Positions 1 through 64,000 of a stretch of 64,000 nt of DNA are shown one piece after another. Below the pieces are notes generated by a model. The model did no database searches, was not told the DNA's origin, and saw nothing but the letters and a program-made list of their open reading frames with translations. Source of the stretch: Rhodocyclales bacterium (GTDB taxonomy: Bacteria > Pseudomonadota > Gammaproteobacteria > Burkholderiales > Rhodocyclaceae); contig JAQGMF010000010.1 in the NCBI GenBank assembly GCA_028292505.1, forward strand, positions 248,001 through 312,000, read 5' to 3'. A program made the position numbers and the translations under genes. Positions within the stretch are counted from its first letter, which is position 1. The number at the start of each line of letters is the position of its first letter.

Positions 1-1676
1 ACATCTCCAACCGTCGCGCCGGGCTGGCTGTCGATGTAGGTTTTGACTTGGGCCTGGTAGCTCGTGAGAGTGCTTTGCAGCGCTGCGCTGTTGAGGTTCT
101 GCACCCAGCCTTCGGTTGTGTTGACCGTCGCTCCCGTTGTGAGCTGCGCTTGCAAGGCGCTTGCGTCGAGCGGCACGCCTTGCTTGATGTTCATGCCAGC
201 GGTGTATTGGTATTGCTTGAAGCTGGCATCCATCGGCACCCAGGTGTCACCCGCAACGTGCTTGGCCCCCCGGCTGGGAACGTAGTCGATCCAGCCCTCG
301 ACCCAGACGTGTTCGAGTCTGACGTGGGTGATTTGTCCGCCACTGCTGAGCAGAACATTCGGGACACCCCCTTGCCCGAGCAGGCTTTGCACGGCAGCAG
401 GGTCGGTGACGCCGCCAACCCAGTTCTTGGCCTGGTCGATGGGCACCTGGATGGTGCCGTAGACGTAGCGGGCACTTATGCCACTGGCACGCAGCAGGGC
501 GATGAGCAGGCTGGCAGTGTCAAACGCGTTGCCGCGTCCATTCTTCAGGGTGAGGTCACTGCCCTGGATGCTGCCGTAGCTGGGGATGAATTCGATGTTG
601 TTGCGCACCCAGTTGTAGATCTTGACCGGGTCTTTGTTCAGCGCGGCTGCCTTGGCGAGGATGGCCGGGGTGAGTTGTACGTCTTCGGTTGAGGCGAGGT
701 CATCCGCCGTAGGGGTATTGGTGGGTACGGGCAGGCCGGGCAAGAGCATGGCGGCCGGGTGACGGCCGAAGCCACCGGCCAGGCGCGTAGGCAGGCCGGT
801 AGGAATGCCCAGGGCCGCGCTCTGTTTGCGGTAGTCGGCTTCCGTTTCGAGGGGCGCGCGGACCTTGTTGCTCGGGCTGCCCCAAGGCAGGTGCTTGGGG
901 TCTGAGGCGGTGTGGCCGGCGCTGGCCGGATATTGCTTAAAGAAGTCGGCCAGTGCAGCGGCGGCCGCTTGTTGGCTACTGGCGTCTGGTGCCTGTTCGA
1001 CCGCGCTGGCGAGCTGGCTGAATTGCTGGCTGCGCGCTTGCAGCGTGTTCATGGCAGCGTCATGCCGGGCGAGCACTTCGGTGAGGGTGGCGTCGCTTAG
1101 TTTGCGTTGCCGGAGATCGTCGCGGGTCTTGGCGAAGTCGGCGAGTTGTTGGGCCTGGGCCTGGCGTTGGGCGGTGAGTTCCTGGCGCAGTTCGCCAAGG
1201 GCTTCGCTGCGCGCTTTGCTGCCCAGTTGCAGGCCCTTGGGGAGGGCTGGCGTGACAGGATGCTGCTCGCCCTTGATCTCGACGCGCATGTCGGGGCCGA
1301 TGGCGGCAAGGCGTGAAGAATCGGTGTTGGGGTTGATGCCAGATGCATCCTGAGTGTTGGGTCGCTGCGCTCTGCTGGCGACCACCATGATCTCCGGGTG
1401 CAGGCGCTTGACGAGGCTCTCGATGTGTTGCAGGCGCTGTTGTGCCGGGTCTTGCAGCGTAGTGCGCGTGCTGGCGGGCTCGGTCGGCGCAGCGATGCCG
1501 AGGCGGCGTGCGAGGGCGGGATCGCGCTGCGCCTGCTTGCGCACTGCGGCCATGGCTTCGGCCTGCAGCTCGCCTGGTTCTTTGGCGAGCACGCTGAGCG
1601 GCTGCGTCACCCAGGCAAACTGGGCCAGGATGAGCACGCGGCTGATCAGGCGGGAGGTGCGGCGTAGTTGGTGCAT
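1..1676 (-). CDS. Giant exported protein with transglutaminase-like domain (partial, runs off left edge)
   Basis: The reading frame is open from an ATG at 1676 to the window edge (558 codons), so the C-terminus is missing. The N-terminus is a signal peptide (basic start, hydrophobic stretch, cleavage near residue 31). Residues about 35-250 are Ala/Gln-rich and helical. From about residue 345 a transglutaminase-like fold is recognisable: a VKIYNWVRNNIEF motif, then GRGNAFDTASLLIALLRASG, LEHVWVE and WVPMDASF. Aligned to the usual Cys-His-Asp triad, His456 and Asp483 are present but the Cys position is Ala384, so the domain is probably not a working transglutaminase or protease. The gene lies 132 bp downstream of another giant exported-protein gene on the same strand, probably co-transcribed. 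From memory of related genomes, such proteins can continue into long repeat (for example RHS) regions; that cannot be seen here. Confidence 0.8.
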   Translation of the reverse strand, partial: MHQLRRTSRLISRVLILAQFAWVTQPLSVLAKEPGELQAEAMAAVRKQAQRDPALARRLGIAAPTEPASTRTTLQDPAQQRLQHIESLVKRLHPEIMVVASRAQRPNTQDASGINPNTDSSRLAAIGPDMRVEIKGEQHPVTPALPKGLQLGSKARSEALGELRQELTAQRQAQAQQLADFAKTRDDLRQRKLSDATLTEVLARHDAAMNTLQARSQQFSQLASAVEQAPDASSQQAAAAALADFFKQYPASAGHTASDPKHLPWGSPSNKVRAPLETEADYRKQSAALGIPTGLPTRLAGGFGRHPAAMLLPGLPVPTNTPTADDLASTEDVQLTPAILAKAAALNKDPVKIYNWVRNNIEFIPSYGSIQGSDLTLKNGRGNAFDTASLLIALLRASGISARYVYGTIQVPIDQAKNWVGGVTDPAAVQSLLGQGGVPNVLLSSGGQITHVRLEHVWVEGWIDYVPSRGAKHVAGDTWVPMDASFKQYQYTAGMNIKQGVPLDASALQAQLTTGATVNTTEGWVQNLNSAALQSTLTSYQAQVKTYIDSQPGATVGD

Positions 1677-1749
1677 GGTTAAAACCCCGTGTGTGTTTTT
1701 GCTTATTTGCTGCTTGTTTGCTGCCGGTTTTCTGCTTGTCTGTCTTTAT

Positions 1750-1774
1750 GCGCCTGGCATTTATGGCCAGGCGC
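1750..1774. other. Perfect 9-bp stem hairpin between two giant-protein genes
   Basis: Arms 1750-1758 and 1766-1774 are perfect complements around a 7-nt loop. It lies between the stop of the upstream giant gene (1809) and the start of the next (1676). No clear run of T follows on the minus strand, so it is a poor intrinsic terminator. It may act as an attenuator or mRNA-stability element. The role is inferred. Confidence 0.5.
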
Positions 1775-1808
1775 TCTTGCATTCAGGTGCGATGTTTCGG
1801 CAAGGGAC

Positions 1809-4800
1809 TCAGGGTGTGAGCTTCATGACGGCATTGCTCAGTACCTGATCGACACCCTGCACCTTGGCAACGATTTCGACCTTGATCTGATCGCCCGATT
1901 TACCGGCTGAGGTCCACGTCCAGGTGCGGCTGTTGCTCTCGCCGGTGTTGAGAGTCACCGTTTCGCTGAAGCTGGTGCTGATCACCTTGTTCTGTGTGAG
2001 GTTGGTCAGGCGCAACGTGACGGGAAGGTCCATGCCCAGCCCGCCGCTGTTGGTCAGCTTGCGCGTGAGGCTGGCGCTCTTGCCAATCTTGACCGTGGCA
2101 GGCACGGTGAGCGCACCGGTGAGCTTGGGCGGCACAACGACGACCTTGAAGCTTTGCTTGTCGAGTTGCAGGGCGTGACCCATCCAGGTCGCGTTGAGGT
2201 TGAGCCAGAGCACATCACCGTCTTGTCCCGAGGCCTGCCAAGTTGCCGAGCGCAGGTTGGATTTCTTGCCCGCGATGGTGAGCGTCGTGTCGCACAGGCT
2301 CAGTTCGGTTGTGCCTGTGCGCTCCCGCGTGAGTAGCGTATTGACCGCAATGTTCTGGATCTGCGCCGCGCACATGTTGTTGACCGTACGGCTCAGGGAC
2401 ATCGTACTGCCCCAAGGGATCTCGCGTGCGCTGAAGCCGACCGTGCCAGTCACACAGGCAAGCGTCTGGCATAGCGGCGCGGACACCGACTCCACGCCCT
2501 GCGCAATGGCAAGCCGCGCTGCGCTCACGTTGATGCTGGTGATGCTGCTGATTTCGTCGGCAGCGCGCACCAGGCGATCAAGCGTATCGAGGTAGTTACT
2601 CTGGTCCAATAGAACGTTGGCCTGGGTGAGCAGATCGGTGGCTCGGTTGCGCGCGGCAATTTCGCTTGATGTCTTCGGCGCCAACGCCTTGACGATCGGC
2701 AGCACGTTCGTGTCGATACGCAGCGCGGCGGCCACATCGATCGGCAGCACGTAACTCGTGGCAGGCAATGCCGCCCCGACCTTGCCCGTCGCATCGACCG
2801 GCGCAAGGGTGACGTCGACTGGCAGGTCGAAGTGGCCCACTGTAGCTCCCGCTCGCAGACGCATGACAATGTCCTGACTCACTCCGGCAGCCAGCGTATT
2901 GGTCCAGGTCACGGCTGTGCGGCCGTCGGCGAGTGTCTGCGGCACACCCGTGATGAGCGGTTGCGCATCTTCGAGTTTGAAGCCGATTGGCAAGGTCGCT
3001 CGGACGCTGACACTGGTGGTGAGTACGCCGCTGTTCGTCAGATGAATCACCCCGCTCACCGGACGGCTGACACGCGACACACCTTGCACGGGCGTCACAA
3101 CATGGAGGCTGTGGTCCAGCAGATCGCGCAAGCTTGCACTCGTGCTGGCCGGTTGGGCGGCCAGCATGTCGACCAGGTCGAATGCGAACAGCATGGCTTG
3201 GCCTTGGCCGAACTTGTTGCTGGTGATCGCAGCCGATGGGCTCTGGTTGCCGGGCATGACATGGAAGCGTGCAAGGGCCGTGGCTGTAGTCAAGTCGACG
3301 CGATAGCCTTCGCCTTGAACATTCATGGCCCCGGTCGCTAGCGGATTGCCGGACACGAAATCGATCTGCGGGTTGCTTTGCGGCAGCTTGCCACGCTGCA
3401 GGATACCCAGTACCGGCGGCAGGAGTTGCGGACCTGCATTGCAAGCGTTGCGCAGCCCATCGGCGATCAATCCATCTCCCCGCTCCACGGCTTCGCGAAT
3501 TTCTTTGGCCAGCGTGGTGTCGAGTTTCTGTAAGCCGCCGTTGATCCAGTACGTGTTGTAGATACCGCAGTGGAAGCCAGTGGCAAACTCTTCGCGGGTC
3601 GTGACGATTTTGTGTGCTACCCCAAGCGTCGTGAGGTAGTCATCAAGCGCTTTGACACGTTTGCTTGTACAGGTGGCAAGGTCTGGATGAATCGAGGTGT
3701 CGGTGTGAGGGATGTCATCACGATCGTCGTGATCGTAACCATCATCCTCATTGCCACCTGTGCTCGAAGCTGGGCAGGACACGAGTGCAAGCACGCGCGA
3801 TTCACTCTGCAGTTTGGGTAGGACGTCCACCTTGACCTTGGGCGCGAGGAGCTTGAAGGTATCTTGGGCAAGTACCAGTTCTTTGCCCCCCACTTTGGCG
3901 ACCAGCAATACAACAAGATTCCTGTCGACGGGCGCGCTGGGGCTGAACCACGACTTCGCAGCCGCCACATTGCCCCCTGTCACGATGTCCGCACTCCCTG
4001 GGAGTTCTGCGACCACCGCCGACGCGGTTGCAGCGAGCGGATCAACGATGCGCAGGGTCAGGGGCAAACCAGTGAGCGCTGCGTTGCCCGCGTTGCTGAG
4101 GGTATAGGCGAAGCTCAGGGTGTCGCCCGCGTTGGCAGGCTTGGGCATGGCACTCACCGTGCCGGAGAGTCCAGCGCCATCTTGGGTGGTGTCATGCACG
4201 GCAAAGCGTGTGCTGGCGGCAGCTAGCGTCGCACCTTGGGCGTCCAGTACGGTAAGCGTGACGGTGTAGTTGCCCGCCAGCGCACCGGAGAAGCCAACAC
4301 CATATGACAACTCCTTGCTCACGCCACCCAGGAGCTGGGTAACCGGCTCGGTCGTTTGCCATTGCACTTGGCCGTTGGGGTTGAGCACGACCGTGCGCAA
4401 CGACAGGCCTTCGCGTACCGAATTGGCAACGAGGTTGGTCGCGCGATCCGTGATGTAGACCGTGTCACGCGGGTTGTAAATTGCCCGGTCGGTGCTGACG
4501 CGTGCGCTGATTTGCTGCGAGACAGCCGACGTGATATCGAACGGGATACTGGTCTGCGAAACCTGGTTGCCACTAGCATCGAAGAGGGTCGCAAGGACAG
4601 AATAGCCCGGCGCCAGCAAGCTGCTGCCCGTGTTCCAAACGGCATTGGTGCTACCCGTTGCGCCCGCTCCGATGCTGCCGGTGGCAAACGTGCCGAGGTT
4701 GCTCACCAGCTTGCCGTCAGGGGCAAATACCTGGAGTTGCACACTGGCGTTGGTAGGTAATCCAGCTCCGTTCACGACAGCCGCGTTGATCAACACCGGG

Positions 4801-7800
4801 CTGTTCGAACCATAGGCGGCTTTGTCCGTTGCAGACGTCAGATCGAGTTGCGCGGTGGCCTTGATCTTGGGAATGTCGATGGGCGAATCCACTAACGACC
4901 CATCGAAGCTGTTCTTGAAGGTGAGGAACGCCGAGCTTGCAGCGGGCCTTTGTTCATTCGGCAGGAGATTGGCGAGCGCGAGATCGAATTCGACATTGCG
5001 ACCAGCCGATGTGACCCCTGTCATGGACCATTTGTAGCTGGTACTGCCGTCGGCCAGTGGCGTTATCGCCGATGGTGGCGGGTTGAACGCGGTCGCCGCG
5101 GAGGTCGTCGGCGTTGTGACCGTGAGGTCGGTGTCGATGCCGCCGAGACGGTCGAGCATTACAGGCAACCAGATTGATACCCAGCTTGTCGCAGCAAGCT
5201 CAGTGGCCGCAATATTGGTATGCCATGCGCCACTGGCCTCTTGTTGTGTTAACAAAAGCTCAACGGCCTTACGCATCAGCGGGTCACTGGGTGAAGGATT
5301 CGTATAGTCGAGCGCGAAACCAACCTGGGCAGTTGCCATGGAGTCGCTGCCCTGTCCAAGATAGCGTCCCCAACCACCGTCGGCGTTGACGTTCGCACGA
5401 AGAAGATTCGCAATCTGCGTCATCTTGGTCGAGATCGTATTGGCGCGAGCCACGTCAGTCGTCAGATAGAAATTCCGTGCCTCGCCAAGCCCGACCAAAT
5501 GCTGCGCCAACTGGAAGACATCAGTACTGCCCGACGTATCGCTCGCCATGAGCCAGGTCGTCGCGCGGTCAATGGCAACTAGATACGAGGCCAGTGAAGG
5601 AGCGACAGCCACCGTCGTACTCTCAATGTCCTCCATAAGTCCATTGTTCCGCACGACTACAAAGCGGCCTCCTGGCAATTGATACAACTGACCAGTGACC
5701 CCGCCAGTCCAAACGCGCTCACCTTCCCAGTCTTCATTAAGTCGAAAGATGCCGTGATCACCGGCCACATACCATCCATCCGCACGGTGTATTACTGAAT
5801 TAGTCCTGCCATAGGCATATTCAAGGACTTTTTCAGAGGACTTATCCATATTGAATCGAAGGATATATCCCGAACCGGAATAGTTGGTGACATACAAGCG
5901 CCCGGCGTCATCCATCGCCATCCCTGCGGGCCCACTCAAAAGACCACCCGAAGCCCAAACTTCATTTACCCAATTGGCATCTATTCTAACAATCTGATTC
6001 GCCGCATAATAATTGCTAAACATATATTTGCCGTCAGCGCTGACGAGCAAAGCGTCGAAAGTCGTAACGTCATTTACTTTGGTTTGCGTCCCATCAGGAA
6101 GTAGCTTGTATAAACCGCTCGACGTTGCGACAACCATGCCGCCTTGAAACTCTGCCAGTCCACGCGGGCTATTCAGGCCAGACCACACTGTACCGATTCT
6201 ACCGTCACCGTTGAGTTGAACGACCGTGCCTGCGGTGAATGAAAGATACGTCCTGCCAGCAGAGTCATTTGCAAGCCCATAGCTTGCAGGCCCATATGTG
6301 CTAGACAATGCAATAGCATCTGGCTTTGCAGCGATCGAATAAGTCTTTACCTTCTCTGGAGCAACGGCAGACAACAACTTGTAGGTGTCGATGATGCTGC
6401 GCAAGTTCGTCCCGGTGAAAGCCTCATTGGAGCACCACCACAAGTCGCACCGCTCTGAGTACCATCGACCTCCAGCCTCCTGCGTGCCGACAGTCCAGTC
6501 GGCAGCGAGCTTCAGGCTCGACGCGATGAAGGTCTTGTCATGGTAAGAGCCGAGCGCCCACATCCCCAGCATCGTTAGATCGCGCGCATAGCCTCGGTAA
6601 TACCCTTCGTTGTAAGTTCCGTACTCAGTCTGATTGAGCGTGGTGTTATTCATAATCGTCGCGCGCGCCAACGAATCGAACGTACTGAGCTTTCGATTGG
6701 TTTCTCCGCCCACCAACGCCTGCGTCTGAATATGACATCCTTGGCAGCCGTTGTTGACGGTCCAGGTGCGTGCAGCACTGTCATTGAACGTTACCGATTT
6801 CTGGATAGCAGCTTTGATCAACGGCACCAGTGGGTCACTGATTGCACCGGTTGTCACATCTTGGCCGGTGACTGCAATTTTGGCATGAACGCTTTGGTTG
6901 CCTGTCGGCACCAGGCTGCGATCGACGGTGAAGGTCGCCGAACCGGCGTCACCCACATACAGCTTGTTGCTGGCCGAACCGGCCACGTCGATCGCGACCG
7001 CGCTGGCCGACACCTGATAATTGCCCGCTACGGTTGCAGGCCAGGTACCGAAATCAAGTTTTGCTAGCGCCGCAACGGGCAGCGCGGCACCTGTTGCGGT
7101 TGTCTCGTACACGACCGCACTCGTCGCGGCATCCTGTATGCGAATGCGATAGTCCTGCGCCACAAGCGTGGCGTTACCTGCGTTTTGCAGCGTTACGTTC
7201 AGATGTATCGTGCTACCTGTACCCGCGCGCGCGACCGGCGGCGTAACGATGACTGCGCCCGCAATCCGCTTGTCTTCGCTGATGACAAATAATGATCCTC
7301 GCTCTGCGATCGTGACGCCCAAGGGCACAGCACGGCTACGCGAGCCTGGCTCGACCAAGCGGACGATGTATTGGTACATGCCTGGCGCAAACTGGGCACT
7401 GTTCCACTTGGTATAGAGCGTCCGAGTCTCGCCAGCGGCCAAAGTGAAATTGCCAAGCACCGAGCCACTATCATCCAAGACGGCGCCTGTCGCGACATTG
7501 CTCCCTCTCTGATCCTGGACGAGCATCAGGCCGGACAGTTGCACTGGCACAGAATCGGTGTTCTGAACGACAACCGAACCGCTGATATCGATGCCTGCAA
7601 GAACATTGCCTTTGTCGAGTGCCAAGGCGCCGAACTGCAACTTGCCGCTCTGCTGAGCGACGAGCGTAAAGTCACGCTGTACGTCTGCAGCTTGATCAAG
7701 TTGCAGGGTCAGGAACTGCGAGGTGTAGCCCGCTGCGCTGACGCGCACATCAAAGCGGGTGCCTGCCAACCCGGCCAGCGCGTAGCTGCCGTCCGCTGCC

Positions 7801-9596
7801 GATTTGGCGAATTGCAAAGGTTGCGAACCAACGATTTCCACTTGAGCGCCGCTCACGGGTGTCCCGGCATCTGACAGCACATGGCCTTTGAGACTGCTTT
7901 GGGTCAGCGCGGCCTTAAGTTTGACCACGCCTGCGGATACATTGCTGCCTGCAACGAGCACGAACGTTTGCTGAACAGTGGTGTATCCGCTCTTGCTGTA
8001 AGAGACAGCATAAGCGCCTGGCGCCAGATCGCCTGTAAACACGCCTCCACCACTACTCGTCCACTGCACACTTGCCGCGCCCGACAGGCTGACGGTCACG
8101 CCATCCAGCGCCACATTGGAGCTGGCATCAACAATTTGACCAGAGAATTTGCCTGTCGTCGGCACGGGGCTGCCGGTGGTGTACAGAAGGGGCGAGAACA
8201 CCAGAGTCTGGCCTGCAACGACGGTCGCCGAACCCGATGCGGCCACATAACCGCTCAAGGTAGCAGCGACGTTGATGCTTCCTGGATTCAAGGCGCTGAA
8301 CTCAAAACGACCTGAGCTATCCGTCGTCGCTGTCTGTGCATTGCTACCCGAAATCGATATCGTGACACCAGCCAAGGGGCTACCTGTACTCTTGGATGTC
8401 ACGACACCTTTGAGAATGCCGGTTGTTGTGAGCGCCGTGAGCTTGAATGCACCCACGTCATATTTTTGGCCGATCGAAAGATTCAACAAGCTGCCGGACG
8501 CCTGATATCCGGCACGCGAAATGTTCAATTGATAAGCACCGGCAGCCAGGTTGCTGAAGTTGAATGCCCCCGATGCATCGCTTGGCACGACGACGGGTAT
8601 CGCGCCTGCCGTCGTCGATTGCAAGGACACCGAAGCGCCATCGAGCGGCTGTCCTGAACTCGCATCAATCACGCTGCCTAGCACTTGCCCGGTTGTCGCG
8701 GAGCCCGGGGTTACTGCCGGACGAACTGACAGGGCACGCAACGCAATAGCGGTCACGAACGGATCACTATCCCAGCTGCCGTCGGCCTTTTGGCGTGCCG
8801 TCAGAAAGGCTTGTGCTGCAGTTTTGTAAGCGGCATCGGAACTCACTGGAGCCAAGGCAAGCAAAGCCCAAGCAGAAGCTAAGGTATCGGACTGCCACCC
8901 GCCATCGACCCCCTGTGCGGAGCGTAAGTACTGGGAGAGCTTTTGTGCTCCGGTTATGCTGGCTGCATCGCTCCCGGTCTGCAAAGCGATGCTCGCGACG
9001 GAGGCTCCAATGACGCGCGTACTGCCAGCCAAGCTGAGCCCATTGGGAGACAAGGTGTCCACACCGTTGTCCCCGACGCGACCGGCGAGATAAGCTCGCG
9101 CGCGGCTCGCTTCAGAGCCATCGCCACGCCCTTGCTGAGCCAGTGCGTTGACCGCCCATGCCGTATCTACAACATGACTTTCGTAGCCGACAGCGCCGGC
9201 AAATCCACCATCCTGATTCTGGCGCTTCAGAAGCTCCGTGAGCAAAGGTGCAGCAGCTATATCCGCAGGGTCACGCGCCAGCAACTGCCGCGCGAGCGTT
9301 TCGGAATCAAGATCTCCGACAACATCCTGCGCAGTAGCAACGGCCTGGGTGAGTGCATCGGGAACAGTGGCCAGCAGGCGCAACGTTTGCGCCGCCTCGG
9401 AACGCTGCTGATGGAGATTGGCGATGGAATTGGCATTGCTCAACAGGCCCACTTCGGCAACTTTGGCGGTCAGCCAATCGACGCCCAGTTTGACGGTGGC
9501 CGACAATTGACCATTTGCCACAAAGGGCAGCAACGCCGCAAGACATACCACCACGACGGCCGCACGAACAACGCCGTTGCGCTTCTTTTGCACCAT
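1809..9596 (-). CDS. 2595-aa exported mosaic protein: toroid repeats, CarboxypepD-reg/macroglobulin-like domains, CxxCH motif, propeller-like insert
   Basis: The start was placed at the ATG at 9596 rather than further upstream because it gives a classic signal peptide (MVQKKRNGVVRAA then a hydrophobic core) behind a GGGTCGGG purine tract. Approximate order by residue: alpha/alpha-toroid (prenyltransferase/squalene-cyclase-type) repeats with DGGW/DGSW-like motifs 35-295; four carboxypeptidase-regulatory-like beta domains 300-645; CARDB-like Ig domains 650-900; a single CxxCH (C951, C954, H955); more toroid sequence 1000-1090; a propeller-like repeat block 1105-1330; toroid again 1395-1495; macroglobulin MG2-like domains 1580-1800; CARDB-like 1805-1935; an Asp-rich, possibly calcium-binding stretch near 1950; an amidotransferase-fold-like region 1965-2160; a DUF11-like domain from 2175; and a final Ig-like domain 2490-2595. 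Nothing identifies an enzyme. An extracellular or periplasmic structural or binding role is inferred. Domain names rest on motif recognition only. Confidence 0.75.
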   Translation of the reverse strand: MVQKKRNGVVRAAVVVVCLAALLPFVANGQLSATVKLGVDWLTAKVAEVGLLSNANSIANLHQQRSEAAQTLRLLATVPDALTQAVATAQDVVGDLDSETLARQLLARDPADIAAAPLLTELLKRQNQDGGFAGAVGYESHVVDTAWAVNALAQQGRGDGSEASRARAYLAGRVGDNGVDTLSPNGLSLAGSTRVIGASVASIALQTGSDAASITGAQKLSQYLRSAQGVDGGWQSDTLASAWALLALAPVSSDAAYKTAAQAFLTARQKADGSWDSDPFVTAIALRALSVRPAVTPGSATTGQVLGSVIDASSGQPLDGASVSLQSTTAGAIPVVVPSDASGAFNFSNLAAGAYQLNISRAGYQASGSLLNLSIGQKYDVGAFKLTALTTTGILKGVVTSKSTGSPLAGVTISISGSNAQTATTDSSGRFEFSALNPGSINVAATLSGYVAASGSATVVAGQTLVFSPLLYTTGSPVPTTGKFSGQIVDASSNVALDGVTVSLSGAASVQWTSSGGGVFTGDLAPGAYAVSYSKSGYTTVQQTFVLVAGSNVSAGVVKLKAALTQSSLKGHVLSDAGTPVSGAQVEIVGSQPLQFAKSAADGSYALAGLAGTRFDVRVSAAGYTSQFLTLQLDQAADVQRDFTLVAQQSGKLQFGALALDKGNVLAGIDISGSVVVQNTDSVPVQLSGLMLVQDQRGSNVATGAVLDDSGSVLGNFTLAAGETRTLYTKWNSAQFAPGMYQYIVRLVEPGSRSRAVPLGVTIAERGSLFVISEDKRIAGAVIVTPPVARAGTGSTIHLNVTLQNAGNATLVAQDYRIRIQDAATSAVVYETTATGAALPVAALAKLDFGTWPATVAGNYQVSASAVAIDVAGSASNKLYVGDAGSATFTVDRSLVPTGNQSVHAKIAVTGQDVTTGAISDPLVPLIKAAIQKSVTFNDSAARTWTVNNGCQGCHIQTQALVGGETNRKLSTFDSLARATIMNNTTLNQTEYGTYNEGYYRGYARDLTMLGMWALGSYHDKTFIASSLKLAADWTVGTQEAGGRWYSERCDLWWCSNEAFTGTNLRSIIDTYKLLSAVAPEKVKTYSIAAKPDAIALSSTYGPASYGLANDSAGRTYLSFTAGTVVQLNGDGRIGTVWSGLNSPRGLAEFQGGMVVATSSGLYKLLPDGTQTKVNDVTTFDALLVSADGKYMFSNYYAANQIVRIDANWVNEVWASGGLLSGPAGMAMDDAGRLYVTNYSGSGYILRFNMDKSSEKVLEYAYGRTNSVIHRADGWYVAGDHGIFRLNEDWEGERVWTGGVTGQLYQLPGGRFVVVRNNGLMEDIESTTVAVAPSLASYLVAIDRATTWLMASDTSGSTDVFQLAQHLVGLGEARNFYLTTDVARANTISTKMTQIANLLRANVNADGGWGRYLGQGSDSMATAQVGFALDYTNPSPSDPLMRKAVELLLTQQEASGAWHTNIAATELAATSWVSIWLPVMLDRLGGIDTDLTVTTPTTSAATAFNPPPSAITPLADGSTSYKWSMTGVTSAGRNVEFDLALANLLPNEQRPAASSAFLTFKNSFDGSLVDSPIDIPKIKATAQLDLTSATDKAAYGSNSPVLINAAVVNGAGLPTNASVQLQVFAPDGKLVSNLGTFATGSIGAGATGSTNAVWNTGSSLLAPGYSVLATLFDASGNQVSQTSIPFDITSAVSQQISARVSTDRAIYNPRDTVYITDRATNLVANSVREGLSLRTVVLNPNGQVQWQTTEPVTQLLGGVSKELSYGVGFSGALAGNYTVTLTVLDAQGATLAAASTRFAVHDTTQDGAGLSGTVSAMPKPANAGDTLSFAYTLSNAGNAALTGLPLTLRIVDPLAATASAVVAELPGSADIVTGGNVAAAKSWFSPSAPVDRNLVVLLVAKVGGKELVLAQDTFKLLAPKVKVDVLPKLQSESRVLALVSCPASSTGGNEDDGYDHDDRDDIPHTDTSIHPDLATCTSKRVKALDDYLTTLGVAHKIVTTREEFATGFHCGIYNTYWINGGLQKLDTTLAKEIREAVERGDGLIADGLRNACNAGPQLLPPVLGILQRGKLPQSNPQIDFVSGNPLATGAMNVQGEGYRVDLTTATALARFHVMPGNQSPSAAITSNKFGQGQAMLFAFDLVDMLAAQPASTSASLRDLLDHSLHVVTPVQGVSRVSRPVSGVIHLTNSGVLTTSVSVRATLPIGFKLEDAQPLITGVPQTLADGRTAVTWTNTLAAGVSQDIVMRLRAGATVGHFDLPVDVTLAPVDATGKVGAALPATSYVLPIDVAAALRIDTNVLPIVKALAPKTSSEIAARNRATDLLTQANVLLDQSNYLDTLDRLVRAADEISSITSINVSAARLAIAQGVESVSAPLCQTLACVTGTVGFSAREIPWGSTMSLSRTVNNMCAAQIQNIAVNTLLTRERTGTTELSLCDTTLTIAGKKSNLRSATWQASGQDGDVLWLNLNATWMGHALQLDKQSFKVVVVPPKLTGALTVPATVKIGKSASLTRKLTNSGGLGMDLPVTLRLTNLTQNKVISTSFSETVTLNTGESNSRTWTWTSAGKSGDQIKVEIVAKVQGVDQVLSNAVMKLTP

Positions 9597-10123
9597 GACC
9601 CGACCCCGAAATATTTTTTTGATTGCGCAAATTTTTGCGCACCCAGCACTGAACCGATTTAGCAGCGAGAGCCAATAGCTGCCGCGCAAAGCCGCCTAGG
9701 AACCAAGGCACAAACGCGAACAATTCCCCCAAAGCACTTCCACTTATAACGTCGTCATATGCATGTTGCGACAGGCAAGATTAGACGAAAGCGGATATTC
9801 AAGTCAAACCATTCTCGCTGAAGATATGCCAAATAATTCCTATCTTTCGACGCCCATATTCGAGATTGGCGTTTATGTTGTTTTTGACGATTTTTTGTAG
9901 ACATCTGGCATTTTTATTTTGAAGACTGTCCTTCCTCGCAAACTTCTCAGCGCTCCCAAACTGTGACGAATGCCCGAAAACCGGTAACACTGGCAACAAT
10001 AGCGCGAACTCCTTCTGTAAGCTCTCGGGTTAAAACAGGGAATTACTTTGGAGTTACTTGCCGCAGAAATTTGCTTTTGTCATACGGAAGCCGTTCAACC
10101 CATTGAACAACCAGATATCAAAT
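9597..10123. other. AT-rich divergent intergenic region
   Basis: This 527 bp gap separates the minus-strand giant gene from the plus-strand secretion operon. Positions 9780-10060 are clearly richer in A/T than the flanking genes. Divergent promoters for both operons must lie here, but no promoter pair stands out enough to call. A 66-codon minus-strand frame at 9799-9999 shows no protein-like features. Confidence 0.6.
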
Positions 10124-10561
10124 ATGCATTTATTCAAGAGCACTCGCTCGCCAAACGCCGATGCGCGCGGCTTCACGCTCCTTGAGCTCCTGGTCGTAAT
10201 GGTCATCATCGGCCTGCTGGCCAGCTACGTGGCGCCCAAATTCTTTGCGCATATCGGCAAGGCTGAGGTCAAGACGGCGCGGGCGCAGATCGATTCGCTG
10301 GAGAAGGCGCTGGATGCCTATCGGCTCGACGTCGGTAGTTACCCGACGACCGAGCAAGGCCTCGCGGCACTGATTCAGGCACCGTCGGACGTCCCGCACT
10401 GGAACGGCCCCTACCTTAAAAAAGGCGTGCCGAACGATCCCTGGCAACACCCCTATCAGTACAAGCAACCGGGCGAACATGGCGACTTTGACCTGCTCTC
10501 GTTCGGCAAGGACGGCCAGCTCGGTGGTACGGGCGAGGCGGAAGACATCGTCAACTGGTGA
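10124..10561 (+). CDS. gspG: Major pseudopilin, GspG-like
   Basis: This is the main subunit of the periplasmic pseudopilus of a type II secretion (T2SS) machine. The 145-residue protein has the prepilin signature ARG|FTLLELLVVM, with Glu at +5 after the predicted cleavage, followed by the long hydrophobic helix. The C-terminal half shows GspG hallmarks (YPTTEQGLAAL, GPYLKKG, DPW, and GKDGQLGGTGEAEDI, resembling the calcium-binding loop). The ATG at 10124 was chosen over an upstream TTG at 10058 because it gives a normal short leader. It is the first gene of an eleven-gene plus-strand operon. No prepilin peptidase gene is in the window, so processing must use one encoded elsewhere. Confidence 0.93.
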   Translation: MHLFKSTRSPNADARGFTLLELLVVMVIIGLLASYVAPKFFAHIGKAEVKTARAQIDSLEKALDAYRLDVGSYPTTEQGLAALIQAPSDVPHWNGPYLKKGVPNDPWQHPYQYKQPGEHGDFDLLSFGKDGQLGGTGEAEDIVNW

Positions 10562-10600
10562 GCTGCCAGAGAACGCGTGGCAACTGATGAGTGACAACTG

Positions 10601-11785
10601 ATGGCACGCTTCCGGGTCAAGATTCTCGACGCTCAGATGGCGCTCTCCGAAGTGATGATGGAGTCCACCAGCGAGGCCGACGTGCATCAGCAGATGCTTT
10701 CGCGCGGCATGTCGGTGCTCTCTGTCACGCAAGCACCCATGACATTGTCACGCGGTGCGCAGAAATTTCCCGTCCAGCTTTTTTCGCAGGAATTGCTCGC
10801 GCTCCTGCAGTCCGGCCTGCCGCTGGTGGAATCGATCGAAACGCTTACCGAACGCGAGACGCGGCCTGCGGTGCGCGGCACCATGGATGCGCTGCTCACC
10901 GGCCTGCGCAACGGCCTGACTTTTTCCGCTGTGTTGCAAGCACAAAGCGGTGTCTTCCCCGAATTGTTCGTTGCCATGGTGCGCGCTGCCGAGCGCACTT
11001 CCGACCTCGATGAGGCACTCGCGCGCTATATCGCTTACCGTCAGCAGACCGATGCATTGCGTAACAAGATGGTCAGTGCTGCCATCTACCCGGTCATGCT
11101 GCTGTCGGTTGGTGGCCTTGTCGTGTTGTTCCTGCTCGGTTACGTCGTGCCACGCTTCTCTGGCATATTCGAAGAAGCTGGTGGCGATCTGCCATTTGCC
11201 TCACGCATGCTGATCGACTGGGGCAAGCTCATGTCTGACCATGCAATCGGCATGCTATTGGGTGTCGTCGCATTTATCGTGGGAGTGATCGCGCTACTGC
11301 GTCTGCCGAGCACACGCGCAAGCCTGGCACGTGCAGCCTGGCAGTTGCCGGGCGTCGGTGAGAATCTGCGTGTGTTTCAGCTGGCGCGTTTCTACCGCAC
11401 CTTGTCGATGCTGTTGCGCGGCGGCATTCCTGCCATCCAGGCTATGCAAATGTCACGCGATCTGCTGGCCGCCGCACTGCGCGACAAGCTCGACGCAGCA
11501 ATTGCCCAGGTGCGCGAAGGCCGCAGCCTGACCGACACGCTAACCACCCACGGCCTCACCACCAGCGTCGCGCAGCGCCTGCTGCGCGTGGGCGAGAAGA
11601 GCGGTAGCCTCGGTGACATGGCCGAGCGCGTCGCGGCATTTCATGAAGAAGAGATTTCGCGCTGGGTCGACTGGCTGACGCGCCTGATCGGCCCTGCCCT
11701 GATGCTGGTCATTGGCGTGGTCATCGGTTTGATCGTGGTGCTGATGTACCTGCCGATCTTCCAGTTGGCGGAGACAATTCAGTGA
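10601..11785 (+). CDS. gspF: T2SS inner-membrane platform protein GspF
   Basis: This polytopic inner-membrane protein couples the cytoplasmic ATPase to pseudopilus assembly. At 394 residues it has the usual family length. Two GspF repeats are visible, each with the QLARFYRTLSMLLRGGIP / ELLALLQSGLPL type of motif. Hydrophobic segments lie near residues 165-190 and 215-240 and at the C-terminus. It begins 39 bp after gspG, and its stop overlaps the next start by 4 nt (GTGA), indicating translational coupling to gspE. Confidence 0.95.
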   Translation: MARFRVKILDAQMALSEVMMESTSEADVHQQMLSRGMSVLSVTQAPMTLSRGAQKFPVQLFSQELLALLQSGLPLVESIETLTERETRPAVRGTMDALLTGLRNGLTFSAVLQAQSGVFPELFVAMVRAAERTSDLDEALARYIAYRQQTDALRNKMVSAAIYPVMLLSVGGLVVLFLLGYVVPRFSGIFEEAGGDLPFASRMLIDWGKLMSDHAIGMLLGVVAFIVGVIALLRLPSTRASLARAAWQLPGVGENLRVFQLARFYRTLSMLLRGGIPAIQAMQMSRDLLAAALRDKLDAAIAQVREGRSLTDTLTTHGLTTSVAQRLLRVGEKSGSLGDMAERVAAFHEEEISRWVDWLTRLIGPALMLVIGVVIGLIVVLMYLPIFQLAETIQ

Positions 11786-13485
11786 ATGCGCCGTACCTTG
11801 CCGCCGCGCAGCTGCAGCCCGGCTCACTACCTAAACTCGACTTGCTAGCGCTCGAGGCGCTGCGCGCTGAAGCACTGCGCACCAAGCAAAGTGTGGTTGA
11901 TGTCATCGTCGCGCGCCATGGCGAAACGGGTCTCGAAGCGCTCGGCAGTTTGCTGCGCATGCGCACGGTAGATGTGCATAGCTTGCTGAGCTGGGCGCCT
12001 GCGCTCGACGTGCTGCACTTCGAAGAATGTCTGCGCCATGAATGTCTGGCCGTGCGAGATGCCAATGGCATTTTATTTGCCGTCGTCGCCGACCCTTTCA
12101 ATGCACAGCTGGCTGACTGGCTGGGCCATTGCATTCAGAGCCCGTTCAGGATGGCCCTAACGAGTCGTGATGCGCTGACCGCCGCGCATGCGCGCATCGA
12201 AGAAAGCCAACAAATGGTCAGCGGCATGCAGGGAGGCGATTCACGAGCCTTCAGCAGCGAAGGGCGCGACCAGGCCGAGGACATCTCGGCGCGGCGCATC
12301 AGCGAGGACGACAGCCCGGTCGTCAAGCTGGTGAATTCCACGCTCTATGAGTCGCTGCGCCAGAGTGCCTCCGATATCCATATTGAATCCGTGGCCGGTG
12401 GTTTGCACATCAAGTACCGCATCGACGGTGTGCTCTCGCGTGTCGGCAGCGTGCAGGGCAGCGAAGTCGCCGAGCAAGTGATCTCGCGTATCAAGGTGCT
12501 CGCCGAACTCGATATCGCCGAGCGCCGCGTGCCGCAGGATGGGCGCTTCAAGGCCAACGCCAATGGCCGCGAAGTGGACTTCCGCGTCTCCATCATGCCC
12601 AGCATCTTCGGCGAGGACGCCGTGCTGCGCGTGCTCGACAAAGAGCACCTAACCGAAGAGATGAGTGGACTGACGCTCGCCACGCTGGGCTTTGATGATG
12701 CGACGCGCGCGCAGATTCGCCGCCTTGCCAATGAACCGTATGGCATGTTGCTGGTCACCGGCCCGACGGGTAGCGGCAAGACGACGACGCTCTACGCGAC
12801 CATCGGTGAAACGAATACGGGACTCGAGAAGATCGTCACCATCGAAGATCCTGTCGAGTATCAATTGCCGGGCGTGCTGCAGATACCCGTCAACGAGAAG
12901 AAAGGCCTGACTTTTGCGCGCGGCCTGCGCTCGATCTTGCGGCATGACCCGGACAAGATCATGGTCGGTGAAATCCGCGACAGCGACACGGCCGAGATCG
13001 CCGTGCAGGCGGCGCTGACCGGCCACCTCGTGTTCACCACCGTACATGCCAATAACGTATTCGATGTCATCGGCCGCTTCGTGCACATGGGCATCGATCC
13101 GTACAACCTGGTGGCCGCGCTCAACGTCGTCATCGCGCAGCGCTTGCTACGTGTCAATTGCACGCATTGCCGCAGGGACGACAAACCCGCTCAAGCCTTG
13201 CTCGACGAATCGGCCCTTATCGACACCACGGGTTTCACCTTCAAACATGGCACGGGTTGCACGCATTGCCGTGGCAGCGGCTACCGTGGCCGTCGGGCAA
13301 TTGCAGAAGTGCTGCCGCTCGATGATGAATTGCGCGAACTCATCACCGAACGTGCACCACTGCGTGCGCTCAAGGAAGCCGCGCTGAAGAAGGGCTTCAG
13401 GCCTTTGCGCGCGGCAGGCATGGCACTGGTTGCGGCGGGCGATACCACCTTACAGGAGCTCAATCGTGTTACGTTCATCGCATAA
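11782..13485 (+). CDS. gspE: T2SS assembly ATPase GspE
   Basis: This cytoplasmic hexameric ATPase powers pseudopilus assembly. The 567-residue protein has an N-terminal T2SSE_N-like region, a Walker A motif GPTGSGKTT near residue 328, Asp and His boxes (VTIEDPVEYQL; GLRSILRHDPD, EIRDSDTAEIA), and a zinc-binding CxxC...CxxC module (CTHC near residues 460 and 493) as in GspE/PilB. Translation starts at GTG 11782, overlapping the gspF stop. Its own 3' end overlaps the next gene by 20 nt. Confidence 0.96.
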   Translation: MNAPYLAAAQLQPGSLPKLDLLALEALRAEALRTKQSVVDVIVARHGETGLEALGSLLRMRTVDVHSLLSWAPALDVLHFEECLRHECLAVRDANGILFAVVADPFNAQLADWLGHCIQSPFRMALTSRDALTAAHARIEESQQMVSGMQGGDSRAFSSEGRDQAEDISARRISEDDSPVVKLVNSTLYESLRQSASDIHIESVAGGLHIKYRIDGVLSRVGSVQGSEVAEQVISRIKVLAELDIAERRVPQDGRFKANANGREVDFRVSIMPSIFGEDAVLRVLDKEHLTEEMSGLTLATLGFDDATRAQIRRLANEPYGMLLVTGPTGSGKTTTLYATIGETNTGLEKIVTIEDPVEYQLPGVLQIPVNEKKGLTFARGLRSILRHDPDKIMVGEIRDSDTAEIAVQAALTGHLVFTTVHANNVFDVIGRFVHMGIDPYNLVAALNVVIAQRLLRVNCTHCRRDDKPAQALLDESALIDTTGFTFKHGTGCTHCRGSGYRGRRAIAEVLPLDDELRELITERAPLRALKEAALKKGFRPLRAAGMALVAAGDTTLQELNRVTFIA

Positions 13486-14266
13486 AGTGCTCACCTTGCG
13501 ACTCGGCACGAACGGCTACGCGGTGTCGCAGAGTAATGTGCGCGGCACATGGCAGAACTGGCCCGCCGCCGAACATGACGGAAACATACACAAATCGATC
13601 GAAGAACGCCTGGCTGCGCTTAAGCTCAACATCGCGTCCTGCGCGCTGCTCGACGTCGTGCTCGATAGCACGCTGACACGCGTGCAGGTGATCCGTTTCC
13701 CGGCAGGCGTGAGAAAGCCCGCTGAACGCACAGCCTTCCTCAAGGCCGCTTTCCGCAATGTGTTCGGGCGCGACGCCAACACCTGGCATGTTATCGCTGA
13801 ACCGACCTATGTGAATCAGCCCACACCAGCAGTCGCCATCGATGACAAGCTCATGCAGGCCATCAACACTTTGGCGGAGCGTCACCGGCTCAAGCTGCTC
13901 AGCCTGCGTACCGCCTTCACCGACGCCTTCAACAGCGCACGTCGTAACTTCTCGGCGCATATGGGCGCCTTCGCTCTGCTGGAGAATGGCCGCGTCAGTA
14001 TCGGGCTGTGGCGACATCGCAGCTGGATTGCCTTGAGCACGCAGGCGCTTACTGCGGCCGATGGCGAAGGCCTGGCGGCGCTCTGCGCGCAAATGCTCTC
14101 GCGCATCGACCCGCCCATGCTGACTGGCACGCTCTACATTGCCGGGGCGGACAAGCCCTTCGCCGTGAATTTGAGCGAAGGCTGGACAACGCAATGGCTG
14201 CAAACCGAAGGTGATGCTTTGTCATGCAGATTCCCCGCGCGAAAGCCGCCTGAGATGCCCTCTTGA
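13466..14266 (+). CDS. PilM/GspL-position assembly protein (hypothetical)
   Basis: This 266-residue protein has no membrane segment and no motif I can assign firmly. The GTG at 13466 was chosen because a CAGGAG ribosome site lies about 6 nt upstream and because it overlaps gspE by only 20 nt. It sits directly before PilN-, PilO- and PilP-like genes, where the cytoplasmic actin-like PilM (or the GspL cytoplasmic domain, or MshI) is expected. The pattern of alternating beta strands and helices is compatible with such a fold, but this is inferred from position. Confidence 0.7.
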   Translation: MLRSSHKVLTLRLGTNGYAVSQSNVRGTWQNWPAAEHDGNIHKSIEERLAALKLNIASCALLDVVLDSTLTRVQVIRFPAGVRKPAERTAFLKAAFRNVFGRDANTWHVIAEPTYVNQPTPAVAIDDKLMQAINTLAERHRLKLLSLRTAFTDAFNSARRNFSAHMGAFALLENGRVSIGLWRHRSWIALSTQALTAADGEGLAALCAQMLSRIDPPMLTGTLYIAGADKPFAVNLSEGWTTQWLQTEGDALSCRFPARKPPEMPS

Positions 14267-14267
14267 A

Positions 14268-14834
14268 ATGCTCAACTCCTTGACCGCTTTCCGCTCCGCT
14301 CCGCCACCGTTCACGCTGGACTTCATCCCGCGCCGTCGTCGCCCCTCCTTGCTCGGCTGGTTGATCTTGTGTGCGGGCGTGCTGATGTGCGCCGCAGTCG
14401 TCCTTGAGTATTTCGATGCGCAGGAACGCCTCGACGACGCGCAACAAAACGTGGCGCGGGCGCAGCGTCTGCAGCAACACGCCAGTGGCGCACAGCAAGT
14501 GCACAAAACGGAACGCCTGCCAGAGGCTGAGCTGCGCCGTGCCGCTCGCCTCGCGGCCAGCCTGCAAGGCCCCTGGCTGCAGCTCATGCCGCAGCTCGAA
14601 GCCGCAGGAAATGCCGATATCGCGCTGCTCTCTCTCGATGCCGATACGGCCAAGGCACAAATCAACGTGACAGGCGAAGCTCGCTCGCTCGAAGCAGTGT
14701 TTGCGTATGCGCAGCGCATAGGAGCGCAGCCAGGCTTTATCAGCGTACAGGTGCAAAACTACGAGTTTCATCACAGCGGCTCGCAAGACCTCGTACAGTT
14801 CAAGCTCAGCGCGCGTTGGCAAGGCGCGTCGTGA
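14268..14834 (+). CDS. PilN-like bitopic assembly protein
   Basis: This 188-residue protein begins with LDFIPRRRRPSLLGW, typical of the cytoplasmic tail of PilN-like proteins. One transmembrane helix follows (about residues 24-44), then a coiled-coil-like Gln/Ala-rich stretch and a small periplasmic domain. The start ATG is 1 nt past the preceding stop, and its stop overlaps the next gene's GTG start by 4 nt. It probably forms the inner-membrane alignment complex with the two following proteins. Family assignment rests on topology and gene order, since sequence identity in this family is weak. Confidence 0.72.
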   Translation: MLNSLTAFRSAPPPFTLDFIPRRRRPSLLGWLILCAGVLMCAAVVLEYFDAQERLDDAQQNVARAQRLQQHASGAQQVHKTERLPEAELRRAARLAASLQGPWLQLMPQLEAAGNADIALLSLDADTAKAQINVTGEARSLEAVFAYAQRIGAQPGFISVQVQNYEFHHSGSQDLVQFKLSARWQGAS

Positions 14835-15412
14835 CAAAGACATCCATGCGCCAGCAGCGCTTGACCGCCACATGGCAGATGCTCAGCGCAAGCCTGCTGC
14901 GCACCGCGCATCAGACGGGCTGGCCAGCTCTGATCGGCAGCGCGCTCCTTATCGCTTCGTTGAGCCTCGCTCTCAGCGTCACGGCGCCACTGCGCGAGCA
15001 GATTGCGGCTGTCGAGCAGCAAAGCCATCAGCTCCGTACGACGAGCCAAGCGAAAGTGCTGCCTCCTATTTCGCCGCAAGCACGTCTGCGCGATTTCTAC
15101 GCCGCCTTTCCGCCACGCAGCGCACTGCCCGAGGTACTGATCCAGGTGCATCGCTCGGCAAGCCGCAATGGCCTGCAAGATACGCACGCGGACTATCGCG
15201 ATACGCCGGAGGCGGACACGCCGCTAGTGCGCGTGCGCATTGAGCTGCCGGTGACGGGCAGCTACGCAGCGCTTCGCGCCTGGATCGCCGAATTGCTTGG
15301 CGAATTGCCCGCGCTCACGCTCGAGGGCCTGGAGTTGCGCCGCACCGATATCGGCAAGGCGCAGCTCGATGCACGCGTACGCTTCCAGCTGCTGTTGCGG
15401 AGCGCGCCATAA
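14831..15412 (+). CDS. PilO/GspM-like bitopic assembly protein
   Basis: This 193-residue protein has one transmembrane helix (about residues 27-48), a coiled-coil segment (LREQIAAVEQQSHQLRT) and a ferredoxin-like periplasmic domain ending RVRFQLLLR, the layout of PilO/GspM. The GTG start at 14831 overlaps the previous stop (GTGA), and its TAA overlaps the next ATG (TAATG). Tight coupling implies stoichiometric production with its PilN- and PilP-like neighbours. Confidence 0.72.
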   Translation: MTKTSMRQQRLTATWQMLSASLLRTAHQTGWPALIGSALLIASLSLALSVTAPLREQIAAVEQQSHQLRTTSQAKVLPPISPQARLRDFYAAFPPRSALPEVLIQVHRSASRNGLQDTHADYRDTPEADTPLVRVRIELPVTGSYAALRAWIAELLGELPALTLEGLELRRTDIGKAQLDARVRFQLLLRSAP

Positions 15413-15975
15413 TGGGTACCTTACGCAAGTACTGGATCTGGCTGGCACTGGTGCTGGTCGGGCTCGCCAGCTGGTGGGTCAGCGGCCTGGACGACGAGAC
15501 GCCTGATAAGCATGTCGGCCAGTCCACGCGCAATGCTACGGCCACGCGCAAGTTGGGCGCCAGCGTGCAGCGCGACCCGGCCGAGGCCCTGGCCATGATC
15601 GCCAAAGCCTTCGCGCCACGCCAGAGCATAGCCAAACTGCATACCGATCCTTTCATCGTCGTTAGCTTCGAACCGCCGCCCCCGCCACCGCCTGCTCCCC
15701 CCAAGCCGACTGCGCCACCGCTGAATTTCAAGTATCTCGGTGTGTTGAACGAGGACCAGGAGTTGCGCAAAGGAGCTGGAGAAATCAGGACAGGGGAAAG
15801 CACGGGTCAGGGCGCAGGGCGCGCCGTGTTTCTCGATAGCGGCGGACAGATGCTGATCGCCCACAAGGGAGACACGCTCATCGGGCAATACAAAGTCCTC
15901 GAGATCAACGACACGAACATGCAATTGGAATATTTGCCGCTCGCCGAGCGACAAACCCTGAATTTCGGACGCTGA
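15412..15975 (+). CDS. PilP/GspC-like periplasmic linker protein
   Basis: This 187-residue protein has an N-terminal membrane anchor (residues 7-24), then a proline-rich spacer with seven consecutive prolines near residue 90. The C-terminal beta domain (LNFKYLGVLNED, AVFLDSGGQMLIAHKGDTL, YKVLEINDT) resembles the homology region of PilP/GspC that docks on the secretin N0 domain. Its position directly before the secretin fits this role. Confidence is good for the fold class and lower for the exact family. Confidence 0.75.
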   Translation: MGTLRKYWIWLALVLVGLASWWVSGLDDETPDKHVGQSTRNATATRKLGASVQRDPAEALAMIAKAFAPRQSIAKLHTDPFIVVSFEPPPPPPPAPPKPTAPPLNFKYLGVLNEDQELRKGAGEIRTGESTGQGAGRAVFLDSGGQMLIAHKGDTLIGQYKVLEINDTNMQLEYLPLAERQTLNFGR

Positions 15976-15994
15976 ACTTCAAAGCACCTACCTC

Positions 15995-18274
15995 ATGAAC
16001 GCACGATATTTTAGCGATACCCCTCTGCAACACGGCACGGCCAGAGGCGCCTTCATTCTGCTTGTCTGCATGCTTACGGCATGTGCAGGCACCAGCATCG
16101 AAGAGAGTCGTCAGCTGGCCGCCAATGGTCAGCCGGAAGCTGCTCTGACCTTGTTGTCCGAAGCGATGAAAAAGGATCCGTCCGACAAGGCCGTACGCGT
16201 GAGCTACTTTCGCATGCGCGACCAACTCGTCAGCCAGGCCCTCAACGCAGGCGATCGTGCCCGCATGTCCGGCAATTCAGACGAAGCGGCGCAACAAATC
16301 AATCTGGCGCAACGACTCGATCCAACCAATCAGCGTGCCCGCGACATGCTACGCGCGCTCTCTGCCGACAAGCAGCGTGCGCAGCGATTACAAGAAGCCG
16401 AAAATCTCCTGAATAAGAAACAGTTCGCGGAAGCGGAGATCATCGCACGCGCGTTGTTGGCAGAGAGCCCGAATAGTGCGGCGGTGCGCGGCTTGTTACG
16501 CCGTCTGGATGAAGCGCAGAACAGCGCGCTGAGCGAGAGCCCGGTCCTCAAGAGCAGTTTCGTCAAACCGATCACACTGGAGTTTCGCGACACGCCACTG
16601 CGCAGCGTCTTCGAAGCGATTTCGCGCACGGCGGGCATTAATTTTGTCTTCGACAAGGACGTCAGGACTGACACCAAGGTCACTGTCTTCGTGCGCAATA
16701 CCAACATCGATGAGGTGGTGCGCATGGTGCTGACCACCAACGGGCTAGAGCGCAAGATGCTCAACGACAATTCGATGCTCATCTATCCGGCAACACCGGC
16801 CAAACAGCATGACTACCAGGAACTGGTAACGCGTACTTTTTACCTCACCAATACGGACGCCAAACAAGCACAGGCCCTCATCAAAACGGTCGTCAAAACA
16901 CGCGATACCTTCATCGACGAGAAGATCAACATGCTGATCATCAAGGACACGCCTGATGCCATTCGCATGGCTGAACGTCTTATTCAGCAATTGGATATCG
17001 CTGATCCGGAAGTCATGCTGGACGTAGAGGTGCTGGAGGTGTTGCGCTCACGCCTGCTCAATCTTGGATTCCAATTTCCCGATCAAATCGGGTTGGGTCT
17101 CTTGCAACCAACGACACAATCGGTCGTCACGACAACGACCGGTACGACACAATCCACCAATCTGGGCGGTCAGCTTCAGCAGGGTAACATCAACCTGCGC
17201 GGCACCGGTGCGCTTGTGCCGTACGTCTCGAACCCCGGCCTTCTGCTCAATCTGCAGGATCAGGATGGTGACAGCAACATCCTGGCCAACCCACGTATCC
17301 GTGTGCGCAATCGAGAGAAAGCCAAGATTCACATTGGTGACAAGCTTCCTGTTTTTACGACAACATCAACGGCCAATGTGGGCGTTTCAGCGTCTGTCAA
17401 TTATCTGGAAGTAGGTCTGAAGCTCGATGTCGAGCCCGTCATTCACCTTGATGACGACGTCGAGATCAAGGTGGGTCTGGAAGTGTCGAGCGTTACCAAG
17501 GAAGTCACCGGACCGCAGGGCTCGCTCGCTTACCAGATCGGCACGCGTAATGCCGACACGGTGCTGCGCTTGCGTGACGGTGAAACACAGGTGCTGGCGG
17601 GTCTTATTTCCGATGAGGAGCGAAGCAGTGCCTCGCACCTGCCGGGCATCGGTCGCGTTCCGATACTCGGACATCTTTTCTCGAACAACAATGACAGCAA
17701 TACGAAGACCGAAATCATCCTGCTGATTACACCGCACGTGGTGCGCAATATCATCCCCACCAGTATCTCCCGATCCAGCATGCCCGCCGGTACCGACACC
17801 AACGTAGGTGCCACCCCTATGCGTGTGACATTGCTGACGCTTGCCACGTCGTTAGAGACCCGAGGCGACGCTACGGGCACCACCACGGCACCTCTTGCCC
17901 CACCTCCTCTGCCGTCAGTGCCAAACAACGGCGGCGTCGCGGCGCTGACCTTGGCCGGCCCGACCCGCCTGACTCCGGGGCAGGAATTCTCGGTTACCGT
18001 GAATGCTTCGTCAGACAGCGCCATCCGCAACGCTGAGGTAACGCTAAGCTGGGACGGCGCGTTGTTCGAGGCCGTAAGTGGCGGCAGCGGAAACAGCATG
18101 GCGATCAATCTTGCCCCAGCAGGCAACGCTGCGACGGCACAATTGCGCTTGCGTGCCAAGATCGGCGCAAATGGCGATGGCTTGATAGAAGTGTCTGGCT
18201 CACGCATCAGCGGCAGTACAGACGAAATTGCGGCCAGCAATCCTCAAGCGCTCGTCATCACAGTCGCCAAGTAA
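15995..18274 (+). CDS. gspD: Lipoprotein secretin (GspD/MshL-like) with N-terminal TPR-like repeats and C-terminal cohesin-like domain
   Basis: This is the outer-membrane channel of the secretion operon. The 759-residue precursor has a lipobox LTAC with lipidated Cys30. Residues 35-175 form TPR-like helices (GQPEAALTLLSEAMKKDPSDKAVR). Residues 183-355 carry the STN/N-domains (ITLEFRDTPLRSVFEAISRT), and about 400-585 the secretin barrel (ANPRIRVRNREKAKIHIGDK, VLAGLISDEE, IILLITPHVVR). After a Pro/Thr linker, residues 650-759 resemble a cohesin domain (LTPGQEFSVTVNAS, AEVTLSWDGALFEAV). Canonical GspD lacks both the TPRs and the cohesin. The next gene's ATG overlaps its TAA stop. Confidence 0.9.
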   Translation: MNARYFSDTPLQHGTARGAFILLVCMLTACAGTSIEESRQLAANGQPEAALTLLSEAMKKDPSDKAVRVSYFRMRDQLVSQALNAGDRARMSGNSDEAAQQINLAQRLDPTNQRARDMLRALSADKQRAQRLQEAENLLNKKQFAEAEIIARALLAESPNSAAVRGLLRRLDEAQNSALSESPVLKSSFVKPITLEFRDTPLRSVFEAISRTAGINFVFDKDVRTDTKVTVFVRNTNIDEVVRMVLTTNGLERKMLNDNSMLIYPATPAKQHDYQELVTRTFYLTNTDAKQAQALIKTVVKTRDTFIDEKINMLIIKDTPDAIRMAERLIQQLDIADPEVMLDVEVLEVLRSRLLNLGFQFPDQIGLGLLQPTTQSVVTTTTGTTQSTNLGGQLQQGNINLRGTGALVPYVSNPGLLLNLQDQDGDSNILANPRIRVRNREKAKIHIGDKLPVFTTTSTANVGVSASVNYLEVGLKLDVEPVIHLDDDVEIKVGLEVSSVTKEVTGPQGSLAYQIGTRNADTVLRLRDGETQVLAGLISDEERSSASHLPGIGRVPILGHLFSNNNDSNTKTEIILLITPHVVRNIIPTSISRSSMPAGTDTNVGATPMRVTLLTLATSLETRGDATGTTTAPLAPPPLPSVPNNGGVAALTLAGPTRLTPGQEFSVTVNASSDSAIRNAEVTLSWDGALFEAVSGGSGNSMAINLAPAGNAATAQLRLRAKIGANGDGLIEVSGSRISGSTDEIAASNPQALVITVAK

Positions 18275-18756
18275 TGATGAAACGTGGTCACAAGGCGGGC
18301 TTTACGTTGATCGAGATGGTGATCGTGGTAGCGATCGTCGGCATACTCGCCACGGCAGCTTATCCGGTAGCCAGTCTCGTTGCCCGCCGCTCGCGCGAGT
18401 CCGAGCTACGTATCGCGCTGCGCCAAATTCGCGAGGCGATTGACGCCTACAAGCAGGCGACGCTGAACAAGCGCGTCGAAAAACCGCTCGATGCATCAGG
18501 CTACCCGCCCACACTGGACGCGTTGGCTGAAGGGGTGGTTGATGTCAGCACGCCCGACGCCAAAAAAATCTACTTCCTGCGCCGCGTTCCGCGCGACCCG
18601 ACGAACCCAAACGCTGCACTGCCTGCCGCCGAGACGTGGGGAAAACGCAGCTACGCCAGCCCACCCGATTCGCCGCAGGAAGGCGACGACGTATTCGACG
18701 TGTATTCGCTGTCGGACAAGACCGGGCTCAACAATGTGCCCTATCGGGAGTGGTAA
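18274..18756 (+). CDS. Pseudopilin with type II prepilin leader
   Basis: This 160-residue protein has leader MMKRGHKAG|FTLIEMVIVVAIVGIL, with Glu at +5 and a long N-terminal helix. The rest is GspG/GspH-like, with an R-V-P-R-DPTNP motif and an acidic EGDDVFDVYS segment near the C-terminus. Its start overlaps the secretin stop. It is likely a minor pseudopilin of the tip or shaft. Which of GspH/I/J/K it replaces cannot be told. Confidence 0.88.
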   Translation: MMKRGHKAGFTLIEMVIVVAIVGILATAAYPVASLVARRSRESELRIALRQIREAIDAYKQATLNKRVEKPLDASGYPPTLDALAEGVVDVSTPDAKKIYFLRRVPRDPTNPNAALPAAETWGKRSYASPPDSPQEGDDVFDVYSLSDKTGLNNVPYREW

Positions 18757-18758
18757 GC

Positions 18759-19130
18759 ATGCGTCGCGCGCGCGGCTTTACGCTCATCGAACTCCTGGTG
18801 GTGATGGCCATCATCGGCGTGCTGCTGTCGATCGCGGCACCGCGCTACTTCAATCACATCGAACACGCACGCGACAACGCATTACGCCAGAGTCTTGCCG
18901 TCATGCGCGATGCCATTGACAAGTTTCATGCCGATACCGATAGCTATCCGGCGTCGCTTGAAGACCTCGTCGCCAAGAAATATCTGCGTAGCATTCCCGA
19001 AGATCCACACACAGGCAGCAGGGACAGCTGGGCAGTGGAGGCGCCACCCGATGGCGGCACGGGTGTATTCGATGTGCATAGTGGCGCCAACGGCAATACC
19101 ACCGATGGCGCACCGCTGGCGGAACAGTGA
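18759..19130 (+). CDS. Pseudopilin, short GspG-like
   Basis: This 123-residue protein has leader MRRARG|FTLIELLVVMAIIGVLL, with Glu at +5, then a short globular part containing the IPEDPHTGSRDSW segment and the GVFDVHSGA ending typical of GspG-like proteins. The ATG at 18759 lies 2 nt after the preceding stop. An in-frame upstream start inside that gene was rejected because it would bury the leader. Confidence 0.88.
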   Translation: MRRARGFTLIELLVVMAIIGVLLSIAAPRYFNHIEHARDNALRQSLAVMRDAIDKFHADTDSYPASLEDLVAKKYLRSIPEDPHTGSRDSWAVEAPPDGGTGVFDVHSGANGNTTDGAPLAEQ

Positions 19131-19131
19131 G

Positions 19132-19662
19132 ATGTTGATTCGCGACCACCAACCGAAGGGACGCTACGCGCAAGGCTTCGCTTATCTATTCCTGCTATTC
19201 GCCATGGTGGTGATCGGGCTGCTACTCGCCGCCTTCGGTCAGAACTGGAGCACTACGACCCAACGCGAACGCGAGGCCGAGTTGCTCTTCATTGGGCAAC
19301 AATTCAGCGCGGCGCTTACCAGCTATCGCAAGCAGACGCCGGCAGGACGGCCCGACAAACCCGCAACGCTACAGGAGCTCGTCGAGGATGATCGCTTTCC
19401 TTTTCCGGTGCGGCACCTGCGCCAGATTTTTAGGGATCCGATGACGGGCAAACGCGACTGGGATGTGCAACTGGCCAACGGGCGCATCGTCAGCATTCGC
19501 AGTCGTTCGGAAAAGCGGGCGTTGCGGCACACGCTGCCCGTTTACATAAGCATTTCGGCCGACACCAAAGAATCTCCTACCTATCACGACTGGCAGTTCG
19601 TGGCTCCACAGGATCAGCCCGGCAACGGCGCTGTCGCGGCACCCGGCGCACAAGCGAACTGA
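19132..19662 (+). CDS. Atypical pseudopilin without the +5 glutamate
   Basis: This 176-residue protein starts 1 nt after the preceding stop. The N-terminus KGRYAQGFAYLFLLFAMVVI resembles a prepilin leader with G|F cleavage, but position +5 is Phe rather than Glu. The mature N-terminus is a hydrophobic helix followed by a long amphipathic helix (REREAELLFIGQQF). The C-terminal domain includes a DPMTGKRDW motif shared with other pseudopilins. Missing Glu5 is a trait of tip pseudopilins such as GspK, so it may cap the pseudopilus. It is the last gene of the operon. Confidence 0.8.
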   Translation: MLIRDHQPKGRYAQGFAYLFLLFAMVVIGLLLAAFGQNWSTTTQREREAELLFIGQQFSAALTSYRKQTPAGRPDKPATLQELVEDDRFPFPVRHLRQIFRDPMTGKRDWDVQLANGRIVSIRSRSEKRALRHTLPVYISISADTKESPTYHDWQFVAPQDQPGNGAVAAPGAQAN

Positions 19663-19721
19663 TCCGCTATTCGGAGCGTCTGGCCGAGACTGCGGCTTCA
19701 GTTTAATGCGGTGTGCAAGCG

Positions 19722-21341
19722 CTAACCCATCGATGAAAGATCGGACCGAGCAGACTCGCGGGGCTCTGTCTGAGAAAGAAAAGCATTAAGCGTAAGAACA
19801 GCTTGCCGAATACGCACGACAGATGCTCTCTGAACATCTGGTGAAAGCGCTATGCTGTGCGCACTTGCATCGTTTCGTAGCGCCTCTTCAACGTCAATGT
19901 CGGCCACCCCGCATCTGTGCATCTCAAAAACCTCGGCACTGATAGGCCAAACGCATAGCATCAATAGAGAGTTTGAGGCCGTGAATTGCAGCGCGAACAA
20001 TTTGTCCGCCACCATCGCGGACAACAGTGTTGCATCATTCCTAACAGCGGTCCGTACCAACACAACCTCGGCACAAATCGCGCGACTAATGAGCAAGGCG
20101 AAGTTTCTAGGTAGCCAGTCTTGCCATAGCTCTCCAGACTCAGCCCCTATGCCTTCATCATCTTCCGTCAGATCGATGGCGGACGGCGCCGTCCCACCAC
20201 CCCATTTGCCGACACTCCTCTCGCGGCTCTCTATTTTTTCTGTATAGGAATCTGAAGCCGCTTGCCGGACGCCAAGTGACCACACGGGTTTGTTGATCAA
20301 GTCAGGAAACTTGCTTCGCGCCTTGATTTTCCACTGCGGCGTGGACTTGCTTGTCTTTGGGTCTTCCTCCTGAAATACCGACAAATCCGTTTTGAGTATC
20401 TTCTTTTTCCTTTCCGTTTTGGATGGCTGACTCTCGGGTATTGTCGTGCCCACTTCGGTGCTGACCTTGTACCGCAAAGCCTTGAACGGAAAAGGATGGT
20501 CGCACGACAGTATTTGGTGAACAACGAACCGATAGCGTTCAATGCCTTCCCCTGCCAGCCAGCGCCCCCGCATCAGCAACCGCGTATCGCCTCGAAACGG
20601 AAACCGCATGCGTGGAAAAACTCGCCGCCTCAAAGCGCCATCAATAGCGAGCGATTTCCAGAGCTCCGCCACCGCGGAAGTTGCGTGCGCATCAAAGGCA
20701 ATGCGCGCAATATCTTCCGCACTGGCGGATGGTAGATCAGGCGCCAACTGCACAAATGCTTGCTTCGTCAGATCGTGAATGTAGGGCTTAGAGTAAAGCG
20801 ATGAAGCATCGCAAGGCACGCTGAACAGCCTTGATAGCAACCGACTTGAAGACCCAAAGTAAAAGCGCACAAGCTCAGTGCAAGGAATGATGAGCCGCGA
20901 ACAATCGTCGATAGCCACGGAACAGCAATACGTCTCCGTATCGTGCCGGTGAAAGCTGTATTGATCGAAGGGTAGGTTGTAGCTGATGCCTGCATTTTCG
21001 GAGGTTGTCTCATCAGGCAAGCCTGCTTTGATGAGGCGCACCGAATCATCGATCGAGACCTTGCATTCGAAAAGCTCGTCGTCGCCTTCAAAGACCGGTT
21101 CGGTCTTTTCCCATACGGAGCCGAGCGTCATTTGAGAAAGGTAGCCAATGGGTGCCAACCGCCGTATGACATGGCCTGTGTTAACTTTCCCCTTGTCGCC
21201 AAACGGCGAAAATGCCAATTCAATATTGGGCCCGCTATATCTAGTGGCTGTGCCGCCGTAGGACAGCGGCCCATACCAGCCGAGCCGATACATCCCGTTT
21301 GGAAGGTTCAGAAACGCAAAACGTGCGCGCGCAGAAGTCAT
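19722..21341 (-). CDS. Transposon accessory protein of unknown function (TniE-position)
   Basis: This 539-residue protein is the last gene of the transposition operon, and its start overlaps the tniQ stop by 4 nt. I recognise no domain with certainty. It has a mostly globular N-terminal 300 residues, a Lys/Ser/Glu-rich hydrophilic linker at about 315-400, and a C-terminal alpha-beta region. It occupies the place of the fifth gene (tniE) in Tn6022-like elements, whose function is unknown. A role in target choice or in partnering TniQ is a guess from operon structure alone. Confidence 0.7.
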   Translation of the reverse strand: MTSARARFAFLNLPNGMYRLGWYGPLSYGGTATRYSGPNIELAFSPFGDKGKVNTGHVIRRLAPIGYLSQMTLGSVWEKTEPVFEGDDELFECKVSIDDSVRLIKAGLPDETTSENAGISYNLPFDQYSFHRHDTETYCCSVAIDDCSRLIIPCTELVRFYFGSSSRLLSRLFSVPCDASSLYSKPYIHDLTKQAFVQLAPDLPSASAEDIARIAFDAHATSAVAELWKSLAIDGALRRRVFPRMRFPFRGDTRLLMRGRWLAGEGIERYRFVVHQILSCDHPFPFKALRYKVSTEVGTTIPESQPSKTERKKKILKTDLSVFQEEDPKTSKSTPQWKIKARSKFPDLINKPVWSLGVRQAASDSYTEKIESRERSVGKWGGGTAPSAIDLTEDDEGIGAESGELWQDWLPRNFALLISRAICAEVVLVRTAVRNDATLLSAMVADKLFALQFTASNSLLMLCVWPISAEVFEMHRCGVADIDVEEALRNDASAHSIALSPDVQRASVVRIRQAVLTLNAFLSQTEPRESARSDLSSMG

Positions 21342-22555
21342 GACGCTAAGCCGCGGTCGGTATGGGGAGGTGTTTTGCGATGCGGCCCTCTAGGATTCCA
21401 CGAGCGCCCCGTAACATGAAGCGAATCATTTGCCACGAGCGGACGAAAAGCAACTCCCAGCATCCGGTTGATCTCGTTGTTAGTAGGATTTATCCTGCGT
21501 TTTTCCAAGTAGGCGCGTACGGCTTCACGTTCATCATCGTTCGGAGAATAGAAGCGATCATATAGGTGCCACTGCAACTCGCGAGCAAGCCAGTAAGGCA
21601 GATTCTCCCCATAGCCTTTAAGATATGAACTCGCAACGCGGGCGGTTTTGCACCCCTCTATAAAGTCGTTAGGCCAATTGTTAAGGAGCATTGAGAGCAG
21701 GAGAAGTGACTCGGCCCGATCGCCAACTCGCATATTCTCGAACTTCGATTTTCCGTTTCGATATCGTATGCCAAGTGCCAATCTTCCATCGCCATTTAGT
21801 AGGTGATAGCGAAGACGAGCTGAACGGCCTGTTGAGGTGAGAACTCCAACAAGTCTTCGTAGCCCATGAAATGACAGCAGCGCGTACAAGGCCCCGCCAG
21901 GCAGTTCTAGGCTGAATCCTTGCTCTGCAGCTGTCATCAGTAAAGTTTGGAATCGCATCAGCTCATCCGGCACGGGCGAAACCTGCTCTTCGACCCGCGT
22001 TCGGGGCTGCGAACACCGTCGACACCTCAACATGCCGTCTTCACGCCCGCTCGCTTGCTTTCTAAAATCAGATTCGTGAAATGAGATCGGTGCATCACAA
22101 CATGGACAGCCGTCAAGAAGCCAACAAGCATGCTCAAGGCATACCACGTTGAAGGCCAGTCGCCAGTGCTTCCTGAAATAGGGTACGGGATCGTCGGCAA
22201 GACACTTCCAGCAGTACTGTTGGCCACGACCACGACGTGCGCGACCGTTGTTCTCCGCTTGCAAGACCCATTTGGTCACACCTACGGAGTGAGCCTTCTC
22301 GAAAACAATTCCTTCGTATGACGACAACGATGTTTGCGCAAGCCGCGGTGGTTCCACGCCGGTCAACTCTGCAAGCGAATGAAGTTCGCGCGGGTCGATT
22401 GTGAGGTCGGGGTCCTGATCCCAAAAATTAACCTTCCTCGGGAAAAGTCGTTTCGCAAACGGATGGACCTTGGAGATGTTTGCAGAAGCAAGCCGTACCA
22501 GCCATGACGAAAACAATTCGTCAGGCAACGGCTTGGGCCTCAGCAGCAGCTTCAT
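21338..22555 (-). CDS. tniQ: TniQ/TnsD-family target-selection protein
   Basis: This 405-residue protein has the N-terminal TniQ motif PLPDELFSSWLVRLA and a zinc-binding block (CWKC, then HWRLAFNVVCLEHACWLLDGCPCC), followed by a CRRC pair. TniQ/TnsD proteins read the attachment site and recruit the AAA+ regulator. Given the insertion in comM, this protein probably recognises a conserved comM sequence. The gene ends 4 nt inside the next one and starts directly at the tniB stop. Confidence 0.9.
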   Translation of the reverse strand: MKLLLRPKPLPDELFSSWLVRLASANISKVHPFAKRLFPRKVNFWDQDPDLTIDPRELHSLAELTGVEPPRLAQTSLSSYEGIVFEKAHSVGVTKWVLQAENNGRARRGRGQQYCWKCLADDPVPYFRKHWRLAFNVVCLEHACWLLDGCPCCDAPISFHESDFRKQASGREDGMLRCRRCSQPRTRVEEQVSPVPDELMRFQTLLMTAAEQGFSLELPGGALYALLSFHGLRRLVGVLTSTGRSARLRYHLLNGDGRLALGIRYRNGKSKFENMRVGDRAESLLLLSMLLNNWPNDFIEGCKTARVASSYLKGYGENLPYWLARELQWHLYDRFYSPNDDEREAVRAYLEKRRINPTNNEINRMLGVAFRPLVANDSLHVTGRSWNPRGPHRKTPPHTDRGLAS

Positions 22556-23467
22556 TTAAATCCCCGCCGCATACCGTGGCCGATCAGACGGCCTGATCCA
22601 GCCAATAGCTTTGAGTGCCTCAGGCGTGAGGTCGTCAGGATCAATGATCTCTTTGCTTCCAATGGCTCGTTGTGCCAGCCTGCACAGCAAGTCCACCATC
22701 TCTCCAATCAAACCTTCGCTTGCATGGATTATTCTGCGCAGCGTCTTTTTATTCGTGAAGTCACAAGACTCAAGAAGCCCCAAGCTGGACTCCATCCCTT
22801 GGAATAGCCCCGCACACAGATCGAGGTTTTCCCACACTGGAAGGTCCATCGGTTTGAAGCGATTCGTCAATTGTGGATCGGACGCCAGTGCGGCGAGGCA
22901 TTCCGGTACACCGGCAATTACGATCGGAACGCGTAGCCTGTTACCGAGGTTCTTTAGCCCGTTCAGGAAAGCCTTCTGCCGATTCCCCGACCCTGCCAAT
23001 GCATTGGAGAACTCATCGAGCACCAGCATTCGGATGTCCAATCTGTCGAACAACAACGCAATCCGATCGATCTGAGACTCTACGTGCTCTCTTCGAGGCC
23101 CAGGTGAGAAAAGCGCACGCAGTACATTGTCATACAGCCGCCACTCGTCCGGCTGCGCAGGTGTCGATATTCTGAGGATGGGCAAATGCGTCGCTTCTTC
23201 TGTAGGCACGTCCGTCTTTGTGTGCATGCCAACGAAGTGGGTCAAGAGCGTCGATTTGCCATTGTTCGTCTTACCGATGATGGCAAGATTGGGCATACGT
23301 TCAACCTTCGGATGCTTCAGCAGCGCATTCAATGTCTCAAGAATTTGCTGTGCTCTAGGGTAGTCCAGCCAAGCGTCGGTAAAGGCGTGACAGAGGTTAG
23401 TCCTTCTGGTTTCAATCGATGCATCGGCAGGCGAAACAAACGGCGTTGTGATCTCTTCGACTATCAT
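22556..23467 (-). CDS. tniB: AAA+ transposition regulator TniB/TnsC
   Basis: This 303-residue ATPase shows Walker A GKTNNGKST near residue 65 and Walker B MLVLDEFSN. The length and RLRVPIVIAGVPECLAAL motif fit the TniB branch of TnsC-like regulators, which form DNA filaments linking the target-site protein to the transposase. Its ATG overlaps the tnsB stop by 4 nt, so expression is coupled. Confidence 0.93.
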   Translation of the reverse strand: MIVEEITTPFVSPADASIETRRTNLCHAFTDAWLDYPRAQQILETLNALLKHPKVERMPNLAIIGKTNNGKSTLLTHFVGMHTKTDVPTEEATHLPILRISTPAQPDEWRLYDNVLRALFSPGPRREHVESQIDRIALLFDRLDIRMLVLDEFSNALAGSGNRQKAFLNGLKNLGNRLRVPIVIAGVPECLAALASDPQLTNRFKPMDLPVWENLDLCAGLFQGMESSLGLLESCDFTNKKTLRRIIHASEGLIGEMVDLLCRLAQRAIGSKEIIDPDDLTPEALKAIGWIRPSDRPRYAAGI

Positions 23468-25401
23468 GATCGGCGACCTCCGCCAAGCTTGGTCATAGCA
23501 AAGATCGGTATCTTGCTCGCATCGATGTAATCGTCATCGTCGTCTTCCTCTTTCGCCTTGACTGATGGCGGGAGCGGAACTGCGCGGTTCTTCTGGGATG
23601 CCACGGACTTCGTACGTTGACGATTGCGTTCCCGTTCTTTGGCAAGCGCGCGAGTAGCCCCTACAGCGTTTTCTTCAATGCGCTTCATATGGTTGAGCGC
23701 GTTGAAAATCATGTCTTCGTCTATATTCTTTCGCCCTTCCTTTTCGAGATGGCGCCTGACTGCCGCCAGTTCCCAAAGCGAAATGGAGGGATGCGCAATA
23801 TTTTTGTAGTGAATGGGAAAGTACTTCTGCAGATCGGGGTCGTAGAACATAATCGTACTTATGTCGCGCGGATCGCGGCGGACGATGAACTTCCGTCCGT
23901 AGCGTTTCATGCCTGGTTCTTTTGCACCGATCCATCGCGTCAGAACGCCAGACTGGTACTGAATCTTGTCCCATTCGATGCCATCGGCCCGTACCGTGCG
24001 CTCTTCGTAGGGCAAGAAATCGATACGTAACCGCTCCGGGTCCGTTGCGATCGGTATGGCGCCTATGCCCGGCGCGTCATCAGTACCCCGGATGGAGTCG
24101 ATGTATTTCTTGATGGGCGAACATCCTAATTCCGAATGAATATTATTGTGGTATTCGCCGAGGATACGATGTGCTAGCCACTCGTCCAGCTCTTCCAACG
24201 TTAGTGCCGCTTTTGCGGCCGAGTCATAGTCTTCCTTGTCGCGCGGATTCGAAAACGTCGTACCGGGAAGAGCGTGAATGGCAGCCATGAGCGTGCCGAG
24301 GTAACGCTCGATATGAGCACCGTATTGCGGCTTCTTCAGTTTGCGGAACTGGATGTCAATGCCATGCTCTTGGCAAGCCATTTTCAGGGCGTGACCGCGA
24401 AACTCACGGGCATTGTCGAGATGAACGATCCCCGGCTTGCCTTGGCAGGGCCATTTATAGCTGAGGCCATATTTCGCCAGCAGGTTGTCCTTCGGCAGCA
24501 CCGCATTTGCAATACAGATACCTGTGCCAAGTGTGCCGGGCGGGTCAAGTGACAAAAACCACCCAACAACCATTCGGGAATAAACATCGATGGCAACCGT
24601 CAACCAAGGCCGGTCGATCGCTATGCGATGCACGCTATCGACCACTTCCAGATCAACTCGCGTGTGGTCGATCTGAATCAGCGCCATGGCGGTATTGAGA
24701 TCCCCGAAGGCTCCGGTTATCGGCTCCAAGCGACTTGCTTTGTGGCGCTCCTCACGACGCCGCGCTCGCTCCTCTGGGGCGAAACGTTCGATACGTTGAA
24801 CAAAGGTGACATAGCTGATGAGAGGAAGCTTTTCGTTGTTGCAACGCCGCTTCAGTTCCTTGTATGCGTGCGCAGGGCTTTTCTTCTGACCGGTGAGGTA
24901 TTCGCTGACGATCACATCGTAGATGACCGCTTCAACGTCCTCGGTAGTGCGTATCTTTCCGGCATCCGATCTTCGCGCTCGCATGAAGCATGTGATCGTG
25001 CCGTTCTTCTGAAATTTATCCACCCATCGATACAGACTGGCAGTTCCAAACCCACCTTGCACGGCTAGCTCATTTGCATATTGCCGTCTGCCTTCGATCG
25101 GATGTTTTAGGAGCTTGGCAACGTAATCGTATTTCTCAACTGCATCCTCCCATGCATCGGGATCGATGGATGCCAAGTCGAGCCGGACTTCCTGTTTGGC
25201 GCTACTGCTCGTGATATCGGCAAAGGAAACAACTTCATCGATGCTCGTGAGCAGATTCCTCGCAAGTACCGAGTCAGCACTCTCAAAGCGCCTAACGCAA
25301 AACGGGGTCTCCCCACGTTTTACGATGGCTCCCGGTGCAATCAGGAGCGTTATGTTTGATGCCTGTGGTTTACTGGATTGAGGATTGGTTCGAGAGGCCA
25401 T
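23464..25401 (-). CDS. tnsB: DDE transposase TnsB/TniA-like
   Basis: This is the transposase that cuts and joins 3' ends. The 645 residues contain N-terminal helix-turn-helix DNA-binding regions (NELAVQGGFGTASLYRWVDK) and an rve/RNase-H core with the DDE residues in LIQIDHTRVD, GIVHLDNAREF and GAHIERYLGTL. Mu-C-like beta sequence follows, then a Lys/Glu/Asp-rich tail that probably contacts TniB. The ATG at 25401 was preferred to one at 25470 because it reduces the overlap with tnsA to about 50 bp. The start is not certain. Confidence 0.93.
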   Translation of the reverse strand: MASRTNPQSSKPQASNITLLIAPGAIVKRGETPFCVRRFESADSVLARNLLTSIDEVVSFADITSSSAKQEVRLDLASIDPDAWEDAVEKYDYVAKLLKHPIEGRRQYANELAVQGGFGTASLYRWVDKFQKNGTITCFMRARRSDAGKIRTTEDVEAVIYDVIVSEYLTGQKKSPAHAYKELKRRCNNEKLPLISYVTFVQRIERFAPEERARRREERHKASRLEPITGAFGDLNTAMALIQIDHTRVDLEVVDSVHRIAIDRPWLTVAIDVYSRMVVGWFLSLDPPGTLGTGICIANAVLPKDNLLAKYGLSYKWPCQGKPGIVHLDNAREFRGHALKMACQEHGIDIQFRKLKKPQYGAHIERYLGTLMAAIHALPGTTFSNPRDKEDYDSAAKAALTLEELDEWLAHRILGEYHNNIHSELGCSPIKKYIDSIRGTDDAPGIGAIPIATDPERLRIDFLPYEERTVRADGIEWDKIQYQSGVLTRWIGAKEPGMKRYGRKFIVRRDPRDISTIMFYDPDLQKYFPIHYKNIAHPSISLWELAAVRRHLEKEGRKNIDEDMIFNALNHMKRIEENAVGATRALAKERERNRQRTKSVASQKNRAVPLPPSVKAKEEDDDDDYIDASKIPIFAMTKLGGGRRS

Positions 25402-26123
25402 ATCGAGACCGCCATGGTAAGGGGAACCGTCATATCGACCTGTACGCAACCCTCGCCAACCAATTGCCACAGCCAGGGCACAGTTTCGGCCTGCCTTTGT
25501 GGATTGTCGCTAAGCGAGTTCAGAAGCTCTCTGGGAGTCGTTGTACCCAGTCGCTCAAGGGCATGCAGGATCGCCTTTTTGGTTTCACACGCGGTCGGTT
25601 CGCTGCCGCCAATACAGACAGAACGGAACCGCCGAAGGAACTGAATGTTTTTCAGTTCTGGAACACGGATTCTGGCTTCGGTGACCACACGAAAGCGCAG
25701 ATCGAATTGCTTGCACCAGCATATGGCGGCAATCCATTTCGGCTTTAGCTTTTTCCAATCGCGCCGGATGATGCTCGCTGGTTTCACTTCAAACACGGTG
25801 TGTCGAAGGTGTGGTTCGGCAGCCAATGCCTTGCGGGAATACTTTACTAGGACATCTGGCGTGTAGGGCTCTACCCGACCTCTTGGACTCACCCACGGGA
25901 GTGAAAACGGTTGAGTGGCAACTCGCTCTACGCGAAAGTCATATTCCAGAAGGTGAAGAAAGTCTCTCTCAAGGAGAGACTCGGCATCTTGCGCTTGTTC
26001 GGCCTTTGCGGTGGAGATACGGCCGGGAGAACTGAAGGCGGACGGGCCCACTTTGCGGCGAATGTTTTCCAGGCCGCCGAGCAGCTCGCTGATCCATTCC
26101 TCGTCACGGTTGAGGGTCGCCAT
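25350..26123 (-). CDS. tnsA: TnsA-like heteromeric transposase endonuclease subunit
   Basis: This 257-residue protein has the PD-(D/E)xK-type core of TnsA: RDFLHLLEYD, then YTPDVLVKYS and VFEVKPA, followed by a C-terminal winged-helix region. TnsA nicks the 5' ends so that the element moves by cut-and-paste. It is the first gene of the transposition operon. Genes of the two cargo-like proteins diverge from it to the right. Confidence 0.9.
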   Translation of the reverse strand: MATLNRDEEWISELLGGLENIRRKVGPSAFSSPGRISTAKAEQAQDAESLLERDFLHLLEYDFRVERVATQPFSLPWVSPRGRVEPYTPDVLVKYSRKALAAEPHLRHTVFEVKPASIIRRDWKKLKPKWIAAICWCKQFDLRFRVVTEARIRVPELKNIQFLRRFRSVCIGGSEPTACETKKAILHALERLGTTTPRELLNSLSDNPQRQAETVPWLWQLVGEGCVQVDMTVPLTMAVSIWPLEPILNPVNHRHQT

Positions 26124-26489
26124 GCACTACATCATACCGCGTTTTATTTCATGGGCATTAAAACGGGCATGACGTAGAAGTTTTTTGTGGAGAGTACTTA
26201 TATGCAGTATGCTTTTGTTCTTTGTAGGGCGCACAACAAGAGCTGGCTAGCGGTACGTATCGTTGTTGAGTGCGATTTTGCATGGCAGAGACAGCCAGCA
26301 CTCTGAACCGGAGTTCGTGCTTTTGCGGCAAGGCATACGGTCGCTAGCGTCTTTGTCCATCCGACGCAGGCCGCGAGGCGGGCAGCATTTCTATAGCATG
26401 TTGCAATCCGACTTGCAGGTACAAACGGCGCAGTCCATTCGATTAATCGCAGGCGGGCCACCGGTCCGTCTCCCAATAGGTTCGCTTTC
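26124..26489. other. Divergent intergenic region upstream of tnsA
   Basis: This 366 bp gap has no convincing gene; short frames here lack ribosome sites and protein-like composition. It should contain the promoter of the transposition operon. A GGGCAT motif occurs twice within 20 bp near 26152-26170, a possible operator. No terminal ACA/TGT with repeats was found, so I do not place the transposon end here. Confidence 0.5.
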
Positions 26490-27059
26490 ATGACCAACAT
26501 ATTCAGCCACAAATTGTTTGAGATATTTTTTGAAAAAGGACTGATCGCTCTTCTTATCCTCCTTGCAAGCAGCCAAGTGAATTTATCTTTGGAACGATAC
26601 AAACTGGTCGAGACGCAACGCGTAGCCGGGACAACTGAATTTGTCAGTGCTTGCCAAGAAATTTGGTCGAAAGTCTATGAATACGAAGCGGCGGTAAATG
26701 CAGAAACAAGCGCTACCGTGAATCGCCTTCATCTCAGAATTGCCGGTGCAAAAATGCAGAATGCCGATGATCTGGAAGTGGCCGACCTGAAGAGCAAAGA
26801 AGAGAAGAAGATAAAAGAAATTGAACAACTCGTTGGCGAGCAAAAGTTCGTCATTGGTCAGCAATTCTCCGATCACTTTTTTAAGTACCTTGGCCTTGTT
26901 CGGGCGCGCGCTGATGCAGAGAAGACTGCGTGGGAAAAAAGCGGCGAGGAGGCTAAGATTTCACGCGATGCGGGTGAGGTTTTTGACAAACAGATAGCTT
27001 CTATGCGATTCACCTCTGATATGGCGCGGGAGTACGCGATAGCTCAATTGCCGCACTGA
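26490..27059 (+). CDS. Small membrane-anchored coiled-coil protein, unknown function
   Basis: This 189-residue protein has one N-terminal membrane helix (FFEKGLIALLILLASSQVNL) and then a long, highly charged helical region (KSKEEKKIKEIEQLVGEQK) with coiled-coil character. No family is recognised. It lies between tnsA and the right transposon end, so it is probably cargo. Its lower GC and its codon use differ from the secretion operon, consistent with transfer. The ribosome site is weak. Confidence 0.6.
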   Translation: MTNIFSHKLFEIFFEKGLIALLILLASSQVNLSLERYKLVETQRVAGTTEFVSACQEIWSKVYEYEAAVNAETSATVNRLHLRIAGAKMQNADDLEVADLKSKEEKKIKEIEQLVGEQKFVIGQQFSDHFFKYLGLVRARADAEKTAWEKSGEEAKISRDAGEVFDKQIASMRFTSDMAREYAIAQLPH

Positions 27060-27334
27060 CAAATTCTGGCGGAACCGTTGAGGACTTCCACCGCTTCGAG
27101 GCTCCTCGGATCAGAACCGTCTGCAGCGAATCTGCTAACGTGTTTTCCTTCCAGAGCCTCTTGCAAATCCACCTTCGATGCGCAAGAATTCGCACCGAGG
27201 CTCATGGCAGGAGCCTGCTATCCGTCATTGCAAAGCTGCTGGCAGCGCTGCTCCAAATGGCTTCCCATTTTGGTTGTGTTCGGCTTGAACAGCGGTAGAC
27301 GGATGACGTTGGTATTCGGGCCAGGAGCACATCA

Positions 27335-28678
27335 ATGTCTGCTATTTCTGTCGTTCCCTCGACCATCGAGGGCATCAAACGCTTGGCAAAAACGCTGAGC
27401 AAAGAACAATCCATCACCCATACCCAAGGACTTGACGAGGCGGCCAGGGCAGGCGGCTATGCGAATTTTCGGCATGCTCGCAATATGCTGCCTGCTTCAT
27501 CGGACCCAAGGCCCCGAGAAATTTTCGTTAGCGCATACTGGTATGACTATGCAGGCGCAGGAGAAGGCCGCGAAACGCTACGCGTCGGCCTGAAGCACGA
27601 GTTAGCCGCGTTAATTTCGCCCCGTCAATTTGCAAATACTCGCTATTTAAGGGGGTTCAAGACGGATGCCTCTGATCACATTGTCTATCGCATTGTGATG
27701 AAGAATCAGGAGGCGGCGCGTAAAGCGGTTTGTGCGGCCACTAGAGCATTGCAATTCATGGATGCTACTAAGTTGAAGCCTGGGTCAGGACACATTGGCC
27801 GTTACCTAAAGAACTGGCATCGCGATCCGCTTAAGGGGTGCGATCACGGTTCAATGTGGACGAACAAAGATGGCACATCGTGGGTGTTGGTAGATGAGCC
27901 CTACTCTTCGGTCGGCAGCTTCGCAAACATTCGAAATGAATGGGCGCAACGGCACGATTTGACCATTGCGCAGTCGACGTGGGCTGGGATGTATTTCCCG
28001 AGCGGGGGCGCATGTCTTTTCTTAATTGGAAGCGATGCCCCTCTGGTTCTGAAAGCGGCCGCCGCTGCCAATCGACTTCCCGCACCTTTCAGCAGCGACT
28101 CTTGGTCAGGTCACTCCGCTCCTTTTCGGCCGCTGTTTCAGTCACCTGCTCGGGCCACTTCTGCTTCGAAGCCAAGGGCACCCTGCGACCCAGCCTTGGT
28201 TCGACCTTCACAGAAAACGCTTCCCTGTGAGACAACCTTTGGCGGCCGGAACCGCCGCCCCAGAGGCGTTATGTCAATGGAGGACCATAAGACAGCAGCG
28301 AACATCTTGCGAGCCGCTCTTGCTGCAGCAGCAAGACGTGCTGGGGTTTGTGGCCGACTTGAAGCTGTACGCGGAGAACTAGATAGGTGGGTCGCGCGCG
28401 AACATGTTGAATCCCACTCTCGCTTCCCCGAAATGTACGTCCTCTATTACGAAGGAAGCGAGGACGTTTCCGATGCGTCTTTCATCCCACAGCTTCAGAA
28501 GGACCAATTGCTTTCTAACCTCGGACACCTGAGCGCAGTCTTGAAAAGCGCCTATCCGGATTCGGCCCCACTGAGAGATATACTTCATCGATTGGAGGGG
28601 GCTCGAAAATCGCTCGTCTTATGGAAATCTTTAGAATGCGTTCGGGCAGATCGCCGGGCAAAAGGGCGTCAGATGTAG
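27335..28678 (+). CDS. DUF5623-like cargo protein
   Basis: This 447-residue protein starts with an ATG 8 nt after an AGGAG ribosome site. The N-terminal block VPSTIEGIKRLAKTLSKEQ and GYANFRHARNML recalls the DUF5623 family carried on mobile elements and plasmids. That assignment is from memory and has not been searched. A Pro/Ser/Arg-rich stretch around residues 265-305 separates an N-terminal domain from a helical C-terminal domain (DHKTAANILRAALAAAARR). Function is unknown. Confidence 0.65.
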   Translation: MSAISVVPSTIEGIKRLAKTLSKEQSITHTQGLDEAARAGGYANFRHARNMLPASSDPRPREIFVSAYWYDYAGAGEGRETLRVGLKHELAALISPRQFANTRYLRGFKTDASDHIVYRIVMKNQEAARKAVCAATRALQFMDATKLKPGSGHIGRYLKNWHRDPLKGCDHGSMWTNKDGTSWVLVDEPYSSVGSFANIRNEWAQRHDLTIAQSTWAGMYFPSGGACLFLIGSDAPLVLKAAAAANRLPAPFSSDSWSGHSAPFRPLFQSPARATSASKPRAPCDPALVRPSQKTLPCETTFGGRNRRPRGVMSMEDHKTAANILRAALAAAARRAGVCGRLEAVRGELDRWVAREHVESHSRFPEMYVLYYEGSEDVSDASFIPQLQKDQLLSNLGHLSAVLKSAYPDSAPLRDILHRLEGARKSLVLWKSLECVRADRRAKGRQM

Positions 28679-28683
28679 CCTCA

Positions 28684-28710
28684 TACGGTGGCGGCTATCC
28701 GGCCACCGTA
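28684..28710. terminator. Hairpin after DUF5623-like gene, possible terminator
   Basis: Arms 28684-28692 and 28702-28710 pair perfectly over 9 bp, and a further GG/CC pair can form in the loop. It begins 5 bp after the preceding stop codon. Only a TTTT about 8 nt downstream follows, so as an intrinsic terminator it is weak. Confidence 0.45.
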
Positions 28711-28829
28711 AGATGCGCTTTTGCGTTGAATGACGTTGTGCGGCGCCGAGAGGTATCGGGATTCTTCCGACGATTTTGTGCGAAGAAAGTTGTTCATGGC
28801 GGCACTCACGGGCCTCGGCCGCGATTCCG

Positions 28830-28878
28830 GTCTCAAATTCTGTTTTCAAGAGTCTCATTTAGCTATTTATGTGAGACA
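28830..28878. repeat. Right transposon end with GTCTCA repeats
   Basis: Two direct GTCTCA copies start at 28830 and 28852, 22 bp apart, followed by an inverted TGAGAC at 28872-28877 and the terminal A at 28878. Read inward, the end begins TGTCTCACAT, matching the TGT...ACA rule for Tn7-like ends. The 22 bp spacing suits TnsB-binding sites, but the inverted orientation of the outer copy is unlike Tn7. The predicted 5-bp target duplication would be 28879-28883. Confidence 0.55.
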
Positions 28879-30150
28879 AAAGAGAGCGGACGCTTCGACT
28901 TGCCGATTGCCTTGGGCATTCTTGCAGCCAGCGGACAGATTCGCTCGACGGAACTCGATCAATATGAGCTGGCCGGCGAACTCTCGTTAAATGGCGAACT
29001 GCGCCCAGTTCGCGGGGCACTGGCCATGGCCTGGTGCGCCGCACGCGCGGGCCGCACATTGATCCTGCCCGTGGAAAACGCGGCGGAAGCCGCCTTGGTC
29101 AAGAATGCCCGCGTGCTACCGGCGCGCACGCTGCTGGAAGTGGCCGCGCATTTCAATGGACACACCCAGCTCGAAGCATTTAGCGGCGAGCCCTTGCTGA
29201 ACGAACCGAGCTATCCCGATCTGGCGGACGTCAAAGGCCAGCAACAAGCCAAACGCATGCTGGAAGTCGCCGCTGCCGGCCTGCATTCGCTCCTATTCTA
29301 CGGGCCACCGGGCACGGGTAAATCCATGCTTGCCAGTCGCTTGCCGGGATTGTTGCCGGGCCTCTCGGAAGAAGAAGCGTTGCAAACCGCAGCCTTGCAA
29401 TCATTGGAAAGCCGCTTCGATCCTTCGGCCTGGCGCGTCAGGCCTTTCAGAAGTCCTCATCATTCTGCCAGTGCCGCAGCACTGGTTGGCGGGGGCATGA
29501 ATCCACGCCCTGGTGAAATTTCCTTGGCCCACCACGGTGTCTTGTTCCTCGATGAACTACCGGAATTCGAGCGACGTGTACTCGAAGCGCTGCGCGAGCC
29601 CCTCGAAACCGGTCGCATCACCATCTCGCGCGCTGCGCAGCGCGTGGATTTTCCCGCGCGCTTCCAGTTCGTCGCGGCAATGAACCCATGTCCCTGCGGA
29701 TATCTGGGCCATGCCAAACGAGTATGCCGATGTACTTCAGATCAGATTGCAAGATATCGCGGCAAACTCTCTGGTCCTTTGCTCGACCGCATCGACTTGA
29801 CGCTCGAAGTCGGCGCGCTCGACGCCGATGCCTTGCAATCGGCACCCGCCGGCGAGACTACCGCTTTGGTACGCGAACGTGTGCAATCTGCGCATGCGCG
29901 GCAACAGGTGCGCCAGGGCGGTCTCAATGCACATCTTGATGCCGCCGGCATAGAGCTGCATTGTGTGGCAGATGATCGCGCCAAGCAATTGCTCAGGCAA
30001 GCCATCGACAAACTCGGCCTGTCTGCGCGCGCTTATCACCGCACACTGAAGGTGGCACGCACCATTGCCGACCTGGCGGGGCTTGAAGTCATTGGCAGTG
30101 CGCAAGTCGCTGAGGCCGTGCAATATCGCCGCGGGCTGCCGGCTCGTTAG
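28879..30150 (+). pseudogene. comM: comM/yifB, 5' truncated by transposon
   Basis: ComM is a hexameric Mg-chelatase-like AAA+ helicase that drives branch migration during natural transformation. Here 423 codons remain, starting at KESGRFDLPIALGIL. The missing first ~80 residues form part of the Lon-S16-like N-terminal domain. Walker A (GPPGTGKS), FRSPHH, the LDELPEF Walker B and the CPCGYLGH cysteine motif are intact. The frame runs upstream into transposon sequence without a natural start or promoter, so no normal ComM is made. Loss should reduce transformation, as known for comM insertions in Acinetobacter. Confidence 0.9.
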
Positions 30151-30189
30151 AAAACTCGCAATACAATGAATCCATGTCAGGAGCCGAGA

Positions 30190-30615
30190 ATGTACCAAAC
30201 AGTCATATTGCATAACACTCCGACGCAGAAACTTCGGCACCAGCACGGCAAAGTGCTCGCCATCTTACTGGGCTTGATGGCCGTGGCAGTCCTACTGCTG
30301 GCCGCCTATAGTTGGCTGGTGCTTCACTGGAGCTATTCTGACGGCGAGCGCGCCGGCTATGTGCAGAAGTTCTCGCGCAAGGGCTGGCTGTGCAAGACCT
30401 GGGAAGGCGACCTGGCGATGGTCAATCTGCCTGGTCAGCCGGCGGAGATTTTTAACTTCAGCGTGCGCGACGATGCCGTTGCCGCGCAGATCAATACGCT
30501 GGTCGGCAAACGCGTAGCGTTGCATTACGATCAGCACGTTGGCATACCGACGACCTGCTTTGGCGAAACCTCGTATTTCGTCAGCCGCGTGCGGGCGGTC
30601 GACGAAGCCCACTGA
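30190..30615 (+). CDS. Single-pass membrane protein of unknown function
   Basis: This 141-residue protein starts at the ATG at 30190, behind a good AGGAG site; an in-frame ATG 24 nt upstream lacks one. It has one transmembrane helix (about residues 22-46). The small periplasmic domain (KFSRKGWLCKTWEGDLAMVN, then VGKRVALHYDQH) has two cysteines and resembles conserved betaproteobacterial proteins of unknown role. It ends 21 bp before the O-antigen-ligase-like gene, with which it may be co-transcribed. Confidence 0.8.
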   Translation: MYQTVILHNTPTQKLRHQHGKVLAILLGLMAVAVLLLAAYSWLVLHWSYSDGERAGYVQKFSRKGWLCKTWEGDLAMVNLPGQPAEIFNFSVRDDAVAAQINTLVGKRVALHYDQHVGIPTTCFGETSYFVSRVRAVDEAH

Positions 30616-30636
30616 TCGATCCGTCGACACCTATCA

Positions 30637-33000
30637 ATGCGTCCGGCACGTCTCTATCACGCGCTGACTGCGGTGGCGGCATGCGTCGCCCTGGCCGTCT
30701 GGCTGTGGACTTGGCCACTGAATCCGCTTTGGGCGCTCATGCTGATTGCAGGCTGCGGCGTCCTGTTGTGGCGGGTCGAGTTCAGCTGGTTGGTGCTCTT
30801 GCCATTGCTGTGGCCGGTGATCGATCTCGTGCCGCAGACAGGTCGCATGTACTTCACCGAAAGCGATGCGTTGGCCGTACTGACCATCGGCGTGCTGAGC
30901 GTGCGACACGCGTGTGACGATGCCGACCGACATCGCGTACCTTGGGGCCTGACGCTGCTCTTCAGCCTGATCGGGCTGAGTTATCTGATCTCCGATTTGC
31001 GCGCGCTATGGCCGCTGCCCGCGCTCGATGACAATGCCTTCATCGGCGTCTTCACGCCCTGGAATGCGCTACGCCTGAGCAAGGCTTTCGTGCTTGCCAG
31101 CTTGTTGTTGCCGCACTGGCTGCACGCACAACAACGCGATGAGGACAAGGCGCAACGCATGCTACTCATCGGCATGGCTTGCGGCATTCTCATGGCGGCG
31201 CTGGCAGCCCTATGGGAGCGCCTGGCCTTTACCGGCCTGACCGATCTGGCCAGCGATTACCGCACGACCGTGCTGTTCTGGGAGATGAATACCGGCGGTG
31301 CCGCGCTCGATGGCTGGCTGATGTTGGGCATGCCCTTTGTGGTGGTTGGTCTGCTGCGCGCGCATTCGATCAGGACATCGGCATTCTTTGGCATGGTCTT
31401 GTTGCTCGGGGCGTATGCGGCGCTGACCACCTTTTCGCGCGGCGTCTATCTCGGCCTGGCGCTGATGGTCGTGGTCAGTCTGTTAGCCTGGTTGTGGCAA
31501 CAACGAGGCATCGGCAAGCCACGAAGTTACGCGCGCCTTGCCGTGAGTCTGGCCTTGCCACTGCTGCTGGCGGCGATGGCCATACCCGTCTTTCATGGCG
31601 GTGGATATCGTGGTCTGGCTGCCTTGATGGGTGGTGCGGCACTGGTATTCTCAGGTGGCGGTTTGTTGCGGCCGATGAAGGCACGCGACTGGCTGGCTGC
31701 GTTGGCGCTGGCCATCCCTGTCATTGCCTTGAGTTATGCGCTGCACGCGGTGTTCTACAAGGCAGCCTATATCCTTTGCGGTATCGCTTTCCTCTCGGCA
31801 ATGAGCGCACAGTGGCAGTTCCATCGCCGGGGCCGTACTTCGGAGCGCGCGCTGGTCGGTGCCAGCACGCTGTGGGCGGCGGCGGCGGTCGGCTGGATCT
31901 GCTGGCACTGGGGCGGTGACAGTGCACTTGCAGGAGGCATCACGGCTTCCGTATTGCTGATGACTGCGCTGCTCGTGCAGACTTTCTCACCTGTCATATT
32001 GTGGCGCGCCGAGCGACAACAATACGCGAGTGCAGCGGTTGCACTGCTGATCGTCGCCTGCGTCGCCGTGGGCGGCGGCAGCTATTTCCTCGGGCAACGC
32101 GTCTCTGGTCTGTCTGAGGATATCGCAACACGCGAGAGCCATTGGCATCGCAGTATTTCGCTGCTGCAAAGCGACGCCGACTGGATCGCCGGCATCGGCG
32201 TAGGTCAGTTTGCACAACATTATTTCTGGAGCGACATCACCGGCATGCCGGGCACCTGGCGCATCGGTCGCGATGCGGATTCCGGAAATTATCTACAGAT
32301 GCTCGGCCCCCACTACGAACGACTGGGCTCGACGGAACTGCTGCGCATCACCCAGTTTCTCGGCCTCAACGCGCGCGGCCCCTATGCCGTGCGACTACGC
32401 GCACGCGCGCCGGAGATCGCCGCCTTGCATATCGAAGTCAGTCACAAGCAGTTGCTCTATCCAGGGCCCACCGTCAGCGTGACCTTCAATGTCCCCGCCG
32501 GCAATCAGTGGACGACATTGCAAGGTCGCCTGCAGAACGGCGATCTGGAAGGCGGCAAGTGGTATGCGCCCAGCATTACCACCTTCTCGGTTGCGGTACG
32601 CTCCATGGCCAAGCGGATCGACGTGGATGATATCGAGCTGATCGATGCGAGCGGCGTCAGCGTATTGCGCAACAGCGGCTTCGAGCGCGGTGGCGACTAC
32701 TGGTTCTATACTTCGGACCGAGTACACCTGCCATGGCATGCCAAAAGCATTTTCATTCATTTGCTCGTGGAGCATGGCGTGATTGGATTGGCCGTCGTCA
32801 GCCTGGCGTTGATGCTCGCCGCATGGCAGCTGCTGTTCGGCAGAGCGGCCAAAACACCGCTCGCGCCGACGCTGCTCGCCGCCTTCAGCGGCTTTCTGAC
32901 GGTAGGGCTTTTTGACAGCCTGCTGGACGTGCCGCGCGTAGCTTTCGTTTTCTTCCTGCTACTTGGCGTCAGTCTGGGCTTGCGACCGAACAAAAATTAG
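30637..33000 (+). CDS. O-antigen ligase/polymerase-like membrane protein with large extracytoplasmic domain
   Basis: This 787-residue polytopic protein has about twelve hydrophobic segments and the Wzy_C-family motif ALTTFSRGVYLGL. Between the later helices (about residues 495-705) is a roughly 200-residue periplasmic region. It contains the ligase-like segment GIGVGQFAQHYF and then a beta-rich, carbohydrate-binding-like stretch (LRARAPEIAALHIEVS, DDIELIDASG, NSGFERGGDYWF). The protein probably transfers or polymerises a glycan on the periplasmic face. The substrate cannot be read from the sequence. Confidence 0.82.
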   Translation: MRPARLYHALTAVAACVALAVWLWTWPLNPLWALMLIAGCGVLLWRVEFSWLVLLPLLWPVIDLVPQTGRMYFTESDALAVLTIGVLSVRHACDDADRHRVPWGLTLLFSLIGLSYLISDLRALWPLPALDDNAFIGVFTPWNALRLSKAFVLASLLLPHWLHAQQRDEDKAQRMLLIGMACGILMAALAALWERLAFTGLTDLASDYRTTVLFWEMNTGGAALDGWLMLGMPFVVVGLLRAHSIRTSAFFGMVLLLGAYAALTTFSRGVYLGLALMVVVSLLAWLWQQRGIGKPRSYARLAVSLALPLLLAAMAIPVFHGGGYRGLAALMGGAALVFSGGGLLRPMKARDWLAALALAIPVIALSYALHAVFYKAAYILCGIAFLSAMSAQWQFHRRGRTSERALVGASTLWAAAAVGWICWHWGGDSALAGGITASVLLMTALLVQTFSPVILWRAERQQYASAAVALLIVACVAVGGGSYFLGQRVSGLSEDIATRESHWHRSISLLQSDADWIAGIGVGQFAQHYFWSDITGMPGTWRIGRDADSGNYLQMLGPHYERLGSTELLRITQFLGLNARGPYAVRLRARAPEIAALHIEVSHKQLLYPGPTVSVTFNVPAGNQWTTLQGRLQNGDLEGGKWYAPSITTFSVAVRSMAKRIDVDDIELIDASGVSVLRNSGFERGGDYWFYTSDRVHLPWHAKSIFIHLLVEHGVIGLAVVSLALMLAAWQLLFGRAAKTPLAPTLLAAFSGFLTVGLFDSLLDVPRVAFVFFLLLGVSLGLRPNKN

Positions 33001-33004
33001 CGCT

Positions 33005-33808
33005 TCAAAAACCCTGATCTTCGAGCCAGAGCGCAATGCGTTCCGCCGGCTCGCGCCAGTTGTCTTCCAGCATCATGCCGTGTCCCATGTCAGCAAAGAT
33101 CTCCGCCCGCAGGCCGTACACCTCGGCGGTGTGCTGAACCTCGCTGATGGGAATCAGGCGATCGTGCTCGGCGCCGAGCACGAGCATCGGCGGCCGGCGC
33201 ATGCGTGCGGCATTGGGCAGATTGAACAGCGTCATATCCCACAACGCACGCATCGATTCGGGTTGGCAGCGCGCAGCGATTTCGCGCAAGCGCTGCGGCG
33301 CGACCGGGCCGTGAAATAGCGCATCGCGCACTGTGTTCAGATCCGGCAAGCCGCCACTCAGCACACTATTGAGTTCGAAGACGAGTTTCGGACGCTGCAT
33401 CAGCAGACCGAAGGAAGCGCTCATCAAACCGCGTGGCGGCACCGCGGCCATCAGCACGGCGCCGGGCACATCCTCGTGTTCGAGAAATTTCTGCACCACC
33501 ATGCCACCCATCGAATGGCCGATGAGCACCGGCCGCACAGGCAGCATTGACGCCACTTCGCGCACATCGTCGACGTAGTTTTCGATTGAGAAGGCATCGA
33601 GATGATCGCGGCCACGACTTTCGCCATGCCCTGACAGCGATAGCGCATGCGCCGACCAGCCGCGTTCTGCGAAGAACGGCAGGTAGTATTCCTGCCACAA
33701 CCATGCGCCGGCATAGGCGCCGTGCACGAAAAGCAGAGGCGTTTTGCGCGCCGGGCCTGTTGGTAGAACGGAGATGACTTCTATATCGGGCTTGCTGTGT
33801 GTGTTCAC
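33005..33808 (-). CDS. Alpha/beta hydrolase
   Basis: This 267-residue enzyme has the oxyanion segment LLFVHGAYAGAW, nucleophile elbow GHSMGG (Ser), acid in GAEHDRL and catalytic His in MGHGMML. It has no signal peptide, so it is cytoplasmic. Translation starts at GTG 33808. It ends 4 bp from the converging upstream gene. The substrate is unknown; esterase or lipase-like activity is the family expectation. Confidence 0.9.
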   Translation of the reverse strand: MNTHSKPDIEVISVLPTGPARKTPLLFVHGAYAGAWLWQEYYLPFFAERGWSAHALSLSGHGESRGRDHLDAFSIENYVDDVREVASMLPVRPVLIGHSMGGMVVQKFLEHEDVPGAVLMAAVPPRGLMSASFGLLMQRPKLVFELNSVLSGGLPDLNTVRDALFHGPVAPQRLREIAARCQPESMRALWDMTLFNLPNAARMRRPPMLVLGAEHDRLIPISEVQHTAEVYGLRAEIFADMGHGMMLEDNWREPAERIALWLEDQGF

Positions 33809-33931
33809 GAATCGCGGGTCTGATGTCTATTGCCAACCGGACATGATACGGAACATCGGCGCCGATAGCCTTGATACTTCATCGCGGCCTGCGATGTTAT
33901 GCTGCCGGCCATTCATTTCAAGGAGCCGATC

Positions 33932-34279
33932 ATGTCCGAATCCATTACCACCGCTTCCGGCCTCATCATCGAAGAACTTGTCGTCGGTGACGGCGCCGAA
34001 GCCAAGGCCGGCGATACCGCCGTCGTGCATTACACCGGCTGGCTTACCGACGGCAGCAAGTTCGATTCCAGCAAAGACCGCAACGATCCCTTCTCGTTCG
34101 GCCTGGGCCGCCGCCAGGTCATCGGTGGCTGGGACGAGGGCGTGCAGGGCATGAAGATCGGCGGCACACGCAAGCTCACGATTCCACCAGAACTCGGCTA
34201 CGGCGCGCGCGGCGCAGGCGGCGTGATCCCACCGAATGCCACGCTGGTGTTCGAAGTGGAACTGCTCGACCTGCAGTAG
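33932..34279 (+). CDS. FKBP-type peptidyl-prolyl cis-trans isomerase
   Basis: This 115-residue single-domain FKBP has the signature [17 protein letters not shown], the [23 protein letters not shown] core and the terminal [15 protein letters not shown]. The ATG at 33932 follows an AAGGAG ribosome site. The absence of a signal peptide indicates a cytoplasmic folding catalyst. It lies 7 bp before ybaK, in a likely two-gene operon. Confidence 0.95.
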
Positions 34280-34286
34280 CGCACGC

Positions 34287-34766
34287 ATGGCGGAAAAGAC
34301 ACCTGTCACAGCCGCAGTACGCATGCTGCGGCAACACCAGGCCGTCTTCAGCGATCATCTTTACGAATACGAGGAGAAAGGCGGCACGGCGGTGAGCAGT
34401 CGTGAGCTTGGCGTCGAGGAACACGCCGTCATCAAGACCCTGGTGATGGAAGACGAGCGCAAGCGTCCGCTGATTGTATTGATGCACGGCGATCGCGAGG
34501 TGTCCACCAAGAATCTCGCTCGTCATATCGGCGTGAAGACCATCAGCCCCTGCTCGCCGGAAACTGCCAGCCGGCACTCGGGTTACATGGTCGGCGGCAC
34601 CAGCCCGTTCGGCATGCGCAAGGCGATGCCCGTGTACATGGAACGCAGCATCGTCGACTTGCCGAAGATCTACATCAACGGCGGCAAACGCGGTTATCTC
34701 GTTGGCATAACACCACAAGTCGTCGTTGACATTCTCAAGCCGGCACTGGTCAACGCCGCCGCCTGA
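34287..34766 (+). CDS. ybaK: Cys-tRNA(Pro)/Cys-tRNA(Cys) deacylase YbaK/EbsC
   Basis: This 159-residue editing protein hydrolyses misacylated Cys-tRNA(Pro). Family motifs include EEHAVIKTLVM, the lysine-containing VSTKNLARHIG, SGYMVGGTSPFG and INGGKRGYLVGI. The ATG at 34287 comes just after the FKBP stop, and in-frame upstream starts lie inside that gene. Confidence 0.93.
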   Translation: MAEKTPVTAAVRMLRQHQAVFSDHLYEYEEKGGTAVSSRELGVEEHAVIKTLVMEDERKRPLIVLMHGDREVSTKNLARHIGVKTISPCSPETASRHSGYMVGGTSPFGMRKAMPVYMERSIVDLPKIYINGGKRGYLVGITPQVVVDILKPALVNAAA

Positions 34767-34793
34767 ATTCGTCGGTAGCGCGTCAACAACGCA

Positions 34794-35891
34794 TCAATCG
34801 CCGAACAATTTTTTCAGCGCGCCGCCGACGCCTTCGACCACACCGCCCACGCCCTTGCCCAGGCCCTCGACGCTCAAGCCCAGAACGTTGGCCAGCGCCG
34901 AACCGACACGCACATAGAACTGTTCGTTGAGCGAGAACTTCGGATCGTCCAGGTTGCCGTCGAGTGAAAAATCCAGGTCGATGCGGTCGCGCTGATCCTT
35001 GAGCAGCAGCAGGCCGGCTTGTCGCGACAGTCCGGCAAAGCCATCGCCATCGAGCTCCAGACCGCTCAGCACCATCTTGCCGGGTGCGTGCAGCTGACGC
35101 TTCTTCACGGTCGAATCGAGATCGAGCTGCAGCGTGCCGTGTTTGACCCGCGCCGCAGCGGCCTTGATGAAATAAGGTTCGAGCGTGATGAGCGGCACAT
35201 CGTGCAGCTTCAGTTTCAATGCCGAGTCGAGATTCGAAGGTGTCACGTCACCGTTCAGCGTGAAACTGCCGGTGCCCTGACTGCTTGGCACCGTGCCTTG
35301 CAATCTGATGCTTTCCTCTTCATCGACGCCCGGCAATTTCAGGTTGTCCAGCTGCCCCCTGATCTCGCCGAGCTGGATGCGATGCAGTTTGCCGCCCAAG
35401 GTGGCGTCGAAGAAGTCGATGCTGCCATCGATCAGCTCGATCTCGCTGACGCGCACGACACCGTTGCTCTGCTTGTCTTCCGATTTCTTTTCAGCCTCTT
35501 GCTCGCTGCGCTTGAACAACGAAGGCAAGATCTTCAGACCCTTCGACGTGCGCAGCATCGGCAGGTAGGGGCGAGTGATGACAATGCGGCGCACGACCAC
35601 CGTGTTGGTGAATAGGCTGCGCAGGTCGGGCTCGACGCGGACATGCTCGGCGCGTATTTCGTCTTCGACGGGCCATGCCGCAGATTTGCCATTGTCATGC
35701 GCGGCTCGCACGCGCAGCCCGTCGATCTCCACCGCCGTCAACGTCAGTTGCAGGGAGGTCACCGAGCCATTGGGGCCGAGCGCGCTTTCGACATGACTCT
35801 TCAAGGCGCGCAGGGCGAAGTAGTGCCCGACGAAAACCAGTACGGCAAGAATCCCGATGACGATCGAGACGATTATCAAAGCACGTTTCAT
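34794..35891 (-). CDS. AsmA/DUF748-like inner-membrane-anchored protein
   Basis: This 365-residue protein has an N-terminal membrane helix (residues 5-27) and a periplasmic beta-rich body with AsmA/DUF748-like features (LTAVEIDGLRVRA, VSEIELIDGSIDFFDATLGG, LPGVDEEESIRLQGT). The C-terminus is Gly/Val-rich (GLGKGVGGVVEGVGGALKK). Family members are linked to lipid transport or envelope integrity. It starts 6 bp after zwf and is probably co-transcribed with it, an odd pairing with no obvious metabolic logic. Confidence 0.8.
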   Translation of the reverse strand: MKRALIIVSIVIGILAVLVFVGHYFALRALKSHVESALGPNGSVTSLQLTLTAVEIDGLRVRAAHDNGKSAAWPVEDEIRAEHVRVEPDLRSLFTNTVVVRRIVITRPYLPMLRTSKGLKILPSLFKRSEQEAEKKSEDKQSNGVVRVSEIELIDGSIDFFDATLGGKLHRIQLGEIRGQLDNLKLPGVDEEESIRLQGTVPSSQGTGSFTLNGDVTPSNLDSALKLKLHDVPLITLEPYFIKAAAARVKHGTLQLDLDSTVKKRQLHAPGKMVLSGLELDGDGFAGLSRQAGLLLLKDQRDRIDLDFSLDGNLDDPKFSLNEQFYVRVGSALANVLGLSVEGLGKGVGGVVEGVGGALKKLFGD

Positions 35892-35897
35892 GGCGCG

Positions 35898-37376
35898 CTA
35901 CTCTGCGTCTTCGAACCAGGTTCTGCCGTCGCGCTCGATCAACGCGACCGACGCCGACGGACCCCAGCTGCCAGCCGGGTAGGTGTGTATGCGCTGGTCA
36001 TTGTGTATCCAGGCGGCATGGATCGGGTCGACCCAGCGCCACGCTGCCGCCACTTCGTCGGCGCGCATGAACAGCGTCTGGTTGCCGCGGATCACGTCCA
36101 TCAACAAGCGCTCGTAGGCATCCGGATTGGAGACGCCGAAGGTCTCGGCGAAACTCATGTCGAGCGGGATACGGCGCAGGCGCATGCCGCCGGGGCCGGG
36201 GTCCTTGATGGTGACTTCCAGCGTCACGCCTTCGTCGGGCTGCAGGCGCAGGATCAGGCGATTCTGGCTCACGCGCCCCGCCATCTGATCGAAGATATTG
36301 TGCGAAATCGGGCGGAAGTTGACGACGATTTCGGAGGTGCGCTTAGCCAGTCGCTTGCCGGTGCGCAGGAAGAAGGGGACGCCCGCCCAACGCCAGTTGG
36401 CGATCTCGGCGCGGATTGCGACGAAGGTCTCCGTCTGGCTATCTTCGCGGCCCAGATCATCGAGATAGCCCGTCGCCGGTTTGCCGCCTACCGAACCGGC
36501 GCGGTATTGCGCGCGTACCGTCATCTGATCGGCATTGCGATCGTCGATGCGCTTAAGCGCCTTGAGCACCTTGAGTTTTTCGTCGCGCACGGCGTCGGCC
36601 TCGAAGGCGTCGGGCGGCTCCATCGCAGTCAGACACAGCAACTGCATGATGTGGTTCTGCAGCATGTCGCGCATCGCGCCCGAGGTGTCGTAATAACCGC
36701 CGCGGTCGCCCACGCCGATGTCCTCGGCAACCGTGATCTGCACGTGGTCGATGTGTGTGCTGTTCCATACCGGCTCGAACAGGCGATTGGCGAAGCGCAA
36801 CGCCATGAGGTTCTGCACCGTCTCTTTGCCGAGGTAGTGGTCGATGCGGAATACCTGGCTTTCATTGAAGACTTCGGCGACCGCGTCGTTCACCGCGCGC
36901 GCGCTTTCGCCATCCTTGCCAAGCGGCTTTTCGAGCACCACGCGGCTACCGGGCGTGACCAGGCCGAACTGTTGGATGCGCTGGGAAAGCGGTGCGAAGA
37001 GTTCCGGCGCCACGGCAAAGTAGAAGGCCCGGACCCGATCGGCGCCGCTGCTGAGCAACTTCGCCAGCTCGGGCCACCCCGCCTCTTTAGAGGCATCCGC
37101 CGGCTGGTAATCGGCGCGGGCGATGAAGCGCTCGATGGCTTCGGCGTTCTTGTCGGCCGGCTTGACGAACTGATCGAGCGCTTCGCACACGAAGCGGCCG
37201 TAGTCCTCACGCGACAAGGGCCGGCGCGACACACCGATGATGCGTGCGTCATGCGGAATCTGCCCTGCCAGATCGCGATGATAGAGCGCGGGCAAAAGCT
37301 TGCGCGCCGCCAGATCGCCTGTTCCACCGAAGACCACCAGATCGAAGGGGCTGACTTGAATCGTGCGTGAAGACAT
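35898..37376 (-). CDS. zwf: Glucose-6-phosphate 1-dehydrogenase
   Basis: This enzyme oxidises glucose-6-phosphate to 6-phosphogluconolactone with NADP, feeding the pentose-phosphate and Entner-Doudoroff pathways. The 492 residues include the nucleotide-binding GGTGDLAARKLLPAL and the active-site signature RIDHYLGKETVQNLMALRFAN. The ATG at 37376 has a GGAGGA ribosome site 7 nt upstream. A long plus-strand frame opposite (35643-37370) is an antisense shadow. Confidence 0.97.
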   Translation of the reverse strand: MSSRTIQVSPFDLVVFGGTGDLAARKLLPALYHRDLAGQIPHDARIIGVSRRPLSREDYGRFVCEALDQFVKPADKNAEAIERFIARADYQPADASKEAGWPELAKLLSSGADRVRAFYFAVAPELFAPLSQRIQQFGLVTPGSRVVLEKPLGKDGESARAVNDAVAEVFNESQVFRIDHYLGKETVQNLMALRFANRLFEPVWNSTHIDHVQITVAEDIGVGDRGGYYDTSGAMRDMLQNHIMQLLCLTAMEPPDAFEADAVRDEKLKVLKALKRIDDRNADQMTVRAQYRAGSVGGKPATGYLDDLGREDSQTETFVAIRAEIANWRWAGVPFFLRTGKRLAKRTSEIVVNFRPISHNIFDQMAGRVSQNRLILRLQPDEGVTLEVTIKDPGPGGMRLRRIPLDMSFAETFGVSNPDAYERLLMDVIRGNQTLFMRADEVAAAWRWVDPIHAAWIHNDQRIHTYPAGSWGPSASVALIERDGRTWFEDAE

Positions 37377-37487
37377 CAACAATTCCTCCGGCGAATACGC
37401 GACAGGAGGAGTTTAACGCGTGCGGCCGTGCCCGGTCTCAATAACGAGTATGTAGCCGCAAGGTCTTGCCAATTGCCCGCAGATCGA

Positions 37488-37664
37488 TCAGGCAAGTCCG
37501 TTGATGTGCTCGTCGAGTTGTTCCGGCTCGTGGTCCGCCGGTTCATGACGCGGCCTGAAGAGCCAAGCCAGTAGCCAGCTCAGGGGCGCTGGCCGGAATT
37601 GCTCGAAGAGCAGCGCGTCAGCCGCCCTGGAAGCGATTTCTGCATCGGTTTGCTGCATAGCCAT
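37488..37664 (-). CDS. Small hypothetical protein
   Basis: This 58-codon frame starts at an ATG 6 nt after a GAGAGG ribosome site. The product is acidic at the C-terminus (HEPADHEPEQLDEH) with a short hydrophobic centre (SWLLAWLF). It sits alone in the gap between zwf and rep. The ribosome site supports it, but there is no known family. Confidence 0.45.
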   Translation of the reverse strand: MAMQQTDAEIASRAADALLFEQFRPAPLSWLLAWLFRPRHEPADHEPEQLDEHINGLA

Positions 37665-37794
37665 GATCAACCTCTCAATGCCGCGGTGCGAGCACCTCTG
37701 CGGGCACTATTTGATCCACGACAATCTCAGGCTATGAAGCATTCGGCCAAATATCAAATCGGAGTATTTGATGGCCTGATAAATGTCGCTGCAT

Positions 37795-39786
37795 TTAGCC
37801 CGGCGTCTTGTTGGCAAACATCGCCTGCAGCTTCGCCAGCTTCGCCAGCGCGTCGTCCTGCGAGACTGGCTCGGCCTTCTTGCCGCCCGTGTGCTTGAGG
37901 CCGTCGCCAAGCTCGGCAATGAAGCGCGAAGGCTCCACGGTACGAATCTCCTTGCCGGACTTACGTCGCTCGCAATGGCTGATGGTCAGGCTGCGCTTGG
38001 CGCGTGTGACGCCGACATACATCAGGCGACGCTCCTCTTCAATGCTATCGTCATCGATGCTGCTCTGGTGTGGCAACAGGCCCTCCTCGACGCCGACGAG
38101 AAATACGTGCGGGAATTCGAGGCCCTTGGAGGCATGCAAGGTCGCCAGCTGTACCGCTTCGCCACCTTCCTCGCCCTTGTCGAGCATCGAGATCAGCGCC
38201 ACAGTCTGTGCCAGTTCCAACAGGCTCTTGCCGTCCTCCTCGCCTTTACGGCTGAGCCAGTCAACGAAGTCGCGCACGTTGCTCCACTTGGTTTCCGCTT
38301 CGCGCAACTCGCAGGTTTCGAACAGGTGCGCCTCGTAACCAATGGCGCGCAATAAATCTTCGAGCACGACGGCCGCCGACTCGCGCTGCGCGCGGTATTC
38401 GAGCTTGTTGATGAAGTTGCCGAACTCGCGCATGCCTTCGAGCTGACGCGCCGCCACATGCGCGGCGGCGCCTTCTTCGAACAGGCTCGTAAACAAGCTG
38501 CTGCCGCGCTGGCCAGCATAAGTACCAAGCGCTTCGAGCGTTGCCGCGCCAATGCCGCGACGTGGTGTGGTGACGGCGCGGATGAAGGCTAGATCGTCAT
38601 CGCCATTGAGCAGCAGGCGCAGATAGCAGGTGATGTCCTTGATCTCGGCGCGTTCGAAAAAACTCTGCCCGCCGGATATGACATATGGAATTTTGTGATT
38701 GCGCAGCTGTTGCTCGAACAGCCGCGCCTGATGGTTACCACGGTAGAGAATGGCGTAATCGCCGTAGCTGGCGCGATTCTCGAAACGGTGGCTGGATATT
38801 TTCATGGCCACCAGTTCGGCTTCCTGCTCCGCCGAAGGCGCCGTCACGATGCTAATGGCATCTCCCAGGCCGTGATCGGACCAGAGCTTTTTCTCGAAGA
38901 GTTTTTCGTTGTTGGCGATCAGCGTATTGGCGGCATTCAGGATGCGATTGGAGGAACGATAGTTCTGCTCCAACTTTATGACATTCAGTTTCGGAAAGTC
39001 GGTCTGCAGCGAGCGCAGGTTCTCCACGTCGGCGCCACGCCAGGCATAGATCGCCTGATCGTCGTCGCCCACTGCCGTGAAGGCGCCGCGCACGCCGGTG
39101 AGCTGGCGCAGCAGCTTGTACTGCGCGCGGTTGGTGTCCTGGTACTCGTCGATGAGCAGGTAGCGCAAACGGTTTTGCCAGCGTTCGAGCGCTTCGGGGT
39201 GCTCCTCGAAGAGGCGCACCGGCAGCCCGATGAGGTCGTCAAAGTCCACGGCTTGGTATGCGCGCAAGGTCTTCTCGTAAGCCGGATACAGGCTTGCCGC
39301 CAGCGCCTTGATTTCATCGTCGGCAAGCTTGACGGCCTCGGCCGGCGTGATGAGTGCATTCTTCCAGGCCGAGATGGCCCACTGCACGCCCTTCACAATG
39401 CTTTTGTCATTATTGCCGGCAATCTCGGCGACGATCTGCATCACGTCCGAAGAATCGAGAATCGAGAACTGCGGCTTGAGCCCGGCCAGTTTCGCTTCCT
39501 GGCGCACGATGCGCACGCCAAGCGCATGGAAGGTGCACACCGTCAGACCCTTGGCCGCACCGCCGTCGAGCAATTTGGCAACGCGCTCTTCCATCTCGCG
39601 CGCAGCCTTGTTGGTAAAGGTGATGGCAGCGATATTGCGTGCCTCCATGCCGCACTCGCGCACCATGTAGGCGATCTTGTGCGTGATCACACCCGTCTTG
39701 CCGCTGCCGGCACCGGCCAATACGAGACAGGGGCCGTCGAGATATTTCACCGCTTCGCGTTGCGGGGCATTCAGGTGGGAGAGCAT
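37795..39786 (-). CDS. rep: ATP-dependent DNA helicase Rep (UvrD family)
   Basis: This is a superfamily 1A 3'-5' helicase that clears proteins ahead of replication forks. The 663 residues carry motif I AGAGSGKT, motif Ia TFTNKAAREM, motif II DEYQDTN, motif III GDDDQAIYAWRGA, motif IV EQNYRS and motif VI YVGVTRAKR. The opening HLNAPQREAVKYLDGPCLVLAG and the length fit Rep better than UvrD or PcrA. The ATG at 39786 was preferred over an in-frame TTG 9 nt upstream. Confidence 0.93.
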   Translation of the reverse strand: MLSHLNAPQREAVKYLDGPCLVLAGAGSGKTGVITHKIAYMVRECGMEARNIAAITFTNKAAREMEERVAKLLDGGAAKGLTVCTFHALGVRIVRQEAKLAGLKPQFSILDSSDVMQIVAEIAGNNDKSIVKGVQWAISAWKNALITPAEAVKLADDEIKALAASLYPAYEKTLRAYQAVDFDDLIGLPVRLFEEHPEALERWQNRLRYLLIDEYQDTNRAQYKLLRQLTGVRGAFTAVGDDDQAIYAWRGADVENLRSLQTDFPKLNVIKLEQNYRSSNRILNAANTLIANNEKLFEKKLWSDHGLGDAISIVTAPSAEQEAELVAMKISSHRFENRASYGDYAILYRGNHQARLFEQQLRNHKIPYVISGGQSFFERAEIKDITCYLRLLLNGDDDLAFIRAVTTPRRGIGAATLEALGTYAGQRGSSLFTSLFEEGAAAHVAARQLEGMREFGNFINKLEYRAQRESAAVVLEDLLRAIGYEAHLFETCELREAETKWSNVRDFVDWLSRKGEEDGKSLLELAQTVALISMLDKGEEGGEAVQLATLHASKGLEFPHVFLVGVEEGLLPHQSSIDDDSIEEERRLMYVGVTRAKRSLTISHCERRKSGKEIRTVEPSRFIAELGDGLKHTGGKKAEPVSQDDALAKLAKLQAMFANKTPG

Positions 39787-39948
39787 CGGCTTCAACGTGT
39801 TTGTTACGGCCGCACGGAATGCCGACCCTCTACGAGTTTAACGGACTGCATCGCCCTGCAAGATCAAACCAGGCGACAAACGTGGGCTCATGTTCAAGAC
39901 CAAAAAGCCGTAATGGGGTTTACACCAACTATTCGCATAGAAGCGCCC

Positions 39949-41253
39949 ATGTCTCACGATTTGTCTGCCAGTGAATTGCCTACCGAGCTGCACGAATTTC
40001 TTCCCGGCGCAGTGCTCGAAAAAGACCGGATGACGCTACGCTGGCGCGACCTGACCGTCAGCAGCGTATTCCAGCCCATCATCAGTTTCAGCCACAGCCG
40101 CGTCGTCGGACACGAAGGCCTGGTGCGCATCGCCGGCAAGAGCCAGACGACGATAACGCCGCCCGATTTCTTTCAACTCGTCGATACAACCGGCGAACTT
40201 CTGCAAACGGATCGGGCTTGTCGCCTGATGCACGCCTGGAATGCACGCGCCACGGACGGCTGGCTATTCCTGAACCTGCATCCGGCCTTGTTCGGTCGCT
40301 TCGACGCCGACAGCAGCGCCCGCATGGTCGCCGCCATGGTGTCGGCCACGGGCATCCCGGCGCACCGCTGCATCATCGAAGTAGTGGAAGAGGCTGTTAC
40401 CGACCGCGTGCGCCTTGAAGAAGGCACGGCCGCGCTGCGCGCATTGGGCCTGGGTCTGGCGCTCGACGATTTCGGCGCGGGCCATTCGAATTTCGACCGT
40501 GTCTGGCGCATTCAGCCTGACGTGGTCAAGCTGGATCGTTCTTTCGCCGTGCGCACCGAGCACGACGAAATGGCGCGCCGCGTCTTGCCGCGACTGGTCA
40601 GCATGCTGCACGAAACCGGCTCCCTGGTGCTGCTCGAAGGCATCGAAACCCTGGATCAGGCCTTGATCGCTATGGACTCCGACATCGACTTCGGTCAAGG
40701 CTGGTTCTTTGCGCGCCCCGCGGCCGACACCCTGCGCGATTCCTCGGCCGTTGCACCGGCGCTCGATGCCTTATGGGCGCGTTACGAGAACCATATCCGG
40801 GCGCACGAAGATGCGCACCACGAAAGAATCGCTCCTTACCTGAACGCCATTGGCTACGCCGGCGTATTGCTTGCCAGCGGCGTGCCGCTGCACAACGCGG
40901 CACTTGGGTTTCTCGACCAGCCGGCGGCAGAGTGCTTCTATCTTCTCGACGCCGAAGGTCGCCAGGTCGGTACCAATATCAGCGCTCGCGAACAGCGCGG
41001 CAAGGGTGTGCTGCGCGAGCTGGGGCAGATGCCAGGCGCGCGCTGGTCACGGCGCCCCTATTTCCGACGTGCCCTGCAACATCCTGGCAAACCGCAGGTG
41101 ACCCGCCCTTATGTCTCGATCAGCAGCGGCAATACCTGTGTCACAGTGTCTGCGCATATTCGCATGAACGGGAACGAGCACGTTATTTGCGGGGATGTCG
41201 ACTGGGAGCTTTTGCAACGCGGCGAACTAATTCCCTCCGTTCGTAAGCGCTGA
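39949..41253 (+). CDS. EAL-domain c-di-GMP phosphodiesterase with C-terminal PAS/Cache-like sensor domain
   Basis: This 434-residue protein hydrolyses cyclic di-GMP. Catalytic positions appear intact: HEGLVR (the ExLxR motif), NLHP, IIEVVEE, DDFGAGHSN, VKLDRSF, EGIET and DFGQGWFFARP. Residues about 285-425 form a second domain (FYLLDAEGRQVGTNIS, RPYFRRAL, VTRPYVSISSGNTCVTVSAHI) resembling a PDC/Cache-type sensor but without membrane segments, so it would sense a cytoplasmic signal. A start at 39913 is also possible. The 38695-39948 part of the longer open frame is antisense to rep and was discarded. Confidence 0.9.
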   Translation: MSHDLSASELPTELHEFLPGAVLEKDRMTLRWRDLTVSSVFQPIISFSHSRVVGHEGLVRIAGKSQTTITPPDFFQLVDTTGELLQTDRACRLMHAWNARATDGWLFLNLHPALFGRFDADSSARMVAAMVSATGIPAHRCIIEVVEEAVTDRVRLEEGTAALRALGLGLALDDFGAGHSNFDRVWRIQPDVVKLDRSFAVRTEHDEMARRVLPRLVSMLHETGSLVLLEGIETLDQALIAMDSDIDFGQGWFFARPAADTLRDSSAVAPALDALWARYENHIRAHEDAHHERIAPYLNAIGYAGVLLASGVPLHNAALGFLDQPAAECFYLLDAEGRQVGTNISAREQRGKGVLRELGQMPGARWSRRPYFRRALQHPGKPQVTRPYVSISSGNTCVTVSAHIRMNGNEHVICGDVDWELLQRGELIPSVRKR

Positions 41254-41290
41254 ACGGCATGAAGCGCCGAGCCATAGAATTATTTATATG

Positions 41291-41305
41291 TTGTGCGACG
41301 CACAA
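41291..41305. promoter_or_regulatory. 15-nt near-perfect palindrome in AT-rich region
   Basis: Two 7-nt arms (TTGTGCG and CGCACAA) flank a single A. They lie in the AT-rich 231 bp between the EAL gene and the next gene, which otherwise contains no credible frame. An operator for the downstream gene is possible. Nothing identifies the regulator. Confidence 0.35.
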
Positions 41306-41484
41306 AATGCCAAAAATGATAATTTCTACTTTTTTGCTAGTAAAACAGGGGATTTGCGCATCTCTGCATCAGAATCATTGATTCAACAGAAGAGCATTCA
41401 TGACGCAAATTTAAGAAGCAACAAAAATTTACGGCGGTTGTCACCGATTTTCATTTCTGTCGTCGTTCTGGAGAACCATCGATC

Positions 41485-41991
41485 ATGCACAACACAGGCA
41501 CAGCAAGTTCCAGTTTTATCCCGCAAAAAACCGCGCTTGGTGCAGAGGTGATCACGCAGCGCGATTCAGGCCTGACCTACACGATGCGCCGCGTGCTGCT
41601 GCTAGCTGACGGCGTGCGAACGGTCGGCGAATTGGTCAGCATGCTGCCCGGTCAGAACGTCACCGCCGAGCTGAATCTGCTGGCAGAACGTGGCTTGGTA
41701 GAAATCGGTACGGCTTCGCAAGCGATGGCGAAAACCTCCGAAAGCAATCTGTCGGAAGAGTGGATGACCGCCAGCAGCTTCATGATGGCACGTGCGCGCG
41801 AAAGCCTTGGCGTCATGGCCAGCAGCGTCATCAACGATCTGGAGCGCGTGCAGGACCCGGAAGAAGCGCGTCAAGCCATGTCGCGTTGGTATCGCGCCTT
41901 GCGCGAGTCGCGCAATGGCCGCTCGCAGGCAGATGCGCTGCGCGTACAAGTCTCCGAGATGCTCAGAGGCTCGCAGGGCAGTGCAGCCTAA
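41485..41991 (+). CDS. Hypothetical cytoplasmic protein
   Basis: This 168-residue protein has an N-terminal part resembling a winged-helix module (MRRVLLLADGVRTVGELVSMLPG, then LNLLAERGLVEIG). A helical C-terminal half is rich in Arg, Glu, Met and Ser (ARESLGVMASSVINDLERV). There is no transmembrane segment and no catalytic motif. A GGAGAA site lies about 9 nt upstream of the ATG. A DNA-binding or phospho-relay partner role would be a guess. Confidence 0.75.
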   Translation: MHNTGTASSSFIPQKTALGAEVITQRDSGLTYTMRRVLLLADGVRTVGELVSMLPGQNVTAELNLLAERGLVEIGTASQAMAKTSESNLSEEWMTASSFMMARARESLGVMASSVINDLERVQDPEEARQAMSRWYRALRESRNGRSQADALRVQVSEMLRGSQGSAA

Positions 41992-42030
41992 GCGGGGGTA
42001 CCCGCCCACCGCAAATCGCGGCCTGTGTTA

Positions 42031-42061
42031 GGCTGGTTTCCCGCCTCGGCTGGAACCAGCC
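42031..42061 (+). promoter_or_regulatory. Hairpin abutting the start codon of the nitronate-monooxygenase-like gene
   Basis: Arms 42031-42038 and 42054-42061 pair perfectly over 8 bp, and the 3' arm ends at the base before the ATG at 42062. Such a stem would sequester the weak ribosome site (TGGAA). Translational control is possible but unproven. A second small stem, 41992-41996/42001-42005, follows the preceding stop. Confidence 0.4.
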
Positions 42062-43012
42062 ATGTCTCTGCCTGACATTTTTCGTGGCGTCTTGCGCCTG
42101 CCTGTCATCGCCGCTCCGATGTTCCTGGTTTCCGGACCGGAACTCGTCATTGCAAGCTGTCGCGCCGGTGTCGCAGGCAGCCTTCCGACCCTCAATGCAC
42201 GACCCGCCAGTCAACTCGACGACTGGCTGAGCCAGATTGAGACGGCGCGTGACGAAGCACGAGCGAGACAGAACATCTTCGCGCCTTATGGCATCAACCT
42301 CATCCTGCATGCCAGCAACCCGCGCCTGAGCGAGGACACCGACATCGTGGTGCGTCATCGCGTGCCCTTCGTCATCACCAGCCTGGGGCATCCCGGCGCC
42401 ATCGTGGAGGCCGTGCATGCCTACGGTGGATTGGTATTTGCCGATGTCATTCATGCGCATCACGCACGCAAGGCCATCGAGGCGGGTGTCGATGCCATCA
42501 TTGCCGTTGCCGCGGGCGCCGGCGGACATGCGGGCGCACAAAGCCCCTTCGCGCTCGTACGCGAAATTCGTGAATTCTGGGATGGCTGCCTGATTCTCGG
42601 CGGCGCGATAAGCGATGGTTACGCCATTCGCGCGGCCGAAGTCCTCGGCGCGGATCTCGCCTACCTCGGTACGCGCTTCATTGCCACCACGGAAGCGCGT
42701 GCCCAGCCAGCGTACAAGCAGATGCTGATCGATGCACGCGCACAAGATATCGTGTATACCAGTGTCATCTCGGGTGCCAACGCCAATTTCCTGTTGCCTT
42801 CGCTGACGGCGGCGGGTTACACGGGCGCCTCTTTGCAAACAGGTGTCGGCAAAGCCGTGCTCAAGGATCTGGCCGAAGAAGCCAGGGCCTGGCGTGACGT
42901 ATGGAGTGCAGGGCACGGTGTGGCCAATATTCATGACGCGCCGGACGTCGCCACTCTGGTGGAGCGCCTGCACGGCGAATACCTGGCGGCGTGCCAGACG
43001 CCTGCCCTCTGA
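42062..43012 (+). CDS. Nitronate monooxygenase / NAD(P)H-dependent flavin oxidoreductase
   Basis: This 316-residue FMN-binding TIM-barrel enzyme is of the 2-nitropropane dioxygenase family. Motifs are [16 protein letters not shown] at the N-terminus, [17 protein letters not shown]-like sequence near residue 145 ([17 protein letters not shown]), GGAISDG and [14 protein letters not shown]. It probably oxidises nitronates or acts as a flavin-dependent oxidoreductase. The physiological substrate is unknown. Confidence 0.9.
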
Positions 43013-43311
43013 GCTTCATCGTTCGTTCAAGCTGGTCTGCTAGGCGTCGTAAATTGCCTGGATGGCAGCATTGTGCTGCAAGGCCCTGGGAGCGAATTTT
43101 GCGAAAGATGACAAATTCGAGGGCCGAGTGCGGACGATTTTGCCTTCTGTCCGGCAGACTGCTCGTTCGCCGAAGGTATGCTGGTCTTTTCGTCCGCAGC
43201 GTGACAAATTCACGCCGTTTCGCCATCATTCCTTATAAAGGCGCCCCGGTTGTGCGGCGCATCAATCATATAATCGAGACACTACCCGAGAAGCGCAAGT
43301 ACGTGAATTCA

Positions 43312-44226
43312 ATGGAAACCCTGGTCGACGATCCCACAGTATCAGCTGAGCTCTCCGGCAATGTGCAGCGCCTGAAAAAGCGTTTGATGCGCGCCGTGGG
43401 CCAAGCCGTCGCGGACTTCAACATGATCGAGGAAGGCGACACGATCCTGGTGTGCTGTTCCGGCGGCAAGGACTCCTATTCGCTGCTGACACTGCTCATG
43501 GCGCTACGCGAACGCGCCCCGGTGCGCTTCCGGCTGATCGCCATGAATCTGGATCAGAAACAGCCTGGCTTCCCCGCCGAGATACTGCCCGCCTATTTCG
43601 AGTCTCTGGGCGTCGAATACCATATCGCCACAGAAGACACGTATTCCATCGTCAAGGAAAAGATTCCGGAGGGCAAAACTACCTGCTCGCTGTGCTCACG
43701 CCTGCGGCGCGCCATCATCTATCGCATTGCGCGCGAGCTCGGTGCGACCAAGATCGCGCTAGGCCATCACCGCGAAGACCTCATCGAGACGATGTTCCTC
43801 AATATGTTCTTCGGCGGCAAGATCAAGGCGATGCCGCCCAAGCTCCTCAGCGACAACGGTCAGCACATCGTGATACGTCCCCTGGCCTACTGCGCCGAAG
43901 CCGATCTCGCCAGATTTGCGCGCGCCATGGACTACCCTATCATCCCCTGCAATCTGTGCGGTTCGCAGGAGAACGCCCAACGCAAACAGATTAAGGCCAT
44001 GTTGGGCGAGTGGGATCGTCTCTACCCCGGCCGCGTCGAATCGATTGCGACTGCCCTTCAGAACGTAGTGCCAAGCCACCTCGCAGATGGCACCCTGTAC
44101 GACTTCAAGACACTGAAGCACGACATGCCGCTTGTCGAGGGAGACCTCGTCTTCGATCGGCCCGATCTTCCGGGCAGCCTGGGTAAGGAAAGTCCTGTTC
44201 GCTGGATATCCTGGGGAGTACAGTGA
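43312..44226 (+). CDS. ttcA: tRNA 2-thiocytidine biosynthesis protein TtcA
   Basis: TtcA thiolates cytidine 32 of certain tRNAs using ATP and a [4Fe-4S] cluster. The 304 residues include the PP-loop SGGKDS at residues 50-55, CSLC (125 and 128) and CNLC (213 and 216), and the [14 protein letters not shown] segment. The ATG at 43312 was chosen; an in-frame GTG 9 nt upstream is possible. The ~300 bp before it holds no credible gene. Confidence 0.96.
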
Positions 44227-44248
44227 GTGGCAAACGGAGCCGGAAAAG

Positions 44249-45211
44249 ATGATGCAAGACAGGCTGACTGAAACGAGTGTGCTGGTAGCGGAAGTCACTG
44301 GCGCCGTGCCGCTTGCCGAAAAACTTGGCGCGGCCGAAGCGGCACGTGCCGTGGATCGCGCGCTGGCCCGCGCCGAGCGCTCGGTGCAAGCCTATGCGGG
44401 CAAACGACAGCCCGCTGCCGAGGCCGGACGTATGGTCGCCGCCTTCCCGCGCAGCGATAGTGCGGCGCTGGCGGCGAACGACATGATCAAGCGCATCTCG
44501 CAACTGCCGCCCGTATCCGGCATCAATCTGGCCGTGCGCGTGGTGTTGCATGCGAATTCGACGCCTGGTCAGGGTCTCGATCAATCGGATATGGAAATGG
44601 CATTGAGCCTGCTGCCCTTCGCGGCATCGGGGCAGATACTCGTTTCGAATGAAGCGGTGTCGCAATTTTCCGAAGGCATGCGTGCCAACCTGAATTCTTC
44701 GACGCAGTTGTCGGTGAATACCGGCGGGCTGGATATGCCACTGCTGGAACTGCAACCGGGCAACCTGCAGGTGCTCAATTCGCGCGGCCCATTGACGGTG
44801 CCACCACCGCAACCTTCCATCATGCCGTCATCGCGGCCCCGTCCTGTTCCCACCGCCCCGCCCGAAGGCGAGACGGCACGCATGCGTCTGCTGTTGCGTT
44901 ATCACGGCGCCAGCATGCTGGTTTCGGAACACAAGCCGGTGCTGCTCGCCGGTCGCGAAGAGGCCAATGACTTGGTAGTTACCGATCGCCGCGCCTCGCG
45001 TCAGCATGCGCGTATCGAGTGGCGCCACGGCCGCTTCGTACTGATCGACAGCAGCACCAATGGCACCTACATGCTCGACGAGCAAGGTGTCGAAGTGCTA
45101 CTCAAACGCGGCGAGTGCGAACTGCCGCAGCATGGGCGCATCGGTTTCGGCTATTCGCCGCTGGAAGTGGGTTGCGAGCCGATGGTGTTCGATATTGGCG
45201 AGCGTCAATAA
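44249..45211 (+). CDS. FHA-domain protein with degenerate class III cyclase-like domain
   Basis: This 320-residue protein has an N-terminal class III adenylate cyclase-like fold (residues 5-135: VLVAEVTGAVPLAEKLG, AGRMVAAF, LAVRVVLHA). The metal-binding aspartates of active cyclases are not in place, so it is probably catalytically dead. A Pro-rich linker (about 175-205) leads to a C-terminal FHA domain (VLLAGREEANDLVVTDRRAS, RQHARIEWRHGRF, SSTNGTYML), which binds phosphothreonine. A kinase or phosphatase partner is not encoded nearby. Confidence 0.87.
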   Translation: MMQDRLTETSVLVAEVTGAVPLAEKLGAAEAARAVDRALARAERSVQAYAGKRQPAAEAGRMVAAFPRSDSAALAANDMIKRISQLPPVSGINLAVRVVLHANSTPGQGLDQSDMEMALSLLPFAASGQILVSNEAVSQFSEGMRANLNSSTQLSVNTGGLDMPLLELQPGNLQVLNSRGPLTVPPPQPSIMPSSRPRPVPTAPPEGETARMRLLLRYHGASMLVSEHKPVLLAGREEANDLVVTDRRASRQHARIEWRHGRFVLIDSSTNGTYMLDEQGVEVLLKRGECELPQHGRIGFGYSPLEVGCEPMVFDIGERQ

Positions 45212-45225
45212 CAGTTCGCCCATCG

Positions 45226-45350
45226 AATGACAAATCAATGAAAGAGGGCGCCGCGGCGCCCTCTTCGTTTGGTTTCTTGAAGTCAGTGGTTTTTAAGATG
45301 GCCCATATTCCGCTCGTCATTGCCGTGAACACGGAAATGACAAATCAATG
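45226..45350. repeat. 15-nt direct repeat flanking the terminator region
   Basis: The same 15 bases occur at 45226-45240 and 45336-45350. The right copy includes the last codon and stop of hprK (minus strand). The copies are 110 bp apart and enclose the terminator, suggesting a small local duplication at the 3' end of hprK. Confidence 0.6.
45242..45265. terminator. Bidirectional hairpin terminator between FHA gene and hprK
   Basis: Arms 45242-45252 and 45255-45265 form an 11-bp perfect GC-rich stem, ending in CTCTT and followed by CGTTT on the plus strand. It sits between two convergent genes, so it can stop transcription from both sides. Confidence 0.75.
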
Positions 45351-46289
45351 TTCGAAGGGGTCGCTTTGGTCCAGCGCATGCCGCTGGCGATCGACAAACT
45401 CCTGCGCCGAATCTATGCCACGCAGTTGCAGGATGGTGTTGCGCACAGCCGCTTCCAACAGCACGGCCAGGTTGCGGCCGGCGGCAACCGGCAGCACGAT
45501 GCGCCGCACGCCGACACCTAGTACATCCTGTTCCTCGTCTTCAAGCGTCAGGCGTAGTGGTTCGTCATGACCGGGATTGCGACGTTGCAGATGCACGATC
45601 AGGCGCAAACGCATCTTGCGACGGCAGGCCGTTTCGCCAAAGATCGTGCGGATGTTGAGGATGCCCAGGCCGCGTACTTCGAGGAAGTCCTTGAGCATGT
45701 CGGGGCAACGGCCTTCGAGTACACCCGAGGCGATGCGCGAAATCTCCACGACATCGTCGGCAACCAGGCCATGCCCGCGTGAAATCAGTTCCAGCGCAAG
45801 TTCGGACTTGCCTGCGCCCGAATCGCCGGTGACGAGCACACCGAGGCCGAGCACATCCATGAACACGCCATGCAGCGAGACGCGCTCGGCGAGCTTGCGC
45901 GCCAGGTAGGAGCGCAGCGCGTCGATGACACGTGCAGATTCGAGCGGCGAAGCGAGTACCGGCACGCCGACGTCTTCGCAATTGCGACGGATGATGTCGG
46001 GCACTTCGCAATCGTCGGCGACGATGATGCCCGGCGGTGGCGCAGCGAGAATGGCGAGGAGATGATGTTCGAGCTTGTCGCGCGCCTGACGGCGTGCCCA
46101 GGCAAACTCGGTTTCGCCGATGACCTGCAGCCGTGTCGGATGAATCAGGTTGAGGTGGCCGACGAGGTCGGCCGCCCATACCCGATTGTCATGAACGGTG
46201 ATGTGGGTGTCGAGACGACCCGCGATGTGACGCAGACGTAGGCCAGCCCGGTTGGCCTCAAACAGCTGGGCGACGCTGGTTCGCCGCAT
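45345..46289 (-). CDS. hprK: HPr kinase/phosphorylase
   Basis: HprK phosphorylates and dephosphorylates a serine of HPr; in Betaproteobacteria it belongs to the regulatory nitrogen-type PTS. The 314 residues include the Walker A GDSGAGKSE near residue 155, the adjacent ELISRGHGLVADD and the C-terminal signature EVRGLGILNIRTIFG. The ATG at 46289 was chosen to match the usual start (MRRTSVAQLFE). It overlaps ptsN by 32 nt, indicating coupling. Confidence 0.95.
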   Translation of the reverse strand: MRRTSVAQLFEANRAGLRLRHIAGRLDTHITVHDNRVWAADLVGHLNLIHPTRLQVIGETEFAWARRQARDKLEHHLLAILAAPPPGIIVADDCEVPDIIRRNCEDVGVPVLASPLESARVIDALRSYLARKLAERVSLHGVFMDVLGLGVLVTGDSGAGKSELALELISRGHGLVADDVVEISRIASGVLEGRCPDMLKDFLEVRGLGILNIRTIFGETACRRKMRLRLIVHLQRRNPGHDEPLRLTLEDEEQDVLGVGVRRIVLPVAAGRNLAVLLEAAVRNTILQLRGIDSAQEFVDRQRHALDQSDPFEH

Positions 46290-46743
46290 TCGGGTTCCAT
46301 TCGGCAAAGAGTCGATGCAGGGCATGCGCGTCGCCAGCGGCGATCAACGCATCGCGAAATTCACGATCACTGAACATTTGTGCAAGCTCGGAGAGAAGCT
46401 GCAGGTGGCTCTCGTTGGCCTGCTCGGGGACCAGCATGATGAAGATCAGCCCCACCGGCTTGCCGTCCGGTGCATCAAAGGGTATCGGCGCCGCCATGCG
46501 CACGAACGCACCTAGCGGTGTCTTGAGTCCCTTGATGCGGCCATGCGGAATCGCCACGCCCTGGCCAAGCCCCGTCGAACACAGCTTCTCGCGCTGGTTG
46601 AGCGCATCGGTAACGAGCTTGCTGGACATGCCTGCCTGACGTTCGAATGCCACGCCGGCGGCTTCGAATACCGTTGTCTTGGCCGCGGCATGAAAGTCCA
46701 CCATGACGTTAGCGGTCGGAAGAATCTTCGAGATCAGGTTCAT
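46258..46743 (-). CDS. ptsN: PTS IIA-like nitrogen regulatory protein PtsN
   Basis: This 161-residue EIIA-Ntr protein has the phospho-accepting His67 in GVAIPHGRI and the IIA fold (MSSKLVTDALNQRE; LIFIMLVPEQANESHLQLLSEL). It adjusts potassium, nitrogen and stress responses according to its phosphorylation state. The start at 46743 (MNLISKILP) was preferred over an in-frame ATG at 46812. The 275 bp before hpf holds no gene and may carry a separate promoter. Confidence 0.95.
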   Translation of the reverse strand: MNLISKILPTANVMVDFHAAAKTTVFEAAGVAFERQAGMSSKLVTDALNQREKLCSTGLGQGVAIPHGRIKGLKTPLGAFVRMAAPIPFDAPDGKPVGLIFIMLVPEQANESHLQLLSELAQMFSDREFRDALIAAGDAHALHRLFAEWNPNAANQRRPAV

Positions 46744-47018
46744 GCAGACAGGCGCGGGGTGTTCCAGCGCGATGAAGTGGGGATGTTGCCTCGCAGCGGA
46801 GCTAAATAGCATTCGTTGGGCAGCGTATTGTTAAACGTTTATGTCAAAAGCAGCGTTGACTCAAATTATATGCCTGACATCGAGGGTCAAGTCGAGAACT
46901 CATGCACACCGAAAGTCGAATGCAGAAACACGGGGAATTTCGCCGCCCCGTGAGCACGGTCCATCGAAGCGGATGTGCCGGGGCGGAATGAAGATAAGTC
47001 GATAAACTGACGCGCGCC

Positions 47019-47345
47019 TTACAGCTCGGCGGTAGGTTGGTGCTTGATGGCATCGCGGCTATGATCTGCCGATTTTTCCTTGTGCTTGACCACTTGCCGA
47101 TCGAGCTTGTCGACCATGCTGTCGATGGCGGCATACAGATCCGCTTCTTCGCTTTCGACGAAGATGTCCTTGCCACGTACATGAACCGTTATTTCTGCTT
47201 TCTGTTTAAGCTTTGCCACCGAAAGAATCACATGCGTTGCCGTCACGTGTTCGAAGTGACGAATCACCTTATCGAGTTTGCCAGTAACGTAGTCGCGAAT
47301 CGATTCCGTTACTTCCAGATGATGGCCGGTGATATTGAGGTTCAT
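47019..47345 (-). CDS. hpf: Ribosome hibernation promoting factor (sigma-54 modulation protein)
   Basis: This 108-residue short-form HPF binds the 30S decoding region in stationary phase. It starts MNLNITGHHLEVTESIRDYV behind an AGGAG site at proper spacing and ends in a Lys/His-rich tail. It follows rpoN by 10 bp, the usual order in Proteobacteria. Confidence 0.96.
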   Translation of the reverse strand: MNLNITGHHLEVTESIRDYVTGKLDKVIRHFEHVTATHVILSVAKLKQKAEITVHVRGKDIFVESEEADLYAAIDSMVDKLDRQVVKHKEKSADHSRDAIKHQPTAEL

Positions 47346-47355
47346 GGATAAACTC

Positions 47356-48867
47356 CTAGATCGACTTGCGCTGACTGACCGGCGGAATATTGAGTAGCTC
47401 GCGATATTTTGCGATGGTTCTGCGCGCCACGACGATACCCTGCTGGCCCAACATTTCAGCAATCTTCGCGTCGGACAGCGGTTTTTTGCCGTCCTCACCT
47501 GCCACCATCTGACGAATCAGCGCGCGAATCGCCGTGGCAGAACAGGCACCGCCAGTATCGGTAGATACGTGACTGCCAAAAAAATACTTAAGTTCAAAAA
47601 TCCCCTTGGTGGTCGCCATGTACTTCTGTGTCGTCACCCGCGACACGGTCGACTCGTGCAGCTCCAGCTCTTCGGCGATTTCGCGCAATGTGAGGGGCCG
47701 CATGGCCACATCACCGTGATCGAAGAATTGACGCTGCCTTTCAACAATAGCCTGCGAAACGCGCAGGATGGTGTCAAATCGTTGTTGTACGTTTTTGATC
47801 AACCATTTTGCTTCCTGCAACTGGGTCGATAGCGATCCATTGATGCCACGATTCTGATGAAGGATATCGGCATATACCCGGTGAATCCTTAGCTTTGGCA
47901 TCGCTTCCGGGTTCAGATTAGCGGTCCACGCGCCACGGTATTTGCGCACGATCACATCCGGTACGATATAGCGCGCATCCAGTTTCGAAAACGCTGAGCC
48001 CGGATGCGGGTTCATCCGCAGAATCATGGCGTGCGCCGCTTTCAGCGCCTCGTCATCGCAGGACAGACGTCGCCGGATCTTAACGAAATCGCGTGCGGCC
48101 AGACTGTCCAGGCAGTGCTCGATGATGCCGATGGACAGATCGCGTGTGGTGTTCTTCGGACATGCCCTGAGTTGCAGCAACAGACATTCCTGCAGGTTGC
48201 GCGCACCGACGCCCACGGGATCGAAATGCTGGACGTGACGCAAAGCGGTGATGAGTTCCTCCAGCTCCACTTCCCATTCTTCCGGGATGACAGGCAGCAA
48301 CTCTTCGAGGCCTTGCGCGAGATAGCCGTCTTCTTCCAGCGCTTCGATGATCAGACGCACCAGGGCGCGGTCGCGATCGGACAGCGGCATGAGCGCCACC
48401 TGTCCATCGAGGTGATCGCGCAACGAGATGGATGTCGTTTGGTATTCCTGGAAATCCGAGTCGTCGTCGCCGTCGTTGTTCTTGCTGCCGCTGCCAGCCT
48501 CCGAGCGCCATTCCGCCGCTTCGCCGATGTCATCGTCGGAAACGCTGTCGTAGGCTTCGGTAATCGTGTCCGGCATCTCGACAGTGGAGGCAGACTCGAA
48601 ATCGCCCTCGTCGATGGCGGCAATGCGCTCGGCGGAAAAATCGGTGTCCGCTGCGACGACTTCGGTGCCTGCAAGTTCTGCTGCCGGTGCGGGTTCGCTG
48701 CCCTCATCATCGCCGCCCTCGCGTTCTAGCAAGGGATTGTCGAGCAGCATTTTTTCGATTTCGGAATTGAGCTCAAGCGTCGACAACTGCAACAGCCGGA
48801 TGGACTGTTGCAACTGCGGCGTAAGCGCCAGATGCTGCGAAAGGCGGAGCTGAAGCGAAGGTTTCAT
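47356..48867 (-). CDS. rpoN: RNA polymerase sigma-54 factor
   Basis: This 503-residue sigma-N has the Gln-rich activator-contact region I (LRLSQHLALTPQLQQSIRLLQL), an acidic region II at about residues 50-130, the core-binding region, the helix-turn-helix LREIAEELELHESTVSRVT and the RpoN box ARRTIAKYREL. It starts 22 bp after lptB. It directs nitrogen-regulated and other enhancer-dependent promoters. Confidence 0.98.
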   Translation of the reverse strand: MKPSLQLRLSQHLALTPQLQQSIRLLQLSTLELNSEIEKMLLDNPLLEREGGDDEGSEPAPAAELAGTEVVAADTDFSAERIAAIDEGDFESASTVEMPDTITEAYDSVSDDDIGEAAEWRSEAGSGSKNNDGDDDSDFQEYQTTSISLRDHLDGQVALMPLSDRDRALVRLIIEALEEDGYLAQGLEELLPVIPEEWEVELEELITALRHVQHFDPVGVGARNLQECLLLQLRACPKNTTRDLSIGIIEHCLDSLAARDFVKIRRRLSCDDEALKAAHAMILRMNPHPGSAFSKLDARYIVPDVIVRKYRGAWTANLNPEAMPKLRIHRVYADILHQNRGINGSLSTQLQEAKWLIKNVQQRFDTILRVSQAIVERQRQFFDHGDVAMRPLTLREIAEELELHESTVSRVTTQKYMATTKGIFELKYFFGSHVSTDTGGACSATAIRALIRQMVAGEDGKKPLSDAKIAEMLGQQGIVVARRTIAKYRELLNIPPVSQRKSI

Positions 48868-48889
48868 GCTGACAATCTATGCACGGTGG

Positions 48890-49621
48890 CTATAGCCTGA
48901 AATGTTCGCCGAGGTAAATCTGTCGTACCTGGTCATTGTGCACAATTTCGTGCGGCCGGCCGCCGGCAAGCACTTCACCAGCGTTAATAATCCACGCCTG
49001 ATCGCAGATGCCCAGCGTTTCGCGCACATTGTGATCGGTGATCAGCACACCGATGCCGCGCGCCTTGAGAAAACCGATGATCTTCTGGATGTCGATGACG
49101 GCAATCGGATCCACGCCGGCAAAGGGTTCGTCGAGCAGGATCAATTTTGGTTGCGTCGCCAGCGCACGCGCAATCTCGACGCGGCGACGTTCGCCACCGG
49201 ACAGCGATATGGCAGTGGCATGACGCAGATGGGCGATGCCGAGTTCTTCGAGCAGCTCCTCGAGCCGGCTCTCCTGCAGGGGACGTCTGAGTTTCTGCAG
49301 CTCCAGCACGGCGCGGATATTCTCAGCCACGGTCAGCTTGCGAAATACCGAATTTTCCTGCGGCAGATAGGACAGCCCCAGTTGCGCGCGACGATGCATC
49401 GGCAGATGCGTCAGCTCGGTGTTGTCCAGATGAATGCGTCCGCCATCGGCCTTGATGAGACCGACAATCATGTAGAAGCACGTCGTCTTGCCGGCGCCAT
49501 TCGGGCCCAGCAGACCGACCACTTCACCGCTGCCCACCTGAAAGGACACGTCCTTGACGACAGCGCGCGCCTTGTAGCGCTTGTGTACGCCTTCAACCCT
49601 CAACAGGCTCATCGAATCCAT
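48890..49621 (-). CDS. lptB: LPS export ABC transporter ATPase LptB
   Basis: This is the ATPase of the LptB2FG transporter that extracts lipopolysaccharide from the inner membrane. The 243 residues have Walker [10 protein letters not shown], the Q-loop YLPQE, signature LSGGERRR, Walker [14 protein letters not shown] and the H-loop TDHNVRE. It overlaps the end of recX by 29 nt. The usual upstream partners lptC and lptA are not here. Confidence 0.97.
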
Positions 49622-50063
49622 CTCTCAACAACTTGCGGATGATTTCCGCTGAAAAACCGCGCGACTGTAGGAAGCGCGCTTGCCGCGCCCACTCTTGCCT
49701 GTCGCCGGGCGGCCGCCCGAATTTCTTCAACCATACGCCACGCGCCCGCGTCAGTTCATCTTCAATCAATACCTCGCTGAGCGCCGTGCTGGCAACTTCT
49801 TCGGCCACGCCGCGCTTGGCGAGTTCGTATTGCAAACGACTGGAACCCAATCGCGCGGCGCGCGAGCGCACATAGCTTTCGGCAAAACGCTCGTCCGACT
49901 GCAGCCCTGTCTCCGCCATGCGATCGAGCACGGCTTCGACATCGTCACCTGCTTCGACCTTCGTCTCCAGTTTGCGCTTGAGTTCGGCGCGAGAATATTC
50001 GCGTGTGGCGAGCATTTTCAGTGCCTTGGATTTGAGCGAATTGCCTAATGTTTTTTTTAACAC
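49593..50063 (-). CDS. recX: Regulatory protein RecX
   Basis: RecX binds RecA filaments and limits their extension. The 156 residues are helical, with the three-helix RecX repeats ([60 protein letters not shown]). It follows recA, separated by a palindromic repeat, and its 3' end overlaps lptB. Confidence 0.93.
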
Positions 50064-50167
50064 AGAGACACAGAGGCACAGAGAGCCACAGAGAAAAACA
50101 GCACCACGTATCTGGCAACGACAGGTTGCTTTTCCTCCGTGGCTCTCTGTGCCTCTGTGTCTCTGTG
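50061..50167. repeat. Perfect 29-bp inverted repeat between recA and recX
   Basis: Arms 50061-50089 and 50139-50167 are exact complements around a 49-nt loop, built from repeated CACAGAG units. The left arm touches the recX start region. The run of T beside it lies on the wrong side to end recA transcription, so this is a mobile-type intergenic palindrome rather than a simple terminator. It could still form a strong mRNA hairpin reducing recX output. Confidence 0.85.
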
Positions 50168-50176
50168 GTAAAGCAT

Positions 50177-51190
50177 TTATTTCTCTGCCACTTGCATCGA
50201 CACCACGCCAACAGCATCGCGGATCTTGTTTTCGATCTCACGCGCCATCTCCGGATGTTCGCGCAGGAAATCGCGCGCATTGTCCTTGCCCTGGCCGATC
50301 TTCTCGCCATTGTAGGCATACCACGCGCCGGACTTGTCTACAAATTTATGCTCGACACCCATGTCCACAATCTCGCCTTCACGCGATATGCCAGCGCCAT
50401 ACAGGATGTCGAAATGCGCTTCCCTGAACGGCGGAGCGACCTTGTTCTTGACGACCTTCACCTTGGTTTCCGAACCAATGACTTCGTCATTTTTCTTGAT
50501 GGTACCGGTACGACGAATGTCGAGCCGCACGGAAGCATAGAACTTCAGCGCATTGCCGCCCGTTGTGGTTTCCGGGCTGCCGAACATGACACCGATCTTC
50601 ATGCGGATCTGGTTGATGAAGATGACCATGGTGTTGGTGCGCTTGATATTGGCCGTGAGCTTGCGCAACGCCTGGCTCATCAGACGCGCCTGCAGACCAG
50701 GCAACTGATCGCCCATCTCGCCTTCGATTTCCGCACGCGGCGTCAGCGCGGCAACCGAGTCGATGACAACCAGATCGACACCACCAGAGCGCACCAGCAT
50801 GTCGGTGATTTCCAGCGCCTGCTCGCCCGTGTCGGGTTGGGAAATCAGCAGCTCGCCGACGTTGACGCCGAGCTTTTGCGCATAGGTCACGTCGAGTGCG
50901 TGTTCAGCGTCGATGAAAGCAGCCGTGCCGCCGATCTTCTGCAACTCGGCAATGACTTGCAGGGTCAGCGTGGTTTTGCCGGAAGATTCCGGGCCGTAGA
51001 TTTCGACCACGCGGCCGCGCGGCAGACCGCCGATGCCCAGCGCAATGTCCAGGCCGAGCGAACCGGTAGAGATGGCCTGGATGTCGGACACCACCTCGCC
51101 ATCGCCAAGACGCATGATGGAGCCCTTGCCAAACTGCTTTTCGATCTGTGCCAGCGCGGCGGTGAGCGCTTTTGCCTTGTTGTCGTCCAT
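50177..51190 (-). CDS. recA: Recombinase RecA
   Basis: This is the central strand-exchange and SOS co-protease protein. The 337 residues carry Walker [10 protein letters not shown], the [15 protein letters not shown] segment and the L2-loop region [20 protein letters not shown]. No CTGT-N8-ACAG LexA box was seen in the 297 bp before it, which also serves the divergent efflux operon. Confidence 0.98.
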
Positions 51191-51487
51191 GTGAGTCCTT
51201 TTGAATTGCCTACTGTTGAGCTGGGACGATTATGGCACAGGGCTTGCGTGCGCTGCGGCGCACATGTCGACAAGCGATGAACGCGGCGTCATGAGTTCCC
51301 AATAAGTCCTGGATGCCTACAAATTCACGCAGGACCACGGCTGCCTGGATTACCATTGCGCCCGTATATCGGTGGGCGCCCGATTCAAATTTAAGGCTCC
51401 AAAGTGCGGACGCCGCCCTCCAGTCTTAAGAAAATATTCGGGTCGATCAATTCGTGGCGCTGTCACGGTAACGTGGTGGGGATTCCT

Positions 51488-52777
51488 ATGTCGTTTCGTC
51501 TTGCTGTTTCGTCGCTCGCCTTCGCACTCTGCGTGGCGGGCCTTTCTGGTTGTGGGAAGAAAGAGGCAGCGGACGCCGCCGCGGACGCGTCGCAATCCGC
51601 GCCGGCGGGGGGAAAAACCGACAGCAAGAACGCCAACGTCGGCAAGGGTAGTCGTCCGACGATGGTCAGCGTAACGATGACCCAGCTGGCAAACGTGCCG
51701 CTGTCGCTGGAAGCGCAGGGCAATGTGATCGCGCTCGACGACGTCGAAGTCCGGCCGCAAAAAAACGGCAGCGTCAAAGACATTCACTTCAAGGAAGGCG
51801 ACGAGGTCAAGCGCGGGCAACTGTTGTTCACGCTCGACGAGCGCGATGACGTCGCCAACGTCAAACGTCTGGAAGCGAATGTGGCCGGTACGCAGGCCGC
51901 CGCGCATGCCGCCCAGCGTGACCTGGAGCGCTCGCAGGATCTGGCGGCGCGCAACTTCGTCTCGCCGGCCGCGCTCGACGCCGCGCGCGACAAGCTCGAC
52001 GCTGCCAATGCGGCGCTGGCGCAGAACAAGGCGGCGACCGACCAGGCCCGCGTGAGTCTCTCTTACACCTATGTGCGTGCGCCCTTCGATGGCCGCGCCG
52101 GCTTGATGAGCGTGCGCGTCGGCAGCCTCGTCACTTCCAGTGCGACGTCCATTGCGATGGTCAAGATCACGCGCATGAATCCCATCGGCGTAACCTTCTC
52201 GCTACCCGAGCGCGACCTGACCACCTTGCTGGCCGGCCAGCGACAGGGGCCGGTGAAAGTGCGCGTGGACCTCGATGCCGAACACAGCCTGCGCGGTGAA
52301 GTGATCTTCATCGACAGCAGCGTGGACCGCACCTCGGGCACCATCGCCGTCAAGGCCAAGTTGCAGAATGACGAACGCCGCGTGTGGCCGGGTCAATACG
52401 TGACCGTGAAGATTGTCGTCGGCGAAATAAAAGATGCCGTTGTCCTACCCTCGCAGGCGGTCATCAACGGACCGAGCGGGCGCCTCGTCTATGTGGTCAA
52501 GGACGATCACAGCGTCGCCGCGCAACCTGTCGAACTGCTGCGCATCGTCAATGAGAAAGCCGTGCTCAAGGGCATCGATGCCAATGTCAAGGTAGTCCTC
52601 GAAGGCGGTCAGAATCTACGCCCCGGCGCCAAGGTGCAAGAAGCGAAGGGAAACGATAGAGGAGAAGGAAAGAGTGGTGAAAGCAGGGGCGGAGAAGGCA
52701 AGGGTCGCGGCAAGAGTGGCGATCGGTCCGGTCCGAAAGCGAGCCCGGCAAACGGTGCAAAGGCATCGGCCCAATGA
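51488..52777 (+). CDS. RND efflux periplasmic adaptor lipoprotein (MFP/HlyD family)
   Basis: This is the membrane fusion protein linking an RND pump to an outer-membrane channel. The 429-residue precursor has lipobox LSGC (Cys22) and a lipoyl-like half (VRPQKNGSVKDIHFKEGDEV). A coiled-coil hairpin at about residues 120-185 and beta-barrel domains follow. The ATG at 51488 follows a GGGGA site. The last ~45 residues are an unusual Gly/Lys/Glu/Ser-rich low-complexity tail. It overlaps the pump gene by 4 nt. Confidence 0.94.
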   Translation: MSFRLAVSSLAFALCVAGLSGCGKKEAADAAADASQSAPAGGKTDSKNANVGKGSRPTMVSVTMTQLANVPLSLEAQGNVIALDDVEVRPQKNGSVKDIHFKEGDEVKRGQLLFTLDERDDVANVKRLEANVAGTQAAAHAAQRDLERSQDLAARNFVSPAALDAARDKLDAANAALAQNKAATDQARVSLSYTYVRAPFDGRAGLMSVRVGSLVTSSATSIAMVKITRMNPIGVTFSLPERDLTTLLAGQRQGPVKVRVDLDAEHSLRGEVIFIDSSVDRTSGTIAVKAKLQNDERRVWPGQYVTVKIVVGEIKDAVVLPSQAVINGPSGRLVYVVKDDHSVAAQPVELLRIVNEKAVLKGIDANVKVVLEGGQNLRPGAKVQEAKGNDRGEGKSGESRGGEGKGRGKSGDRSGPKASPANGAKASAQ

Positions 52778-55700
52778 GCTTTTCCGAACTGTGTATCCGG
52801 CGTCCGGTTGCGACGACGCTGCTGTGGGTGGCGATCATGATCGCCGGTCTGGCTGCGTGGTTCCAGCTGCCGATTGCCGCGCTGCCGTCCTTCAACCAGC
52901 CGACGATCAACGTCTCCGCATCGTTGCCAGGTGCCAGCCCTGAAACGATGGCTTCGTCGGTGGCGACGATTCTCGAGCGCCAGTTCTCGACCATCGCCGG
53001 CCTGCGCCTGCAGACCTCCAATAGCACGCTCGGCAATACATCGATCACGCTGGAATTCGACCCAGCGCGCGATATCGACTCCGCCTCCATCGACGTGCAG
53101 GCCGCGCTGCTGCGCGCCAACCGCCTGTTGCCCCGCGATATGACCAACCCGCCGGCCTATCGCAAGGTCAATCCGGCGGATGATCCGATCCTGTTCATTA
53201 CGCTGGACTCACCTTCGCTGTCGCTGGACCAGCTCAACGATTACGCCGACAACCTGATCTCGCCAACGCTGGCAACCCTGAACGGCGTCGCCCAGGTGAC
53301 CATCAACGGCCAGAAGCGTTATGCCGTTCGCATTAACGTTGATCCCGGCAAGCTTGCCGCGCGCGATCTGTCGATCACCGAACTGGCCACCTCGCTATCA
53401 GCGGCCAACGACAACACGCCGATCGGCACGCTGGAGGGCGCACGCCAGACGCTGGTGCTATCCACCAACGACCAGCTCAAGAACGCGGCCGACTTCGCCA
53501 ACCTGATCGTCGCCAACAAGAACGGCCAGCCGGTGCGCATGCGCGATGTCGCCGATGTGCAGGACAGCGTCGAGAACATCCGCACCGGCAGCTGGACCAA
53601 TGGCGCGCGCGGTATCAATCTGCAAGTGCTGCGTCAACCCAATGCCAATACGGTGGCCGTGGTCGACGCCGTGCGCGCCGCGCTGCCGCGCCTGCAGGCA
53701 CAGCTGCCTGCGTCGGTGAAGATCGCCATCCTCAATGACAGATCGATATCGATTCGCGACTCGATTCACGACGTCAATCTCACCATGTTGCTGACCATCG
53801 GCCTGGTGATGATGGTGATCCTGATGTTCCTGCGTCGCTTGCCCGCGACGCTGATTCCATCGGTCTCGCTGCCGGCTTCGCTGCTCGCCACATTCGGGCT
53901 GATGCTATGGACCGGTTACAGCCTCGACAACGTCTCGCTGATGGGTTTGACGATCGCCATCGGTCTCGTTGTCGATGATGCCATTGTCGTATTGGAAAAC
54001 ATCGTGCGCCACGTCGAGGAAGGCGTCGAGCCTTTCGCCGCAGCGATCCGCGGGGTGCGCGAAGTGGCTTTCACGGTGGTGTCCATCTCCATCTCGCTGG
54101 TGGCGGTGTTCATTCCGATCTTTTTTATGCCCGGCACTGTGGGCCTGCTGTTCCATGAATTCGCCGTCGTCGTCACGCTGTCGATCGCGGTGTCGGCGGC
54201 GGCGGCGCTGACCATCATCCCGATGCTGGCGGCACGCTTCATCAAGCATCATCCCGAAGATCACGAAGCGCCGCTGTGGAGCCGTCTGTTCGAGCGTGTT
54301 TTCGACAACGTGCTGAGCGGCTACCAGCGCAGCCTGGGGTGGACCCTGCAACGCCGCTGGCTGATGCTGCTCCTGGCCCTGGCCACCTGCGTGGCCACTG
54401 TGTGGCTTTACCAGATTATGCCAAAGGGATTTTTCCCGGAAGAAGACATCAGCCAGATTCGTGCCCCGGTGCAGGCAGCGCAGGACATGTCGTGGCCTGC
54501 CATGCGCGACTTGCTGTTGCGGCTCGATGCCAAGATTCGCGCCAATCCATCCGTGGCCGACGTGGTTTCCAATTCGGGTAACGGCAATCGCGGCTTTATC
54601 TACATCACACTCAAACCGCGCAGCGAACGCCCGAAGATGGCGCAAGTACTGGAAAGCCTGCGCCGCGACACGGCCTCCATTCCGGGGGTTCAGGTGTCAT
54701 ATTCGGCAATCCAGAATCTGCGCCTTGGCGGTCGCCAGTCCAATAGCCGCTTCCAATACACCTTGCAGGCCGTCGACTATGCCACCGTGGCCGACTGGGG
54801 CGATCGCCTGCAGCGCAAGCTGCGCGAGTCGACACTGCTCAAAGACATCAACAGCGATGCCGAGCGTAACGGCCTGCAAGCCAAGCTGGTAATCGACAAG
54901 GACAAGGCGCTCGGGCTCGGCATCGACATGCAAAACCTGCGCACGGTGCTCAACAATGCCTTCGGCGAACGTCAGGTCGCCACCATCTATGCGCCGGAAG
55001 ATAATTTCCCCGTCATCATGCAGTGGGACAGCAAGTTTCGCAGCGACGAGACGGGTCTCGATTTCCTGCGTCTGCGCAGCAAGAGCGGTCAGCTGATTCC
55101 CTTGTCGGCCATCGCGCATGTAGAACGCGTCGCGGCCAACAACTCGATCAACCACCAGGGACAGATCGCCGCGGTGACCTTGTCCTTCAACCTTGCTCCC
55201 GATGTAACCTTGTCACAAGCGGTAGAAGAGGTGCTCAAGCTCAAGGATTCGCTGAATATGCCATCGAGCGTGTTCGGTGCCTTCGCGGGCGATGCCGCGG
55301 TTTATCAGAGTTCGCAAAACAGCCAGCTATGGCTCATCCTGATCGCCATTGCGGTGATCTACGTCGTACTCGGCATGCTTTATGAAAGCTGGATACACCC
55401 GATCACCATCCTCGCGGGCATTCCATCCGCTGCGGTGGGTGCTTTGCTGTCCTTGCAGATCGTTGGGCTGGAGCTGACCTTCATTGCCATGATCGGCATC
55501 CTGCTGCTGATCGGCATCGTCAAGAAAAATGCCATCATGATGATCGACTTCGCGCTGGAGGCCGAGCGCGAGCGGGGCCGTGCACCGGCCGACGCCATCA
55601 TGGATTCATGCACGCTGCGCTTCCGCCCGATTCTCATGACCACCTTCGCCGCCATTATGGGCGCCTTGCCGATCGCGCTCGGCCTCGGCGCGGGCGCCGA

Positions 55701-55860
55701 GTTGCGCCAGCCGATGGGCGTCGCCATCGTCGGTGGCCTGATCTTCTCGCAATTGATCACGCTGTACATCACGCCTTCGCTGTACCTGTCCTTCGACTGG
55801 CTGCAGCACAGGCTGGGTCTGATCAAGCCGATATCGACGGATGATGGTGCCGGGCTCTGA
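52774..55860 (+). CDS. RND-family efflux pump inner-membrane transporter
   Basis: This is a proton-driven multidrug-type (HAE1/MdtB-like) exporter of 1028 residues with twelve predicted helices and two large periplasmic loops. It has the TM4 proton-relay GLVVDDAIVVLENI, the FFPEEDISQI segment and the C-terminal MIGILLLIGIVKKNAIMMIDFA. Its start overlaps the adaptor stop (ATGA). No outer-membrane factor gene follows, so it must use one encoded elsewhere. Substrates are unknown. Confidence 0.96.
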   Translation: MSFSELCIRRPVATTLLWVAIMIAGLAAWFQLPIAALPSFNQPTINVSASLPGASPETMASSVATILERQFSTIAGLRLQTSNSTLGNTSITLEFDPARDIDSASIDVQAALLRANRLLPRDMTNPPAYRKVNPADDPILFITLDSPSLSLDQLNDYADNLISPTLATLNGVAQVTINGQKRYAVRINVDPGKLAARDLSITELATSLSAANDNTPIGTLEGARQTLVLSTNDQLKNAADFANLIVANKNGQPVRMRDVADVQDSVENIRTGSWTNGARGINLQVLRQPNANTVAVVDAVRAALPRLQAQLPASVKIAILNDRSISIRDSIHDVNLTMLLTIGLVMMVILMFLRRLPATLIPSVSLPASLLATFGLMLWTGYSLDNVSLMGLTIAIGLVVDDAIVVLENIVRHVEEGVEPFAAAIRGVREVAFTVVSISISLVAVFIPIFFMPGTVGLLFHEFAVVVTLSIAVSAAAALTIIPMLAARFIKHHPEDHEAPLWSRLFERVFDNVLSGYQRSLGWTLQRRWLMLLLALATCVATVWLYQIMPKGFFPEEDISQIRAPVQAAQDMSWPAMRDLLLRLDAKIRANPSVADVVSNSGNGNRGFIYITLKPRSERPKMAQVLESLRRDTASIPGVQVSYSAIQNLRLGGRQSNSRFQYTLQAVDYATVADWGDRLQRKLRESTLLKDINSDAERNGLQAKLVIDKDKALGLGIDMQNLRTVLNNAFGERQVATIYAPEDNFPVIMQWDSKFRSDETGLDFLRLRSKSGQLIPLSAIAHVERVAANNSINHQGQIAAVTLSFNLAPDVTLSQAVEEVLKLKDSLNMPSSVFGAFAGDAAVYQSSQNSQLWLILIAIAVIYVVLGMLYESWIHPITILAGIPSAAVGALLSLQIVGLELTFIAMIGILLLIGIVKKNAIMMIDFALEAERERGRAPADAIMDSCTLRFRPILMTTFAAIMGALPIALGLGAGAELRQPMGVAIVGGLIFSQLITLYITPSLYLSFDWLQHRLGLIKPISTDDGAGL

Positions 55861-55932
55861 TCGTCACACCTATCTGGCGCATCGCACCCCGCTCGCGTAG
55901 GCTGCGGTTTCCATTCCTGATTCTGCAAATGC

Positions 55933-57087
55933 ATGAGCCAGACAGAAATCGATGGCCTGCTGCGACTGGGCCTCGTCGCCGAAGCGCGAAGCCGCGTGGA
56001 TACATGGCTGGCGAGCGAGCCGGAGCGCTTGCTCGCCCTCCAGTATCAAGGCCTGACGCGTCTTTACTGCGGCGACGCCAGCGGCGCCGAAGCCAGTTTT
56101 CGCAAGGCGCTCGAACTCGCGCCAGCGCTGCCGCGCAATAGCGCCAATCTCGCCATCGCACTGATGGCGCAAGGCCGCTATGCCGAGGGGCTGCCGCTGT
56201 ACGAAGCGCGTTATGCCAACGACATTGTCGCGCACGACCGCGTGAGTTTTCCAGGTTTGGCGCCAAAATGTCAATGGCATGGAGAGCCGCTCGCCGGGCG
56301 ACGTTTACTGCTGGTGCGCGAACAAGGTTACGGCGACCAAATCCAGTTCATCCGCTTCGCACCGCGCCTGCACGCCTTGGGCGCAAGCCGCGTCACGGCC
56401 TGGGTGTCGCCCGGCCTCGCGGCGCTGTTGGGTAGCGTGCAGGGGCTCGATGCAGTCAGCGAAGGCGCGCCTGCGCCGGAGGATTACGATCTGTGGTGCC
56501 CGCTGCTGTCGTTGCCGCTGCTGCTGGGCATCGATGCGCCGCAAGCGCCGGAGCGCTTGCCCTACCTGCGCGCCCCAGCACGCACGGCCCACTGGCGCCA
56601 GCAGATCGCTGCGTGGGCGCAGGGCCGGCTCACGGTTGGCATCGTCTGGGCTGGCAGTCCTGGTAACTCGGTGGATGCGCGCCGTTCGTTGCCGACCGAG
56701 CGCATGCTCGACATGCTGAGCGCACGTCAGGGCCGCGTTGCGCTGTCCTTGCAACTGGCGCCGCTCGGCATGGATCAGCTGGAACGCCAATGTCATGACG
56801 GCATCATTCCACTGCTGGATATGCTGAGTGATTTTTCCGATACGGCCGCCGTGATCGAGCAGCTCGATCTGGTCATCAGCGTCGACACGGCCGTCGCCCA
56901 TCTGGCCGGCGCGCTCGGCAGGCCTACCTGGCTATTGTTGCCAGCGGGCCCGGATTGGCGCTGGGGCCTGCGTGGCGACAACACGCCCTGGTACCCGAGC
57001 TTGCGTATTTTCCGCCAGCCTGTCCCAGGCGATTGGGCGAGCGTTGTCGGCGCCGTACAGGAAGCATTGCAATCTTTGCCGGGCTGA
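55933..57087 (+). CDS. TPR-containing glycosyltransferase-like protein
   Basis: This 384-residue cytoplasmic protein has two or three N-terminal TPRs (residues 1-95: SGAEASFRKALELAPALPR, NLAIALMAQGRYAEGLPLYEARY). They are followed by a GT9/GT41-like domain with LLLVREQGYGDQIQFIRF, IVWAGSPGN and the C-terminal DLVISVDTAVAHLAGALGRPTW nucleotide-sugar-site motif. It probably transfers a sugar to protein or glycan; the acceptor is unknown. It stands alone between the RND genes and opgG. Confidence 0.85.
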   Translation: MSQTEIDGLLRLGLVAEARSRVDTWLASEPERLLALQYQGLTRLYCGDASGAEASFRKALELAPALPRNSANLAIALMAQGRYAEGLPLYEARYANDIVAHDRVSFPGLAPKCQWHGEPLAGRRLLLVREQGYGDQIQFIRFAPRLHALGASRVTAWVSPGLAALLGSVQGLDAVSEGAPAPEDYDLWCPLLSLPLLLGIDAPQAPERLPYLRAPARTAHWRQQIAAWAQGRLTVGIVWAGSPGNSVDARRSLPTERMLDMLSARQGRVALSLQLAPLGMDQLERQCHDGIIPLLDMLSDFSDTAAVIEQLDLVISVDTAVAHLAGALGRPTWLLLPAGPDWRWGLRGDNTPWYPSLRIFRQPVPGDWASVVGAVQEALQSLPG

Positions 57088-57316
57088 TGAGCCAATTGTT
57101 CGTCTCCAGATCCGCAGGCATTGCAGTTGCTTGAAGAGCCCATGTTCGCCAACCTGCGCCCGCTCTCACATTACCGGCGACAACTGGAATTGCTGCTGAG
57201 CTTGTTGTAACAAGCACGTCAGCCTAGTCGTGACCTGACGCGTTGCAAGCTGTGGCGGTTGCAATTTTGCAAGCGGCCGCGCAGAAATACACGCCATTTC
57301 CTTACCCGTAGAAATA

Positions 57317-58858
57317 GTGACGACACTTTCACGCCGCCCTGGATTCGCTGTTGCCCTCGCAATGCTGATGACGCCCGCCATCGCTAATGCCTTCGGCTTC
57401 GACGATGTTGCCGCACGCGCGCAACAGCTCGCTGGCTCGGCCTATCGCAATGGCGACGCGAAGGTCCCGACCGAGCTCAAGCACCTCACTTACGACCAGT
57501 ATCGCGATATCCGCTTCAAGCCCGAGAATGCTTTGTGGCGCGACAAGAACTTGCCGTTTCAGCTGATGTTCTTCCACCTCGGCAAGTTTTTTACCGAGCC
57601 CGTGCACGTCAATGAAATCGACGGCAAGAACGTGCGCCCGATCGCCTTCAACCCTCGCGCCTTCGATTACGGCCCGCTCACTAACCTCAACTCCAAACTC
57701 AATCCGCGTAAATGGGGTGACATCGGTTTCGCCGGTTTCCGCGTGCACTACGCACTCAACCGGCCGGACTATAAGGATGAAGTCGCCGTCTTCCTCGGTG
57801 CCAGCTACTTCCGTGCATTGGGCAGCGGCCAACGCTACGGCCTTTCCGCGCGCGGACTGGCGATCGACACCGTCGGCGGGCAGGGCGAGGAATTCCCGCG
57901 CTTCACCGAATACTGGATCGAACGCCCGGCTGCCGACGCGACCGGTCTTACGCTGTACGCACTGCTCGATTCGCCGCGCGTCACCGGCGCATATCGCATT
58001 GTCATACATCCTGGCAGCGAAACCGTCATGGATATCCATGCCCGCGCATTCCTGCGCGCCTCTCCTGCAAACCCGGTCGCCATGCTCGGCATCGCGCCGC
58101 TGACAAGCATGTTTTTCTATGGCGAGAACCAGCCCGGCAGTGGCAATTTCCGCCCCGAGGTGCACGACTCCGACGGTCTGTCGATACAGACGGGGGATGG
58201 CGAATGGCTATGGCGTCCGCTGATCAATCCGAAAAGTCCACTGACCACATCCTTCAGCATGAACGAATTGCGTGGTTTCGGACTGATGCAGCGCGACCGC
58301 AATTTCAGCAATTACGAAGACCTCGAAGCGCGCTACGATTTGCGCCCCAGTGCCTGGGTGGAACCTGTCGGAAATTGGGGACCAGGGCGTGTCGAACTGC
58401 TGCAACTGCCGACGCCCGACGAGACCAATGACAATATCGTCGCTTACTGGGTGCCGCAGACCTTGCCGGCAGCCGGCAAGCCGGTGGACTTCAGCTGGCG
58501 GGTCCACATGCAGGGCGAAGCCGACAAGCGTCCACCGAATGGCTGGACGGTGCAATCGCGACGCGGTCAGGGCTACGTCAGCCTGAAAGACGACGAGGAA
58601 AGATTCGTCATCGATTTCGCGGGCCCGGCTTTTGCTGGCCTTCCAGCGAACGCGCCCATCGAGGCCGTGGTCAGTGCGCTTTCCAACGCGCTGATTCTTG
58701 AAGACACCGTGTTCCACAATGACGTGACCGGCGGCTGGCGCCTGGCCCTGCATATTCGGCGCGTAGATCCAAGCCGCCCGATGGAACTGCGCGCATTTCT
58801 CAGACACCGTAACGATACTCTGACCGAAACATGGAGCAGCATAATTCCCCCCCGCTAG
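57317..58858 (+). CDS. opgG: Periplasmic glucan biosynthesis protein OpgG (MdoG)
   Basis: OpgG acts in the periplasm on the backbone of osmoregulated glucans. The 513-residue precursor has a signal peptide ending near AIANA and family motifs (FGFDDVAARAQQLA, PTELKHLTYDQYRDIRFKP, NPRAFDYG, GENQPG, EVHDSDGL). Translation starts at GTG 57317, because the first in-frame ATG would cut the signal peptide. It overlaps opgH by 28 nt. Confidence 0.95.
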   Translation: MTTLSRRPGFAVALAMLMTPAIANAFGFDDVAARAQQLAGSAYRNGDAKVPTELKHLTYDQYRDIRFKPENALWRDKNLPFQLMFFHLGKFFTEPVHVNEIDGKNVRPIAFNPRAFDYGPLTNLNSKLNPRKWGDIGFAGFRVHYALNRPDYKDEVAVFLGASYFRALGSGQRYGLSARGLAIDTVGGQGEEFPRFTEYWIERPAADATGLTLYALLDSPRVTGAYRIVIHPGSETVMDIHARAFLRASPANPVAMLGIAPLTSMFFYGENQPGSGNFRPEVHDSDGLSIQTGDGEWLWRPLINPKSPLTTSFSMNELRGFGLMQRDRNFSNYEDLEARYDLRPSAWVEPVGNWGPGRVELLQLPTPDETNDNIVAYWVPQTLPAAGKPVDFSWRVHMQGEADKRPPNGWTVQSRRGQGYVSLKDDEERFVIDFAGPAFAGLPANAPIEAVVSALSNALILEDTVFHNDVTGGWRLALHIRRVDPSRPMELRAFLRHRNDTLTETWSSIIPPR

Positions 58859-60858
58859 CGCCCGCCGCGCGTAGCGTGCCGCCCTTGCGCCGTGGCTCCA
58901 TGGTGGCACGGCCGTGGTGCGGCTTTGCCCGCGGCCTGCGGCAGATACTGCGCGGGCGCGGGGCTACGTCTGCCTTGCGGGCGCCGGATGGCTGGCAACA
59001 AGCTGCGCGCTGGCGTCGCCGCCTGCTGTTGGCGTTGATCATTCTGCCAACGCTCGCAGCCAGCCTGCTGATGATGGAAGCGTTGCCGTTCGGCGACAGT
59101 CCGGCCTTTTCCAGCGACTTCGGCAAAGTCCTGTCCGCCGTGCAACTGCTGCTATTCACTGTACTTTTTGCATGGATCTCCGCCGGCTTCTGGTCGGCAG
59201 TGATGGGTTTCTGCGTCAGCTTGCGCGGCGACCGTCATGGCCTGTATGCCACCGGGTTGCCGCGCCTGCCGCTGGAGAGCGCAGCGCGTACCGCCGTCGT
59301 CATGCCGATATGCAATGAGCATGTCGCGACTGTATTCGCCGGCCTGCGTGCCGCCTGCGAGTCGCTGGCCGCGACCGGCGCGCTGGCACTGTTCGATTTC
59401 TACGTACTGTCCGACACGCGGGACGCGGCCACACGCACCGAGGAATATGCCGCATGGGTGCATCTGCGCAACGCCCTGGGCGACACTGCCGATGCCGGTG
59501 GCCGCGTCTTCTACCGCGTGCGCAAGCGGCGCGGCAAACGCAAGGCCGGCAATCTGGCCGACTTCTGCCGACGTTGGGGACGCAACTACCGCTACATGGT
59601 GGTGCTCGACGCCGACAGCGTGATGAGTGGCGATAGCCTGGTAAAACTGCTGCGCCTGATGGAAGCGCATCCACGCGCTGGCATCATTCAGACCGTGCCA
59701 CGCGCCTGCGGCCACGATACTCTGCACGCACGCGCGCAACAATTCGCCTCGCGCACCACCGGCCCGCTGTTCACCGCCGGCATGCAGTACTGGCAACTCG
59801 GCGAATCGCACTACTGGGGCCACAACGCCATCCTGCGCACCGAAGCCTTCATGCGCCACTGCGCCCTCGCCACCTTGCCGGGGCGTGGCGCACTATCGGG
59901 CGAAATTCTGTCGCACGATTTCGTCGAAGCGGCACTCATGCGGCGCGCCGGTTATGAAGTATGGGTAGCGCAGGACGTGGAGGGCAGCTACGAACAAGTG
60001 CCGCCCAATCTCATCGCCGAGCTGGAGCGCGACCGTCGCTGGTGTCAAGGCAATCTGCTCAATGCGCGCCTCATCGCCGAGCCGGGTATCGCGCCAGTTC
60101 ACCGCGCGATGTTCCTCACCGGCGTCATGTCCTACCTGTCGGCGCCGCTATGGTTCGCCTACCTGCTGGTCGGCACCGCTTACTGGTTGTCGATGGATCC
60201 GGGCGCGGATTTCATGAGCAACGGTGTGCCCGCCCTGCTCGGCTATTTGTGGTTGTGGACTGCCGTGATGCTGATGCTGCCGCGTGTGCTCGGCGTCGCC
60301 GCCATCCTCGTGCGCGGCGAGCAAGTGCGCTTCGGCGGCGCGCGCAAACTGTGGCTCAGCGCCGCGCTCGAAGCGGCGCTGTCTATATTCAAAGCGCCGA
60401 TCCGCATGTTTGCCCACACTTGTTTTGTATTGGCCGCACTCACCGGCTGGCGCATCGAGTGGCAATCGCCCCCACGCGAAGCGCACGCCCTGCGTTACAG
60501 CGAAGCCTTCGAGTGGTTCATCGGCCACACCTTGTTGACGCTGGAATGGGCTTTCCTGACCTGCCTCGCCAACCCCGCGGCCGTTGTCTGGCTATTGCCG
60601 GTTTTCGTGCCGCTGGTCCTGGCCATCCCGCTTACGGTAGCCACTGGCAATATCGCACTAGGCCAGCGTCTGCGCCGCAGGGGCCTGCTGCTCACGCCCG
60701 AGGAAACACAAGCGCCGGCGCTGCTGCGCGCGGCCTGGGGTCACGCCCGAAGATATGCGTTGTGGATAAATTTCGCAGCAGAAACACCGGCCGAGCAATA
60801 TGCCACTGACACAAATAAGGAATCTACCGCTGACGTGTTTGCGCCGGCGGCGGCTTGA
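58831..60858 (+). CDS. opgH: Glucan beta-1,2-glucosyltransferase OpgH (MdoH)
   Basis: This is the membrane enzyme that polymerises and exports the osmoregulated glucan backbone from UDP-glucose. The 675 residues have helices near 65-85 and 105-125, a family 2 glycosyltransferase core (TAVVMPICNEH, VVLDADSVMSG, LSHDFVEAALMRRAG, ERDRRWCQGN as the Q/RxxRW motif) and several C-terminal helices. No opgC or opgB decoration genes are adjacent. Confidence 0.95.
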   Translation: MEQHNSPPLAPAARSVPPLRRGSMVARPWCGFARGLRQILRGRGATSALRAPDGWQQAARWRRRLLLALIILPTLAASLLMMEALPFGDSPAFSSDFGKVLSAVQLLLFTVLFAWISAGFWSAVMGFCVSLRGDRHGLYATGLPRLPLESAARTAVVMPICNEHVATVFAGLRAACESLAATGALALFDFYVLSDTRDAATRTEEYAAWVHLRNALGDTADAGGRVFYRVRKRRGKRKAGNLADFCRRWGRNYRYMVVLDADSVMSGDSLVKLLRLMEAHPRAGIIQTVPRACGHDTLHARAQQFASRTTGPLFTAGMQYWQLGESHYWGHNAILRTEAFMRHCALATLPGRGALSGEILSHDFVEAALMRRAGYEVWVAQDVEGSYEQVPPNLIAELERDRRWCQGNLLNARLIAEPGIAPVHRAMFLTGVMSYLSAPLWFAYLLVGTAYWLSMDPGADFMSNGVPALLGYLWLWTAVMLMLPRVLGVAAILVRGEQVRFGGARKLWLSAALEAALSIFKAPIRMFAHTCFVLAALTGWRIEWQSPPREAHALRYSEAFEWFIGHTLLTLEWAFLTCLANPAAVVWLLPVFVPLVLAIPLTVATGNIALGQRLRRRGLLLTPEETQAPALLRAAWGHARRYALWINFAAETPAEQYATDTNKESTADVFAPAAA

Positions 60859-60866
60859 AGAGGCAC

Positions 60867-60943
60867 GCGTCATGTAGGGTGCAGTGAAACTGCACCACCT
60901 GTTCGACATTCTGGTGCAGTTCGCAGCGCTCACTGCACCCTAC
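60867..60943. repeat. Palindromic intergenic repeat, copy 1
   Basis: Outer arms 60874-60887 and 60930-60943 pair over 14 bp. Inner arms 60888-60897 and 60912-60921 pair over 10 bp, with an 8-nt bulge on the 3' side. It shares most bases with the copy at 61203-61282 in the same orientation, including the preceding GCGTCATG. Confidence 0.85.
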
Positions 60944-61002
60944 GAGTCTGAGCTGCGGCGCTGGGAATATTCGCGTCGATACCGATGTATTCGCGGTGCT
61001 TA

Positions 61003-61158
61003 CCGTTCCCTCCCCGTGCGGGGAGGGTGGCTCGTCAGAGCCGGGAGAGGCGAAAGCCTGATTCCACGGTCAAGCCCGAAATAAAGGGGTCAATGTACCA
61101 ACGCTTGCCCCGCTCCTGGCTCTGACGAGCCACCCTCTCCCCAGGGAGAGGGGACGGC
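61003..61158. repeat. Inverted pair of a second repeat element
   Basis: The ~43-bp unit at about 61003-61045 recurs in reverse orientation at about 61114-61158. Each unit has its own GC-rich hairpin (for example 61008-61015/61020-61027) followed by a shared segment GGCTCGTCAGAGCC. Together they could fold into one large cruciform. Confidence 0.8.
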
Positions 61159-61202
61159 AATCCCTCGTTCGCAGTATGCGCTCGTCTTTTCTTGCGGAGC
61201 AG

Positions 61203-61282
61203 GCGTCATGCAGGGTGCAGTGAAACTGCACCAGGTGTTCAGTCGCAACCCGGTGCAGTTCACTGTGCTCACTGCACCCTAC
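61203..61282. repeat. Palindromic intergenic repeat, copy 2
   Basis: This is a direct second copy of the element at 60867-60943, with the same two-tier stem and a few substitutions. Its right edge ends 1 bp before the stop codon of the minus-strand gene starting at 62408, where it may also act in 3' end formation. Confidence 0.85.
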
Positions 61283-61283
61283 T

Positions 61284-62408
61284 TCATTGACCTTCCAACC
61301 GCAGCACGTCATCGCGCAAACGCGTGTCCTGCTCGACCTTCACCGGGTTGTCGCGTAATTCGGGCGGCAAGCTTTGGCGGAAGCGCTCCACCCACGCCTG
61401 CACCGACTCCGCCTCGGGATGTGCGACAAATATGCGTGGCGCATAGTCACGCGTGATGGCCTGCCAGGCCTGTGCCGCATCCTGTGGCGCGGTACTCAGC
61501 TCAAAACGCAACTGCGCATTGACACTGCCCGCCGCCTTGGCCATCGGTGCAGCGCGAAAACTGCGGCTCTCCGCAATACTCGCTGCAGGCGCAGCCATGG
61601 GCCTGGGTGCAGCCGATGGCGCTTCGCTGGCAGGTGACGAACTGGCGCTGGCGCTGGCGATAGTGACGCGCTGCTCCAACACCTGATCCTGCGCCGCGGG
61701 CGCTGCTTCCTCACGAGCCGTTGCCGCGCCCATGCTGGCGACATTTTTACTGGCTTTCGCGTAGCGCTCGGGAGCATTGCGGGGCGGTGCTGCCGGAGCA
61801 ACGCGCGCATCCGGCAATTTCGAAGAGCGCGTGACTTGCGCTATCTGCGGCACCTGCAGCGCGACCGTCGGCGGCAAGGATGCTGTGGCTGGCACGGCTG
61901 GTTTTTCGTTGAGCGCCGTGGCAATACGGGCGTGCTCGGCGCGCTGCGCCAGCCACAGATTGCTGACCACACCGCCGAAAAATGCCGAAGCAATCAGCAC
62001 GCCGACACGCGGCCACCATTTACGCGCGGCGCTGTGTGGCGCAGGCGGCGAGGCAGCGGGGCGGGGCGGACGATTTGCCAACCAGGCAGCTGTCGCCGCG
62101 GTGACGTCGTGGCCCAGCACCTCGGCGGCAGGCCTGCCGGCGTGAATCTCACCGATGACAGCATCATGTCGTGGTTGCTGCGCTACCTGGATGCGCGCGG
62201 CCTCGGAGAGAAAACCCGCTTCGAGACTGGCCGGTGGCGCGAAAACCAGCGGCGCATATTCGGCCTGCGCAGTGCACGCCAGTTCGGCAAAGCGCGCCGT
62301 CATCGCGACGGGTGCTTCGAAGCGTGGCACGCTGCGCAGCAGGCCGGCGAGGCGATCTTCGCCAGCGATGAAGCGCTCTACTATCCATTCGTTAGTTTCG
62401 TTACTCAT
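61284..62408 (-). CDS. Putative anti-sigma factor, single-pass membrane protein
   Basis: This 374-residue protein has an N-terminal cytoplasmic part (about 1-127), one transmembrane helix (WWPRVGVLIASAFFGGVVSN, near 130-150), a long Ala/Pro/Ser-rich periplasmic stalk and a C-terminal globular domain (LRFELSTAPQDAAQAWQAIT). No zinc-binding HxxxCxxC motif is visible. The start overlaps the sigma-factor stop by 4 nt, the usual arrangement of sigma/anti-sigma pairs. The anti-sigma role is inferred from context and topology. Confidence 0.7.
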   Translation of the reverse strand: MSNETNEWIVERFIAGEDRLAGLLRSVPRFEAPVAMTARFAELACTAQAEYAPLVFAPPASLEAGFLSEAARIQVAQQPRHDAVIGEIHAGRPAAEVLGHDVTAATAAWLANRPPRPAASPPAPHSAARKWWPRVGVLIASAFFGGVVSNLWLAQRAEHARIATALNEKPAVPATASLPPTVALQVPQIAQVTRSSKLPDARVAPAAPPRNAPERYAKASKNVASMGAATAREEAAPAAQDQVLEQRVTIASASASSSPASEAPSAAPRPMAAPAASIAESRSFRAAPMAKAAGSVNAQLRFELSTAPQDAAQAWQAITRDYAPRIFVAHPEAESVQAWVERFRQSLPPELRDNPVKVEQDTRLRDDVLRLEGQ

Positions 62409-62971
62409 GCCTGAGCCTCCAGGTCGCGTCGCAGGCGCGCAAAGGCGTAGCGCAAGCGACTCTTCACCGTCTCGAAGCCTTCGCCGACTGTGTGGGCGAT
62501 TTCCTCCAGGCTCATGTCGCTGAAGAAGCGCAGCGCCACGACCTCGCGCTGTGCGGCGGGTAGTTGCAACAGCGCTTTGTGCACGCTTTGCAGGTTCTGG
62601 CGCAGCAGCAGTTCCGCATCTGGCGAAAGATCTTCCGACGGCAATTGAAGATGCGCTTCGTCGATGGCTTCCTTGTGTTGTTCAAATGCGCTCTTGCGCG
62701 CATCGAGCCAGGCGTTACGCGCGATCTGAAACAAGAAGGTGCGAAACGCAGCCTGCGGGCTGTAGTCCGCGCAACGCGTCATCAGTTTCACCCATGCCTT
62801 CTGTGTCAGGTCCTCGGCCTCAGCAGTATTCCCTTGGCATAACCAGGCAACGAAGTTGAACAGCGCGCGATTGTGGCGGCGAAACAGTTCAGTGGCCGGA
62901 CGTTCGATTACGCCATTGGCCACCAATACCATCAGGTCTTCGTCGGGTAGCTGGGTCAAGTCTTCGCTCAT
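62405..62971 (-). CDS. ECF-type RNA polymerase sigma factor
   Basis: This 188-residue sigma-70-family factor has a region 2 segment (RALFNFVAWLCQGNTAEAED then LTQKAWVKLM) and region 4 (LPAAQREVVALRFFSDMSLE, EIAHTVGEGFETVKSRLR). The ATG at 62971 was chosen because upstream residues of the longer frame are not sigma-like. It is coupled to the downstream membrane protein, probably its inhibitor. The target promoters and signal are unknown. Confidence 0.92.
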   Translation of the reverse strand: MSEDLTQLPDEDLMVLVANGVIERPATELFRRHNRALFNFVAWLCQGNTAEAEDLTQKAWVKLMTRCADYSPQAAFRTFLFQIARNAWLDARKSAFEQHKEAIDEAHLQLPSEDLSPDAELLLRQNLQSVHKALLQLPAAQREVVALRFFSDMSLEEIAHTVGEGFETVKSRLRYAFARLRRDLEAQA

Positions 62972-63065
62972 GCGACGAGTATAGCGCCGCTGGGTGAGGT
63001 AAGACTTCAACGATTCAAGGTGGAAAGTCGGGTTGCTTAGCCTGAAAAGGCCACGCGCTACCGGC

Positions 63066-63980
63066 CTACACCTTGAGCTGCTCGATGTGCCGACATATCG
63101 CACCCGGCGTCGCCACCCAGATGTCGCCGCTGTCGCGCGCCGCCGCGATGTGCGCCAGGGCGCGACGCAAATGCCGCAGACGGTACGGCTGACCGACAAG
63201 GTAGGGATGCAGCGCAATGCCCATGACAAGTGGTTGACAGCGCGCCTGCTGCAACATCTCGTCGAAGTTGTCGACGATGAGCTGCGCGAAATCCTTGCCG
63301 TCCATTTGCCGCGCGATGATCATGGGAATGTCATTGACTTCCTGTGGATAGGGCAGCGCCCACAGGTTTTGCTCACTGCGGGTCCGCATCGCCACAGGCT
63401 GATCGTCGTGACACCAGTTGAGCGTGTAGGCATAGCCCGTCTCGGCAAGCAGGTCGGGCGTAAGGTGGCTCTCCGAAATCCACGGCGAGAGCCAGCCGGC
63501 AGGCGTCTGCCCGCTCTCCTGTTCGATACGCCGACGGCATGCGACGAGCAATTCGCGCTCGCCTTCCTCACCCAGTTCCGCCTGTCGTGTGGCGTTGCTG
63601 TGACCATGCGCGATCAGCTCGTCACCGCGCGCCACGCAGGCGCGCACGAGTTCCGGACAGTGATCGTAGAGCGCGGTGTTGATGATGGCCCCGGCCGGCA
63701 GCGAGAGGTCGTCGAATAGCTCCAGGCAACGCCACGCGCCTATGCGATTACCATATTCGCGCCACGCGTAGTTGAGCACGTCCGGTTCCGGCGACACGGG
63801 GCCGATCTTTGCGCCGAGGCCTTCGCCGAAAGCGAAATGCTCGATATTGAAACCGATGTACACGGCGAGCCGAGCACCGTTCGGCCAGCAATAATCGGTG
63901 CGGCGTGTGATGGGTGAATAGTCGAAACGTCCGTGCGCGGGCAATGGCTGCCGTGAAGGATCGCCTGCCGGCTTATTCAT
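63066..63980 (-). CDS. Polysaccharide deacetylase / PuuE-type allantoinase family protein
   Basis: This 304-residue protein has a NodB-like (beta/alpha) barrel. Family features are RLAVYIGFNIEHF at the first strand, the DELIAHGHSNATRQ segment with conserved His, GWLSPWISES, and the late GIALHPYLVGQPYRLRHL. The pattern is closer to cytoplasmic PuuE/allantoinase-like members than to exported chitin deacetylases, and there is no signal peptide. The substrate is not determinable. It lies 20 bp from the window edge. Confidence 0.85.
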   Translation of the reverse strand: MNKPAGDPSRQPLPAHGRFDYSPITRRTDYCWPNGARLAVYIGFNIEHFAFGEGLGAKIGPVSPEPDVLNYAWREYGNRIGAWRCLELFDDLSLPAGAIINTALYDHCPELVRACVARGDELIAHGHSNATRQAELGEEGERELLVACRRRIEQESGQTPAGWLSPWISESHLTPDLLAETGYAYTLNWCHDDQPVAMRTRSEQNLWALPYPQEVNDIPMIIARQMDGKDFAQLIVDNFDEMLQQARCQPLVMGIALHPYLVGQPYRLRHLRRALAHIAAARDSGDIWVATPGAICRHIEQLKV

Positions 63981-64000
63981 GGGCTCGCCAGTCCGGCACG

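Follow-up and report, generated by a model that had tools for sequence, protein, structure and literature searches.

A Tn7-like transposon in comM of a Rhodocyclales bacterium lies directly after codon 76 and carries a type II secretion-type operon

We analyzed a 64,000-bp stretch of a draft Rhodocyclales genome (assembly GCA_028292505.1, 57 contigs, completeness 92.7%), corresponding to positions 248001–312000 of contig JAQGMF010000010.1 (here C38; this stretch is called the window, and its base 1 is C38:248001). The first 28,876 bases of the window are almost certainly the right-hand part of a Tn7-like insertion at codon 76 of comM that carries a secretion block, and a 59-bp gap in it (19663–19721) is merely the meeting point of the last cargo gene and a tnsE-like gene. 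We observe both ends of the element, the target duplication, an empty site, the position of the cargo, and related elements that share the site and the orientation. In the scenario we favor, a 51,355-bp transposon would have moved into comM directly after codon 76, duplicating 5 bp and splitting the gene; it would have carried defence-like genes together with a 21.3-kb block that encodes a transglutaminase-type protein, a 2626-residue MG2/CarboxypepD protein, and the secretion operon.

Results

Both Ends of the Element and Both Halves of comM Lie on One Contig

The element spans C38:225522–276876 and ends at window position 28876 (in-window part 1–28876), with its left end 22.5 kb outside the window edge. 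A ChlI-family search of the genome itself located two comM pieces on C38, on the same strand, matching ChlI positions 1–57 (C38:225354–225524) and 56–121 (C38:276879–277079). The comM 5′ half (C38:225294–225521) is found 51.4 kb upstream of the 3′ half on the same contig, and the 3′ part runs from codon 77 to the stop codon (window 28882–30150, + strand), as defined by the ChlI match and by reading the junction. The insertion point is directly after codon 76. Read from the contig, the left junction is GATTTACCAAAA followed by TCTCTCACTCAAATAATTATTTGAGACTTG, and the right junction is GAGTCTCATTTAGCTATTTATGTGAGA followed by CAAAAGAGAGCGG (in short form, ACCAAAA followed by TCTCTCAC on the left and GTGAGA followed by CAAAAGAG on the right). 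A 5-bp target duplication, CAAAA, flanks both ends (left copy C38:225517–225521; right copy, window 28877–28881). The two ends are similar and inverted; the sub-terminal repeat ATTTGAGACT has two copies at the left end and a single copy, with one mismatch, in the right end (window 28829–28876, from C38:276829, − strand). Taking out the element and one CAAAA restores the comM frame, which then reads LPKESGRF (ADLPK-ESGRFDLP in context).

LPKESGRF is unbroken in G013, another genome of the genus and a sibling species, in which codon 76 is uninterrupted; the first-pass annotation of the window had suggested a comparison with a related strain that lacks the element. We detected comM at E values of 1e-80 or better in 56 of 61 genomes searched. 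Among the matches listed (30, one of them this genome), all 29 other comM loci align across codon 76 unbroken, and comM of G001 is also contiguous there; G016, G017, and G300 have partial comM genes, interrupted at a more downstream position or by the end of a contig.

The first-pass annotation had correctly noted that the window lacks the 5′ piece of comM and had suggested a genome search for the first ∼80 codons; codons 1–76 are found on the same contig and strand. A second copy of the right-end sequence, which it had also proposed to look for, did not turn up, as window positions 28680–28920 match only themselves in the genome. It had left two explanations standing. According to the first, the left end, the cargo, and the comM start were lost in a deletion that joined internal transposon sequence to a secretion operon of the chromosome. 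The window by itself does show neither left end nor comM start, but C38 has everything in the right order and on the right strand: comM codons 1–76, a left end that matches, and another 22.5 kb of cargo. The linked left junction with its matching duplication refutes a deletion, which retains next to no probability. According to the second, the left end lies beyond the window and the secretion operon is cargo; the two ends, the duplication, and the restored frame establish that this alternative is right. An assembly artefact joining two unrelated stretches in C38 might be suspected in a draft of this kind, where the contig is known from the assembly without reads. We consider it highly improbable, as a misjoin would hardly yield two junctions with the same 5-bp sequence on both sides, inverted ends, and a restored frame, and related elements show the same comM junctions.

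Splitting by the element would inactivate comM. The reading frame of the 3′ half continues uninterrupted into the element's right end, forming a 509-residue ORF (window 28621–30150), so that a truncated ComM containing the ATPase domain could still be made.

A Convergent Gene Pair Accounts for the 59-bp Gap

In the ORF list the last secretion-operon ORF stops at 19662 (+ strand) and the facing ORF ends at 19722 (− strand), and 19663–19721 is therefore exactly the 59-bp space of two convergent genes, in agreement with the distance reported by the first-pass annotation. Its statement that the gap holds no left end is borne out as well. We searched 97 kb for ATTTGAGACT, allowing one mismatch, and found seven copies; the two element ends account for three, and 19663–19721 has none. 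Folding of 19655–19730 revealed no clear excess over shuffled sequences (z = −1.46, 13 of 200 shuffles at least as good), and the one terminator-like site detected in 19500–19900 maps to 19821–19804, outside the gap. The gap is ordinary spacing of convergent genes, the last cargo gene meeting the tnsE-like gene, and contains no element end. The premise that a left end should adjoin the last transposition gene does not hold in general: in the relatives examined, the tns operon is found near one end, with the cargo between it and the other end.

A Set of Tn7-like Transposition Genes

TnsA, TnsB, TnsC, and TniQ are encoded together, in an operon tnsA-tnsB-tnsC-tniQ-tnsE-like near the right end of the element, and with the 5-bp duplication and the sub-terminal repeats at both ends they are what is expected of a Tn7-like transposon. 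All five genes are on the − strand: the tnsA endonuclease (25350–26123; PF08722, PF08721), the tnsB/tniA transposase (23464–25470; PF09299, with an rve match below the Pfam cut-off; also placed in the TnsB tree described below), the tnsC/tniB ATPase (22556–23467; PF05621), tniQ (21338–22555, 405 amino acids; PF06527), whose product is the favored target selector, and a gene for a 539-residue protein (19722–21341), whose start codon overlaps the tniQ stop codon.

This last protein is most likely TnsE-like, although we do not regard the assignment as firm; it is based on the position of homologues and on weak profile and model matches. Homologues in loci L146 and L152 are found at the place described for Tn6022 TnsE, just inside the left end beside comM, and such a gene is located just inside the left end in all six relatives at codon 76 that have a linked left end (E values 7e-7 to 1e-42). 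A weak TnsE_C match (E = 0.0076) was returned for one of 19 aligned family members, whereas the window protein itself matched no profile model; it also had no match among plasmid records. The predicted model has a pLDDT of 64.9 as a whole. Its confident first half gives weak OB/PriB-like matches (Z-scores up to 5.5; for PriB, Z is 5.0 and r.m.s.d. is 3.3 comparing 80 residues), and a first fold search with the model returned nothing at E 0.001. TnsE has been described as having OB-fold/PriB likeness (PMC10293859). The left-end neighborhood thus differs between our element and the six relatives, in that the tnsE-like gene here is part of the tns operon, following tniQ with overlapping codons; in the related locus L168 it likewise follows tniQ.

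The Cargo Contains a Type II Secretion-type Operon

From the left end to the tns operon, the cargo consists of a recombinase-like gene, defence-like genes, several small ORFs, and then the 21.3-kb secretion block; two further cargo ORFs are located between tnsA and the right end (26490–28678, + strand; 189 amino acids, and 447 amino acids with a DUF5623 match). The defence-like part (C38:226773–245333; L007, L008) contains a DUF2326 gene with a PDC-M68B candidate-defence match, an HD-CE/ATPase gene adjoining an SMC-like gene with LmuB-like matches, and an AAA-metallophosphatase-PLD gene group.

The secretion block begins with two large genes on the − strand, which encode a 1089-residue transglutaminase-core protein (window 1–1676 and on to C38:246407 outside the window; PF01841) and a giant 2626-residue protein with CarboxypepD_reg repeats and an alpha-2-macroglobulin-like MG2 match (1809–9689). 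These are followed on the + strand by genes for a GspF-like protein (10601–11785; PF00482), a GspE-like ATPase (11782–13485; PF00437, MshEN), four small proteins (13430–15975; one resembling PilN and one resembling GspM/PilO, each narrowly missing the Pfam cut-off, and two without match), a GspD-type secretin with additional TPR and cohesin matches (15995–18274; cohesin below the Pfam cut-off), and pseudopilin-like proteins (18274–19662). Secretin, GspE ATPase, GspF, and pseudopilins, the components that we examined with Pfam, are thus encoded in one operon of type II secretion type. The N_methyl motif is found in the first two pseudopilin-like genes. For the last one (19132–19662) no Pfam match supports the earlier label of pseudopilin (E values up to 0.05); its N terminus looks prepilin-like only by eye, and its G013 homologue overlaps a weak GspG-type tblastn match. 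The 2626-residue protein may be a giant substrate of the secretion operon.

GspD homologues (E 1e-60 or better) occur in 124 of 297 genomes of the family, a count that includes related operon types, and the present genome contains two others (44% identity). The order gspF, gspE, gspD, pseudopilin is the same in most loci read, so that the operon shares its gene order with chromosomal type II secretion-type operons of the family and differs in being located inside a transposon. In a tree of 30 best-matching rows, the element GspD is sister to that of G013 with a support of 100 (75–76% identity), and GspE and GspF of the two genomes share 90% and 89% identity, respectively. The operon appears to have been picked up from the same bacterial lineage.

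In G013 the operon is contained in a 21.9-kb stretch (C3:5615–27476) between ssb and the next gene; in the present genome, ssb is joined directly to that next gene (C27:5887), that is, the site is empty. A third genome, G121, has the operon together with homologues of both large proteins (65% identity over the full length of the 2626-residue protein and 68% for the transglutaminase-core protein), and its operon stretch has no other DNA match to the G013 ssb region. The same operon is thus found in non-homologous places: beside ssb in G013, elsewhere in G121, and inside the element here. The ssb neighborhood does not show which state is ancestral or in which direction the operon moved, as ssb and its next gene are adjacent in none of 29 other loci examined (L269–L297; 40 of 41 genomes with matches). 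Beside its operon, G013 has a different 2481-residue ORF with a transglutaminase-like stretch (C3:15737–23182, 33% identity; L114, L115), indicating that the large neighbor gene varies.

Third-position G+C content is ∼0.65–0.75 in the secretion block and ∼0.41–0.60 in most other element genes (exceptions outside the block include g12, g13, and g20–g22). This difference, the sister relationship of GspD to that of the sibling species, and the presence of the whole block in G121 without a DNA match to the sibling ssb region could also be explained if the block were a later nested arrival, by homologous recombination or another mobile element, that never traveled with the transposon. We hold this to be a substantial possibility, somewhat below an even chance; against it, we noticed, short of a systematic search, no recombinase or repeat peculiar to the edges of the block. 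Under either reading, the block physically lies inside the two ends of the element.

Most Close Relatives Use the Same comM Site

A contig scan with TnsB alone had returned nothing, whereas a TnsB alignment used as query against named genomes identified 364 relatives, the best 80 of which we kept. In nine of these 80 (L167, L169–L173, L189, L191, and L195), the tnsA end faces a comM 3′ piece, the alignment of which begins at ComM residue 78–81. For 20 other loci of the best 80, the comM 3′ alignment begins at residue ∼270–281, the published region, and seven are inserted in comM in the opposite orientation, with the break at around residue 283–291. A tenth codon-76 relative was found in Undibacterium sp. 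TS12 (L225, ∼49.7 kb); it has no matches to the secretion operon. It does encode, beside tniQ, a transglutaminase-type protein with 51% identity to ours (L262; C1:609835–612963 of G691). The seven opposite-orientation elements (L190, L202, L204, L207, L208, L212, and L229), in which the tnsA end is toward the comM 5′ half, are mostly from marine bacteria by name.

The comM 5′ halves were found in nine of ten genomes searched, the exception being L167. Both junctions are on one contig in six relatives and in our element; in L171 and L189 the 5′ junction is on a different contig, and that of L169 was not resolved. In all seven elements with both junctions, a candidate 5-bp duplication (CAAAA, CCAAG, CAAGG in three cases, AAAGG or AAGGA, and AAGGT) lies at a distance of 0–6 nt from the shared codon. 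All seven are oriented alike, and in each the offsets on the two sides together give back exactly the length of comM. As 11 left and 18 right offsets were tried, a single match could be due to chance, and it is the constant offset difference that is convincing. In the Methylovorus, Roseateles, and G687 elements, the match of one end to the other is poor or ambiguous. We further observed that the comM 5′ piece of Roseateles puraquae is split again, at residue 32/33, by ∼13.6 kb (G689, C42:117818–131632; L255, L256). In G013, another Tn7-like element, of ∼46 kb (C20:216812–264409; L069–L071) and distinct from ours, splits comM at around residue 236; it has ends TGCCCATC and a CCGGC duplication.

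In a TnsB tree of 81 rows calculated with a quick method, all 11 codon-76 rows fall into a starred set of 13 with a support of 99. Among the 12 relatives that group with our element, ten are at comM codon 76; in L194 (Deefgea) the contig ends at the site after a comM 5′ half, which is consistent with such an insertion but not proof; and in L168 (Azonexus hydrophilus), whose TnsB is nearest to ours by path, comM is intact (open frame of 497 amino acids), so that codon 76 is not the target of every clade member. No insertion site was found for the L168 element. For this tree, L225 and L195 were labeled by hand, L206 and L224 (comM nearby, not at the tnsA end) were classed as comM_other, and 41 of the 81 rows as none_seen for comM, 39 of them outside the clade; one such row, L245, has a comM frame of only 317 amino acids. 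The 11 codon-76 rows span five named families, a Burkholderiales MAG, and MAGs labeled Bacillota and Deltaproteobacteria/Myxococcota.

Could codon 76 have been hit by chance, for instance in a TnsE-type event, rather than as a dedicated attachment site? The location of L168 outside comM and the diverse other sites occupied by Tn6022-type AbaR elements (PMC7253598) are in line with this notion. We nevertheless find it very unlikely, given 11 TnsB rows at codon 76, all with the tnsA end toward comM 3′, from five named families and three MAGs. One site and one orientation, in seven of seven elements with both junctions, is as expected for a dedicated Tn7-like attachment site, L168 being the exception.

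Candidates for the Target Selector

Codon 76 is ∼200 codons upstream of the published Tn6022/TnsF site. A TnsF profile, built on seven proteins from residue-280 elements, detected no homologue among the ORFs of our element (best score 4.9 bits; the profile may miss distant forms). None of the 11 codon-76 rows gave a match in the parts of elements fetched. As a control, the profile matched ten of 20 residue-280 loci (seven of which had built it), none of seven opposite-orientation loci, neither of the two comM_other rows, and two of 41 none_seen rows. With half of the residue-280 loci and all seven opposite-orientation loci lacking a match, absence at codon 76 carries little weight, and other selectors or distant TnsF forms may exist at those loci. 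The opposite-orientation elements also have no large ORF directly after tniQ. In L203 (12793–15735) and L234 (12754–14802), TniQ and TnsF are apparently fused in one open frame.

TniQ, with TnsABC and possibly with a partner protein, may select codon 76 by recognizing conserved comM coding DNA, a reading that we put at roughly even chances; the TnsF control lowered our estimate for it, and likewise for the TnsF-free clade discussed below. TniQ is 338–490 amino acids long in the clade ORFs read, and its predicted model is poor (mean pLDDT 53.5). In the Methylovorus locus L172 (12782–14477), only the first 80 tniQ residues match, followed by a Mutator-family transposase ORF; tniQ there looks interrupted, which counts against TniQ as the selector.

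A Xer-like protein is encoded 143 bp inside the left end (C38:225665–226648; L007:10665–11648, − strand). In an alignment with 11 Xer-like proteins, Arg I is replaced by Lys, and the Lys, His, and Tyr positions, which like Arg I we take to be catalytic, are lost. A catalytically dead protein of this kind could choose the site in the manner of TnsF, which has been described as an inactivated tyrosine recombinase targeting comM (PMC10293859). However, tblastn searches of the 80 TnsB loci, and of left-end pieces from relatives that share the site, detected no homologue, and no ORF of the element matches the TnsF profile, making this selector unlikely. Among 399 genomes of the order, the search returned 13 others, with weak Xer-like matches only. 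TniQ remains the selector that we favor.

Discussion

Our element resembles Tn6022/AbaR elements in encoding tnsA, tnsB, tnsC, a short TniQ, and a putative TnsE-like protein (PMC10293859; PMC11406308, Table 1; PMC7253598), and in being inserted in comM with the tnsA end toward the 3′ half, as in the 20 loci at residue ∼270–281. The published target region overlaps Walker B (PMC10293859). Here, the insertion follows codon 76 rather than lying near Walker B (residue ∼297 in this ComM), no TnsF (Orf3/TniE) was found after TniQ, as is also the case in ten of the 20 residue ∼270–281 loci, and the tnsE-like gene belongs to the tns operon, whereas theirs is near the left end. Tyrosine-recombinase transposons (Tsy) also insert in comM (PMC10293859), and our element shares with them the target and a recombinase-like gene. 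In contrast to Tsy, it has TnsABC, TniQ, inverted ends, and a 5-bp duplication, and the sole recombinase-like protein recognized by Pfam among its larger ORFs is catalytically degenerate, so that no active tyrosine recombinase pair is seen.

A large cargo region with defence-like genes is a trait shared with other Tn7-like elements, the median lengths of which are 14–29 kb, with the longest at 140 kb (PMC8649781), compared with 51 kb here. The word "secretion" does not occur in the main text of that study. In the literature searched, which was largely open-access, with few preprints and partly accessible text, we found neither a codon-76 comM site nor Tn7-like cargo with a type II secretion system mentioned. 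The insertion site is the result with the wider bearing, and the secretion operon the more unusual cargo.

At only slightly less than even chances, we envisage a separate Tn7-like clade, spread over several families, that would reach a second comM attachment site, codon 76, without TnsF, by means of TniQ and perhaps a further protein, and within which one element would mobilize a whole type II secretion-type operon and a possible giant substrate. ComM helps to recombine DNA taken up by transformation (PMC10293859), and Tn7-like lineages strike its gene at codon 76 here, at ∼236 in the sibling, at ∼270–281, and, in the opposite orientation, at ∼283–291. With several defined sites, one gene allows a direct comparison of target choice by TniQ with and without TnsF. 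As cargo, a secretion operon would widen the range of what such elements are known to move.
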